Assembly (NCBI RefSeq): GCF_032854445.1
Contig: NC_088302.1
Span: 28,060,330 to 28,124,329, forward strand
Reading direction: 5' to 3'
DNA length: 64,000 nt
Source: Liolophura sinensis
Lineage: Eukaryota > Mollusca > Polyplacophora > Chitonida > Chitonidae
Shown here: piece by piece, positions 1 to 64,000 of the stretch
Layout: every line of letters starts with the position of its first letter
How positions within the stretch are numbered: position 1 is the stretch's first letter
The notes under the pieces: generated by a model
What the model was told of the DNA's origin: nothing
Database searches by the model: none
The model's input: the letters and a program-made list of their open reading frames with translations, nothing else
Made by a program: the position numbers and the translations under genes

Positions 1-85
1 CCAGTTCTTGTTCAGAATGAATTTGATGATATCATCAAACAGATTCCTAACCATGATCTTGACACAGATGAAGAAATGACCTTAG
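1..85 (+). CDS. LRRK: LRRK exon, COR domain (left-truncated)
   Basis: Reads in frame 1 from the window edge ([14 protein letters not shown]) to a GTAAAT donor at 86, ending in phase 1. The spliced junction gives [11 protein letters not shown], matching the COR consensus in which a helix ending in xxAVxFLHxxG follows an acidic stretch. Confidence 0.8.
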
Positions 86-3000
86 GTAAATCTATAGCAG
101 TTTGCATTTCTGATAACTGCATGAAATTTTTTGGTATGTTCATATTTGTTTTCCCAAATGTAATTCTCATAAGCTAAAATATAGAATGACTACAGCATGG
201 GAAGCAAACGCAGAGCAGTGACAACAGTGTGATGGTTGTCAGATGGTCACATATAGCCAGTGAAGTACGGTACTCTTCATTTACCTCTTATCTCCATAAC
301 TACTGGGCAAATTTCATAAATCTTGTAAATGAACTTACTGGTCACCAAAAGGGGAGTAAATTTAATGAAGCTTCATTCATGGGCCCACTTGTTGGTGCCC
401 TAATTCAGAATTGATGGCATTCACTGCAACTGACTCTTGATCATTTTCCTTAGGTCACCGTTCATTTTTGATTTATTAGTTTTTACAAACAGTAAAATAT
501 TCAATTAACCTGCTAAACCACAAAATTTTGCAAACTGTACATCTGTATGTAGTCTGCGAACCCATCCAGTTATATGATGAGTTTTGGAGATTTGGCTTTT
601 TGGTGAGGACGTTGTGTAGGCTTTTTCCATGTTGTATAGTTCCAGCTGGTAGATTTCTTCATGGGCTTTTTCATTGCTCTACTTGTACATGTGGCCATTA
701 GATTTCTTCACATTCTCTTTCATTGCTTTACTTCAAGCTGTTAGATTTCTTCACAAGCATTTTCATTCCTGCACTTCATGCTGTGAGATTCCTTCAAGAG
801 CTCTTTCATTGCTGTACTTCATGTTGTTAGATTTCGTCACAAGCTGTTTTATTACTCTTCTTGTAGCTGTTAGATCCCTTCAAGAGCTCTTTCTTTGCTG
901 TACTTCATGTTGTTAGATTTCGTCACAAGCTGTTTTATTACTCTTCTTGTAGCTGTTTTTGATTTGTTCACAGATCTTTCATTGCTGCACTTTGTGCTGT
1001 TAGATTTCTTCACAGCTCTTTCTTTCATTGCTGTACTTCATGTTGTTAGATTTCGTCACAAGCTGTTTTATTACTCTGTTTTATCCATTATATTTCTTCA
1101 CAAGCTCTTTTATTGCTGCAGTTCAGACTGTTAGATTTTTTCACAAACCGTTTTATTACTCTCCTTGTATCCATTAGATTTCTTTCTGAGCTCTTTCATT
1201 GCTGCACTTTATGCTGTTAGATTTCTTCACAAACCATTTTATTACTGTCTTTGTATCCTTTAGATTTCTTTATAAGCTCTTTAATTGCTGCACTTTATGC
1301 CATTAGATTTCTTCACCAACTGTTTTATTACTCTCCTTGTACCCCTTAGATTTCTTTCCAAGCTCTTTAATTTGCTGCACTTTATGCCGTTAGATTTCTT
1401 CACAGGCTGTTTTATTACTCTCCTTGTAGCTGTTAGATTTCTCCATGAGCTGGGTGATCTGCTTCACTTCAATGATCAGCTGAAAGGACTGAACAGCTTG
1501 TACTTTCTGGACCCAGTCTGGTTATGTAACCTTCTCTCACAAGTTGTTGTAAGTGAGGTGAGTTCAAATTCTTACCTTCTGCTTTATGACATACAGAACA
1601 CACTGTCACACATTTCTGATTAATAAATAAATTACATACTGTAAATGAATCTTTATTACCTTACATTATACAGTATAGCAGCAATAAATTTCACGTCAGT
1701 GAGTGAATTGGTGCAGCAACATACATGAATTAAGTACATCATTTTGTACCTCTCAGATGGCAAATAAACAATGATTTCCAGTTCATAGTAGTTTTTCCAT
1801 TGTGCCAAAATCTTGATAATTTTTATCACGTGTCAGTAGATTTTCAGATGAAAAATATCTGCATAGTATATAGTGTCATCGACTTTCACAGTATACTGCT
1901 TTTATTAGCGTTAAACTGAATGTGTACCGCAATGATCATATTCTTTCATTGGAGCAATGATTGTTTTGTTTCTGATGAAAATTGTTTTAGAAGCTAAATA
2001 TTGTTCTCTGGAAGTGAAGTTAATATTCAAAATCAGCACAGCAGATTATAGCTTAAAAAATACATGTATGTTAATGAGTTAATGCAGAAAGTATTTAACT
2101 AATTAAATCCCATGCATTGTTTTGCTTTGAAGAAAGCCCAGAAGTACATCCATAATGGCATAATACAGAGAGAGGACATGAAGTATTTGTTTGATGAAAG
2201 CCGATTTCCTCACGTTCACATGGACAAGTACATCCAACTGCTGGAGCGCTTTGAAATTACACTCATGTTGGATGAAGAAAAGTAAGGCTGACGAGCTGTA
2301 TTTTCTCTATGTATCTACAGCTACATGTATGTCTACATGTATGTATACTTGGGCTTTTACGTCGTACTTGAAATTCTTGTGTCATATGACAAACAAGGAG
2401 TCATTAGGTGTGTGTACATGTTTCCCTTGCTCTTATAGCAGGGTGAGTTCATGCCGCCAAAGTGCTGGCGCCACTGAAGTATCATGCCAAGGACACCCGA
2501 CATAACACCCCTTAGTCAGATTATGCTGACACCAGGCCAAATAATCCTCTTTCCTGGTTCTAACTGCTCAGTGCTGAGTAGCAAGGCAGCAACAAGCAGG
2601 CTACCATTCTTTAATTTGACCGGACCCAGGTTTGATCCCCCACCTCCTAGCTGTCTTTGATTTATTTATTTATTTGATTGGCGTTTTACACCATACTCGA
2701 GAATATTTCACTTATACGACGGAGGCCACATTATGGTGGGTGGAAACCGGGCAGAGCCCAGGGGGAAACCCGCAACCATCCGCAGGTTGCTGCAGACCTT
2801 CCCACGTACGGCCGGAGAGGAAGCCAGCATGAGCTGGACTTGAACTCACAGCGACCACATTGGTGATCCTGACTTTGAGGCGGATGCTATAATAATAAGG
2901 CTACCGAGATAATCCATGTATTTTCTAAGAAGCCTTTGGAAGTTCTGCATTTTCGTAAAACACAAAACCGTATAAATACAAATCCCAGCAATACATATGT

Positions 3001-6000
3001 GGCATGGCATGGTATCATTTTGCTTAGTTGAGATAGTCACAATGCAATGTATAACTCTTATGGAACTGATTGCATTAGATTGAGTATTAGGCTATGCAGT
3101 GTTAACTTGGTTTTATTTTTGTGTATTTACAGACTTCTTATACCAAGTAAAGTGTCCCAGGAGAAATTTGGCAGTGTACAACTCTCCCATAATCTCGGTG
3201 AAAAAATCTACCGTTTTTACAAAATGGAGTTCATTCCATCAGGATTCATGAGTCGACTGATTTCCAAAGTCCTGGGTAGCATTCCACGATTCACTGGCCC
3301 TACATGGAGAGTGACGCAAGAGTCAGGCTCAAGGGTCAAAAACTTGGCATCGATGAATAGAGGGTCGTTTCAACAGAGCTTGTGAGTGATTGTTGTGTTG
3401 ATCAATCTTGAGGAGTTACTGATTGATGTGTAATGCTATACTCAACAGTTTTACACTACAGTATGGCTCATTTTTGTGGCTGGGTCGTCTAGGGTATACA
3501 TCCCACCTGGCAAGTTAGTCGAGAACTGTTCAGAGCGTGATGTAAGATGCACCCCATATTGATGGAAGTCAGGGTCTACTGTCTTCAACAAATGTAAACC
3601 ATTCAAATTGCCATACCATTGACTACTTTATTGTTGTCATTTCCCATACAGTGAGAGAGAGAATCTACAAATGGTTATTTTTAAAGGAGAAGAAAACCTA
3701 AAAACATGACCCTATGGGCTGAAAAGAGCACATATTTTTTCTATCTGGTGATGCCTCTTGCATCATTTTACGATTTTTCCTCCTCATGCACGTAAAGCTT
3801 GAAAACGCAAAGCTGACATAAATGGCTGAGTCCAACGCCTCCTCCGTCTTTAACACCCTGTAATTTATGCTGGGGGTGTGTTGCCTCTCAGCCAGTGAGG
3901 GTCGTTAAAACTGCCGGCTTGTTCATGTAAACTCGGAACCCACATCCAACATAATGGTTTCCCGATCGGAAAAACTAACTGTATTGTTCGCTACCTTCTG
4001 GGAAGAAGAGTCTACCAGAATTGTACGAACTGCGCTTTGGTGGTTTCCGACAACAATTCTCCTCCTAACACAGAAGACTTCAGGACAAAATGGAGTTGCC
4101 CACTGCAGGTTTTGGCGCTGACTTTATTTATAATTTATCAACTTGAGGTACATATTAGAATTTTTTATGGCATGCACCTGCGATGAAATGCATACTTTTT
4201 TTCAATGGTATTTGATTTATATCAAAATTTTCTTCAAACAGTTCTTCCTTTAAGAACATTCAAATGTGGGAACATTTCAGCTGCTGTTGATATTATTGGT
4301 TGTTGAACCCATCAAGCAGTTTCTGACACGACAGTTTCTAATTAATTATGATACCAGTTATATTTAAGATTATAAAATGTTTCATTTTAAAAGTCAGTTA
4401 CTGATTATGTTATTGGTAAAAGATGTGTTGATACCTAGCCTCTCATACCTGGATTTTTCTTTTATTATATTATTTTATTATTAAGTGCAGAAATTGTTAC
4501 ATTTATTTCTGCACTTTTTCTAGTTGCAAGAGAAGTGGGAAAGGCTTTCGCCTGAAACATGTAGAACCAATCTATTGGCAAGAGGGCATAAAGGTGTCTC
4601 ATGAAGGAGGGCAGTTCATGGTGGAAGCCATCAAGTGGAGCAGCCAAGACCCAGATCAGAGCAGCCAATCAAACACAGGCATTCTTATCACCGTGCTGTC
4701 TGCCATCGGGGACTTTTCAGCTTTAGGATTTCTGGTGGATGAAATTGATAACCTCATAGAAGATTGGTACAGAGGTACACCTAATTCTTCTGTTCGCCCA
4801 CAGCACTCCTTTAAAAAATAATGAGACGATTTGAACCGTAGGCACACAGCATTTATCTTAAATATTCACATGTGCAGTATATAACATTTTGGCATATGAC
4901 AGATTACAATGGTGAAAGTTGGCTGTGAGTCATTGGGTTTTATCTGACCAATCTAAATGACAGGGTATACAGCTAACTTGATCATTACGATTTTTGAAAA
5001 ACTAACATGCTAGACTAACATGTACATATTTGATGGTAAGCAGCCCTGTTGTTAAACTATTGTCCAGACTGCGTATATGGCTCTTAAGATCAACAGGTCA
5101 TAACCAGATTTCATCACTAGAATTTGTGCATCTTTTTTTTTAAAGAATAACACTGATGTGACATTAATATCGAAAGCCATGTTCACATAGCAGTTTGCTC
5201 TATCAACTCATCAAGTAAATATACAAGCTCTGTGTGGAACAGTTTGTACTGTCTGACTAAAATTGATTGAAAGTCCACAAGTTTCGATATTGTTGCGATT
5301 CCTGAGAGGCATTGTAAAGTTTCCTACACAGTATTTATCCTATCTCATAGGAGACATTCCAGGCTCAAACTATAGATGTATGCCTTGCCTATCTCTCTTT
5401 GACAGGGTTAGAGGAAGGCATACAGTTTGCTCTCTGTCCAGACTGTTGTGGTGACATCTTCGACCTGGCGCAGGTCAATCATTTTTCAGTGGTGACCTGC
5501 GCAGGGGTTTGCCGAACCAACGACAGCATAACCTGCCCTATCACTCACAATAAGATTCCGCTGAAGAAACTAGTTCCAGAACTGATCCTAGCAGATTTGC
5601 CCAGAAGGTTTCTAATCGATGGGAAAGATCTTGAGATAACAGTTGGGAAGGACAGTCTTCTGGGAGAAGGCTCATTTGGATGTGTTTACTCAGGAAGCTA
5701 TAGGGAGGACACTGTAGCTGTGAAAGTGTTCCCCGTAAGTCTGTTTGAGCTAATCAGAGCCCCATCTGATGCTGGACCCGATGTGGCCAGAGAAACATCC
5801 GGCACTTGGCATGGAGAAAACTGTGACAAGATGGACGAAGGTTTAGCTGGAGGAACCAATGACAGTGGGGCAGAAAGTATCATGTCATCATTAGGCTCTT
5901 CCTCCCAGGTGTCCAACCAGTCATATCTCTCCCATGGTTCCTCAAACACGACAGATTTACTGGAATCAAAAGGACTGAAGGTACATGTAATGTTTTTAGC

Positions 6001-7503
6001 TTGCCTGTATAATGTTTAAATAGAAAATAATGTATCTTTATAACATTTGGTGAACTTGCTTATTTCCACCTTAGTTTCTTTTTACCAAAATAGTGGCCAT
6101 GTAGGAAGTCTTAAGCAGGATTTTGCATAGATTGGAGTAAATGAATATTCCTGATAACATGTTCTGTTTGATAATATTACATTTCAAAAGTTTATCAGAA
6201 TTGATTGTTTGATATTTAATGTTGTCACTGTCACAAAACAGTACGTTCATTTTAGCAAATTCTCACACAATTATGACATTTACACACCTTTTTGACATGC
6301 GTTGGGCAATCCCCAAACAACACCAAAAAAAATCAAAGTTCAAGTGAAAGAGGAGAAAAAGTTATTCCTAAATGTGGTCTTCAGTATTTTTTCTGATTTT
6401 TCCTTAAGGAGAAAAGGACACTTGAAAATAATTTTTGTATGGTGTGTATTTGGGACCACCTTTTGGTATTTGTACTCTCTGTTTAATAATGTCATAAATG
6501 AGGGTGTAACACAGGTTTAATAAATTCTTTTGCACTAAAATTTGTTCTTTTTCAGCTACCAAATATATTAAACCTCAATTTGGATCATATTTATATTATT
6601 AATATGTTCATAAATATTATCATAATTTAAGTTAGATGCATATGTGTCAATATAAACAACAAATTTACATTCATATAAATTATTATGCAACAAAGATAAA
6701 TACCAAAAGTTGGTCCCAAATACCCATCATACAAAAATATTTTCAAATACACTTTTCTCTTAAAAAAAAAATCCAAAAAATATTAAAGATCATATATGCA
6801 AATAAGTATTGACACTCATTTTTATGTTTTCTTCTCCTTTAAGGTTCAGAAAAAAAAAGAGTAACTGTTGCTGATATATGTTTTTCTTTTTTTTTTTAGG
6901 TGTATTATTCTCTGAGTGAAATGAGAAAGGAGGTGGCCATGCTGAGTAAGCTGATTCACCCCTGTGTTTTGTCCCTGGTGGGCATCTGCCTGTTCCCCAC
7001 CTGCCTTGTTCTAGAGAGGGCACCCCTGGGCAACCTTAGGGAAGCCATCACAGAGCACATGGACCCATACCTTCATGACAATGTCATCTCCAAGATCAAA
7101 AATAAAGTCTTCCCTTCTGTATTCTCCAGAAAACTGACCTACAAAATTATTTTCCAGGTAAATAGTTGGGTACTATTACTTACCATACTATGCAGATGTA
7201 AATAGTAATATTAATTGTTCCTTTAATAATCTAATAGTATTTGTAAAATAAAAAAAGTAAAATGAAAAAAATCTGTCAATCGCTATCAAGCCCACACGTC
7301 TTTATACATGTATGTTGAACCAAAATTTGTACTGCAAGAAAGATTTTTCTCTGCCCATCCCTTTGTATAATTGTTTGAGGCCAAATAGTCTAAGAGAGAA
7401 TCCCTCCCCACCTCCCAGTTATAGCAACTGCTTGTGTACACAGCTATTCAAGGGAGATAATCTGTCAGCATGATATTCACAGAGGGTTATTTTTCCTACT
7501 GGC

Positions 7504-7536
<33 letters not shown>

Positions 7537-10500
7537 TATGTACATGTAGATACTGGGTTTCTTGAGTATGGTATAAAACACCAATCCAATAAATAAGTAC
7601 AAAAAAGTACATGTAGATGATTGTATGGTATTTGGTAAATCAGAGATCATGATGTGGCCGTAATAACTCAGAAGCCTCTCACCAATGAGTTTGCCGTGAG
7701 TTCAAGTCTTCTTCTTCAGCTGTAAGTGGAAAGGTCTACCAGCAACCTGCAGATGGTTGTGGGTTTTCACCGGGCTCCGCCCGCTTTACTCCCAGCGTAA
7801 TGCTAGCCGCAGTTGTTTAAGTGAAATGTTGTTGAGAACGACGTAAAACACCAGTCAAGTAAATAAATAAATCATGAGGTGGTGCATATAAATATTTAAA
7901 GCCAGTTCATATGGCCCATCATACAGTACTTGAAATAAAGTTTATTAAGCTGTCTCTAGTCTGGCCACACTCTAATTTGTCAGCGCCTCCAAGTTTGTAT
8001 GATTAAATGATTGATTATGCAATTCAACCTGTCTGTTCAGATTACCAAAGCCCTGAACTACCTTCACTCACTAGATGTCATCTATCGGGATCTGAAGCCG
8101 GCAAACGTTCTTGTGTGGTCCATGGACACTGCTGACACTGTCAACATTAAACTGTCTGACTATAGCATCTCTCAGTTCAGCACCCCCCAGGGGCTTGCCG
8201 GTTTCTGTGGCACACCCGGTTACCAGGCCCCAGAAGTCTGTTTTGGTGTGGCTTATGATGACAAGGTGAGAAAACTGAGGATTTGCCATTTGGATAATCA
8301 CCTGAAGTATATATTACATGCACTGCCTTTTACATTTTTTTCTGTGAAGTGTTTACAGTCAGTGAACAATTTGAGCCTCAGTTTGAACATATGTTGTGTA
8401 AAGAGATGCTTATTATAATATAGCTATTATGCTTTTCTTTATTAAAGTTATATAGGTTTTTTCTCAAGATGTTTTTCTCACATGCCAGGCCAAACAGTTG
8501 CACAGCTCCGGTGAAAATAGCTTGGGCCATGTGACATTAAGGTTAATACTACAAATAAATACTTCTTGCTGAGGTCAAAGTTCATGTCTGGCTTGCTAAA
8601 CTTATATCTTAAGACTATACAGGAGGCCTCCGTGGCTCAGTTGGTTAGCGCACTAGCGCAGCGTAATGACCCAGGAGCCTCTCACCAATGCAATTGCTGT
8701 GAGTTCAAGTCCAGCTCATGATGGCTTCCTCTCCTGCCATGTGCGGGAAGGTCTGCCAGCAACCTGCAGATGGTCGTAGGTTTCCCCGGGGTCTGACCGG
8801 TTTCCACCCACCATAATGCTGGCCGTCATTGTATAAGTGAAATATTCTTGAGTACGGGGTAAAACATCTATCAAATAACTAAATAAATTAAGACTATACA
8901 GAGCCAGATACAAAGAAACTTTTCAAAAGCGCTTTCCGTCAGGTGCCTGGAAATGGAATAATTAGATTTTTGAAATCACACCTCACCTTATTTTCATGAA
9001 AAACAAGATTATGCCGCAAGTCAGAATTACATGCTGTACACATGAAGGAAGTGAAGTCAGTATTTGGAACTGCTTTGTTGTCAGGTGGACATCTTCTCCT
9101 TTGGGATTGTGGTGTATGAGATTTTGACAGGTGTTATACCCTATCGGAATGAGCCCGCTAGATGCGTTACTAAAGCTGTGCGAGATGGGGTGAGGCCACG
9201 TTTGCAGGTAAATATATGATGTAGCCATAAACAACACTTGTATAACTCATTATGTATACCAGTTCATGCTGGCTTCCTCTCCAGTCATACGTGGGAAGGT
9301 CTGGCAGCAACCTAGGGATGGTCGTGGGTTTCCCCTGGGCTGTGCCCGGTTTCCACCCACTATAATGCTGGCCGTCGTCGTATAAGTGAAATATTCTTGA
9401 GTACAGCGTAAAACACCAATCAAATAAATAAATAAATCATTATGTATAGGTAGGTATCTGTCATCTTTCTCCCTGGTTCTCTATACTAGAGACCGGTCCA
9501 GATAGCACAGTTGGTAGAGCGTCCCGTAGAGCGTCCGCTTTGGGACTGGTAGATCCAGGATCAATCCTTGATCGAGTCACACCTAAGACTTTAAAAGAGG
9601 AAGTTGTAACTTCCTCGCTTGGCGTTCAGCATGAAGGGGATAGTGCAACGACTGGTTGACCCGCATCAGTATAATGGCTCGGGTGGGGTGGCTTACTTGC
9701 CTTCGGTAAGTCGTCTCAGTGAAGCAGCACTAGATAAAAGAGCGGTGGAAATCCGTCCTGCTACAAGGAGGCACATTACACATACATGCACCCTAAGGAC
9801 TCCTTCGTCGTCATATGACTGAAAAATTGTTGAGTACGACGTTAAACCCCAAGCACTTACTCACTCACTCACTCACTCACTCTATACTAGAGTCATCGTT
9901 CACAGGACTCAGAATCTTGGTGGCTTATGAAGACGTCTTGATAGTATGACTTTGGAACAATTGTTTAGATCCAAATTCTTATAGTATAATTGGCTTAATA
10001 TCTAAGAAGTCTTCCTCATACTGAATTAAAGCATGCAAAATGTTCTTACTCCTGTGAACCAGATGCGAAGACTACATATATTAAACCCTAAAGGTGCAAG
10101 TACCTTGATTATGAAGCTTATTAAAGCCTAAATCTACATGTACTTTGATTATGAAGCCTATTAAAGCCTAAATCTACATGTACTTTGATTATGAAGCCTA
10201 TTAAAGCCTAAAGCTACATGTACAGTGATTATGAAGCCTATTAAAGCCTAAATATACGTGTACTTTGATTATGAAGCCTATTAAAGCCTAAAGCTACATG
10301 TACAGTGATTATGAAGCCCATTAAAGCCTAAAGCTACATGCACCTTGATTGTGAAGCTTATAAAGCCTATTAAATGCTATGTGTATCATGATTATGAAGC
10401 CTATATAATGCCTAATATGACATGTACTTGTTCAGGCTTCAGGTACATGTATTTTATGGGCACAGGTCACAAATGTTCCTGTAGTGATATTTCTGTGGGC

Positions 10501-13500
10501 AAAGATATGCTACATAGATTGGTCGGTTTGCTTTATGGTGCTGGCATAACCTTCAATATAAATCATGTTAAAGATGAAGGAATTTTTAACCACTTTAGCC
10601 ACTAGTTAAGAATTTCTAGCTACTTTCACAAAATTTCTGTGTTCTAGCACCTTAAGGCAATGTGATTTTCCTACAAAATTAGTTTTTGTGAAAGTGGGCC
10701 CTGAAATCTCTACCAATAATATATGTAGCCTTGTTTCTGAGTGAGTGAGTGAGTGTTTGGGGTTTAAAGTCGAACTTAACAATTTTTCAGTCATATGATG
10801 ACGAAGAATCCTTAGACTGCATGAAATGTGCCTCCTTGTTGCAGGACGGATTTCCTCCACTCTTTTATCTAGTGCTGTTTCACTAAGAGGACTTACCGAA
10901 GACAAGTAAGCCCCGAGCCATTACACTGATAAGGGTCAACCAGGCTTTGCACTATCCCCTTCATGCTGAACGCCAAGCGAGGAAGTTACAACTTCCTCTT
11001 TTAAGGTCTTAAGTGTGCCTTGTTTCTGCTGCATATACATGTGTAATATATGAAACGTAGTGTTTTAAAGTGAAGAGAATGAAGATGGCTACAAATGCTG
11101 ACTGTTTTTATCATGTTCAAACAGGCCAAGGACTACAGTTTCGATACAAGAATGCCATTTTTTGAGGCTCTTATGGAGAAGTGCTGGCAGCAGGACCCCA
11201 TGTCTCGACCTAACACAACAGCCATCCTCACTCAGATGAAAGATTCTGCATTTCTCTGTCTGGAAAAAGAAATCCACAAATCAACCGACCAGAAGCATGG
11301 GAGTTTAGACTGCATTTTCCTCTACTGCTCAGAGGTAGGCCAAAATGACATATTTTCACTTGAAATTATCATGCTTCTGGGTGACAGGTGATAATTTTGT
11401 GGCTATCTCAAGGTGCTGGATGCAAAATATTATATCGGGCTTCCCCAAAAATTTTTCTCAATAACCAAATGTATAGGTGAAGAAAGTGCCTGTGAAGGTC
11501 ATTGATGCCCAGAGGTAAAGCATGGTGAGATGTGCACATCTTAATTAGAATGGGCACATTTATATGTAATTGTTTTTTATTTCCAGTAAATATTTTTTTT
11601 GGCTTCATATTGGCATGCATGTATTATATTTATTTATCATTTTACTTTTGACTTTTATCATTTTAATGAATTCAATGGGGAAAAATCTGGAATGTTTTCT
11701 CAGCTATAGATTGTAATGGTATTTTCTTCTGATGCTTTTCCTTCCCTTAAAATGTATATACATACATGTATATGCCACCAATTCCAAATAGAATTTCATC
11801 TAGTCTTCCAATCTCCTTCATGCTCAGTGTTTGTCTCCCCCCTACAGGTGAAGAACTGTGACTTGGCATGGCTGTGGGAGGGTTGGGGGACGTGCAGAAA
11901 ATATCATATTGTGGACGTCAGCCATGGTCAGTATGTGGTGCCGAGTGAACCAGCAGCAGGGCCTCAAGTCACTTGTGCCACCAAGGTCAACGATTACATA
12001 TGGGTTGGTAACAAGGTAGGACGCCATGCTATTTAATGTTTTGTACTTTAATTAATTTTCGCTCTTCTCTCTGTCACCAAACCTGTCTGGCATTCCTGTC
12101 GCCTCATTTTAGCTTTTAAATGAAATTTTCCCCCGTGATATATATGCATGTACATCCCGAAGTCACATGAACACAATCTGGATAAAGACATAGACACGAA
12201 CATAAACCTTTTATTTAAGTTTCATTTGAGTGCATTTTGACGCAGTAATACCTTAATAAAGAGCAAATTTCATAATGAGTGGACGAGGTTACCAAGGTTT
12301 TGTCTGATGGCAGACAGGGAGGTGAAAGGTTGACTGCTCAAGCCTGTAGCGCCCTCTGAGTTGCCATGGCTTTTAGCATTGCAGCCTTTTTGAGTGGAAA
12401 AAAAGGGCAGTATGAGAGTTTGATATGGGCCAAAGCAAAGTTACATGTACACGTAAGTGTTAAAAGATCATTGACCATTAAATGTACTTAACCGTGGTGA
12501 TTCAGCTATAATGTTGCTATCTAATATTGGACAGTTTTAAAATCTTCGGCATGTCCTTAAGAGAACATAATTATTAGTGCATGGAACTAGCTTGTATGGT
12601 AAACATATCTGACATCAGCCTCCAATATTGATTGGCTTTGGTGTGAGTGATGCCTCAGTGTGATGATCAACCAACGAGGGCTCAGCAGGGTATTCAATTT
12701 AATGAGCATATTACATGTATGACAAAAAAAAAACAATTGATGTGTGTAAAATATCAGATTTTACAAATAAAATAAAGTCCACTTTTGTTGTGTGATACCT
12801 GGTAGGAAATATTTATTTTATCTTTCTGCTGATCAAATTAGAATTTATTTTATAGTGGTTTTTATTTCCATCCTTATATTTCAATCATACACTGTTACTG
12901 CCTAATTATAAAGCAAGTCAACAGGCCCATTAACTTGTTGCCACACTTATAATATCTTATATACCACACATATCTAATGTCCACAATGCATGTAATAAAA
13001 TGGACAGCACGTGTAATAGTATTGACTTGGCACGTAATAATATTCACAGAACATGTAGTCATATGCACAGTAATAATGTCATTATGCACAGTAGTAATAA
13101 TATGCACAGTACCAATCCATGCACAACTTGACTGAGAACGTGGTGAGACCAACAGAGCTCATGGACATCCATGTTGGTCAACAGTAAGCCTTAGGTAGAA
13201 CTGTTATGCAAATTACCTACTCTTTTAACTGTTCTTCTTATTTTCTTCAATTCTTTGAAAAAAATTGTCTTTAAATATTTTTCAGTGTATTTTTTTTTAT
13301 CTGTTAAAGCTGATGTCAAGGGGAATGGTCAACTATTACAGATTGTATAGCATTGTTACCAATGTACAGTGTTTCATTCACGCCCTCAGGTAGCCATGTC
13401 CGTCGTACCAGAGGTATTTCATACTTCAGGGTTTCACAGGATACTTTCATTTGAAGGATACCAGCCACTTTTTGTTCTCTCTTATGATCATAAACGTTGC

Positions 13501-16500
13501 TTTCACAAGTTTCTAAACTGTAAGTCTTTTGCAAAACACGTAAGGGGTCTCTCGGTGCAGCATACATAGACCCCAGAAAAGGACGCATTTTTGTGGGGAA
13601 AATCAAGCCTTTTGTGTAGCTGAATGATTCATTGTACATTGGATCACTGTCCCAAATGTGGGTCTCATTTTCCTGGAAAAAGCTAATATCAAGAAAGGGC
13701 CATTCCCATGGAATTCCTTTAATGGGCCTTGATAAACTGGAATAAAATTTCCATCGATGCTTCTGTAATGTACATAAGTAGAAATGCGGTTTGATGAGTT
13801 CCACGGCATGGTAGAGTTTTCTTGACTGTGTCATGTTGATGAGGACGTCAATGTCGTCATCCCAGGGAACCATACCATGGTGACGGTAAGACCCAAGTAA
13901 AGAACCAGCATAGAGAATGTAGGTAATGCCGTGGACACTGCAGATTTTGTGGAAGTTTTCCATAAGTTCTCGAAATATCCTTTTCTGTGTGCTGGAGAGA
14001 ACTGGCAGAAAGTGGTTATGAATCAACCCAGGGTAGTTCTCTTTGTACTTCCTGATCGTTCTGGAGTTTAAACTGAGAAATTGTAGAAAGACTTGGAATT
14101 TCCGTCTGCTTGTAACTGATTTTGGAGTTGCAGAAAGTGCCACTGTCTTTCTCCATGTCGTTATTGCTTGAATGTTCTGTTGGCTTTCAGCATCTCTAGT
14201 TAAATTACCAGTTGATACTGGGCAAGTTTTATTCGCCGTTGTTGTCACAAACGTCACCCCAGTGGTACTGGTCTTCAGTAACCAAACTGTCATTAGGATC
14301 CCGTACAGTATACAGATTATCTGAAGTTTCACCGGTGTAGACAGGAAACGCTTGGAACTTTGACTTGCTGATGTGATACCAAACATTTTGTAAAGAATAT
14401 TGTACAGCTTCTATATCTGATGTTTTGCGAACCAACAATTCCCTTGTTGATATTCCTGTATGAGCAAATTTCACCAGCGGCCCTGAGAACATCAAAAAGA
14501 CAAAGAGAAGGTTTGAGAAAGCTAGTATGTGTCAAAGTTTTCAGACTTCTACCTGCCTGGCAACCTGGCCCATGTTGTTTAAGCTACAATCATACTATCC
14601 TTATTGACCTACTTTGCAACAAACATGATCATATAAAACATGAAACAAGTTCAGATATTAATTTTGATCAAGTGAATAAATGAAAACATGATTTGGTACA
14701 TCCTGTGTTTGCTTTACCACTGTAGGAAAAAATGAATTTACGTGCCAAATAAGGATGCAGGCCAGTCACTGACTCTTTGCTCTATAAGTACATGTACGAA
14801 CAACAAAACAGTGGTCATACAGGCATTTGCCATTTACCTGTGCCAACAAGTTTACTTACTCAAAACGCTGCTTCACAGCCTAATAAGTCCAAAACCAGAA
14901 TGTGTTGAGTTTCACAATTTATATATGCTGTGCACATCTTACATGCTGTAATTTCAGGTTAATATCAGCCATACTTCCTACTATAGTTCAGTATTGTTCA
15001 TTTCTCTATACCTTCCCATCTTGTTATTCTTAGTCAACTTGTAAAATTGAAATATCTCAGTGGTAAAGGTATTAACACCAAACTTTGGGGTCTTAATGAG
15101 GAACATATGAAGCAACTTTTGACATTTTGTGCTGTTTTGAAAGTCATATGATTTGGCCGCCATTTTGAATTTTATTGATTATGCTAAAAAAATCTTCTTC
15201 TCCAAAACGGCTAAGCCTATCGAGATAAACTTTTCGTGTACAGTTTTAAGGTGAATCACCCTATCCATATTGTAAAAAACTTTCGGTTTGGTATGCAAAT
15301 AAAGCCAAAACTGACCAATGAACTTGGCCCAAAAGTAGGCCAATTTTTAAAACTGTTTAAAATCATTTTACACTCAAGTGTCTGGTGCCCTCAATTTCAA
15401 AACTACAAATCTGCAAGAATTATTTTTGTACTTTGTGTTGTTTTCATGTTATGACCCAAAAAACCAACATAAATTTGACAAAACCATCCTATGTAAATAA
15501 CACGGGAGCTTTGTGCTAGACTGCATGAAACCATTGGCTGTAGTTTACCCTTGGAATGGTCATCAGCTGTGCAGCAATGCATTCTTTCTTTTGATCTCCT
15601 ATCAGCAGAAGATCAAAGCCGCCTATGCTCTATGCTAGTTCTCAGTATTTGGCCAATTGTAAATGATGCCTGGCCATCTAGGGTTCATATCCAGTACATT
15701 CCTTTCTATTTTTTCTGGGGTTTTTGCATGTTTTTTCCCATTATCATGAAATTTATAGACATCAAGCTACCAGAAGCGTTAAAAATCTAGAGCGTGGACC
15801 TCGACAACACTGTTGGATAACAACTTTAATTTTATTTTGGAATTTTAGATGGTAATGAAAAATCATTTGCCATTCCCATATTTCACCTATAATATGGATG
15901 GATAAGATTTTATTACTAAAAAAGATAAGGACTACACATATATATTGCAGATTTATTTATTTATTTATTTGATTGGTGTTTTACGCCGTACTCAAGAATA
16001 TTTCACTTATACGACGGCAGCCAGCATTATGGTGGGAGGAAACAGGGCACAGCCCGGGGGAAAACCACGACCATCCGCAGGATGCTGCAGACCTTCCCAC
16101 TTACAACCGGAGAGGAAGCTAGCATGAGCTGGATTTGAACTCATAGCGACCGCATTGGTGAGAGGCTCCTGGGTCACTACACTGCGCTAGTGCGCTAACC
16201 GACTGAGCCAAGGAGGCCCCTATATTGCAGATTTAATAGAACATTGCACAAAGCTAATGAAAAGGAGATGCATTTAAAGCCATGTATAGAATATATGCCA
16301 AAGCAAATCTTGAAATATTGGTAGCATTTTTTAGTTAAGAGAACAGAATGTGTTGCCTTCGTATCTTTAGAATTAGTAGGGTAATTGTAAATGTATTGTG
16401 CTGGTTACGTCCTGCTATACCCTCTGTAATTACATTAATTATAACATGCTGTAGGCTACAGCTGTCATTAACTCATCTTACACTTGCTATCTTAATGAAT

Positions 16501-19500
16501 TACGGCCTAATGCCAATGAGATTTGGTTCATGCCTGGGACTGCTAATACAAATAAATAGACCAGTGTGTGCATGTGGTGTATGCACATTACCAGTGTACC
16601 AGTGTTACCTGTATAATATGCACATTACCAAGTCTAACAAAATAACTACTATTATGTGTACTAAAAACTAGCTTTCTTTGCACAATATTATTCACATTGT
16701 TCAGGCACACACCTGTACAGTGTATGTTGCAAAAAATTAACTTAGCGGTAACAGTTAAATGAAGTAGTATAAGTGATATATTACGGTAGAAAGATCAACG
16801 TGAAATGTAGTGGCACGCTGGTCAAATTATAGTTAGTATCGACTGGGACTTATAATGTAACATATATTGTTATATTAGCCCTAGGCATTGACAATATACA
16901 TATCAAACACGTCGTTAAATTGCATAAGAAGTGATTTGCTGATTGTACATGTACCCTATATGTTCTAAAATATGACACACCTTGTCTTCTCAGTTTAGCA
17001 AATATGTATGTAATTCTAGCAGGAATATTGAGTTTTTTTTTTATCTCACAGCATGGTTAAACCATTTAATGACCATCATACCCTTTTCAAAAAAGGCTGG
17101 AGAAGAAATGTAATATTCTACTTTCAACACTACTAATATCTGTCCGAAATTTTTAGAACAATTAAGATATGTGCTATAGATTTACAGTAAGAAAGGGCCA
17201 AACTTAAATTATCGGTACCTAAAATTCCCCCCCCCCCCCCCAATAAAATGCATTTTGATAGAATTATAAATATCATATTATGTTACTGTTGGTCATGACT
17301 TAGTTGTTTCCAACAAACCTCAAAACACCTTACTGAGATCAATATAATTAACTCTCAGAATAATGCAAGATGCCATTTGTTGTATATGCTATTTCCTTAT
17401 TTCAACCATAGTATGGTTTTGCATAAGATTTTGTTACTAAGAAAGATGTAGTACTCACATGCAGACCATCACAGTCACCTCTCACGCTCTGTCCTGTAAT
17501 CTGTCAGCTTGTCCCTCATTGATATCACAGCCATTCTCTGAAGTTGCCCACAGCTTAGGCAGATATGACCAGCCTGTTTGTCTCTCCCCTAATCATTGCA
17601 TAGTGGATAATAAGGCAGTAGAGCTATAAACATGTATGATAACGCTTTACATCACTACAATCTACCAGTGTTTGACCTGTTCTCAGTACAGTCACATGAG
17701 TCGGCCTGGTCCGGTAAGCTAGCAAGTCTTTCTGTCATCTCCCAGTGGTTTGATCCCCCCCCCCCCTTCACCCTCCTTCTATCCACTCCTGATGGGAGTA
17801 TTATGTTGCCCACCACCCCTCTTTCTTCTCCTCCCTCCAGAGCCCACATCTGTGATCAGTCCCTGGGTAAACACTTATTCCCGCCCCAGACTGTCTCCCC
17901 CAGGCTCATTAAGGCCTGATAAAAGCCAGCCTGATTGTCCACTAAGTCCCTGTGCCTCTTAATCTATGGGAACTATGTCTGTGTAAGGTCTTAACTACAA
18001 GGACTCTTCAAGGACTAAACCCATCCATTAAATGCATTAAAAATGTGTCCGTTAAATTGTACTCTTAGTTTGAAACCTCATTATCAGGACACATTTTCAA
18101 GACTTATCAAGGTAATGGTTAATATTGTAAGTTGGCCAAAATGATGTTCTCAAATATGGACTGTGTTAGCTCTCACAATGTTGAAGAGCTTTACTGCTAG
18201 CTGGAAAGAAAAATACTTCCTTTGCTGTAGGTGTGGACTCTTGTCTAGGGCCATTCCTTAACAGGCTAAAGCTGGACTCCTGATTTGAATTTAGCTGAGA
18301 TGTAACATACACGTTACCTTTGAAGGTTAGATGTATTGGTTTGTAATGAGAGCTTATAACTTCTTGGCCCTGGCTCTCTTTCTCATTATTCTCTATATGC
18401 TCTGTTGCATTATCAATAATGTGGCTTGATTCAGTCAGGGATGTATTATATCACAGGCCCACTCCAACCAGATTATTTCAGAAGAGGGGTCCATACAGAC
18501 CTAAACGAGCACAGACATTTTGTTATCACATGCTTGGTAATTCTATAAAATAATCACTTTTTAATCTGGAATTCTCTCAAGGCCATTGCACGTGCCATTT
18601 TAGAGAAACCGTAAACACGATTTCGGTGTCATGAGTACCTACGCTCTTCAGTATTACAGGCAAGATACTTGATACATTTGTAGTTTGAAATCTGGTCCCC
18701 TGTATTATTACAATCGAAGGCCCCGCGACCTTGGGGAATAACGCCAGATGTATATTCCATTACCACTTTCTCATTGAAAATAAAGTACATCAGACTGGCC
18801 TCATAATCAGGAGAAAAACAACTGATTTCACACTACTTCTACATGGCAAAATGGTGGACTGTAGGAACAGGTGACGTCACAGCGGAACAGATACCTTCCC
18901 TGGTGGTAGAAATACCTCGCCCATCATTGGTTAAAACTGAGAGCATGGTGGCCCATTCGATTTTCCCTGCGTGGGCGTTTCTGCTGACTTTTTACTGCGA
19001 TATCTTGGTTATCCTACATCACAAAAATAAAAAGTGATGTTTTTTTGAAATGTGACTCTTTTACCCATACATTTATACATTTGGTCTAGTTTTGTCTTTT
19101 CTTTTAAAGGATACATGAAATGATGTATACAAGAAACATTCTTCAGTGCGGCGTCTTACCAGCTTCCTTGTCTTGCTATATTGCCAGCATGATATTCGAT
19201 ATTCAAATAACAGATGTGATGCTATCACGATATTCGACATTTGAATAACAATTGTGGTGATAATGCAATATTCCTTATTCAAATAATGAAAAACAAATCG
19301 GGTGCTAACTTCTATACTGCCTGCAGGTTGTCTGAGATTCAAATGATACGCTAGTGCCAAATTCGAGGTAGAATTAACTGAAACATTGAATAGCAGGTTT
19401 TGAACGTTGTGGCACAAAATTCAAGTAAACTTCTTATTTCACATCTGAATAATGTGCTGGCACCATATTCAAAGTTATATACGGAAGTTATGCATTGAAA

Positions 19501-22500
19501 AGATGAACACTGTGCTGAATTCTGTACATCCAGTAGGGCATTTGAGATCTGAATGTCAAATTTGTTGCCATGCAGCTTCACACATCCATGTCATTTTCTT
19601 TATGGGACATGGGGCCTCCATGGCTCAGTTGGTTAGCGCACTAGCGCAGTGTAATTACCCAGGAGCCTCTCACCAATACAATCGCTGTGAGTTCAAGTCC
19701 AGCTCATGCTAATGGGAAGGTCTGACAGCAACCTGCAGATGGTCGTGGGTTTCCCCCAGGCTCTGCTCGTTTACCACCCACCATAATGCTGGCCGTCGTC
19801 GTGTGAGTGAAATGTTCCTGATTACGGCGTAAAACATCAATCAAATAAATAAATAAATAAATTTATGGGACATAGTTTATCTTTGTCCATAAGACTGGCA
19901 GATTCTTTTTTCTTTTTTAGCAGTAGTGAAAGGTCGATTTCCTGCACTTCATTCATATATACATATATATTCTTATATTATACATATTGATTAATAATGT
20001 TAATGACATACATGCAATTTGGTTGCATTAATATCATTTTGTTGATTTGGAATATACATGTAAAAATGTTGCTACTTGTGTCATATTTTATTATAATTTT
20101 GTTATGCTGATATGCTGAAGTATTACACGTATACTTTCTCCATGGCACATCGGTGACCTAGGGACGATCGTGGGTCGCCGTCATATAAGTGAAATATTCT
20201 TGAGTACACCGTAAAACACAGTCAAATAAATAAATCTATGGCAGATTGACATGAAGCTTTAAATTTTGTTACAATTTTACTCATGAAAATTGGTGTGACT
20301 GAATATTATCACTTAGCCAGATGTAGCACAGAGTATGTTAGTGTTCCCCTGAAGGACATGCTCAACACGGGTACTGATCTTGATTCTTACTGGTCAGGGC
20401 AAATGGACAATGTTGTTATAGTTTGTTACTGGATTGAGTCAGATACATGTGCATGTACGTATTTAGTGCATCACACTTCACCAGAAATAAATAAAAAAAA
20501 TTAAGAATGAATATTTCCAGAATACACATCTTTGCAATCTCTCATTGCGTTTGTTTCTGTTGTAGTCATCTCAGATAGAGGTATTTGGACAGAAAGGCGC
20601 TGGTGTTCCCACCTGCCTGGGAAAAATTGACACACCTGCCTCTCCCACCTGTTTGCTGTATCATAGAGTGGCTGACCCAGATCATAAACTACCCTGTCAG
20701 ACTCCAAGACCCTTACAGGTATTATACTAATCCATGTATCTACATGGGTATACACTTCCAGCTATCACTGTGGCTCAGTTAGTTAGCGCGCTAGCACAGC
20801 GTGATGACCCAGCAGTCTCTCACCAATGTGGTCGCTGTGAGTTCAAGTCCAGCTCATGCTAGCTTCCTCTCCGGCCATACCTGGGAAGGTCTGCCAGCAA
20901 CCTGCGGATGGTCGTGGGTTTCCCCCGGGCTCTGCCCAGTTTCCACCTACCATAATGCTGGCCGCTGTCGTATGGGTGAAATATTCTTGAGTACGGCGTA
21001 AAACACCAATCAAATAAATAAATAAATAAACTTCCAATTACCAAATCACAGACCAACGGTAAGCTCACATATCCAAATAAATACTCTTTATTTTATCATA
21101 AGAATTTCTTGGCTTCATTCAGCTACTAATGTATTGTTAATCTCACCACAGCCCAGTGGGCCCTCACCATGCAGTGAGGCCACAGTCTCAAGTCCAGTTT
21201 CATAACCTGTGGAAGCTTGGCTCAGATTCCTCCCACCACAATGCTGGTTGCTGATGTGCAAGTGAAATATTCTTGAGCACAATGTAAAACACCAATCAAA
21301 CAAATGAAAGAAATCCAGATTTTTTGGGAAAGGTGTGACTTTTAATAAGATGGTTCGTCAGGTAATTCTTGAGTACAAATTGACCATTACTCACCTTAGT
21401 TTTTATCCCCAAAAGAAAACCGTGTGAATATTACATGTAGGGGCCTGTAGGGCATGTTTGTCTGAAGAACATGATCCCTCTGCCTAAGGCAGAAACTTGT
21501 ACTCATTTATTTGATCTCACACTTTTGCTCTTTCTGTACCTCTTTTAACTGCCACTTCTTTTCCGTTCACTTCACATGTTCATGAGTAATTTGGAATGTG
21601 AAACTGTTCGTTTTTTGAAGGCCTACGTGGATTATGTGTACTGTGGTTTGGAAGATGCCAGACTGGTGGTGTTCTCTTCATATGAACAGAATCCTTTGCT
21701 GCGTCAAAAAGTCTCAAAGGAGCTTCGCTGGAGCCCCATTAAAACTCTAAGATTTGCCCATGACAAGCCTGTCACTAAAGCAATACAGTTGAATAATGAC
21801 ACCGAGTTGTGGTTGGCATGTGGGAGTGCTGTCGTTGTTGTTGGTCTTAGCACTCTCTTGGTAGAACACACTATTTCTGCAGTTTTACCGGAAACAGAAT
21901 GGGACACCACAGTCACTATTGCAGACATGGCCTTTTCTGGTAATAGAGTGTGGTGCTGTTGTCAAAACAGTTGCAAAGTGTTGGAAATAGATCCCATCCA
22001 AAAGTTACCTTTGTTTGTGTTTTCCTGCAAGGATGCAGCAGTTTATGACAATATTTCATCTCCCATCTCCAGCATTAAATCTCCAAAGGATGATGTAGAA
22101 AGCAAGGAACAATCAGCTGATGGTATATGCCAGTCTGTCCCAAGTTCCTCTGCTGGAGGAGACACTTCACAATTTAAAAATCCTGAACCCAGTGACTCGG
22201 CACTTTCCAAGACTGAGGATTCATCCCCTCCTCCAGTCTTACCCAGAAAACCAGCACTACCACCAAGACATTTGACAATGATAGATTCACAAGGGATCCA
22301 AAGAAAGGTCATAAAAACGAGGCCAACAAGCTTTGCTGCCTCCATGGTGACACCGCCATCGGATGAAATGGTAGCTGCAGACGCTCCTGATATTCCACCA
22401 CGAGTGCCGTCCAGAAGCAGTAAACCAGTTCTGCTTCGAGGTCCAAACAAGAAAAGCTTTACTTTGCCACGTACTGTGGAAAACAGTAGTGGTTCTGCAC

Positions 22501-22910
22501 ATGGAAGCCTTTCTCGAAAAGTGTCCCGCAGCATGGTAGAGAAATCGTCTGATAACTTTTCAAAAGAACCGCTGAGTAATACTTGCTTGTTGGTGGTGAA
22601 GGATACGCTGTGGATCGGCCAGAACAATGGTAATATTATTGCTGTGTCAACGTACCCTGTGTCAGACCATGGCAAAGTTATGTTTCTCATAAACCATTCT
22701 TCAGAAACTGCAGAAAACATTCCCAGAAGAATGGTTACAATGGATCACACCAGTAATAACTCTGTTTTATCTACCCATAAATTGGCTGATAATAGAACGG
22801 GACTGCTTTTATGGGAAGCCTGGGGTGCTGAAGAAGTGGAGGAAACAAGAGGTTATGCAATAAAACTACATAAATTGGAAAACGAACTTAGCAGAATGTC
22901 ATCAATATGA
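1..22910 (+). CDS. LRRK: LRRK-family Roco kinase, 3' part (13 exons, COR-kinase-WD40)
   Basis: Thirteen exons with GT/AG borders join to 3855 nt (1284 codons plus stop) without a frame break: 1-85, 1430-1548, 2133-2281, 3133-3381, 4524-4774, 5406-5980, 6900-7157, 8041-8265, 9085-9207, 11125-11334, 11848-12015, 20566-20718, 21621-22910. The order is COR domain (motifs [14 protein letters not shown] and [12 protein letters not shown]), then a kinase with glycine loop GEGSFGCVY, lysine in [13 protein letters not shown] catalytic loop and [10 protein letters not shown], then a WD40-like tail. LRRK proteins are large cytoplasmic Roco GTPase/kinases; human LRRK2 phosphorylates Rab GTPases. The kinase half looks more like LRRK1 (NVLVWSMD, DYxIS) and the COR half resembles both paralogues, which fits a single invertebrate LRRK. 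The repeats, ROC and the start of COR lie left of the window. The activation motif is DYS, not DYG. A LicD gene is nested in the large intron. Confidence 0.93.
640..1450 (+). repeat. Degenerate ~43-45 bp tandem array copying a splice acceptor and exon start
   Basis: TTAGATTTCTTCACAAGCT recurs every 43-45 bp (near 649, 697, 740, 786, 827, 870 and onward). Two subtypes roughly alternate: one followed by TTATTACTCTCCTTGTAGC, the other by CATTGCTGCACTTCATGCT. The last unit is the real 3' splice site (CTCCTTGTAG at 1420-1429) and the first codons of the LRRK exon at 1430. Several units still encode AVRFLHK- or [12 protein letters not shown] peptides. Short open frames at 674-1134 are products of this array. 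Confidence 0.85.
1430..1548 (+). CDS. LRRK: LRRK exon, COR domain
   Basis: The acceptor TTGTAG ends at 1429 and the carried G gives Ala. The product [14 protein letters not shown]...[13 protein letters not shown] aligns well with the COR segment of human LRRK2. The donor is GTAAGT at 1549. A second in-frame donor, GTGAGT at 1558, would add Val-Ser-Glu. Both are phase 0 and join the next exon. Confidence 0.87.
2133..2281 (+). CDS. LRRK: LRRK exon, COR domain
   Basis: Encodes [20 protein letters not shown] then a helix with [14 protein letters not shown], the COR stretch before the LIPS motif. The acceptor AG is at 2131-2132 and the donor GTAAGG at 2282, phase 2. Confidence 0.85.
2395..2645 (-). 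mobile_element. SINE-like repeat, family C
   Basis: Shares long blocks with 29600-29890, for example GCCGCCA...CACTGAAGTATCATGCC and GACACC(C/A)GACAT. The 3' tail is poorly preserved here. Family C is defined only by the copies in this window. Confidence 0.5.
2660..2866 (-). mobile_element. SINE family A, 5'-truncated
   Basis: Carries the reverse-complement tail (TTTATTTGATTGGCGTTTTACACC) and the body up to AGCTGGACTTGAACTC. The tRNA-like head is missing. Confidence 0.8.
3133..3381 (+). CDS. LRRK: LRRK exon, C-terminal COR
   Basis: Begins with [13 protein letters not shown] and contains [20 protein letters not shown], the COR-B signature seen in LRRK2 as MPYFPMGFWSRLINRLL. Acceptor TTTACAG, donor GTGAGT at 3382, phase 2 at both ends. 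Confidence 0.9.
3382..4523 (+). other. LRRK intron, no recognised feature
   Basis: About 1.1 kb of non-coding DNA. Only a short motif near 3681-3710 (TAAAGGAGAAGAAAAC) stands out; it resembles the end of the inverted-repeat element at 6384-6845. I see no gene, RNA or SINE here. Confidence 0.6.
4524..4774 (+). CDS. LRRK: LRRK exon, end of COR
   Basis: Encodes [19 protein letters not shown] and [20 protein letters not shown], like the YWR(Q/E)G and final helix (VDHIDSLMEEW in LRRK2) that close the COR domain. Acceptor TTTTTCTAG, donor GTACAC at 4775, phase 1. Confidence 0.9.
5406..5980 (+). CDS. LRRK: LRRK exon, COR-kinase linker and kinase N-lobe with Ser-rich insert
   Basis: A Cys-rich linker ([25 protein letters not shown]) leads to [14 protein letters not shown], which matches LRRK2 [12 protein letters not shown]. 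The glycine loop is at 5663-5680 and the VAVK lysine codon at 5723-5725. About 80 codons of Ser/Gly/Asp-rich sequence follow before helix C, where LRRK2 needs only about ten. Donor at 5981, phase 0. Confidence 0.9.
6384..6845. repeat. Inverted-repeat (MITE-like) element in LRRK intron
   Basis: The arm at 6384-6473 is the reverse complement, with some mismatches, of 6697-6784; both carry TTGTATG(G/A)TG then TATTTGGGACCA and TTTTGGTATTT. An outer block near 6820-6845 resembles 3681-3710. It ends about 55 bp before the next exon. No transposase is seen. Confidence 0.65.
6900..7157 (+). CDS. LRRK: LRRK exon, kinase helix C and hinge
   Basis: [20 protein letters not shown] supplies helix C with its conserved Glu and the HPCV motif; [18 protein letters not shown] is the hinge. 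It resembles LRRK1 (QEASMLHALQHPCIVAL). Acceptor is poly-T then AG, donor GTAAAT at 7158, phase 0 at both ends. Confidence 0.92.
7504..7541. repeat. AT microsatellite
   Basis: Runs of TATATATA broken by TATATGTATA, inside a LRRK intron and just upstream of SINE fragments. Confidence 0.9.
7555..7872 (+). mobile_element. Two SINE family A fragments
   Basis: 7555-7597 is a tail only (TTGAGTATGGTATAAAACACC). 7650-7872 keeps the B-box-like region (GTGAGTTCAAGTC), the body and a diverged tail (TTGAGAACGACGTAAAAC). Both are old copies. Confidence 0.7.
8041..8265 (+). CDS. LRRK: LRRK exon, kinase catalytic loop and activation segment (DYS)
   Basis: Contains [20 protein letters not shown] with catalytic Asp at 8089-8091, then [11 protein letters not shown] and [10 protein letters not shown]. 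The metal-binding motif is Asp-Tyr-Ser (8158-8166, AGC for Ser) where human LRRK1 and LRRK2 have Asp-Tyr-Gly. Acceptor TGTTCAG, donor GTGAGA at 8266, phase 0. Confidence 0.94.
8623..8887 (+). mobile_element. SINE family A, full length with target-site duplication
   Basis: The tRNA-like head GTGGCTCAGTTGGTTAGCGC (A box) and TGTGAGTTCAAGTCC (B box) lead to the body and an AAATAAA tail. It is flanked by the 14-bp duplication TTAAGACTATACAG at 8609-8622 and 8888-8901. Confidence 0.93.
9085..9207 (+). CDS. LRRK: LRRK exon, kinase C-lobe
   Basis: [16 protein letters not shown] is the helix F region with its Asp; IPYRN...[10 protein letters not shown] follows. 41 codons, phase 0 at both ends, acceptor TTGTCAG and donor GTAAAT. 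Confidence 0.93.
9259..9436 (+). mobile_element. SINE family A, 5'-truncated with target-site duplication
   Basis: Begins inside the body (AGTTCATGCTGGCTTCC) and ends in AATAAATAAA. The 12-bp duplication TCATTATGTATA lies at 9247-9258 and 9437-9448, so truncation happened at insertion. Confidence 0.88.
9492..9880 (+). mobile_element. SINE family B, full length with target-site duplication
   Basis: The tRNA-like head (TAGCACAGTTGGTAGAGC, GATCCAGGATCAATCC) is followed by a unique body and the tail TTGTTGAGTACGACGTTAAAC then (CACT)n. The duplication TCTATACTAGAG flanks it at 9480-9491 and 9881-9892. Confidence 0.93.
10090..10415 (+). repeat. 40-bp minisatellite
   Basis: About eight copies of a unit around GATTATGAAGCCTATTAAAG followed by CCTAAATCTACATGTACTTT. 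Spacing is 40 bp in the best-kept copies; edges are degenerate. Confidence 0.9.
10740..11016 (-). mobile_element. SINE family B, 5'-truncated
   Basis: The reverse complement of the family B body and (GAGT)n tail; the tRNA-like head is absent. The duplication GCCTTGTTTCTG flanks it at 10728-10739 and 11017-11028. Confidence 0.9.
11125..11334 (+). CDS. LRRK: LRRK exon, end of kinase domain
   Basis: [19 protein letters not shown] is the final kinase helix motif (CW..dP..RP). [13 protein letters not shown] matches the LRRK1 MKDPTF region. 70 codons, phase 0. Confidence 0.93.
11848..12015 (+). CDS. LRRK: LRRK exon, start of WD40-like tail
   Basis: Encodes [21 protein letters not shown] and [16 protein letters not shown], a beta-propeller-like strand pair. 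56 codons, phase 0. The following intron is 8550 bp. Confidence 0.85.
13316..14386 (-). CDS. LicD/fukutin-family nucleotidyltransferase-like protein
   Basis: One open frame of 356 aa from ATG at 14384-14386 to TGA at 13316-13318. Residues about 19-37 form one hydrophobic segment after a short basic N-terminus, which predicts a type II Golgi or ER membrane protein. The LicD signature lies at residues 158-180: [13 protein letters not shown] then VPWDDDIDV, with the acidic triad that binds metal in this superfamily (residues 176-178). Family members include bacterial LicD phosphocholine transferase and animal fukutin and FKRP, which transfer ribitol-phosphate to glycans. The acceptor here is unknown. 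The gene is intronless and antisense inside a LRRK intron, so it may have arrived by retroposition; no poly-A remnant was seen. The length fits small invertebrate LicD proteins, but an extra upstream exon cannot be excluded. Confidence 0.85.
   Translation of the reverse strand: MFGITSASQSSKRFLSTPVKLQIICILYGILMTVWLLKTSTTGVTFVTTTANKTCPVSTGNLTRDAESQQNIQAITTWRKTVALSATPKSVTSRRKFQVFLQFLSLNSRTIRKYKENYPGLIHNHFLPVLSSTQKRIFRELMENFHKICSVHGITYILYAGSLLGSYRHHGMVPWDDDIDVLINMTQSRKLYHAVELIKPHFYLCTLQKHRWKFYSSLSRPIKGIPWEWPFLDISFFQENETHIWDSDPMYNESFSYTKGLIFPTKMRPFLGSMYAAPRDPLRVLQKTYSLETCESNVYDHKREQKVAGILQMKVSCETLKYEIPLVRRTWLPEGVNETLYIGNNAIQSVIVDHSP
15956..16220 (-). mobile_element. SINE family A, full length with target-site duplication
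   Basis: Complete from the tail (TTTATTTATTTGATTGGTG) to the reverse-complement tRNA head (GCGCTAACCGACTGAGCCA). The 15-bp duplication TATATTGCAGATTTA lies at 15941-15955 and 16221-16235. Confidence 0.94.
19611..19861 (+). mobile_element. SINE family A, full length with target-site duplication
   Basis: The head CATGGCTCAGTTGGTTAGCG leads to a body with a small internal deletion and an AAATAAA tail. TTTATGGGACAT flanks it at about 19599-19610 and 19862-19873. Confidence 0.92.
20143..20236 (+). mobile_element. SINE family A, 3' fragment
   Basis: Keeps only GACGATCGTGGGT, GTCATATAAGTGAAATATTC and the tail TTGAGTACACCGTAAAACAC. Confidence 0.75.
20566..20718 (+). CDS. LRRK: LRRK exon, WD40-like tail
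   Basis: Encodes [20 protein letters not shown] and a Pro/Cys-containing stretch; SSQIEVF reads as the strand following VGNK in the previous exon. 51 codons, phase 0 at both ends, acceptor TGTTGTAG, donor GTATTA. Confidence 0.8.
20764..21030 (+). mobile_element. SINE family A, near full length
   Basis: Head CTGTGGCTCAGTTAGTTAGC, B-box region GTGAGTTCAAGTCC, body and AAATAAATAAA tail; inserted 46 bp after the end of a LRRK exon. Confidence 0.92.
21150..21302 (+). mobile_element. SINE family A, old degenerate copy
   Basis: TTCCTCCCACCACAATGCTGG and AAATATTCTTGAGCACAATG show family A identity; the 5' half is barely recognisable. Confidence 0.6.
21621..22910 (+). CDS. LRRK: LRRK terminal exon, WD40-like tail and stop
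   Basis: A 429-codon final exon ending in TGA. The first part ([49 protein letters not shown]) has propeller-like strands. A Ser/Pro-rich linker from about 22080 to 22560 includes [12 protein letters not shown] and [10 protein letters not shown]. The fold resumes with [19 protein letters not shown] and ends [14 protein letters not shown], matching the LRRK1 end (CLAVWRGWGAREF). Poly-A signal candidates downstream are weak; AATAAA at 24233-24238 is one. Confidence 0.9.
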   Translation, partial: AYVDYVYCGLEDARLVVFSSYEQNPLLRQKVSKELRWSPIKTLRFAHDKPVTKAIQLNNDTELWLACGSAVVVVGLSTLLVEHTISAVLPETEWDTTVTIADMAFSGNRVWCCCQNSCKVLEIDPIQKLPLFVFSCKDAAVYDNISSPISSIKSPKDDVESKEQSADGICQSVPSSSAGGDTSQFKNPEPSDSALSKTEDSSPPPVLPRKPALPPRHLTMIDSQGIQRKVIKTRPTSFAASMVTPPSDEMVAADAPDIPPRVPSRSSKPVLLRGPNKKSFTLPRTVENSSGSAHGSLSRKVSRSMVEKSSDNFSKEPLSNTCLLVVKDTLWIGQNNGNIIAVSTYPVSDHGKVMFLINHSSETAENIPRRMVTMDHTSNNSVLSTHKLADNRTGLLLWEAWGAEEVEETRGYAIKLHKLENELSRMSSI

Positions 22911-25711
22911 AGATCATCTTCTGCTTTACAGTTGAAGAATTACAGATAAAACCACTGTCTTGACTAGCATTAGATGAAAATTTCAGTATATTTTGACATT
23001 GAGGATGTTTTCGTATCATTAGCATCTGTGCAGCTGTCAGTGGATAAATGATGAATGTATATATATATTATCGGACTTGTGATTTTGTAACGGGATTTTT
23101 TTTTTGTCTCTTTTTAACTTATATGCATTTGGTTATGTTATCAGATTATCAGATTTCCATGTGGAATGAGAACATAAATAACATCACTTTATACATGTGG
23201 TGTAAATGAATGATACGACTTGACATTGACCTTTTTTTGCATGCATGTTGCATTGCACCTGATTTGCAATATTTCATACCATTATCGTACACAGATTTAG
23301 GATAGTTCTTTACATTTTAACATCAGTCCTTGGCCAACTTCATTCATGTCTGATCCTCCAAATAATGAAAGCAGATTCATGTTAATGCATGTTTGTAACA
23401 TTTGCTTTTTATATCCTCTCATGAGTGACAAACTTACAAAAAATATAGGTTGGTGGACAGTGAATGAACAGGAGTGTCTTTTCGACCCTCCACTCCCACC
23501 CCACACTGGCTTTGATCGTGGGAATTCTCCACTTGTTGACATCAGACTTGGCGTAACTGGGACATGTATTTTTTCTAGTTAATGTCTGATATGCCAGTCA
23601 TACAACACCATTTGACTTATTCACTACATTGCGCAAAAATGGGCAAGAATATGTCTCCAGTGCTTATGAAGTGAAGGTTTCCTTGACATAGACGTTTTCT
23701 GGACTCTTGAGTGCAGGTTCCTGTGATAATCAATCTGACACAAGAAATGTAATGGTTAAACCAAGACGTTAAATTTACATTTACCAGCAAACTTTTATAT
23801 AAATACCAGAAATTTCGTCCAAGATAGAATTTTGTTCAAGTTCACATGACTTTTCATGACGACCCACTCTCAAGTATCGACGTAGTCTATACTAGTCGGG
23901 ACCGACGGAACGTTATCATTTCCTGACCTGGTCATTAGAGTTTTGGATGTAATTTTGTTTTGGACAGTATTTTGTGTCTCTGTGCCTGGGTGAGTATTCT
24001 TGGATTGAAAAGTGTTTATTTTGAACAGTAAACAAGTGTTGAATTAAAAAGGGTATTGCATCAGGGAGATAGAATATTCCAACTCTATGATTGGATATAC
24101 ATGTATTATTTTAACATCTGCGACGAAAATGTAACTATATCAAAAGGAAGGTTCACATTTATAGCTCATATTTCTTGTTTTGAATTTCTCCGCGTATTAA
24201 CTCCTTAAGGAAGCATATTAAGGAACATACAGAATAAATGTCGTCAGACGATTTCCGTCGCTACGTCATGTTTAATAACTTCTAGTCACTCAAAATGGAA
24301 CACCAAGGAAACACCGCTAGTTCAGCCATCCATCCAAAACTTTACACCATATTTCATGGCCCGCTTGGCAAAAGTGATAAATGCAGCAAGTTACTTGGGA
24401 TTAATATACAAGTAGATATCAAGAACAACTATTGTTAAACAATTGTTCTAGTAAGTTTAGTAAGAGAATTTTATAACACGGTGTACCGTAATGTAAGATT
24501 GTTTGTAGGAATTCCCTGTGAGGATTTATGGATTTGCGGATTGTACCATATACATGTACACACATACTTCTTGTTATCGCGACTTTAAGATACCCAAAAG
24601 ATGGTAAGGAAAACAGTTTGTGAAAAGCGTTTTTTGAAGATGTTTTCACCGAAGCCCATGTAAAAGGTGTCCCAGTTGACGCCATAAATACTTTATTTTC
24701 ATCCCTTGTTTGTAGAAGCGATCTAAGGAGTCACTCGAACCAGACATGGTGAGTGACTACGATCTTCGTGAGTTTCTTCCAACACCCATGTGTAAAATTT
24801 AGTTTAGTTCATTTAAAACATGATCATTTTGTGAATGTCGAAGAGAAACATTTAGTGTGGATGTAATGACCCAGTATATGGCGTTTTACTTGTTGTTAAC
24901 AGAAGTACAGTAATTGTTAAAGTGGTTCCCATTATTATTGTCCTGTGGCTAATTGGCAAGCACATCTGTTTCTCTCAGTTAACTCATTCTGTTTTCAAAC
25001 AGCGTGCCTTAAGTGCTTTGAACTCTTTCTTAATAGAACTAAATGTTAAATTGGTCATCTTTATTATTGCTCTATGGCCGATTAGAAAACACATCTCACC
25101 TATAAATCTCAAGTCGCATGCTTGAAGCGCTGTGTGGAGTTTAATTGTGTGTATTAGTGGATGAAAAGACTTGACTTTTTGTACCACATTGTGCATCAGG
25201 GTAGATTTTTTGTTCTTGTAATTTATGATGTCTGAACGTAAAAATGGTTTTCAAAATGGCATTTAATATATGTTTACATGTGATCTCTACGAACTTTCTC
25301 AATTGGTTACATGACATGGTATAAATGCTACATGACATACTGTATAAATGACACATGGTATAAATGACACATGACATACTGTATAAATGACACATGACAC
25401 GTGGTATAAATGTCACATCACATGTGCTATAAATACCTACTAAACAACATGTACTTGCCAGTTGTAACTGACAAGTGCATTGATTTTAAACAGGTGTCAC
25501 TGTGTATGTTGAGAGTGGGAGGATACGCGAATTGTACAGAAATGAACGATACGCCTTTATTAGTTTGATATTACCAGCACATGGAATATTTATTGACGGG
25601 AGTGGAAAAGTGGCCATGTATTTTGCCAGAAAAGACACGCGTGGGTTTTGCAATGTTGAAGAATAAAAACTAATAATGAGAAAAAAACAGACTTTTGAGT
25701 GGCTTGTTTTA
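22911..25711. other. LRRK 3' UTR and convergent intergenic DNA
   Basis: Between two convergent genes. Apart from a short repeat at 25311-25432 I see no gene, RNA or mobile element here. Confidence 0.6.
25311..25432. repeat. Short tandem repeat containing TATAAA
   Basis: Five to six degenerate copies of GACACATGACATACTGTATAAAT-like units (about 18-33 bp apart) in intergenic DNA. Confidence 0.8.
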
Positions 25712-26014
25712 TTAATTAAATATCATGTCTGGGTCATTCAATAAGCGTTCATAGAAACTGGTAGGTTTTGGAACACATTTTCTAGTACTGTTCATGCCAT
25801 AGCGGTTTATCACCAGGGGCAGTTTCCCGGGCTTGCCGTCGTCCTCAGCTGGTTGTATTCGAATAGCATTTCGGGAAGCCATGGATGGATCTTCGTCAAA
25901 GTAGTTGTAGGGCAACAGGAAGAACTGGAGATGCCCGCCAGGCGTTGGGGTCACCGGAAGGTCCTCTGTGTGGGGTATGTGGTGAACACCCAATGTCACC
26001 CATGCTACAAGGTC
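25712..26014 (-). CDS. Copper amine oxidase exon 2
   Basis: Encodes the C-terminal 100 aa with GVHHIPHTEDLPVTPTPGG (third copper His) and LPYNYFDEDPSMASRNAI, a motif shared with VAP-1. Confidence 0.93.
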   Translation of the reverse strand, partial: DLVAWVTLGVHHIPHTEDLPVTPTPGGHLQFFLLPYNYFDEDPSMASRNAIRIQPAEDDGKPGKLPLVINRYGMNSTRKCVPKPTSFYERLLNDPDMIFN

Positions 26015-28765
26015 CTGGAAATATAGCATGTTCGTGTAAACCCAAACAGTATTGGCCGTATGATATGTAAATAAAGAAACGCCTTCTCAACCTTGAGTTA
26101 CAGTGGTATCCCATGGAAGCGTTACCTGGTGAACTACCGTGGTATCCCATGGACCCGTTACCTGGTGAACTACCGTGGTCTCCCACATATCTGTTGTGAT
26201 ATCCTCTGCAGGGCGTCAGACACCAATCAAAAAACTAAACAAACCCAATCTCTGTTTTATGGATGATCACAATATTCATGTTCACTAAATAACTAGAAAC
26301 GTTATCAATCAGTTTAAAAAATGTAACTACATGTATCAAAGTTTTACGACACTGTAGACGAGTTTAACCATCCCAAAATTAGGAACGAGCAGACTACATG
26401 TGCTTTCGTTGATTGGGCAACCCTATAATATTTCCCAGGGCCATCGATTTTCCACAATGTCCAGGGCTTCGTTGGGAGTGTCGCGAACTTACACTTAGAT
26501 GTAATTTTCCTTGGAACGTAACCCACGTACAATGTACAACACGTCCATTTATCTGAGGATAAATAGAGATTTTAATGTCACGATGGCTGTTCTTGTAGCG
26601 GGATTACAACAAAACACGCTACTCTCTAGTTAAATGGCAACAAACAAACCAAATAATCTTACCTCGTCTACTATGTTTTCGTCGTCATCGAGGAAATTTT
26701 GGAAGTTGTTCACCGGATCGTAACTGTCCCATATAGCATACACAGAGCTACTTTGAACCTCAGTTTGTCTGAATTTCGTCACGGCCATCTGATAACGAGA
26801 CCAGGGTATGGAGGGTTCGTGTCCTTTGCCCTCTGGAAGTAGTTGCTTCGACATACCGTTTATGGCGATTCTGTAAGCCCGAGAAACTCCTTGCTTAGTT
26901 TTGCGCTTTTCGTTGTGAAACAGGAGATATTTAGGGGTGCTGAAGTTGAATTTGTAGGCAGCCTGTATCTCCGTGTGATGAAGAGTTCGCTTAAATTTAA
27001 GTTGATTGTAGACGGTGACATCTGGTAACGAGGACCAATCCCCGTTAGGAGTCTCATCCACGCTTATGTCCAAAGTTTCAAATCTGTTTGATGTTCCAAA
27101 AATGTCCATGTCCACCTTGAAATTGAACATATGATGGTGAATATTGCCCAAGAGATTTTTGTGTATCTGGAACCCGAACTGTCTCTCGTTCGGAGAGTAC
27201 GCACTGGCCAGGATATACCCAGTTGCCATGACCTTGACTTCGACGACCCCATTCTGATGAAATATGTAGTCGAATATGTAATCATAATTTCCAACAGTGA
27301 GCACCGTCCTTAGAACAAGAACGTCGTCCATCAGTCCCTCGTAGAAGTGGCCCTCGTATCCTGAAAAGGAATGATGGCGACGTAAAGGATTTCCCGTCTC
27401 TAGTTCAAAGAGACACAGGGCGTTGTCATATGTGATTGGTGCATCCGACCCATCGAATAGATGTGTCGCCGGAAGAAACGTAGCGTGACCAGGGCAGTCG
27501 GCTTCTGGGATGAGAATCTTTGAGAGGGTACCTATCATGGAAGCACTGTCGACAATGTCACTAAAACGACTGGCGGGGCCGTATCCAGAATAGAATACTG
27601 CGATTTCCTGTAAGCTGATTTCATATGCTATCCGTTGGTGTTTATACCGTACATCAAACAGCATTGGCCCGCTGTTGGTGGACATCCTGTAATTGAAGGA
27701 CCAACCCATGTACTTGATGCGCTGCCCTGAGATGGAGTATCGTTTCCCATCGGGTTCTACCTGGAAAGGACGTCTTTGTTGTTTTTTAGGGAACGGGTCA
27801 CCACGCAGGTTTAAGGTAGAAAATAAATTCTTGTCCACTTTGGGGAATGTGAAGTGGAGTTTTTCAACCTTTCCTGACCTATACGCATCCACAAGGTCGC
27901 CAAGACTGTTGAATACCTTTTGGTTGTACCACACTTTCTCAATTCGAAAGTTCTCCCTATGAACACCGTCTAAGTTGACCAAAATTTGAAAGTCTAGGGG
28001 ATGAAGAGTCATGAAGTTCACGGCATGACTAAACCGAATCCAGAATTTTCTGACCACCTCTCCCGAGAGTGAAGTGGACACAGGACCAGCTGAATATGTC
28101 ACACATTTCGAGCCGCAATCGCGCAGTTTGGCTCCGAAACTTTCAACAATGATATCTTCTGCTTTGTCAAAAATCTCTGGAAATATGTGGATGTTGATGA
28201 GCGCTATATCTGTCCCTGACAAGGGTCTGTAAGCAAAAGGAATAGGGTTTTTACGGCTACCTTTGTAGTCAATCAGATCATGGGTACTTGGTTTGGGCAT
28301 TGGTCCCACTCTGTACTCCTGAATCAGCGGCGTAGGCAAATCTCCCCGGAAAACAATCACCTTTGCCCAACGCTGTGGTTTTCTGCCAGCATTATCCAGG
28401 TGCTGTAAAACTAGTGACTTAGTCGGTGGAAGCAATTCGATGGAGTAGATGTAACTGGATGATACGATGACTTTGTTGATATCAACCAGATTTAAGTCAG
28501 ATTGAGATTTCAGGTAAGCTCTAGTGTTTTGCAACTCCTGCTTTGTAAGGTCAGCAAATACAGGCGGGTCCTCTGGCACGTTGAAGTCTATGCTTTCATG
28601 ATAGGTGTCACACGTCGAGTCAGAATGAATTTCCACAGGCCCCGGATTTCTGGCGCTAGAGACTACTATGAGAGCTACGAGCAAAATTGCAGCAAAAAGC
28701 CCCAAAGCAATGCAACCTTCCTTCCAATACCCACGCCATCTTCGAGGATACGACTCTTCCAACAT
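25712..28765 (-). CDS. Membrane-anchored copper amine oxidase (two exons, ~801 aa)
   Basis: Exon 1 is 28765-26663 (701 codons) and exon 2 is 26014-25712 (100 codons plus TAA); the join DENIVDE to DLVAWVTLG keeps frame with a GTAAGA donor and TTTCCAG acceptor. Copper amine oxidases deaminate primary amines to aldehyde, hydrogen peroxide and ammonia. Catalytic features are all present: the topaquinone precursor Tyr at about residue 494 (VGNYDY), copper ligands His543 and His545 (NIHHHMF) and His713 (HHIPHTEDLP), and the likely base Asp406 (SDIVDSA). Residues about 17-37 are hydrophobic with basic residues before them, so a type II membrane protein like vertebrate VAP-1/AOC3 is expected, with the enzyme outside the cell or in the lumen. 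AATAAA on the minus strand overlaps the stop codon. The exact AOC subfamily is not resolved. Confidence 0.93.
26096..26186. repeat. 36-bp tandem repeat in amine oxidase intron
   Basis: About 2.5 copies of TGGTATCCCATGGA then CCGTTACCTGGTGAACTACCG in the single intron (26015-26662). Confidence 0.85.
26663..28765 (-). CDS. Copper amine oxidase exon 1
   Basis: A 2103-nt exon carrying the membrane anchor, the N-terminal domains and most of the catalytic domain including topaquinone Tyr494. The donor GTAAGA is read from 26662 downward. Confidence 0.94.
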
Positions 28766-29545
28766 GGTAATTATAACAATAAACAGGTTATCCTGGGATA
28801 TTTAGCACGGCGTTAATACATGCACTTCTACATGTCCGAATCCCTTTGCCAAGAGAACATGCTCACTTCCGTGATGCGGTTTTGAACACCAGTGATTGCA
28901 CAAAAGATTAGATCCATGCAGGTTTTGTCACCAGCGTCCGCGTATACATGTGCCAAATTATCTTGTTTCTGTATCGGAAAAGCGAAAATGACAATGTGAA
29001 CTGAAAAAAAGGCTTTTAATTAATACAACGACTCCAAAAAACACCTGTCGGGCTAGTTTAAGTCTGAAATCGATCGTCATGTGTATAAATCCATCCCACT
29101 GTTTAATATATAACAGGTGACATGACCATATTAGTGTATATAGCAGATGAAAAGAATGAAAGGGTTTTACTGACAAAAGAGCGATTTTTCCGGTTTTATG
29201 GCCTCTTTGAGTTCATAATAGTGAAATAAGCTGTAATCACATCGGGGAGGGTCTCTTGTCTTTTTTTCTGACGTCAGCCTTTTTTCTTCTGTTTTTATCG
29301 TTACCATACCGTAACATAAGGAAAAAATGACAATCAAAGTTACACATCGCCAAATACAAGCCGTTTAGTCTTAAACAATGTACTAAAATGATTCCAACAA
29401 CAATGACTATCGCTACACTCAAAAATAATAGGCATGTATATATCACTTTAACAACACCCTGTTAAAAATACATATATGCCTTACCGCACCATGTTACACG
29501 TGCCTGTACATTCTAGCGTGATTTAAACTACCAGATGCATGGGTT

Positions 29546-30078
29546 CATTTATTTATTGGTGTTTTACGCCGTACTCAAGAATATTTCACTTATACGACCT
29601 AGGAATGAATAAATGTTTGCATGGGGTTTGAAGTCGTTACGTAAGAATTTTTCAGTTATATGATGACGAGGAGTCATGTGTGTGTACATATACCATGTCT
29701 CCTTGTGGCATGCCGAAGAAGTGCTGCCGCCACTGAAGTATCATGCCGAAGACACCAGACATGACACCAGTCACATTATACTGATACCGGGTGAACCAGT
29801 CCTGTTTCCTTGCTGTAACCTCTCACTGCTGAGCGCCAAGCGAGACATCAACAAGTACCATTTTTGAAGTCTTTGATATGACCCGACCTATAAGACCTCG
29901 AACAACAGGGATGGAAACCTGACAGAGTTTGCGGGATACCGACGACCATTCGCTGGTTGCCGGCAGACGTTTCCACGTAAAACTGCAGAAAAACATGCCG
30001 GACTTGAAATCCCATAGATGAGATGCTCCGGTATATTATGCTGCGTTAGCGCGCTAACTACTCGGCCACAGAAGCCCA
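29546..30078 (-). mobile_element. SINE family A copy interrupted by a family C element
   Basis: 29546-29598 is a family A tail (GTTTTACGCCGTACTCAAGA). 29895-30078 continues family A to the reversed head (GCGCGCTAACTACTCGGCCA). In between, 29600-29890 is a family C element like 2395-2645. TATACGACCT before and TATAAGACCT after look like its target-site duplication. Confidence 0.75.
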
Positions 30079-30948
30079 TGTGCTCAATCCGAACGTTTGT
30101 CGCCAGGACAAGTTCTCCCAGCTGTCAATCAGTCTCCTGGAAATTGTGTGCCCCGGGTCAATGAGCACCACTCAAATACGCAGTGTTGGTACTTCAAACA
30201 GGCATATGTTACTATAGCGTATTTCTCTTAGCCATTCGCCTATTTTCGGGTGTCTGTGAAATTAGTCGTACTCATAACCAAATTGTCTTCAGTCAGTGAC
30301 AGGTAACAATTCAAGCTCTATCCATCATTACGCTGGAAGTCCATATTTTATAGAAAAAGTCTCTATTAGCACACCACCAACTGATATGAGTAGTGGTACA
30401 TATACTGTCATTATTGTGTGCCACTTTTTATAGGTGCTGACGTTGTACCTCAGGCGCATCATGCAGAAGATAATTTAAAGTTTTGCATTAAGGGACCAAG
30501 CTGAGTACAATCGTCGAACACAAGGTATGTGTATTTGCCGCATTCATCGATCTTCGGCACTGGTAGAAGCCAATTAATCCTCTGGCAGCTGGCTAATGGT
30601 GAAGAATGTAGTCTAAAGAGGTGTATGTAAAATGACGCAGAGCTATACTGAAGGGATTTTTTTTTTGTCTTTTCTATATTTATTTGATGTTGCTTAACTC
30701 CATGTACAGACCTAATTTCGTTACTTTTCAAGGAAAAACACATGTCCAATTCCAACTTATTTATATACATGTATATACAGTGCATCTTTAAGGCACAGGA
30801 ACAACACATGGCTATCTTATGAAAGAGGAATGAACCCACTGAAGCTTGTGCTAAGAGTGACGATGATCGATACAATATGAAGTCACATAAATAAGGTCAA
30901 AGGTAACTGATTAGAAAGAAACTATTACATTTTTCCCTCATTTTCCAG

Positions 30949-31180
30949 TTAAACGAGAGAGAGGTCAAGTTAATGGATATACACTTCACATATTCCTCTA
31001 CTAAAGTATGTACTTAGGTTGGCTCTAGTGGCAACAAGGTGTGGTAACCTTAGCAATACAACAATTAAACGAGAGAGAGGTCAAGTTAATGGATATACAC
31101 TTCACATATTCCTCTACTAAAGTATGTACTTAGGTTGGCTCTAGTGGCAACAAGGTGTGGTAACCTTAGCAATACAACAA
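30949..31180. repeat. Perfect 116-bp tandem duplication
   Basis: 30949-31064 and 31065-31180 appear identical by eye, each starting TTAAACGAGAGAGAGGTCAA and ending AGCAATACAACAA (the last bases differ only at the junction). Confidence 0.92.
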
Positions 31181-31717
31181 GGCATGTAGAGCTCCATTTT
31201 CTTTTCAAAGTTATAGTAAACTTATAGAAAGATTACTAATCCTAAATATTTATATGTATATAAAATGGCAACACCGTTATACTGCTTTTTATCTGAGTTG
31301 TATTGTTTAAACATAGGTAAAGGAAATACATGCTTTTGATTTCTTATATACATGTCACATCAATAAACTTGTACCAGTGCATTAACTTACTACACAGAAC
31401 TGCCAGTAAGTGGCATCACATAAGCATTTCAGGGAATTCACAACACAATAATTTCAGATCTATCAAGCACTTAGCACAGGCTACTGCTTGGGACATCTCT
31501 AGACTTTCGTAAGCTCCGGGACATACAGGAAATGAACATAATAATGTTTTGACAGCTGATTCGCTGAACACCAACTGACAAAATAATATTGAGACTGGAT
31601 CAATATCATTTGGAAAATACTTTTCGAACTCAAGAAAAATTACATGTGAGATAATAATATCTAAGCATTGGGAAAAAAACATTCCACCAATGGTACTTTA
31701 AACCGAATATAACATGG

Positions 31718-32225
31718 TTATTTATTTAACATTTGGTGACTTTTATCAGTACCTCTGACGTATTTCTTATAATCTGCAACTACTCGAGGTTGGGTTAATT
31801 TTTTTCTTCCTCCATCCATTCCTGTCTGACAGTGTCCTCTCATATTTAATCTCTTTAGAACCAGGATCTTATGTAGACAGCAACGACCCTTTTGCTGTCC
31901 TTCCACTGCACCCCTACCATACAATTTTCTCTCTGCCACCGAAAATCTCCCCTCAAAGCACATTTCTTCCACTTTCTGACATCTGTATAACACAGAGGCA
32001 AAGCTTTACCCTTTGATTTTAGCACACCAACAATACGCATTCCTTATTGAACAACTCAATATAAGTGTAGAAATAATCCAGAAACAAAATGTATCTCTGG
32101 CATTCTTAATACTGAAGGTGGTAAACGGGTTTCCCAAGTATAGAATGAATTCACACGTTTATCCTGCCTGCACCCACATCCAAACTGGTTTTCTCCCGTG
32201 AAATGGCAACATCAGCTCATCGGCT
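31718..32225 (-). pseudogene. piggyBac-type transposase relic
   Basis: Minus-strand translation shows piggyBac landmarks in order but in shifting frames: DELMLPFHGRKP (consensus DExMIPFKGR), KGKALPL (start of the LP block), VQWKDSKRVVAVY (consensus WKD.k.V.llS) and PRVVADYKKYVRGTDKSHQM (consensus P..v.dYN.yMgGVD.sDqm). Stops and frameshifts separate the blocks, so it is dead. The N-terminus, the C-terminal zinc region and terminal repeats were not found. Confidence 0.78.
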
Positions 32226-33239
32226 GTCTGGTTAGTAGTACTAGTACAAATCCTGAGACAGAGTTCGGACATGGTGAGGGAGCAGCCTGATTCGTGTAAG
32301 TTTGTCACCTAATAGCCGAAACAAAAATTAATTCCAAGAAATCAGACAGCCACATAGTGTTTACAAAATAACTAAGAAGCTTTTTTCTCCTATAAGGAGT
32401 TATTCGTCCAAGGGAGATAATCAACAAGGTTTATAACACTTGTCAACATCAAGTAGAGGAGGTGAAACTTGTAGAAACGCGTGGAGAGCCTTGAATCGTC
32501 ACCTTGTCATTACGTTCATCACAGGGTTTGATCGATAAAGAGGACAACTTGACCAGTACACAGAGGCTCTGTTATTTGGCAACTGACGTCTATAGCGTCA
32601 CAATGCCCAAAAATCTATAAGAACTGATTAATAACTTCTTAGCATGTAAGTAGGCCTACAAGTTATGTATTTGTGGACATTTAGTCTGAAATGAATCAAA
32701 ATGTATTTCCATTTCACTATCAGATGCCTGTTTTGTGTAAAAATCAATGATTAATATCATAGACCTTCCAATTATTGCAGACAAAACAATGCGACTATAG
32801 CTGGCCTACATTTTTTACTGTCTTCATAGCATATGTAAATGCTATGAAGATGATAATTCTGTTCAGAGCTGGTTCGTACTTATCCATTTTCCCCACAGTT
32901 ACCCTACCCCACTCCTTCAGCCTATTTACATGACTCAGGTAGTCACCCGCCCCAATAAGTTGCTCCGCAAATTGGCTTGCGGCAATGTAGATTTGCTTTA
33001 CCAGACAACTTAAGAAAGTCAAGAGGCATCATAATGTAATAAAATCTAGAAATATAACACTCTGAGTAACACGTGCTACGCATAAAGTAACATTATTACA
33101 TTACAGGTAGGCCCTATAGCATGTGCTAGCCATAGTGTAATAATTGTGTTGTATTACATGCATGCACTGCGGATAGCACATTATGTAAAAAAAAATTATT
33201 CACTACACGAATACATTTTGTAAATAGACTTCTGTTTGC

Positions 33240-33405
33240 AGATGCGTGAGTGCCTGTTCAAGGCATGGGTAAGTGTCTGTTCAAGGCATGAGTAAGTGTC
33301 TGATCAAGGCATGGGTAAGTGTCTGATCAAGGCATGAGTATGTGTCCGACCATGGCATGAGTAAGTGCCTGTTCAAGGCATGTGGTAAGTGTCCGGCCAT
33401 GGCAT
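33240..33405. repeat. 23-bp minisatellite
   Basis: About seven copies of AAGTGTCTGTTCAAGGCATG plus GGT, with variants CTGATCAAGG and CCGACCATGG. Confidence 0.9.
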
Positions 33406-33514
33406 CCTTTGAAAACCATGAAAGATTCGGTTAAGCTACAGATACTCTAATAATGTCAGCCGAGTTTGTCCTCACAGATACACATTACATGGTTAAACAT
33501 TTACGGTGTTTAGA

Positions 33515-33740
33515 AATGTTACACGATTGGGAGCTGTTACACGATTGGGAGCTGTTACACGATGAGATGCAGAGTTTTTCCTCGATCAGGCGCTCTTACA
33601 CGATTAGGTGCAGATTTTTTCCACGATTATGCACTATTATACGATTAGGTGCAGATTTTTTTCCACGATTAGGCGCTATTAAAGGATTAAGCTCAGCGTT
33701 CTCCAGTATTTTGGCGTTTTAACCCGATTAGGCCCAGTGT
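33515..33740. repeat. Degenerate minisatellite
   Basis: Units built on TTACACGATTAGGTGCAG then TTTTTTCC, first two copies 20 bp apart and later ones about 35-40 bp. The open frame at 33453-33722 is a by-product. Confidence 0.8.
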
Positions 33741-35399
33741 TTTTAGACTTAAAATTTTTTCCATGTCAATAATACTCACTCTCAGTTGCGGGGAGGGGTA
33801 ACTCTCATTTCGAGCAATGCATTTGCGGGAGAGAGGATGTGAAACTGTCCCAAATATGTCGGACTGATTGAGGATAAAAGGAACATTTACCCTGTCTACA
33901 AGGGCATTAAAAAGTCACAGCATGATAACCTGATGAGGGAAAAACAAGTTCCAGCAGCAAAATATTAGTTTATGACATTGTTTGCCTATAATACTTTTGG
34001 GAGATTTTTTTGTCGTAAGTAAAGTCCACTGCTGAAGAACCATACGGTTTGGCACACTTGAGTATCGTCTACTGCAAGCCGTCAGTCAGGAGGAACAAAA
34101 ACGCCGAAGCTGGAGTAACACAGAGAGCTTTGTCAGCTTAATTAGCATGTTTACATGTACAGACCTGCATTTAATTGACTTCGTGTTTTAGGTCTGGTAA
34201 TGATAGAATGTATATATCATTTCTAACACGGAATTAAATTTAGGCTAAAAAGAAAAAGAACATGAGCTCAAGTACGTGACTCACTGCTGCTGGAGATATA
34301 ACTGTGGAGTACATGCATAGACAGTGGTGGGGACACATAAACACTCAAGCACAGTGTTGTGTGAGGGAATGTTGTAAATCAGCAGGTTAGCACACATAGA
34401 TGCAATGCCGACTTGCACGTCACCCTAGCTGTAAACGTCAGACGAGCTTGTCTTCAAGTGATATAAGGCCTGTCCAAACGGCCCCAAGAATGCTGCCGAC
34501 AGCTTATTGTCACTCTCACCAATATCGCACAGGCAACATAGCTTTTGCTTTTTAAATTATTAAAGACGAGCTACCTTTTTTAACAATAGCAGGGTGATGG
34601 CGGAGCAGTGGCAACAGGTGAATTCACGTGAAATCCAGAATGCATGGAAATTGATGATTTATGAATCTTGTACATGTATAATGCATACCTTTCCCAACTT
34701 ATGCACATGAAAAATAATTTCTGTTCTGCTAGATACTTATTTATTTTGGCAGGTGTTCAACTCTACTCAAAAATATTCCATAATGTATAACAGCATTCAG
34801 GCTTAACAAGGGTGTAAGCCAAGAAATACTTGGCAGTATGCCAGGAGTATAAGCTTACGTGACAAATGTTACTTTTAAGCCACCGTCAAATCAACCGGAT
34901 CTGGACTTCGGTGTGTGACCTCATTAAACAAGTGGGAAGTGAACTGTTCCAGCTTTTCGCACCTTTTTTTTTTTTTTTTTTTTTTTAAATAGCACCCAGG
35001 TTAATATGTTCAGCACTTTACAGTTGCATATTCCTATATAAAACCAGTCAGAATGTATGTTAAGTACACGAACATGACGACTGATAAGTGTTACGGCAGT
35101 ACATGGTTTACTCCAATCAGGTTTCCTCCACCAATATTTCTCTTCCTGTGTATCAGTGATTCTCGAGTATGTCATTAAAATTAAGCAAATAAACCATCTC
35201 ATTTTGATATTACAATGTGAAGTCTTCCAAGGTCTTGTTGAGAACCCTCCAACTCGTCTGACATTCTTTTGCATCTAGAAGTATTGAGCATGTGAAAATT
35301 AAAGTCTTGAAAAAGTGGCAATTTAAGCCTGTCTCAGGTGACAGTTTTACTCTCAGTAGCCCTTTGGAATAACCAGAATCAATATGTACTACCATTTTT

Positions 35400-36040
35400 G
35401 TTAATTAGTTTATTTATTTGATTGAACACTAACTCCATACTCCATAGTTTTTTTCATTTAAACCATGGCAGTCAGTGTTTGGATTAGGTTCTGCAGAATG
35501 ACAAGACGTGCAAAGCCTGAAGTACCAAGGAGCTAAACTCCAGAATGCATTGACTGCAACTATCCAAACAGCTGACTCCCATGAAAATTTTAAAAAGTGG
35601 GTATCAACTGAGAAAGGAATCAAAACCTACCTCCTCAGTCCCCATACCTCCTTTTTCTTTTCTTTTTTTATTCTTATCATCTAACTGTGCACAATTACAA
35701 AACCCAAGAAATTATTTCCATAGAATAAAATACAACTGATGTTTGTGATGTTAATCTTGAATTTTCTGCTGCATGTATTCATTAAGCATTTCTTAGTTAT
35801 AATTTTTAACTATGCAAGGCAACTATCCTTAATATGTATTTTGTGTCTATTGTTATTTGTGCGTATATATGTATGTGCATGTGTCAAACAAGTTTGTTTT
35901 TTCTTCTTAATGTGCTGTTTTCCGTTATGTTGAAATCCATGTGTATGTTTTCATAGATATAAGGTCGGTGATAACAGCTCCATTGCCAGCTTATGTTTAT
36001 TTATTTTGTAAATCGAAGATAAATAAAGTATATCTACCTA
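35400..36040 (+). mobile_element. Possible non-LTR retrotransposon 3' end
   Basis: From 35520 the frame reads KYQGAKLQNALTATIQTADS and HENFKKWV, like the RY.GAKLWN.L......SF k end of many LINE ORF2 proteins. A non-coding AT-rich stretch follows, ending near AGATAAATAAAGTATATC. The upstream part is missing. Confidence 0.5.
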
Positions 36041-37032
36041 TTGTTCAGAGGATCCGAGTCATGTTTGTTAATTAAGTCAGTTATAAACATGCACACGTCT
36101 TACCATAAATCATCATTAATGTTATAATGTTCTCATGACATCTCCAAATAATGCTCTCATTTCCTTAATTTTACCACTCTTAGATCTTATGAAAGATATT
36201 TTTCATGCTCAATATACATATGATTAGTTGATGAATACAATGTGATGCATACTATCATTCTAAGAAAGACTGAAAATACACACAATCATTAATTCATTAT
36301 CATTCTTTCTTTCTGTTTATTACTAACTATATTTACAACATTCAAATAGAGTTACACACTATCAACATTCTGCAACCTGCAAAAGGTGCTGAACATGTAA
36401 AATTAGTGACACAGGATAGTTATGTAAAAGCTGGATTTCTGGAGACCAAACAATTTGTTTGTTGTTATTTAACCCCAAATATCATCACATACACCACTAA
36501 GTGTGCCTTACTAAGACAATAAAAACTTGCATTCATCTTTTAGGAATGTCAGAACATATATAATGATACATATTTATTATATCTGATGACTTGGTTGAAT
36601 CAGGCCTTATAATACAAGTATAAAACAATTAATACAAGTAAATAAATTCCATTTGAAGTCGACATTTGACCTATGCTCTCCTTTCACACTATGCATGCAA
36701 CTGTCATGTCTTCCCAATGAATATACCGGGGAGAGTGGGGGGGTGGGGAACCAAAAAATCCTGTTTCCTGATAATAGCCATCAGAAAAATAAGGACTTCC
36801 TCCAACTCTAACCCAATGGACATGAGAAGATGCTTTTCTGGTGTCTATTCTGATAGCTAATATTAACACACATAAGAACAATACCATCTGTAATAATATT
36901 AACCTGCTTATGAACATTTTTAATTAAGGTTTACTCTATTATCAAATATCCTGTTATTTTGTGAAAGTCAGTCATTCACGTCCAAAACAATTTTTTTTTT
37001 TTTTTGCAGTTTTCCTTTATAAATGTCCTATG

Positions 37033-37232
37033 AATTTATTTATTTATTTGATCAGTGTTTTACGCTGTACTCAAGAAGATTTCACTTATTAGACGGCAGC
37101 CAGCATTATGGTAGGAGGAAACCGGGCAGGGATCAGGGGGGAAACCCATAAGTTGCTGGCAGACTTTCCCACATATAGCCGGAGAAGAAGCCAGCATGAC
37201 CTGGACTTGAGCTCACAGTGACTGCATTGGTC
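37033..37232 (-). mobile_element. SINE family A, 5'-truncated
   Basis: Tail TTTATTTGATCAGTGTTTTACG, body, and AGCTCACAGTGACTGCATTGG; the tRNA-like head is absent. Confidence 0.85.
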
Positions 37233-37623
37233 ACAAACTTTTAAAGACATAATTCACAGCTTCTAGTTTGCAATAAATGCTTGTCTTGTTAACATCCTAC
37301 AATATTACCAGCTGTAGTCATAATTCAATTGCCTCTCCATTCAGGATCATTCACACATGGACAGGCTAAACAATAAACACAATGCAAGGTTTAAAAATTT
37401 ACCATTATTGATGATACATACAGGTTTAATGCCAGATGAGATATATACCTTCACAATATCTCAGCTACATCAGCACACACAAAATGCAGCATTTCTTCCT
37501 CATTTAGGAAGTACTGATAAGCTATGCACATCAAGAGCGGCCGGAGGTTAACCAAAACTTTTCATCAGTATACATTTAAAATTACATATTTACTTATTTC
37601 AGTTGATAGCATGCATCCAATTG

Positions 37624-38916
37624 TTATAGCTCATCTCTGGTTTCTAAGATTTCCGCTTCCTCATCGAAAGCGTCTGGATTCTCATCATACTCCTCCTCAA
37701 GATCTTTTTCTATTTCATTTAACAAAGTTTCTAGACGCAACAAAATATCCCTAGCATTTTCCCATATTTCTTTGTCAGCATCATTAAGCTCCTGTTTTGT
37801 TAAGGCGGTGTCTTTGTTTAAATCTAGAAGTTTAAATATCTGGAGAAGCAAATCTTTATAACCAACCCCAGCGTGCGATTCGTCAGGTTCATCTTGCCCC
37901 AGAAACTGCTCCATGAATTTTTTTTCTGTTATCTCAGAATGGATCCCTATCATCTGAAGGATATGATCCTTCAATGATTCCTCACTGTTCAGCGCAGCTC
38001 CAAAACCAATGTAGTTGACTTTATCCAAGGTCAAATCGTAGTCACATTTTTGTGGGCATAAGCTTGAGTCTATGTCTGCCGTTTTGTGATGGTCCCACCA
38101 AATGTTGACGGCTAGGTTACTGTTGTAAGAGCGTACCTGGTGTATCCAGCGGTATGGGATGTAGAGACAGTCTCCTGCAGTCATGTTAACATATACAAAC
38201 TCTACTTCAGCCAGGCCTGGGTACTTTGTGTAATCAACAGCGTCAACATCAACGTCAGAGTAAGAGCCTTCAGGATGATCCATGTCAACTTTGTCACCAT
38301 AAAGCAAAGGATCTATCATCACAAATTCCTTATCCCCACGAATGAGACAGTTTATGTTCTCCACTGCATCTGTGTGAACAACAGATTTCGTACCTCCACT
38401 GCTAAACCACATGAGAGCGTCTACCACCGCACCATTAACAACAGACTCGCACTGTGCAGGACATGGAAACACCATGTCAGGCCTTAGGGCTCGAGGAACA
38501 CTGTTGACCATGTACTGATCAGTATCATTGTAGATCTTTACAAACTGTCTCAGTGTCATAAACGATGTTGGATTTGTGCGATTCTCTTTCTTTCTAGACT
38601 CGATCAGAACATCCTCGGCATCGAGTTCCTGAAGGCTGGTGAAATAGTCATCTGTCCACTGATGAAAGGCTCTTGACAGTTTAGCTGCGCCTGTCATTTT
38701 CAGTGGACGAAGAACAGAAACATAATTGTGAAAAAACTCTTGCGCGGACGGGAATCCTTCAACCTCGTCCATTAGCTTGCTTGGTCGTCCAGTCCCAAAC
38801 TTTTGCAAGTGACCTGGCTCCAGGGTCAAATCTTTGGATATTTTTTCACCATTTGTGCAGTAAATATACACAGCGAACAACGTTATAACCAGACTGCTGC
38901 TGACTTCAAACGACAT
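37624..38916 (-). CDS. ER-luminal JmjC-domain Fe(II)/2-oxoglutarate oxygenase with EF-hand and RDEL
   Basis: A single-exon 430-aa protein, ATG at 38914-38916 and TAA at 37624-37626. Residues 1-23 form a signal peptide (hydrophobic SSLVITLFAVYIYC). The JmjC/cupin core has iron ligands His181 and Asp183 (VVHTDAVENINC) and His259 (YIPYRWIHQV), with Lys196 (RGDKEFVMIDP) as likely 2-oxoglutarate contact, so it should be active. An EF-hand-like loop (DLNKDTALTKQEL, about residues 373-385) precedes an acidic tail, and the last four residues are RDEL, a KDEL-type ER-retention signal. Family members hydroxylate proteins (FIH, JMJD7) or act on other substrates; JMJD8 is a known ER-lumen member. The substrate here is unknown. 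The start lies about 620 bp from the divergent KHDC4 start. Confidence 0.92.
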   Translation of the reverse strand: MSFEVSSSLVITLFAVYIYCTNGEKISKDLTLEPGHLQKFGTGRPSKLMDEVEGFPSAQEFFHNYVSVLRPLKMTGAAKLSRAFHQWTDDYFTSLQELDAEDVLIESRKKENRTNPTSFMTLRQFVKIYNDTDQYMVNSVPRALRPDMVFPCPAQCESVVNGAVVDALMWFSSGGTKSVVHTDAVENINCLIRGDKEFVMIDPLLYGDKVDMDHPEGSYSDVDVDAVDYTKYPGLAEVEFVYVNMTAGDCLYIPYRWIHQVRSYNSNLAVNIWWDHHKTADIDSSLCPQKCDYDLTLDKVNYIGFGAALNSEESLKDHILQMIGIHSEITEKKFMEQFLGQDEPDESHAGVGYKDLLLQIFKLLDLNKDTALTKQELNDADKEIWENARDILLRLETLLNEIEKDLEEEYDENPDAFDEEAEILETRDEL

Positions 38917-39537
38917 CCTGATTGCGACAAGGCAATTTCCAAAAATATTTCGCTAACTATAAAAGCTGTCGTTGTGATAGACTCTAGTGTATGCCAGCTG
39001 TCTGCGCTACGCCGGTGTTAGACGCTTATCTTCTACATGTACCTTTCAGAACTGGAACAGTAAGTAAGCACTCATCCTTGTTGACGTGTCAACTATAACC
39101 TCTTTGATAGTGTTGGATGTTTATTTGTAAAAAAGGACATCCTGCTAGTCTCCCATTTTGCACAAGCCAACTGGAGAACGACTTGAAATACAACCCTCCA
39201 TGACCTAACAACCCTATGTAGTTCCTTCTTCCGGGTTAATATGGACTCGTCTAAGGTAGTGGGGGTGCAAGAAGCTCCGATTTACTACTCGTGTGACAGG
39301 CAAACCACAGTGGATAAAAAATCCGTCACTAACCTTCCAGGTATAGGGTGAATATTTGATTTCTTAGTGTTTAGAACATTGTCGATTTGAAGTGCGTATT
39401 CTTTTATAGCAATTCCGGCCCGCGAATACCCCCACCACAGAACATGTGCTTCTGCCGTAAATCGACAGAATTCAATGAGATGATGTCGCAAACGGGTCCA
39501 ATATCAGAATGTGACGTCATGACGGTCGTGCTAAGAT
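38917..39537. promoter_or_regulatory. Shared divergent promoter region (JmjC gene / KHDC4)
   Basis: About 620 bp separates two start codons on opposite strands. A palindromic CRE site, TGACGTCA, is at 39512-39519, 18 bp before the proposed KHDC4 ATG. No TATA box is obvious. Shared control is inferred from position only. Confidence 0.5.
39512..39519. promoter_or_regulatory. CRE palindrome near KHDC4 start
   Basis: An exact TGACGTCA, the full consensus for CREB/ATF proteins, 18 bp before the first codon. The role is inferred. Confidence 0.4.
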
Positions 39538-39557
39538 ATGGCTGAAACAATAGACAG
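39538..39557 (+). CDS. KHDC4: KHDC4 first coding exon (predicted)
   Basis: ATGGCTGAAACAATAGACAG then a GTAGGT donor gives MAETIDR, joined in phase to [10 protein letters not shown], which parallels the human start ending GRRSKWDQ. It is short, so the start is a proposal. Confidence 0.6.
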
Positions 39558-42500
39558 GTAGGTTTGAGACAAGTTTGTTCGAATTATGACAACTCGGGTC
39601 TATATTTTGAATAAAAAAGGTGTATATTAAGTCGTTGTTAGTGATGGCCTCTGGGTTCCTACCAAATAAAGGCACAGCGACCGCATAACACTTAAAACTG
39701 ATAAATAATGCACGCCGACAACAACAACAACATTTTGTTCCGCAATTTTTGACCGAGTTCTGAATGAGAAAGCAGTCATTGCAGACTGGGGTCACCTAGA
39801 TAGTTACTGCGGGAAACCTTGGATGTTGTAAAGGCTAGGTTGCTGTCACGTGGTATAGTTTAGTCTTCATGAAGAATCTCCTTTTCGCAATGAACGACTA
39901 ACAAATGCATCAACTTCGTCTTTACTACTCCTATACATTCATTAATGTGCAGAAAGAACAGATTGTAGCAGCATTAGACACTGTGCACCATTAGACACTG
40001 TGCACCATCAACACTTTCTGATGTTCTGCCAGCATGATTGAGGGCACAGACTCTTCATTAGACACTGTGCACCATTAGACACTGTGCACCATCAACACTT
40101 TCTGATGTTCTGCCAGCATGATTGAGGGCACAGACTCTTCATTAGACACTGTGCACCATTAGACACTGTGCACCATCAACATTTTCTGATGTTCTTCCAG
40201 CATGATTGAGGGCACAGACCCTTCCATGTTAAAACTGTCAGTTTTTTCAAAGAATCCATCACGTAGTGGTATTTAAGTTGTACATAATTCAAATAAAAAG
40301 CGCTGTTTGATGATTTGACTCACTTGAAACATATAGAACTGGCTAATAATGCAGTGCATGTGAGAATGGTGAAGCAAAGAGTTTGGGTCTACCATACACT
40401 TACTGGGTGAATGAGTGATTGCTTGGGATTTAACAGACACTAACAGTTGACCCTGGATCTGCAATGTGAATAACACCAACATAACATTAGAGAGTGCTTG
40501 ATGTTGCAGAATGTCCAAGCAGAATGCCGAACCTGGATACTGTACGTGCATCTTTTACTGTCTTGGTGTATTGTAATGACATGAATGAGGTCGATGTAGA
40601 TGCTGGCTCTTCCATCGCAAATCACTGAGACCATCAGCAAAGTTTCTCTGTTTCCTTCCTGGATTTTTAATTGTGATGAATAGGGCGTGCCTACATTGCC
40701 CAGCATAGCTGCATGGCCCATTTGGGAATACCACTCAGTGCAGGCTGTAATTTACTGCTCTAGTAGTTGGGTTATCCAAAAGTCTCACCATGATACCTAG
40801 TAGGCTGTCTTTCTTGACATACACATTTTCAACTCTACCACAAAGCATCATTCTGACAACATTTGGGCAAGTTACATCATGCGTGACATACATTGATAGA
40901 AATTAAAAGTAAAGCCAGCAGGAGAATTGTCCAGTTGATCACTAAAAGTTGCCGAACATTTTTGCAACTCACAGGACAAAATTTCTCCACACTGAGCTGT
41001 TGTCCAATATATGAATAAATGCTCTGTGTACTTTAGTTTTGACATGGTACAGTTTTAATAACTGACAGGGGGTTATTTGCGGTCAACATAATTTTTACAT
41101 GAAGTGCAATTCATTGCTTCTAACCTTCCTTAAAATGTCGTGTTGTTGCAGACGTTGTTTTGAAATAGCTTCATTGCTTGGGTTGGTTATTGGTCCATCA
41201 GGCGATTGCTTGGTAAACTGGAATTTAAATAGGCGGGTTGTTTTGAGCGATCAATATTTTTGGTTTGGCTGCCAACAGTTACAATATTCCTAGAGTTGCA
41301 CTCCGTCTCTGTGAACTTCTCGTCACGATATGCAGCCTTGGCAGGTTGTATCGATTTGCTCAGTGAAAAACTATGGGAACAGGGTAATTTTGATATCAAG
41401 GGAATTTTCATACAGGAAGTTTGTTAAATTTTATGGAAACACGATTTTCCGATGAAATGATGTTTTTAAGTGGTTTGTTGTTTTCTGATGAATAAAAGGC
41501 CTTGCTATGAATCCACTCCAAGGCCAGTTTGGGAAATCGATGAAAGTAGCAAAATTTAATGTATGCGCAAATTTTCATTGCCAAACATTCAACCAGACAC
41601 TTGTCCGTGCTGCCTATATGTTTTGATGGACAAGACCATTTGTTTGCTGGACATGTCCGACAAGTCAATGGTAATTTCAAACCATGACATAGTTGGTCAG
41701 AGTAAAAATGACAGCCAATTAAGCTGTGTGCAAGACTTTTGGATCAACAAACAGCACAACTACTTGAATGACAAGTCACCGCCTGTACTCAGGACTAAGC
41801 AGAGCAGGTATGTTGAGCAATATCTGCACAATGGATTTATCAGGAGTAAACGTTCTATCGTTTCTTTTTGGCTTGGTGTTTTACATCATGCTCAATACTA
41901 TTTCATAGAGGAAGCAGATAGACTTGGCTAATGGGTTCTCGCTGATTTTCGGGGGAAGAGGCAGCATCTTAAATGGTCGCAGTCCAATAGAGCACATCAT
42001 TATGCATTCACAGTATCTAGCTGAATCTGATTTTTGCACGTCACATAATTTTCATCTAGAACCGAACTTTTCATATCAGTGTGCTGTGGAAACAATCTCA
42101 AAGACAATCGATTCAGAATCGTCATATCTAAAGGTTGCCTTGGGAACTCCATATCTGTTGTTTTGTCGTAACTTTTTTTTTTATGACAATATTATCCCCC
42201 GTCAGCAAATCTAAACGACTTGTTGTGGAAGGAAAAGAAAATGAAAGGCTTTCCCATCAATTGTTTGCACCTTGTCTTTCCTGGCCGAACAAGGGTATGT
42301 GGATTGTAGATTTTCAGAGGACACATAGACATTTCTTTGAACTGTTGACGGCGCTAGTCAAAGCAGAACAATAGGATAATTTGAAATTTGAGTGAATGAC
42401 CCATGCTAATAATAGAATGTCAAAAATTTGACTAACTGAGACAGACAGACTCCTAGAGCTGAATATGCACAAGATGATTATGGGTAAATATGTGAAACTT

Positions 42501-45500
42501 TTGAATTATAAGGCGGAATTCAGGTTGTGACTTTCAGAAAATGTTAATCATGTGCGTTTATGAATGTTGAGTTATTTATTTCTGATTCTTCTGACAGGAC
42601 CAGAGCAACAAAATGGGAAGATCCTCAAAATCATCTGTCTAAAAGTAGTCTAGAAGCAGCTGCCGAAGCAGCTGCCAGAGTGAATGCAATGCTAATAGCT
42701 AAAGGCAAGCTAAGACCCTCAAGAATTTCACAGCAACAGGCTTCCAGAGTAAAGGTAATACACATACCTGCCATGTTAAATACATGTGCACTAGATAATT
42801 GATTTTGGTGTTAGCATGGTCCTGCATTTTGTGTTAGTGTCATCTTGAGATTCAGTGTATACCAGTTTAAAGACTTCCATGGTACACAGGTGGTTGGCAG
42901 CTACCAGCTATATGCAGACTGCAGCAGTCTGCAATGACTGAGGAGGTGACAAAGAAATTGATTCACAGTTGATTTTATTTTAAACCATAAGCTAAACATT
43001 TCAGTGTATAGAAAAGTGGAACGCAGTGATAAATTCGCAAAAATGCCTATAAACAATGATGTATGCCCTAAAGTTTATGTGTTATACATGTATGTAAATT
43101 TTCCTTTTTCCTGCTACCTTGTAGTCTATTTATGATCTTGAATATAAAAATATGACCGTACATGTGTCTATGTGAAAGCTATTGTTAACAGTTGTCATGG
43201 TTTTGCTCATGTGTGTTTTTTACAGTGTGGTATTTCAGTTCCTGCTAACCCGATGGTGGCTGAGGTAGAAATAAATGACGTGCCAATAGGCTGCAGGAAT
43301 CTGCTGACAAGAGGATCCACACAGGATGAGGTTAGCACAGATCTGAACCACCAGTCATAACATTTGTTAGACGTGTATACATTTAAATCTATAATGACAC
43401 GCTGATCATCTTATGTGATTCACCATAGGATTGATTGTATACAAAGCTACACTCAAAATTGTTTTATTTATATTAGGTACTATGGCAGCCAATGGGATTC
43501 ATCATAGAAAGACTGAAAATCCTGAGTACTGTCACTAGCTTAAGTAGCAACACAGAAATAACCTAGAAAGGCTGTACCAGTTATTCTTCAGTTTTAAGTT
43601 TTGTTCTTCACTTTGCCTCTTAACTCAGATATGGATAATATAACACAATTTTTCTGTTTCATTCAGCTTTAATTATAGTGAGTTTCTTGGTGGATGGCCT
43701 AAAACATTCTAAGAGTTCTGTTGATCTTAGAAAGGTGTTTTGAGGATTGTTTGAAATGTAGGGTGATATCCCAGTGGAAAAAATGTAATTTTCTGCTCTG
43801 AAAATTGTATTGTATGACCTTAAATTGCCATTAATTTAAAAATTCAATTTTTGAAAAGGAATTTTAGGTCTTTTGCTATGCATAAATAGATGCCTCTACC
43901 AACAAAAAGTACCTGTACAATATCCTTATTTACAAACTGTTTCTCACATACAAATAAACATAGCTAACTTACCTGTAGTTTCAAACATAATTCACTGGTA
44001 CAGTATGTATGGAAACAATCCATATTAACACAGGTACACTTCATTGTTTGCCTGAGTTTGGTATTAAGTTTACTTGTGTTGATTAACTGATACTGGCCCC
44101 AAAAGCACAGTTGGTAGAGCATCCCCTTCGGGAGCGGTAGATCCAGGGTCAACCCTGGGTCTGATCACACCTAAGACCTTAAAAAAGACTAAGTTGTAGC
44201 TTCCTCGCTTGGCATTCAGCGTTAAGGGGATAGTACAATGACTGGTTGACGGGTAACAGTGTAATGACATAGGCGGGGTGGCTTACTTGCCTTTGATAAG
44301 TTGTCTCAGTGAAGCAGCATGAGATAAAAGAGTGATGGAAATCTGTCCTGCAACAAGGAGGCACATTACATACACTCTAAGAACTCCTTCGTCTTCATAT
44401 GACTGAAAAATTGTTAAGTACGACATTAAAACCCGAATCACTCACTTACTCACTCTTTCCGCTTCCCTGTCAGATATCCAAGGCAAGTGGAGCTGCAGTA
44501 TCTACAAGAGGAAGGTACATGACAGCAGAAGACCGTATGAGGAATACCGGGTATGTAAGCAAGTTCAGAGATAAGATAAGATATAAGTATTGTTTTCAAG
44601 CAATGGAATGACATCATTATTAATTAGATGCCACAGTGTTAAAAACTGGAACTGAAATGCGCATAATTGTCAAAAGGGATTAGGTGTTGAGGAAATGAAC
44701 TGCCCCCTCATAATAGGAAAGGCTTATAGAAGTGGAAATAAATACTGTAGCATTGTTTCAGATAACAAACATACAGTCATAGTAATTGTCATGGACGCAC
44801 CCTATTACATTTGTGGTCTGTGCCGTGCATTATAAACTTTTCTGTTGTTGTTGAATTTGAGAAGGGAAGTCAAACTGTAAAGCCACTCGTGACTTCAAAC
44901 AATTGCCATCACCTTGCTTATGGTGGTTACTGAACTGTAGAAATTGCCACTGATAAGTATTTTGTAGAATGATTGAGTATGGCTTAATGACACTCTGGCA
45001 ATATTTCACCAATTTGGTGGCAATAGTTAGTGGAAAGTCACTGAACAACATATTGAAGAGTGTAATAATTGTTTGTTTCTGTCTGATTCAAATTTACACA
45101 TGCCGTTTTTATGAATGGTGAATTGCAGTCCAGGTCCTGCTTGCACAGTGGCATTGTCGCATGTGTCATGTATTGCAAATCTTTGACTTTATTTGACTTT
45201 ACAATTGATTGTATAAAATAAGTTACGCTGCTTACACAATGGTGTTATGAGGTGACACAGTGACTTTTCAGAGTTATGATCACAATTGTAGGCCAATTTG
45301 ACTCATACATAATGGGGCCTGCATATATGGAGAATGATACCAGTCATTAGCTTTTCTTGCCTTCATTTCCAGAAGAGTTCTGCATCATAAAAATTCAGCA
45401 CATAAGAACAACAATATGTGGAAAAATTCTCCTGACATCTTTTTGAGACAATTAGATTGCACAGCAACCCAAGTCGAAAATTATTAACTAGCATCTACAT

Positions 45501-48500
45501 GTACCTAACTCAGTTTTAGGGCGACTGTAAACATTTACAACAGGGTTAACTCGATTGTAATTTCTGATTTGAAAGTTATAACTATCATACCTTATAGTAT
45601 CTTGATGAAGGAGTGTTAGTTGTAAGCTAAGGCTATAATCATCATCTTGCTGATTTACAATTATCTTATGCTTATGATCCCATTGTGCAAGCGACCCCAG
45701 GGGAGCAGCAAGATGCTCATTGGTAAACTTTTGCAAACTTCTGACACACAATGTGTGGGCTCAGTCCGGCGCATGGGAATTTTTACATTTGTGTTCTGTC
45801 ATTTTTTTTACATTAGTCTTCTGTCATGTTTCATGGGTTCTTGATGATAGTAAGCGGTCAACAGTGCTCATGGGTTTTTTTAGTGTAGTATGTAACAGGC
45901 AAGTCAGGAACTGATGACAGGTTTTCCTTTTCGCCAGTCACAAACTGGCATTTGTTTGTATGACTTACATGTAGTAAAAATTGGTCAGTTATCAATACTT
46001 GAGAGCAATGAAAAATGGACATGATGATTCTTCATAAATGAGCCTAGACATGTTACAGTGGAAAATACCACTCCTGAAGTATGTTATGTTATTTATTAAT
46101 ATTATATTATTTATGTATTTGTTTATTATGATATTTATTATATGTTATGTAAGAGAATGTAGGCATTCAGAAACTAGAAGTTGTGTGGTTGATTTGTTGA
46201 CAGCTGCTGGCTGGAGGCATAGTACATCTACCATAAAGATTTCATGGTTTTCTTACATCATTTGAAATTTAGTCAAATCTTAGATATGACAATTTATCTA
46301 TTTGCATATTAACAATGAGATTGATAAAAATTTTGATAAAACAAGTTTAAAGATAAACCATCAGCATATAGGTCGTTTTGCAAATTAAATGGTCATTGTG
46401 AGTTCATCAAGCAGTGCATCAGTTTCAGGAGATCACTGCTAGTATCGTTTTTTTGTTGAAGTAGAAAAATGTAGAGTTCAAGAGTTTTCTCTGTTGATTT
46501 AGTCCAGCATGCATGTTTAATATAAACATGCAGTGTGTTATATCCATGTTGTATAAGACAGCTCTTTGATTGGCTTGGTCTATTATTGATAAAGGCATTT
46601 CCCAAGACTCACTCCTTTCAGGTTACTCTGATGTCATGATATCTGTTTTACAGTTCTGGTTTTCTGTTATGTTTTAGGGAGCGGCCATTATATTTGTATG
46701 TGCAGGGTCCAACTCAAGACAGTGTGGATTGTAAGTATTTGCCTTAGTGTAGTGACAACAGGTAATGCTGGGAAGGAAAATAAAGAGTTGAAAGCTAAGA
46801 TGATAAAAGCATGTGTAAGAAAAACCATGAAGTTTTATTTATTCATTTATTTGATTGGTGTTTATGCTGTACACAAAAATATTTTTTCCCCTTGTGTGAC
46901 AGCGGCCAGCATTATGGTGGAAGAAAACCGGAAGTTTTATTTAGCACTTCTTGTGCACTACATTTGTCACTTTTGCTCTAAACAACTGTTGACTTGAGGG
47001 TAAAAGTATATTGTTTGTTTGTGGGTAAATACAGCTGTATGGTCTATCTGGAAAACAAGAATAACATCAATGCCTGAATCTCACATATTTGTCCGTTTAT
47101 TAATGTTGATGTTTACAGTCCAAAACAGTTGAATGTGATAAGTGAGATAAGCACTATCAAATTTTATATCTTGGAAATTTGTGGGAGCAGCTGTTGTATC
47201 CGTTGGTCATTACTGATGAGCATGTACTTTCTACTCCTCCTTTCTGACAAACGCTCAAATACTCAAAACAAGAACCAGCCGACTGGAGCTGTCGTTAGAT
47301 TGAAAGTTGATGTAATAAGATTGACCAAAAATGGGACCTCAGCTGAGATCTGGCTGTCTGTATATGACTCTTGAGTGCTTTGAAAACTCATTCTGATTCT
47401 GGCCGTACGAAGACAGTGTTTCATGGTGCATGCATGCATATTTCTCTAGCATTCAGTATGTCCTCAGAATTGGGTATTTTTTTGGAACTATTGCAAAATA
47501 CTTTGTTACCCTTGTAGTGGCAGTGAAGCGAATCAATGACATCATAACGAATGGGATGAAACCTCGTAACACCCGATTCTCACCAGCGATTCCTCCTCCG
47601 GGTGTGCCTGGGCCCCGCCCACCAATGTTAAACCAGCCTCCCCCACTCATGTCAATTAATGCTCAACCTACTGGGGTAAGTCCACTGGATTTTGTCACAC
47701 TTGTTAAATGGAATGTATTGTTTGTTGGAGAGTGATCATTTTAGAAGTGTGAACAACTCCTGTATGTTATATGAAGTATGAATTGTTAACAGCGTAAACT
47801 ATATAAGGTAAATTTTTGGTTGAATGGTAGAAAAAGTTTTTGTATAGAAATACAATCAGTATCTTTAGTCTGGATCTTCATCTTGTTTCTTCAGTTAAAC
47901 ATTGTCATGTAAGTAGACTCACATATTACTGAATTCAAGTTTTAGACACTGACAAACCAAATCGTTGCACAGATAATAACTTCTGTTTAATATGTGTTTT
48001 TCTGTTTTAGCTGGCCTACGTCCAGGAAAAGTTGTTCATTGGACTAGAACACGCTCCTCCAAATTTTGATGTTAAAAACAAATTACTAGGACATGGGGTA
48101 GGTGGTATGTGGATGTGATACACAAAGTGTTGGTTTAATCCCATCCTTAGACATTTTTGAGATCCCACTGCCTCCACTATGCCCAAGGCAGTTGACATTG
48201 CTGTTGGAAGACATCCACCAATGTGGTATGCATATTAAGCTTGATCGATAGTGAAAGTTTGTGTGTCACATGTATGAATCCCAAATTATATCTAAAGCCA
48301 CAATAATCTTGGCTTGACCTTATTTAGCTCTCAGCATAAGAAGAATAGGCCAAGTGTTTGGTTGGCCTGGTATCAGTATAATGTGGTTGCGCAGTTTATT
48401 GTGGCTGGTGTCTTTACCATGGCCTTGCAGTCAGGCAGCACAAGAAAGACTATCAGCATTGAGCCCGGCCTATCACAGTGAGACACTTCCGTGATGCGAC

Positions 48501-51500
48501 GGAAATAATGTTGAAGGCAAAGTTAAACCCCAGTCAAACAAATGTGTAAAAAAGGTAATCAGTGACCTGCAAAGTTCACCTGGCTTACTCTGTGCATTCC
48601 CATTTTTCCAACCATGAAATGGTTGTATGATTAATGAGTACAAGTCATTCACTGTGGTATCTGGGTATGGCATTGGTTGTTTGATTTATTTGTTTATTTA
48701 TCTATTTATCTGAATGGTGATTGGTTGATTATTGTCTGATTGGTCAAGAATATTTCACTTATACGACAGCGGCCAGCATTATGGTGGGAGGAAACTGGGC
48801 AGAACCCAGGGGAAACCCATGGCAATACTCGGGTTGCTGGCAGACCTTCCCCCTTACGGCCGGAGAGGAAGCCAGCATGAGCTGGACTTGAACTCACAGC
48901 GACCGTTGGTTGTTTAAACTTCAGGGGCCTCCCTGGCTCAGTTGGTTAGCCCGCTAGCGCAGCGTAATGACCCCGGAGCCTCTCACCAATGCGGTCACTG
49001 TGAGTTCAAGTCCAGCTCATGCTGGCTTTGTCTCCAGACCTTCTACGTGGGAAGGTCTGACAGCAACCTGCGGATGGTCGTGGGTTTCCCCCGGGCCCTG
49101 CCCGGTTTCCTCCCACCATAATGCTTGCCGCCATCGTATAAGTGAAATGATCTTGAGTACGGAGTAAAACACCAATCAAATAAATAAATAAATAAATTGT
49201 TTGAACTTCAACAGAACTATAAATACCTGTACTTATTGATCAATGTAACTTTATGTGGATTCTGTTATCTGCTCAGGGCTCTTACCTGCAGCACATCCAG
49301 AGCGAGACAGGGGCTAAGGTGACACTACGAGGGAAAGGTTCAGGTTTCCTGGAGCCCACATCAGGCAGGGAGGCATTTGAGCCGATGCATATTCATTTAC
49401 AGTAAGATACCCTTTACTCCCCTTTCATCTTTTCAGAAACTTACATCCCATGTTTTCGCTAAAGAAAGGATATTAATTTGAGTTTCTCAGTCCTTTGATT
49501 TCTGTGCTGTAACTTATTCAGATGTCTGATTTTGATGTGAAGGTTGAGTTTGGATCCTCAGATCAAATTTGAAAACCATCCTAATGATTTCATAAGTTTC
49601 GCATATTTAAGGAATTGTGGTTTTCATTCATTTACAGCTTCAGACTTTATCTGTTTTTGATACGTTGAGTTTCGGCCTTTTTCTTCCATTTTTAACAAAA
49701 TTAGGGTCATTTTTGTCCTGTTTTTAAGGCCTTCAGTTTTTCGGACTTAATGACAGTAAAATGATTTATTGTCTTTAATTGAAACTTAATAAATACAGTA
49801 GGTTAACTATCACAGCATATCCTAATCTTTTCTAGCTTGTGTCCAGTATAAAGTATGTACATTGCAAAGTTTAGTTTCTCAGTTGTTTAACTGTAAATGC
49901 TTCTTGTTGCAGACATGCTAACATGATGGGCCTTCAGCAGGCTAAACACCTGGCAGAGAATCTTATCCTCACGGTAAGTTGAGTCAACTTGCTGTTATTG
50001 CTTGACAGATATTTTCTCATTGATACAGCATTGTAAACTTGGTTCTTTTTTCAGGTGCCTTGAGAAGAGGAAAAAATCATCATTTCTGTCCTATCTAAAA
50101 AATTTTTTTCTTTTTTTTTTCCAGTTTATTTGATAGTTTATGTCATATTTGCTCAATATTTTTGGCTTAAACTAAATGTTTTTTTTCTTCCGTTTGAAAT
50201 CGACACTGTGGAGTGATACAACATTGTATTTCAGTGTGGACCAAACCTTTAGGATAGTTGAAGTTTAGCTTCCCTTCTAACACCCATGTGTTTTAGCACA
50301 AGAGACTTTTATTTAACCTTATCAACCATAATCTGTGTAAAAATTTATACCAAATCTAGATGCATGATGTAACATTTTATTTCAGACTGCTGACAAGCAC
50401 AGAGGTCACAGCATATCAGAGCTTGTTACCCACAGCTTATAATTTGATTTCCGCCTAACCACTCATGAAAGCATACCATTTAAAAAAATCATTAAATCTG
50501 GTAATGGTCCTTATCAATGTCTGAATTCTTCTAATCCTTAGATGAAAAACATCTGTGATTCTGTAATTGTGGCATTTGAAATGTGGAGGTCATATGTTTG
50601 AAAGGATATTTTGGGTATATTTTGCAGACCTATGCAAATGGTGAGGCATGAGTGACTATGGCCGAGTTGTGAAAGAAATCGAAACCAAATTATAACTAGA
50701 CATAAAGGAGACATCACTTCTTCACAGCTGGTGATACGAGTCCTGACACATATACCATTTCAGATGATGTTATTTCTCCTATGAAAAGCAAATTCTGCAC
50801 CTTCTAGGACAAGAGAAACTGGAAATCAGACAAGCACAGACTTGAATATCTGCAAAGTCCTGCAAAAAAGTTGAGGTCACCTTATACACTAGCCCCATCA
50901 TAACCTCGTAACATTCAAATCCAACAAACTGACAGACAGACAGACAGCATATTATTGCAGCTAAATATGAGACGACAAGTTTAATAGGATTGACTTGTTC
51001 AGTTCAAACTATAGCAAAGTTTCAATGTTATAGCGTATGGGACTCTCTAGTATTGTACAGGCATGAAATTTTTGTCACAGAAACATCCTCAGTCTGACGC
51101 GAAAAAAGACATGCGATATAGCTTCTCCTTTCCGTGTATAAGTTGCATCTGTATGTCTTATATTTTTTACTATTCACAAGGAACCAAGTATTTAAAAAAA
51201 AAGCTTTATTAGTTCTGTCTTCTTTGTGTTATGTAACTATATGTACAACAAGCTTTCTAGGTAGTGGGTCAGGCGTGTTTCTTCCAGGTAATGAATAAGA
51301 GCAGCAGTCTGTGTTTAGTTGGTCATTGCTTGTGTAGGAGAAGTGTATAAGTTGAGTCGTACCTTGTTCTGTTTTAGGTACAGCACGAGTACTCTCAGTT
51401 CCAACAAGCCATAGCTGCAATGCCTCCAACAATCTCGGCCGGGACAGCCACCTTACTGGCTGGCATACAGCACCCGAGTAAGTCCGTCACTAATCAACCC

Positions 51501-54500
51501 ATACTGCTTTGATTTCCCTTACAGGTCGGTAATCTCTTGTGCCTCTTCTCTTCTGTTTATTTCCAGCCCATCCCTCACAAAGAAAACGGAAGATGCCAAA
51601 GAAGGTGGCGTGGAAATGCCTGGGTTCTTTGGTCAGCAGTCACTGTCAGACATTTTTTTTTTTTTTTTGGTGATTTTCACATTTAACCTGAAAGTTTGTT
51701 TCTATTTCATTGCTGCACAACCATTAGAGTGGGTGTATAAAGTCCTTGGTTTCAATGAAAACCTGTCTAACACCAGTTTCACAATGGCGCTTAAAAAAAA
51801 AATGTATTTCTCTTTTTCACTTTTTTTTTACTAATTTTTACTAATTGAACTTTTTAAAAACTTGCTTCTTCATTACTTCTGCAAAATTTTTTTAATATTC
51901 TATCTACTCCCATCATAAAGTTAATCCCCAGCTTTCTCTTCCATTAGCATATACCCTTTCCCACATTGCCCTCTCTCACCATGCCTATTTTTAACCAACT
52001 CCTCTTCTCCAACCATGTCTGTCTCATCAACTTGCTCTCTCCCACCATATCTCTGTCTCACAACTTCCATTATCCATGTCTGTCCCACCAACTTTCTCTG
52101 TCCCACCATATCTCTGTCTCACAACTTCCATCATCCATGTCTGTCTCACCAACTTTCTCTCTCCCACCATATCTCTGTCTCACAACTTCCATTATCCATG
52201 TCTGTCTCACCAACTTCCCTTCTTCGACCATGCACATCTTCGCAACTTCCCATTCCCATCATGTCTCTTTTTTATCAACTTCCCTTCTCCGACCATCTGT
52301 TTCTAAATTTCCTTTCTCTAATCATATCTGTCTCACCAATGTCCTTTCTCTTATTATGTCCATCTCATCATCTTCCCCTCTTCCACTATGTATATTTCTC
52401 ACCAACTTCCTTCTCTGACTATGTCCATCTCACCAACTCTCCCTCCCCTCCCCCCCTCCCCCACTGTGTCTATTTCTCACTGACTTCACTTCTCCAACCA
52501 TGTCTGTCTCAACAACTTCTCGTCTCTCACCATATCTCTTTTTCATCAGCTTCCCTTTCACAAAGTCTGTCTAACCAACTTCCTCTCTCGCCATGCCTGT
52601 TTTTCACCACATCACTTCTCCAACCATGTTTTGTCTCACCAACTTCCCCTCTCCCACCATGTGTCTTTCTCACTCGCTTCCTTCTCCGACCATATCTGTC
52701 TCACCAGCTTCGCCTCTCCCACCATGTTTCTTTCTCACCAGCTTCCCCTCTCTGACCATGTCTATTTCTTAACTTCACATCTACCATGTCCACTTCTCTG
52801 GTTCCTTCATCCATATAAGTGAAAAATTCTTTACTCTGATGTTGAAACAACAATTAAATCAAATCAATCCTACTTATCTCCTAACAAGTCCCATTTCTCG
52901 CTATACTAAACTGTCAATCTTACACCAAGTCACATTTCTTCTGCCATATCTCTTTCTGAATACATTGTAAAGCTCCACAACTGCCAGTATTTTTTCCGTA
53001 CTACCCATTTCCCTTGAGTCCCACTTTTGCCCACCTTCCACACCTGTGTTTCTCACAACCTCCCTATGTTCCACCAGGCCCATTTTTGGCTCGCCTTATA
53101 AACTAAGGAGCTATATTGTGAGAAGGGGATCCGATGCTGTCGGTGTTGGTGTCCAGTTTTGTGAAATTTTTTGGCCAATCATAGGTTTGCAGTGGCCACC
53201 CATAGTACACAGATAGCCAATCATCGGTAGCGATTTGCATATCAAAGACCAAGCAGGTCATTTACCTCATAGCTCAACATTTTGCTCAGCCATTCGCAGG
53301 GTTACAATTGCCTCCCATACTGCATGGATTGCCAAATGCAGTTCGTGATTTGCATATCAAAGACCTCTGTGGTAAAGTTGTACACTAACTCCCCATAATG
53401 TCTTTTACCATCACAATGATTTACAACTCCATAACATATGGAGTCACTGGCCTTCAATCCTTATGCATACAATAAACAGTGACAGTATAATAATTTTGGT
53501 CTTTCTTCTTCATGTAATGGCAAGATCTTAGCCGTGTATAATTAGAGAATAATATCTGTATATGATGGTGTCATGTGATGATTCTACTTCTTTGTGGTTC
53601 AGAGGTCAGTATTTAAACTTATCGGGCTTGGCTGATGCGTCGCCCAATGTGAGGATTATTGACACCATATATTTACGTATCCTATCACCGAGTCCCCACG
53701 TAACTAATAGTATCACATGACTTAAACATGGTGCAGTTTTGAGGAGTTACTGGTCAATCATTTGGGCAACGGGTATTCTCTGAACGCCTTGTCATCTACC
53801 TCCCACATCTGTGTCTCTCACTAACTTTACATCTTCCACCATTCCCATTTTTACCCACTTTCCACACCTCTGTCTCTCGCTAACTCTCCCATTTCCCACA
53901 GTGTCACATTTCTCACGAATGTCCCACCTCTCAAATTCTTGTCCACTTTTTGACAAGTACCTAGTATATTCACAGACACTTAATGACCATGTCCAGCAGG
54001 TTAGGGATCCATTTACTGTTGTCAAGGGAAGTTGTTAAAAATAAAGGAAAACTATCAGTCAGTATAACATACACTGTAGAGAAAGTTAAAGTGACATTAG
54101 ATTAGCTGTTATTCTGGTATCACCCCTAAATATAGTACGTTTGCCTGAATTACGTCCAGTACAATCCTTGTGTTTGTACCAGAAGCTGAACAACAATCTT
54201 TCATTTCCATAAAGGGTACAGTGTCTGTACTATTGGGGCAAATTATAAATGTCCAGGTTCCGAAAGTGACACCACTGATAATTTATAATGTAGGAATGAT
54301 TTTACACACCTCAGAAAGCACAGCTAAAATTTTTGTTTTATCTGTTCTTCAAGTCACGTGTTGCAAAAGCAGACATTTATTTATGGGAACTGAAAATGTG
54401 AGAAACAACAGTTCAGGAATTCAGTTTTTTCTGCTGTTGAATTTTCAGCATTACGTTGTGCTCTTTTTAGCACTTTTCATCCTGCAAATTTGCATTGAGG

Positions 54501-57500
54501 ACTGGTTTTCATGGTAAAAAGAGGGTACAGACAGATGATATACCGTGACCTAAAATCTGCATTTGATATGAGCACCAGATTTTATTTATTGTGGAGTGGA
54601 GTGGAGTTTTTACCAGGATGTAAATTTGATTTTGTTGGCCTGTAGGCTTATGTGCATTCTGTAGAAAGATCAAAAGAGAAGGTAAATACTCTGTACATGT
54701 AGGTACATGTTGGTAGTTGTTACCGTTTATCCCTGATCTGAGGACATTTGCTGTTTGTGGGAGATTTGCTCTGTTCAGGTGAGTCTGTCATTTTCCACAT
54801 GTTCACTATGGCAATCCCACAGACCTGTGAGTCAAACTTTTCGAGTATCGTTCAGAACAAATAAGGAGAATGGAAACCATTACATGTAAGAGTACATTAT
54901 TAATTAATATTACACATGTTACTTCTCTTAAGAATCCGCCGTCATGTAAGTGAAATGTTCTTGAGTATGGCGTAAAACACCAATGAAATAAATAAATCTC
55001 TCAAGAATATTTTATTAATTTATTTTTATATAGACCAGTATATAATTATTTTTTTTTTGTACTGATTTCTTCATTTATTTATTTATTTATTTATTTATTT
55101 ACAGATTAGTTAGGACATAACTCTTGCCTGGCAGTTAATCTGATAGACTAATTTAACAACCATTTCATAATACATATAAATGTCAGTAAATTAACGTATA
55201 TAAAACGTACATTCTTGTTTCAGCTGTCCGTAGTAAGGAAGTCAGTCCATTTCTGGAGAATATTTATTAAGAAAGAGATGGAAGTGAATGAGTTTTGTTT
55301 CGTGTTAATCTTTATACACGTATATTGGCAATTATACACTTTATTTGAAATGTCTTGATGTTTTATTTCATTTGATGTGGATTTCTGGTTTGTTCTTTTA
55401 ACATATTTTATAAATATTTGTAGTAATGTTGCTGCAAGAGTTAATTTATGAATGTAATACATTTATTGTTATATTTAGCAGTATTTTCTGTACTTGTTTT
55501 GATACTACAAAAACAAAGAATGTTGTAGTAATGATGGATGTGCAGAGTTAAACTCATTAATATTGCCATTGCTTTATTAAACAGAGATTATGTGGCCCAT
55601 ATTGCTATGAAACCTCGCCAGGAGCTTCTGCTTTTGCCTCTGTCTAGGTGGACTATGTCGTTTCTTCCCAAGTAACAGAAGCAGTGCCTTTTTCTTTGCA
55701 GTATTAGGGCAGGTGATATGTCAGTATTGCTGTCTGGGCATGAAGTGAGCTGCCAACGAAGTTTGCTGCATGGAATGACTGAGGTTATAAGGATTGTAGT
55801 TTTAATTACTACGTTTGTTGTAGTTGTTGTGGTTTTGTTTGGATATTTCATTTTGTGTTTAGTACACAAATATGTCACACATTGATTTACAAATGAATGG
55901 GTTGGATTAAGAAAACTGAACATACATGTACATGTATCTTCAGGAGAGGTTATTCCTAAAATGGTAAGTTTTGATGGCAGCTTTCCTTGTGGATATTTAT
56001 GGTTGCTCTCCTCCAGGTTGCGAAATAGACTTTCTCCAGCTACCTAACAGCCATAATTCTTTTTTAGCATCATTTTCAGGGTTTGCTGTTAATTTTGTGT
56101 TTCAGTGCTAGAAGAAAAGGCAGTGAGATTTTAGCAGAGAACCCAAACATGGGATGATGCCGCTGTAGCGTTTTCTTGCCTTTCAGACTTGTACAGTTCT
56201 TCACATTGTCACCTACATGTAAGCTGTTATCCTCAGCACTGTGAGTCTGTTCTGTTATTGTTTGTTGTTTCTCTCTACAGCCTCAGTTGCTCCAGGCATG
56301 TTACCTCCTCAGCAGCCAGGGATGACAACATTCACATCACTCGCACAGCCAAATGTGCAACATTTACAAGGTCAGTGTGCAGTTGTAACCAACCTGCAGT
56401 TGTTTGAGTACTTACATTGTCCATGAAGATTCTTTCTGTTACTCCATTCAGTTTTTCTCCTTCTGGCATCATTAGAATACAGATGCCAAGAAACATTTGC
56501 TGCCCTGTCTACAATAGTAAGTGAGTGAGTGCTTGGGGTTTAATGTCGTACTCAACAATTTTTCAGTCATGTGACGACGAAGGAATCCTTAGGGTGCATG
56601 TACGTGTAATGTGCCTGCTTGTAGCAGGACGGATTTCCACCGCTTTTTTATCTAGTGCTGCTTCAATGAGACGACTTACCGAAGGCAAGTAAGCTGCCCC
56701 GCCCGAGCCATTATACTGATACGGGTCAACCAGTCATTGCACTATCCCCTTCATGCTGAACGCCAAGCAAGGAAGTTACAACTTCCTCTTTTAAAGTCTT
56801 AGGTGTGACTCGATCAAGGATTGATCCTGGATCTACCGGTCCCGAAGCAGATGCTCTACCAACTGTGCTATCCGGGCCGGTACAATAGTAAGTAGTGCAC
56901 ATATCTAAGTACATGCACTGTATATGCATGTAAGTATATGCAGTTCTTTTTCAGAATTAACTCGTTTTGACTTCAGGTTTGGATGAACACTGACATTGAT
57001 TATTTTATTTTGTCAGATGTACATGCTGGCCCAGGAATGCTCCCTAACTCATCTATTTCGACAATGGTCTTCTCGACAACGATACCCACTGTCAGCTCCA
57101 TGGCTCCTCCCACCTTTATATCACCAGGTATAGTGTAACTTAATAGTTTGCTACTCTGCCTGATTTACCTCTGACCAGCAATCCACCATGGTTATGATCA
57201 TGTATATACATGTAGTGCCCAATCAAGCTTTTCTCTGCCCTTCCCACCCACATGCCTTTTACATAATGAAAAAAGCATGCAAAGCCAACAGGAATATTTT
57301 ACTTTAGTGTTCATGATCTAGCATATACATGTATAATAGTGAGGTTTAGAAGCAGAAAAGTTATTGCACAAGGAGACAAAAATTTGAATCTTGATAATTC
57401 CATTAGCATTTCAGTTTTTGCAGGAATTGCCTTCATTTTGTCATTAATACAAAATGTTCCAAATTTAGTATATTTTGCAGCTATAATTTGAAAATTACCA

Positions 57501-60500
57501 GATGATCCAATGAGGATCTAATAATGCCTTATAAAATTAGCATTTGGCTACTTTTGATCTTGGCCACTGGTAGTACACCTTTCAGAGACTGCATTAGGCC
57601 CTTCTACAACAGCTACATGTATTTTAAGGCATTTCATTCATAACTCGCGCTCGATTGCTTGACATAATGTATATTTTTATGTGGAGGTAAAGAATGTGGT
57701 TGTTTTGAAGATGACTATACCACAGATACTCACCTCCTACAGTGAGTGGTCAGTTGAACATCCTGCAGTTGCATAGCTCAGCTTGCAGGCTACATACAGA
57801 CCTACATACATCCTCCTATCTATCATTCATGGGAAATACAGATGCACATAAACACAAAGTGCCTGTGCACAAGCATCTCCTGAAAGTTCCCTTGGAATTT
57901 AGCAGGAGTTCATTTTGGGCACTTAAAGGCCTGCAGCAACCTGCAGACAGTCATGGGTTTCCTCCGGGCTCTGCCCGTTTCCACCCAGCATAATACTGGC
58001 CGGCGTCATGTAAGTGAAATATTCTTGAGTATGGTGTAAAACACCAATCAGATAAATAAATTTTGGGCACTTGTACGAAATACAAGTACGTGTATAGTTT
58101 ATAGAAATTGATATGGTTATACATGTGGAATAATGTGATGAAAAGTGCATTTCCAAGCATGGAAATAATGCCAGCTAACAAGTATGTGTCGCTTTACAAA
58201 GGTGTGAGTCCACTACAATTTTTCTGAATTTCCCACAATATATCTGTGCTTGGTATGGTTAGAAGGGTGAAAAAAAACATGAATTCTAGAGTGTGGGATA
58301 CACACGTACATTTGAAACTCAAGGCTGTTTGATGTATGTCAACGTCTGTTTCATCTGCCTGGTTTCCTCCCACCATAATGCTGGCCGCTGTCGTATACAT
58401 ATTAGTGAAATACTGTTTAGTACAGCGTAAAACACCAATCAAATAAACAAATTAATTAAAAGCATATGAAGGAATGATTAAGGCTTAATGCATTTGAATG
58501 TGGTTAGGTATGAATCTGTAACATTTATATAATTGATGTTCAAACATATTCTCAAGAGTATTTCACTCACACTTCTAAAATTATCAGATCACCAGCTGCA
58601 CAAGATCATCCTTGCATCTTATCTTCAGCAATACTGACTTTATTACATGTACATGAGGGAAATGTGAGAATGGTAGTCATTAAGATATGATGAGGTGCAT
58701 GTACAACTTTAAGAAATGGAGGCCAAGTAAGACAAGCTATTTAGTTTTACAAAGGCTACTTATATTTCAGCTCCCACTAACAGTGATGGAGGCTCACAAT
58801 TGCTGCTGTCCTCTATACCCGCTCCTATGGTAACATCAGGACCAGGTCAGTTGTGCTTTGTTAGGTGAATTACTGCCTAGTAAGGATCATAGTTAAGATG
58901 CTATCTCTCTGCATTTATAGGACCATCTCAAGCACTGGTTCAGGGGTCATCACATGTGTAAATCTGTTTTCCAGGCTGAGGCTTGGAGTTTTTCATGGTT
59001 GACCACTGTAAATGTTTTGTGCTCTAGAATGTCACTTCTTTTAGAGCATTCAGAATTATGGGTGGTGCCAGCAGGACCTAGCGACAGACTTCACTGGTGA
59101 AGAGCTAGTGAACTAGGCTGTGGCTGTGCCAATCAGGTCTTATTACAAGAAAACACCCGTGATCAACCAGAGTTTTTTTTTGAGTGCTACAACAAGTTTG
59201 AAGCAAACAGGCTAGTCCTGGTCATTCTTTGTCAGAGTTAATGACCTCTCATTTTCATATTATAGCTGTCATCCAAAAAATATATGTATGTTATGTAATA
59301 AATTTCTTGTGCTGTAAAATGTTAAATATTTACATCCAGAAGGGTACATGTACATGTTACAGTACTGTAAATGTTTCAAAATTAAATGTATGTTAGGTCA
59401 GTTGTTATAAGCTACCTAAAAGCAAACTAGATATTTTGAGAACATGCTTCATTTTCTGAGAACACTTGCTATGTGTTAATATTGTGTAATTGTAGTTGTT
59501 TTAAGGCGAATTGTAAATGTGCCATCCTTTCTTCCCACAGGTGTTAATCTGTCTGGGCCACCTCCACCTGGCCATGTACTCATGGGCCAGCCGCAGTCTA
59601 TGGGGATAGGGCCACCAGTGGCCCAGGTCAGCATGTCTGGCCCACTAGTCACACAGATGACACCTCCTCATGGGGTGACTGTCCCACCTGGTATGCAACT
59701 TGTGTCTCAGGCCACGCTCCAGCCAGTGCAACAACAACAGCCAGTGCAGACCTTCTTTGCTCAGGTGAGGACTGATTGTTTGCTCCTCTGTACAGCATCT
59801 GCTGCTTGTGTGTTATATTAGGGTTAAAGCAGATGATAACAGTCTGATCTAATCTTGCCTTTGAAATAATAATTTCTGACATTAGGGGATGTTCATAACT
59901 TACTTGGATAAATGCAGTTTTATTATGCTTTATAAATTTAAATCCTATTTTAACATTGAATGTTCAATGTCCTGGTCTGTTGAGTGTTGTGGTAAAAGTC
60001 AAGGGTGGTCATACAAAGTATTTCATGTAATGACCTCAAGTTTTACATACAGATAAAGCACAGTTACATGAGTGTAATGTTGTTTTTGTGATATACTACA
60101 GCCGGGTGGCACATGATTAACTACAGCCATATCCTAACCATACCTCCTACACCCGCCCTGACAGGAGGATATGTGAATGTCGGCATATGATAAACTGGAG
60201 CCAGATCCCAACCTTAGCTCCTACGCCCGTCCTGACAGGATTTGCGAATGGTCGGCATATGATACACTAGAGCCAGATACCAACCTTAGCTCCTGCGCCC
60301 GTCCTGACAGGAGGATGTGCAGATGCTCAGCATATGATACACTAGAGCCAGATCCCAACCTTAGCCCCTACGCCCGTCCTGACAGGAGGATGTGCAGATG
60401 CTCAGCATATGATACACTAGAGCCAGATCCCAACCTTAGCTCCTGCGCCCGTCCTGACAGGAGGATGTGCAGATGCTCAGCATATGATACACTAGAGCCA

Positions 60501-63500
60501 GATCCCAACCTTAGCTCCTACGCCCGTCCTGACAGGAGGATGTGCAGATGCTCAGCATATGATACACTAGAGCCAGATCCCAACCTTAGCCCCTACGCCC
60601 GTCCTGACGGGAGGATGTGCAGATGCTCAGCATATGATACACTAGAGCCAGATCCCAACCTTAGCCCCTACGCCCGTCCTGACGGGAGGATATGCAGATG
60701 CTCAGCATATGATACGCTAGAGCCAGATCCCAACCTTAGCTCCTACGCCCGTCCTGACGGGAGGATATGCAGATGCTCAGCATATGATACACTAGAGCCA
60801 GATCCCAACCTTAGCTCCTACGCCCGTCCTGACAGGATTTGCGAATGGTTGGCGTAAGATACACTAGAGCCAGATCCCAACCTTAGCTCCTACGCCCGTC
60901 CTGACAGGATTTGCGAATGGTCGGCATAAGATACACTAGAGCCTGATACCAACCTTAGCTCCTACGCCCGTCCTGACAGGAGGAAATGCGAATGGTTGGC
61001 GTATGATACATTAGAGCCAGATTCCGATCTTAGCTCCTACAACCTTCCTCACAGGAGAGTGTGCAAACGGCCTTCACACAACCATCACGGGTTTACAAGA
61101 AAGATAAATTCTGTACTGAGACTAGAATTTGTGCCAACCTGGTAATATCATGAAATCATATGTGTGTATTGGTGTTGTCCAGTTCTGGGCTCATTTGTAT
61201 GCCCAAACTGTTAATAATCATACATTGTTTACACTACTTGTACTTGAATATTTGCTTTGTTGTCGTCAGATTCCCCCAAACAGTATCGGTCAGCCAGTGT
61301 CGATGTCAGGCCCCCCAGTGATGACCTCCGTGTCCACAGGAGGCTACACAGTATCATCATCTGGGCATACGTATGGGGCTCCTGTCACAGGGCAGGAAGA
61401 GCCCAACCAGCCACAGAAACGACGCTTCAGAGAAGAGAAGGAGGAAGACAAGGTGCCAGAGAACCTTCTGGGATACCAGGTAAGGTAGATTTTGTAACAT
61501 CAATAGACTCTACTGGTCACACAGAACCGGTCCAGCTCACACAGAACCGTTCCAGCTCAGACACAAAACTGTTACAGCTCATACAGAACCGTCACACTTC
61601 ATACAGAACCATTCCAGCTCAAACAAAACCATTCCAGCTCTCACAGAACCGTTCTAGCTCACACAGAACCGTCCCAGTTCACACAGAACCGTTACAACTC
61701 ACACAGAACTATTCTATCTCACACAGAACCGTTCCAGCTCAGATACAACCATTACAGCTTATACAGAACAGTCCCAGTTCACAGACAACCATTCCAGCTC
61801 ACAGACAACCATTCCAGCTCACACACAACCGTTCCAGCTCACATAAAACTCTTCTGGCTCACACACAACCATTGTAGCTCACACACAACCATTTTAGCTC
61901 ACACACAACCATTACAGTTCACACACAACCATTCCAGCTCACACACAACTGTTCCAGCTCACACACAATTGTTCCAGCTCACACACAATCGTTCCAGCTC
62001 ACACACAGCCTTCTGGCTCACACACAACCATTCCAGCTCAGACACAACCATTCCAGCTCGCAGAGACCATTTGCTTCTCACAGGATATTTACTGCTATTG
62101 CAGGACTTTCTATTCACGGAACCTATACCACTCATGGAACCCTTGTTGCTTATGTATGACCTTTGCTACTGATGTGCCATTTTCTCTGTTCCTGTCAATA
62201 CTTTACCGTTCCTTATGTATGTAATATATATGAAATGGATTTGTTTTGTTTTAAAATTGTTTAGACAACAAATTGTTTTCATTGAAAACTCCAGAAATGT
62301 TTATTCATATGGATAAAAGTCTTCTTTGTATATCATATGTGAAGGTGGAGTTGTCAAAATTCTACCTCATGTCATCTTGAGATTGTCGTGTCATGGGTTT
62401 GAGTTTTAAAACATGAACATAATTCTGAGCTGTATGTATGTTACAGCATGGCCCACCACACTTAACCAATCTGGTGACATCCGGGCCGCCTCTCCCACAG
62501 CCTCTTCAGCCGGGCCAAACCATCAGCCTCCAGCTGCAAGGTGTTCCTCCTCAACAGGTGCAGGGTGTTCCTCCTCAACAGGTGCAGCTAGAGGAAAGGT
62601 AAGATCAGTGTGCGGCTTACCTCCAGCTTGCACAAAGAGATCATAGCTATAATCGATGGTAGGCCCTACAATTGATTGTAAAAATAAGTTGAGCCGCTTG
62701 CACAAAGGAATTGTCAGGTGGTTGGAGATTTTTTAAGTTACTATCACGATTGTAGGCCAAATTTGTAAGTTCTGATTGTAAGTTATGACTATCGTAGCTT
62801 ATGATCCATTCGTGCAAGAGGGTGTCAGGTGTAAGCTAAGGCTACGATTGAGATCTTAGTGATTTGCAATCAACTTTAACTTACAATCCCTTTTTGCAAA
62901 CAGCCCCAGGCCAGTCCTCACTAAGATCTGTTCATGACAGCTGCAGTAATTTAGATCTAATAGTCTACATTTACCTGTAGCTAGGGGAGAGAAATTTGAC
63001 AGAACTTTATTAATTTATTAATATTTACAGAGATTGTAGTGGATACAATACATGTTTTCAGACAGTCACCAGTGTATTTGGAGCACCCACCAGGGCAGGG
63101 CATGCTGATGACACCTCCCCCACCCCCTCCAGGGATGAACCTTGACAAACCCCCAGACATTGACAAGCAGCTCATGCCTCCCCCACCCTCACGCATGCAC
63201 GGTAAGTGAGAAACCCTCTTCAGTATCAACTGCGTGAAGGCAGTGTTTACAAGAATGAACAAACTTAAACTTACACTAAGTAATGTCGGATCAGCTACAC
63301 ATTATATACTTTGATGTTTTGAAAGGGTTTGTTTTCAAACATCAGAAGCAGATTTTAATGTGTTAACGGTACAACTAAGGCTGTAACATTGTCTCTGAGT
63401 AGGTTATGGAGGGATGAGAAAGCAGAAGTTGCACTGGACAAACTTTTCTGCTGATACGACCCTCCAACATTAATGTGAATGAAATTTGATGGACAAATGA

Positions 63501-64000
63501 CTGAAGAACTGTCATAGGTTTTGAGCTTCATTCACAGTTATAGCTTCACAATACTTTCAGTCAGTGAACACAATGTAGTGTACCAGTAGTGCCAAAAAAT
63601 CTATCAAGCTAATGCTGAAAAGTTTTAGGGTTTTTCTTAGTTTACTGTTGTGTATGTGTTGTGACTTCACAATTGCAGGTAACAAAAGAGCAAATGGGGA
63701 GCCAGAGAGGAAAAGAGTAAAAGGTGCTCTGGGAGAGGTTGCAGGTAAAACATTCAGTCTTTGAATAGGTAAATAGGTAAATGTATATAAAATGTATTGA
63801 TATAGGTGCCAAATAAAAGTTGCCTTGCACAAAAAGACCATGAATTTGATTGTAGAAGTAAACTGCTTGTTTATACTCCATAAAGGGCTGGAAGTGTTAG
63901 TACACACTAACTAAATTGTTGTATAGGCTGCCCTTCAGTCAATGTGGTTGTGTATTTTCGTTCCAGTGTATGGATCTGATGATGAAGTGGATGAAGAAGG
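39538..64000 (+). CDS. KHDC4: KH domain-containing protein 4 (BLOM7), right-truncated, 19 exons
   Basis: Exons: 39538-39557, 42598-42754, 43226-43330, 44474-44550, 46678-46730, 47518-47675, 48011-48097, 49277-49401, 49913-49973, 51378-51477, 56281-56370, 57017-57127, 58771-58845, 59541-59764, 61270-61479, 62447-62598, 63062-63201, 63679-63744, 63967-64000. They join in frame to 681 codons. KHDC4 is a nuclear RNA-binding protein that helps pre-mRNA splicing and binds the Prp19 (SNEV) complex. Landmarks shared with the human protein include [62 protein letters not shown] (first KH), [40 protein letters not shown] (second KH), then a long Pro/Gln-rich part, [16 protein letters not shown] and KQLMPPPP. 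The acidic end begins [10 protein letters not shown]. The stop lies outside the window. Confidence 0.94.
39972..40222. repeat. 84-bp tandem repeat, three copies
   Basis: Copies begin at 39972, 40056 and 40140. Each opens with a doubled CATTAGACACTGTGCAC and continues CATCAACACTTTCTGATGTT. The third copy has a few substitutions. Confidence 0.92.
42598..42754 (+). CDS. KHDC4: KHDC4 exon 2
   Basis: Encodes [13 protein letters not shown], an Ala-rich helix and [14 protein letters not shown], matching human INAMLMAKGKLKPT. Acceptor CTGACAG, donor GTAATA. Confidence 0.9.
43226..43330 (+). CDS. KHDC4: KHDC4 exon 3, first KH domain start
   Basis: [10 protein letters not shown] then [20 protein letters not shown], almost identical to the human protein. 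35 codons, phase 0. Confidence 0.93.
44093..44452 (+). mobile_element. SINE family B, full length
   Basis: Head AAGCACAGTTGGTAGAGCAT, body (CTTCCTCGCTTGGCATTCAG) and tail TTGTTAAGTACGACATTAAA then (CACT)n. It ends about 20 bp before KHDC4 exon 4. Confidence 0.9.
44474..44550 (+). CDS. KHDC4: KHDC4 exon 4
   Basis: [20 protein letters not shown] matches human [19 protein letters not shown]. Acceptor CTGTCAG, donor GTATGT, phase 2. Confidence 0.93.
45203..45715 (+). repeat. Dispersed repeat copy split by ~250 bp
   Basis: 45203-45305 matches 62669-62770 and 45555-45715 matches 62765-62907 (shared TGTAAGCTAAGGCTA, GTGCAAGCGACCCCA/TGCAAACAGCCCCA). The intervening stretch is absent from the second copy. 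Confidence 0.65.
46678..46730 (+). CDS. KHDC4: KHDC4 exon 5
   Basis: Encodes [18 protein letters not shown], human RPLYLHVQGQTRELVD. Acceptor GTTTTAG, donor GTAAGT, phase 1. Confidence 0.92.
46833..46935 (-). mobile_element. SINE family A, 3' fragment
   Basis: TTTATTTGATTGGTGTTTATGC then GGCCAGCATTATGGTGGAAG, truncated in the body. Confidence 0.75.
47518..47675 (+). CDS. KHDC4: KHDC4 exon 6
   Basis: [15 protein letters not shown] closes the first KH region, then a Pro-rich stretch ([14 protein letters not shown]). Acceptor CTTGTAG, donor GTAAGT. Confidence 0.92.
48011..48097 (+). CDS. KHDC4: KHDC4 exon 7, second KH start
   Basis: [20 protein letters not shown] matches human [20 protein letters not shown]. 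29 codons, phase 0. Confidence 0.94.
48340..48545 (+). mobile_element. SINE-like fragment, family C-like
   Basis: CCTGGTATCAGTATAATGTGG...GGTGTCTTTACCATGG and the tail GTTGAAGGCAAAGTTAAACC followed by CAAACAAA recall family C and B tails. Degenerate. Confidence 0.45.
48680..48909 (-). mobile_element. SINE family A, reverse copy of an inverted pair
   Basis: A disturbed tail (GATTTATTTGTTTATTTATC) and an intact body up to TTGAACTCACAGCGACCG; the tRNA-like head is missing. Confidence 0.85.
48924..49196 (+). mobile_element. SINE family A, full length with target-site duplication
   Basis: Head TGGCTCAGTTGGTTAGCCCG, full body, AAATAAATAAA tail. TTGTTTAAACTTCA (48910-48923) and TTGTTTGAACTTCA (49197-49210) are the duplication with one change. 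It ends 80 bp before KHDC4 exon 8. Confidence 0.92.
49277..49401 (+). CDS. KHDC4: KHDC4 exon 8, second KH core
   Basis: [20 protein letters not shown] and [13 protein letters not shown], close to human. Acceptor GCTCAG, donor GTAAGA, phase 2. Confidence 0.95.
49913..49973 (+). CDS. KHDC4: KHDC4 exon 9, end of second KH
   Basis: [20 protein letters not shown] corresponds to human GLAAAKKLCENLLQT. Donor GTAAGT, phase 0. Confidence 0.92.
49974..51377 (+). other. KHDC4 intron 9, no recognised feature
   Basis: 1.4 kb of AT-rich intron without SINE or open frame. A host-gene snoRNA could lie in these introns, but I could not identify one by eye. Confidence 0.5.
51378..51477 (+). CDS. KHDC4: KHDC4 exon 10
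   Basis: [18 protein letters not shown] matches human VHAEYSRFVNQINTAVP. Acceptor GTTTTAG, donor GTAAGT, phase 1. Confidence 0.9.
51930..52830 (+). repeat. Polypyrimidine-rich imperfect tandem repeat
   Basis: Repeats of CCATGTCTGTCTCACCAACTT and CTCTCCCACCATATCTCT about 30-61 bp long, CT-rich on the plus strand. Related patches recur at 52860-53080 and 53790-53950. Open frames here (up to 246 codons) are repeat by-products. Confidence 0.85.
53170..53375. repeat. Diverged ~117-bp tandem duplication
   Basis: Both halves end in GATTTGCATATCAAAGACC and share the order of GCCAATCA-, CCCATA- and GATTTGCAT-like blocks. Confidence 0.55.
54938..54998 (+). mobile_element. SINE family A tail fragment
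   Basis: CCGTCATGTAAGTGAAATG then TTGAGTATGGCGTAAAACAC and AATAAATAAAT. Confidence 0.75.
56281..56370 (+). CDS. KHDC4: KHDC4 exon 11
   Basis: [17 protein letters not shown], Pro/Gln-rich. 90 nt, phase 1 at both ends. Acceptor CTCTACAG, donor GTCAGT. Confidence 0.85.
56523..56880 (-). mobile_element. SINE family B, full length with target-site duplication
   Basis: The reversed tail (GAGT)n, body and head (CTCTACCAACTGTGCTATCC). TACAATAGTAAGT flanks at 56510-56522 and 56881-56893. Confidence 0.94.
57017..57127 (+). CDS. KHDC4: KHDC4 exon 12
   Basis: [17 protein letters not shown] then a Thr/Ser/Pro-rich stretch. 111 nt, phase 1-1. Acceptor TTGTCAG, donor GTATAG. Confidence 0.82.
57924..58064 (+). 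mobile_element. SINE family A, 3' half
   Basis: AACCTGCAGACAGTCATGGG, CCACCCAGCATAATACTGG and tail TTGAGTATGGTGTAAAACAC. Confidence 0.8.
58355..58452 (+). mobile_element. SINE family A, 3' fragment
   Basis: CTGGTTTCCTCCCACCATAA then TAGTACAGCGTAAAACACC; a short insertion (ATACATATT) sits in the body. Confidence 0.75.
58771..58845 (+). CDS. KHDC4: KHDC4 exon 13
   Basis: [20 protein letters not shown]. 75 nt, phase 1-1. Acceptor TATTTCAG, donor GTCAGT. Confidence 0.82.
59541..59764 (+). CDS. KHDC4: KHDC4 exon 14
   Basis: [17 protein letters not shown], repeated GP/VSMSGP motifs, then [14 protein letters not shown]. Low complexity, Pro/Gln/Met-rich, like the human central region. Phase 1 to 0. 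Confidence 0.87.
60108..61071 (+). repeat. 75-bp minisatellite in KHDC4 intron 14
   Basis: About 13 copies of a unit (CAGCATATGATACACTAGAG, CCAGATCCCAACCTTAGC, CCGTCCTGACAGGAGGATG). The main period is 75 bp, with 72-bp variants at the ends lacking three bases. Because the period is a multiple of three one frame stays open for 226 codons (60177-60857), reading [19 protein letters not shown] per unit. The copies near the centre are nearly identical. Confidence 0.95.
61270..61479 (+). CDS. KHDC4: KHDC4 exon 15
   Basis: [18 protein letters not shown] to [14 protein letters not shown] and ENLLGYQ; human has QKRRFTEELPDE and LLGYQ. 70 codons, phase 0. It sits between two minisatellites. Confidence 0.94.
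61517..62070 (+). repeat. 20-bp minisatellite in KHDC4 intron 15
   Basis: About 27 copies of CAGCTCACACAGAACCGTTC with drift toward CACACACAACCATTC in the right half. It starts 38 bp after the exon end. The open frames here are by-products. Confidence 0.95.
62447..62598 (+). CDS. KHDC4: KHDC4 exon 16
   Basis: [18 protein letters not shown] follows LLGYQ exactly as human HGPIHMTNLG. It contains two direct 24-nt copies encoding GVPPQQVQ. Acceptor GTTACAG, donor GTAAGA, phase 2. Confidence 0.92.
62665..62907 (+). repeat. Dispersed repeat, uninterrupted copy
   Basis: Homologous to 45203-45715. GCTTGCACAAAGG near the left and CCCTTTTTGCAAACAG near the right suggest imperfect inverted ends, as in a MITE. 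Confidence 0.6.
63062..63201 (+). CDS. KHDC4: KHDC4 exon 17
   Basis: [15 protein letters not shown], six prolines, then [16 protein letters not shown]; human has DRQLMPPPAF. Acceptor TTTTCAG, donor GTAAGT, phase 1. Confidence 0.92.
63679..63744 (+). CDS. KHDC4: KHDC4 exon 18
   Basis: [19 protein letters not shown], a basic stretch suitable as a nuclear localisation signal; human has PAKKMKTTEKG nearby. 66 nt, phase 1-1. Confidence 0.85.
63967..64000 (+). CDS. KHDC4: KHDC4 exon 19 (cut by window end)
   Basis: [11 protein letters not shown], matching human VAYAADSSDEEEE. It continues past the window. Confidence 0.88.

What the first reader, a model, noticed from the sequence alone, without database searches (positions are those of the whole stretch)
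8158..8166. Native LRRK kinase carries DYS, the equivalent of human LRRK2 G2019S
The codons GAC TAT AGC give Asp-Tyr-Ser in the activation motif, inside an otherwise intact kinase (glycine loop, VAVK Lys, [13 protein letters not shown]). Human LRRK1 and LRRK2 have Asp-Tyr-Gly. In LRRK2 the Gly to Ser change at 2019 is the best-known Parkinson mutation and raises kinase activity. A wild-type animal gene with this residue would be a natural test of that state.
Basis: partly seen in the sequence, partly recalled or inferred. Interest (0 to 1): 0.9.

Follow-up and report, generated by a model that had tools for sequence, protein, structure and literature searches.

The report
Natural DYS motif in chiton LRRK1
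A chiton's LRRK1 protein kinase naturally carries serine where a well-known Parkinson mutation puts serine in its human cousin LRRK2, but the chiton's own LRRK2 has the usual residue and the same change in human LRRK1 was reported to leave activity as it was, so it is a curiosity more than a natural Parkinson mutant.

Summary
Window 8158-8166 reads GAC TAT AGC, Asp-Tyr-Ser, in frame inside exon 8041-8265 of an intact LRRK-family gene, aligned with Gly2019 of human LRRK2. The genome matches the published assembly of the chiton Liolophura sinensis.

The gene is the chiton's LRRK1, not LRRK2: it is the first branch of the molluscan LRRK1 rows (SH-aLRT 89, quick tree) and has LRRK1-type WD40 and COR-B loops. 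The same genome has a separate LRRK2 and an LRRK3-like gene, both with ordinary DYG. In human LRRK1 the matching mutant, G1411S, had activity similar to wild type (PMC7886321), so a hyperactive G2019S-like state cannot be assumed.

Serine there is not unique among kinases: TbDYRK naturally has DFS and needs it (PMC7136023). Of 41 LRRK-type rows that I chose to align, 38 have Gly; the rest are this Ser, an Asn in Argonauta LRRK1 and a Glu in a degenerate Roco kinase.

Best reading: a real Gly-to-Ser change on the chiton line in an intact kinase, tolerated or mildly tuning. Reads, cDNA and other chitons were not seen (assembly: 14x HiFi, 1.24% heterozygosity).

The parts
8158..8166 (+). GAC TAT AGC: Asp-Tyr-Ser in the DFG/DYG position (P0001 Asp1514-Tyr1515-Ser1516)
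8041..8265 (+). exon with the catalytic loop (YRDLKPAN), DYS and GTPGYQAPE
   Evidence: AG/GT borders, phase 0; 53% identical to Potamilus LRRK1 over 85 residues
1..85 (+). window part of a COR exon that begins at -74 (upstream of the window)
1430..1548 (+). COR-A exon as modelled here; NCBI's protein has three more residues (VSE) at this exon's end
2133..2281 (+). COR exon
3133..3381 (+). COR-B exon; holds most of the extended COR-B loop, with a Ser-Phe (Phe1109) that MAFFT aligns to the Ser-Phe of fish LRRK1
   Evidence: role of the human Phe1065 from PMC10643122
4524..4774 (+). COR-B exon
5406..5980 (+). exon with end of COR-B, kinase glycine loop GEGSFG, Lys1303 (VAVK) and most of a long insert before alpha-C
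6900..7157 (+). exon with alpha-C Glu1399 and the stretch that follows it
9085..9207 (+). kinase C-lobe exon
11125..11334 (+). kinase C-lobe exon
11848..12015 (+). WD40 (beta-propeller) exon
20566..20718 (+). WD40 exon
21621..22910 (+). last exon: WD40 with a long loop (about 184 residues by my borders), stop codon at its end

Best explanation
The feature is most likely a genuine germline Gly-to-Ser replacement (GGC to AGC would need one transition) at the third position of the DYG motif of the one LRRK1 orthologue found in this chiton. Shown here: the residue in the assembly, the intact catalytic set, the placement with molluscan LRRK1s, and DYG in the chiton's LRRK2 and LRRK3-like genes. Inferred: the change arose on the chiton line, because nearly all relatives sampled have Gly; and the kinase is active. 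Ser can bond the conserved alpha-C Glu and beta-3 Lys and make the motif less mobile, but in the LRRK1 setting activity is held mainly by other brakes (COR-B loop, N-terminal domains), so the change is tolerated or mildly tuning rather than a hyperactive G2019S state.
For: Sequence and gene model. LRRK1 placement: human LRRK1 215.8 bits against 145.9 for the best LRRK2 chain; first branch of a 10-row molluscan LRRK1 group, SH-aLRT 89; long WD40 and COR-B loops (criteria from PMC10643122). Paralogues with DYG. Human LRRK1 G1411S similar to wild type (PMC7886321). Human LRRK1 brakes: COR-B loop Phe1065 and ANK domain (PMC10643122). The Ser bridge to Glu1920 and Lys1906 in simulations of LRRK2 G2019S (PMC8201809); the chiton keeps both residues, and so does human LRRK1.
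Against: No reads, cDNA or second chiton were seen, so 'fixed' is not shown. The G1411S result comes from overexpressed human LRRK1 with Rab7A and may not carry over to a protein only 38-40% identical to fish LRRK1 in the kinase. TbDYRK needs its Ser, so Ser can matter. The tree is a quick one with support under 95 for this group, and vertebrate LRRK1 was not joined to it with support.
Confidence: 0.62

Rival explanations
1. One reading: the chiton kinase is constitutively raised by Ser, a natural copy of the LRRK2 G2019S state. Ser bridges the motif to alpha-C and favours the closed active form.
For: Same residue at the aligned position; the bridging partners Glu and Lys are conserved (mechanism PMC8201809). 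TbDYRK's natural DFS loses most activity when made DFG (PMC7136023).
Against: Human LRRK1 has the same partners and G1411S did not raise Rab7A phosphorylation (PMC7886321). The gene is not LRRK2.
Confidence: 0.15
2. The Ser is one allele of a polymorphic site, or an assembly error, and the usual chiton residue is Gly.
For: Only 14x HiFi coverage and 1.24% heterozygosity, haplotypic duplications purged (PMC11068029, passages). The NCBI protein is from the same assembly.
Against: Substitution errors are rare in HiFi assemblies (recalled); the exon is otherwise clean and in frame.
Confidence: 0.12
3. The kinase is degenerating and Ser reflects relaxed constraint on a kinase that matters little in molluscs.
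For: Other molluscan LRRK1 rows also leave DYG: Argonauta DYN with YAD for HRD, Pinctada DLG.
Against: The catalytic residues are present and the 28 modelled exons keep frame and splice borders. DYG is exact in 8 of 11 molluscan-type LRRK1 rows (the 11 include two Mya proteins and two unnamed rows that group with bivalves).
Confidence: 0.08
4. A-to-I RNA editing of AGC to (I)GC restores Gly in the mRNA, so the protein is DYG.
For: Only that the A sits in a U-A-G context, which ADARs favour (recalled).
Against: No strong duplex: pairing probability 0.59-0.63, and the best inverted match within 4 kb scores 26, reached or passed at 55 of 300 control sites. Heavy recoding is known in coleoid cephalopods, not in chitons (recalled).
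Confidence: 0.02

Closest known systems
LRRK1 (human, 8e04; molluscan LRRK1s)
   Same: ANK-LRR-Roc-COR-kinase-WD40 order, long WD40 and COR-B loops, highest PDB score
   Different: Ser instead of Gly in DYG; YRD where human LRRK1 has FCD; a long insert before alpha-C
LRRK2 G2019S (Parkinson mutation)
   Same: Ser at the same aligned position
   Different: A different paralogue; the chiton's LRRK2 has DYG; the change left human LRRK1 activity as wild type (PMC7886321)
TbDYRK (Trypanosoma brucei), natural DFS kinase
   Same: Natural Ser for the DFG Gly in an active kinase (PMC7136023, passages)
   Different: DYRK family, not Roco; there Ser is needed for activity, here its effect is unknown
Argonauta hians LRRK1-like (P0018)
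   Same: Molluscan LRRK1 with the same Gly replaced (DYN)
   Different: Asn, and YAD for HRD

Membership tests
LRRK1 | ANK, LRR, Roc, COR, kinase and beta-propeller in one protein, no ARM repeats | tested here: met
   Pfam Ank_2, LRR_8, Roc, COR-A, COR-B, Pkinase, Beta-prop_LRRK2; no ARM family among the 17 listed
LRRK1 | groups with LRRK1 in a tree | tested here: inconclusive
   With 9 other molluscan-type LRRK1 rows at SH-aLRT 89, apart from the LRRK2 and LRRK3-like groups; vertebrate and cnidarian LRRK1s left unresolved beside them (31 of 41 rows used, motif columns masked)
LRRK1 | long WD40 loop (LRRK1-specific, PMC10643122) | tested here: met
   About 184 residues by my own borders; the paper's exact borders were not reproduced and no LRRK2 was measured beside it
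LRRK1 | extended COR-B loop with autoinhibitory Phe | tested here: inconclusive
   Loop length met: 43 residues against 41 in two fish LRRK1s by my borders. Phe unsure: MAFFT aligns chiton GSF with fish YSF, phmmer does not align the Phe with human Phe1065; the two downstream phosphosites are not conserved
LRRK2 | orthology to LRRK2 | tested here: not met
   A separate chiton gene joins Biomphalaria and Octopus LRRK2 at 100
LRRK2 G2019S-like state | Ser at the aligned position | tested here: met
LRRK2 G2019S-like state | raised kinase activity | not testable with these tools
   Published human LRRK1 counterpart is not raised (PMC7886321)

The most novel reading that the evidence does not exclude
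In chitons the LRRK1 activation switch has been rebuilt: Ser locks the motif 'in', as proposed for TbDYRK, and control has moved wholly to the COR-B loop and the N-terminal domains. Molluscan LRRK1s (Ser in this chiton, Asn in Argonauta, DLG in Pinctada) would then be a natural series of altered DYG switches.
Probability: 0.15. Interest if true: 0.55.

Novelty: new variant of a known kind. Interest (0 to 1): 0.33.

Why it matters
It gives a native animal LRRK with the G2019S residue and an internal control (LRRK2 and an LRRK3-like gene with DYG in the same animal). If assayed, it could help show why Ser activates LRRK2 but not human LRRK1. It does not by itself show that an animal lives with a hyperactive LRRK2.

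Tried and rejected
Second LRRK1 copy in the genome: none seen with a bivalve LRRK1 or an octopus LRRK2 as query; both screens score only the best candidates, so this is not proof. A chiton-specific partner change for Ser: the residue before the alpha-C Glu is Lys here, but it varies elsewhere too (Gln, Arg, His, Lys), so no covariation is claimed. RNA editing: no duplex support. Other chitons or shorter transcripts: protein searches with 463-aa and 137-aa queries listed no chiton sequence (several rows are unnamed). A print mention of a natural LRRK with this Ser: none noticed in the listings (titles and abstract starts only).

Papers: PMC7886321, PMC8201809, PMC7136023, PMC11068029 and PMC4017136: passages only. 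PMC10643122: passages and section 12. PMC12441733: whole text. All others: search listings only.

Full report
What is there. Bases 8158-8166 read GAC TAT AGC and lie in exon 8041-8265, whose frame gives [13 protein letters not shown]. I built a 28-exon model across the window edge, with AG before every exon, GT after each but the last, and consistent phase. Pfam finds ANK, LRR, Roc, COR-A, COR-B, kinase and beta-propeller in the matching NCBI protein. That protein, P0001 of Liolophura sinensis, 2196 aa, equals my model (2191 aa) except for MED at the start and VSE at one COR exon end. The genome held here (632 contigs, longest 96,433,062 bases) matches the published chiton assembly in number of scaffolds and longest scaffold; the totals differ by about 31 kb (609,464,459 against 609,495,693; PMC11068029, passages). 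The species was later corrected from L. japonica to L. sinensis (PMC12441733).

The residue. phmmer aligns the motif to DYG of human LRRK1 and of human LRRK2, and to DYS in LRRK2 chain 8tzc. Glycine loop, Lys1303, Glu1399, YRD Asp1491, Asp1514 and APE are present. I chose 41 LRRK-type rows for an alignment (39 of the 135 proteins fetched, and two chained chiton paralogues): 38 have Gly, one Ser (this gene), one Asn (Argonauta, P0018) and one Glu (P0035, which also has YRT for HRD). Rows left out of that count include three LRRK2s with DYG (P0051, P0054, P0055) and eight Roco-type rows with NFE or SFE, so the share of Gly depends on the choice. Of the 18 rows in the LRRK1 set, 16 have Gly; P0006 (Pinctada) has DLG, with Gly kept. 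Over all 135 fetched proteins, many not LRRKs, one HMM-aligned domain each gave 74 DFG, 41 DYG, 2 DFS, 2 DLG, one DYN and one DYS; the other 14 rows had other letters, 9 of them NFE, NLE or SFE and some of the rest probably misaligned. The two DFS rows (P0025, P0029) showed DFG in the BLAST alignment, presumably another domain.

Which LRRK. Three LRRK genes turned up in this genome. The window gene matches human LRRK1 at 215.8 bits against 145.9 for the best LRRK2 chain. A second, with matched pieces at C7 46.249-46.270 Mb, reads INVKLSDYGISRLATLYG and joins Biomphalaria and Octopus LRRK2 at 100. A third, at C1 56.015-56.043 Mb, reads VVKLSDYGISRS and joins a Babylonia protein at 100; I call it LRRK3-like from its place beside LRRK2 and from the LRRK3 clade described in PMC10643122, not from a direct test. 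In a quick tree of 31 of the 41 rows, with the motif columns masked, the window gene is the first branch of ten molluscan-type LRRK1 rows (SH-aLRT 89; 91 for the nine others), as expected for a chiton orthologue. The ten rows left out were P0013, P0031, P0034, P0035, P0041, P0043, P0046, P0050, P0056 and P0121, to save time. The tool warned of long branches (ena32, the outgroup, and a sponge row) and of odd letter make-up in the Argonauta and sponge rows. Vertebrate and cnidarian LRRK1s fell beside this group without resolved support. The gene also has a long WD40 loop (about 184 residues by my borders), a feature that PMC10643122 finds only in LRRK1s, and a COR-B loop of 43 residues against 41 in two fish LRRK1s.

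What Ser should do. In simulations of LRRK2, Ser2019 bonds Glu1920, which pairs with Lys1906, and favours the closed form (PMC8201809, passages). The chiton has both partners. So does human LRRK1, and yet G1411S, the LRRK1 equivalent, had activity similar to wild type while K746G and I1412T raised it about 5-fold and 2-fold (PMC7886321, passages). Human LRRK1 has a COR-B loop whose Phe1065 plugs the kinase back pocket, and a dimer-dependent ANK brake (PMC10643122). MAFFT aligns a chiton Ser-Phe (Phe1109) with the fish LRRK1 Ser-Phe, but phmmer does not align it with human Phe1065, and the two later phosphosites are absent, so that brake is likely but not shown in the chiton. I therefore think the chiton change is tolerated or mildly tuning, at about 0.6; the step from sequence to activity is inference.

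Precedent. A natural DFS kinase, TbDYRK, has been tested: Ser to Gly left about 13% activity, Ser to Ala about 70%; DFS was counted in 2.5% of T. brucei and 0.4% of human protein kinases (PMC7136023, passages). So a native Ser here is uncommon but known among kinases, and in that kinase it matters. I noticed no report of one in an LRRK in the listings.

Limits. I saw no reads, cDNA or second chiton. Assembly coverage is 14x HiFi and heterozygosity 1.24%, so the AGC may be one allele. A DNA search for a duplicate exon did not complete. Protein searches with shorter queries listed no chiton sequence. An editing account (AGC to IGC) was looked at and has no structural support.

Noticed in passing
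13316-14386 (-): Uninterrupted 356-aa open frame on the opposite strand inside a large LRRK1 intron, with a LicD-family match (E 5.8e-15): probably a nested gene.
   Followed up: partly
26630-28765 (-): 711-aa open frame matching copper amine oxidase (E 9.8e-91).
   Followed up: partly
37624-38916 (-): 430-aa open frame with a Cupin_8 domain (E 1.2e-32).
   Followed up: partly
P0018 (Argonauta hians LRRK1-like): DYG replaced by DYN and HRD by YAD: a second molluscan LRRK1 with the motif glycine replaced.
   Followed up: partly
P0035, P0036, P0042, P0044, P0049, P0057, P0058, P0062, P0064: Nine unnamed Roco-type proteins (sources ena or lgn; COR domain listed) with NFE, NLE or SFE instead of DFG, likely pseudokinases.
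   Followed up: no
60177-60857 (+): Open frame made of tandem repeats of about 25 residues ([25 protein letters not shown]), likely a repeat array rather than a gene.
   Followed up: no
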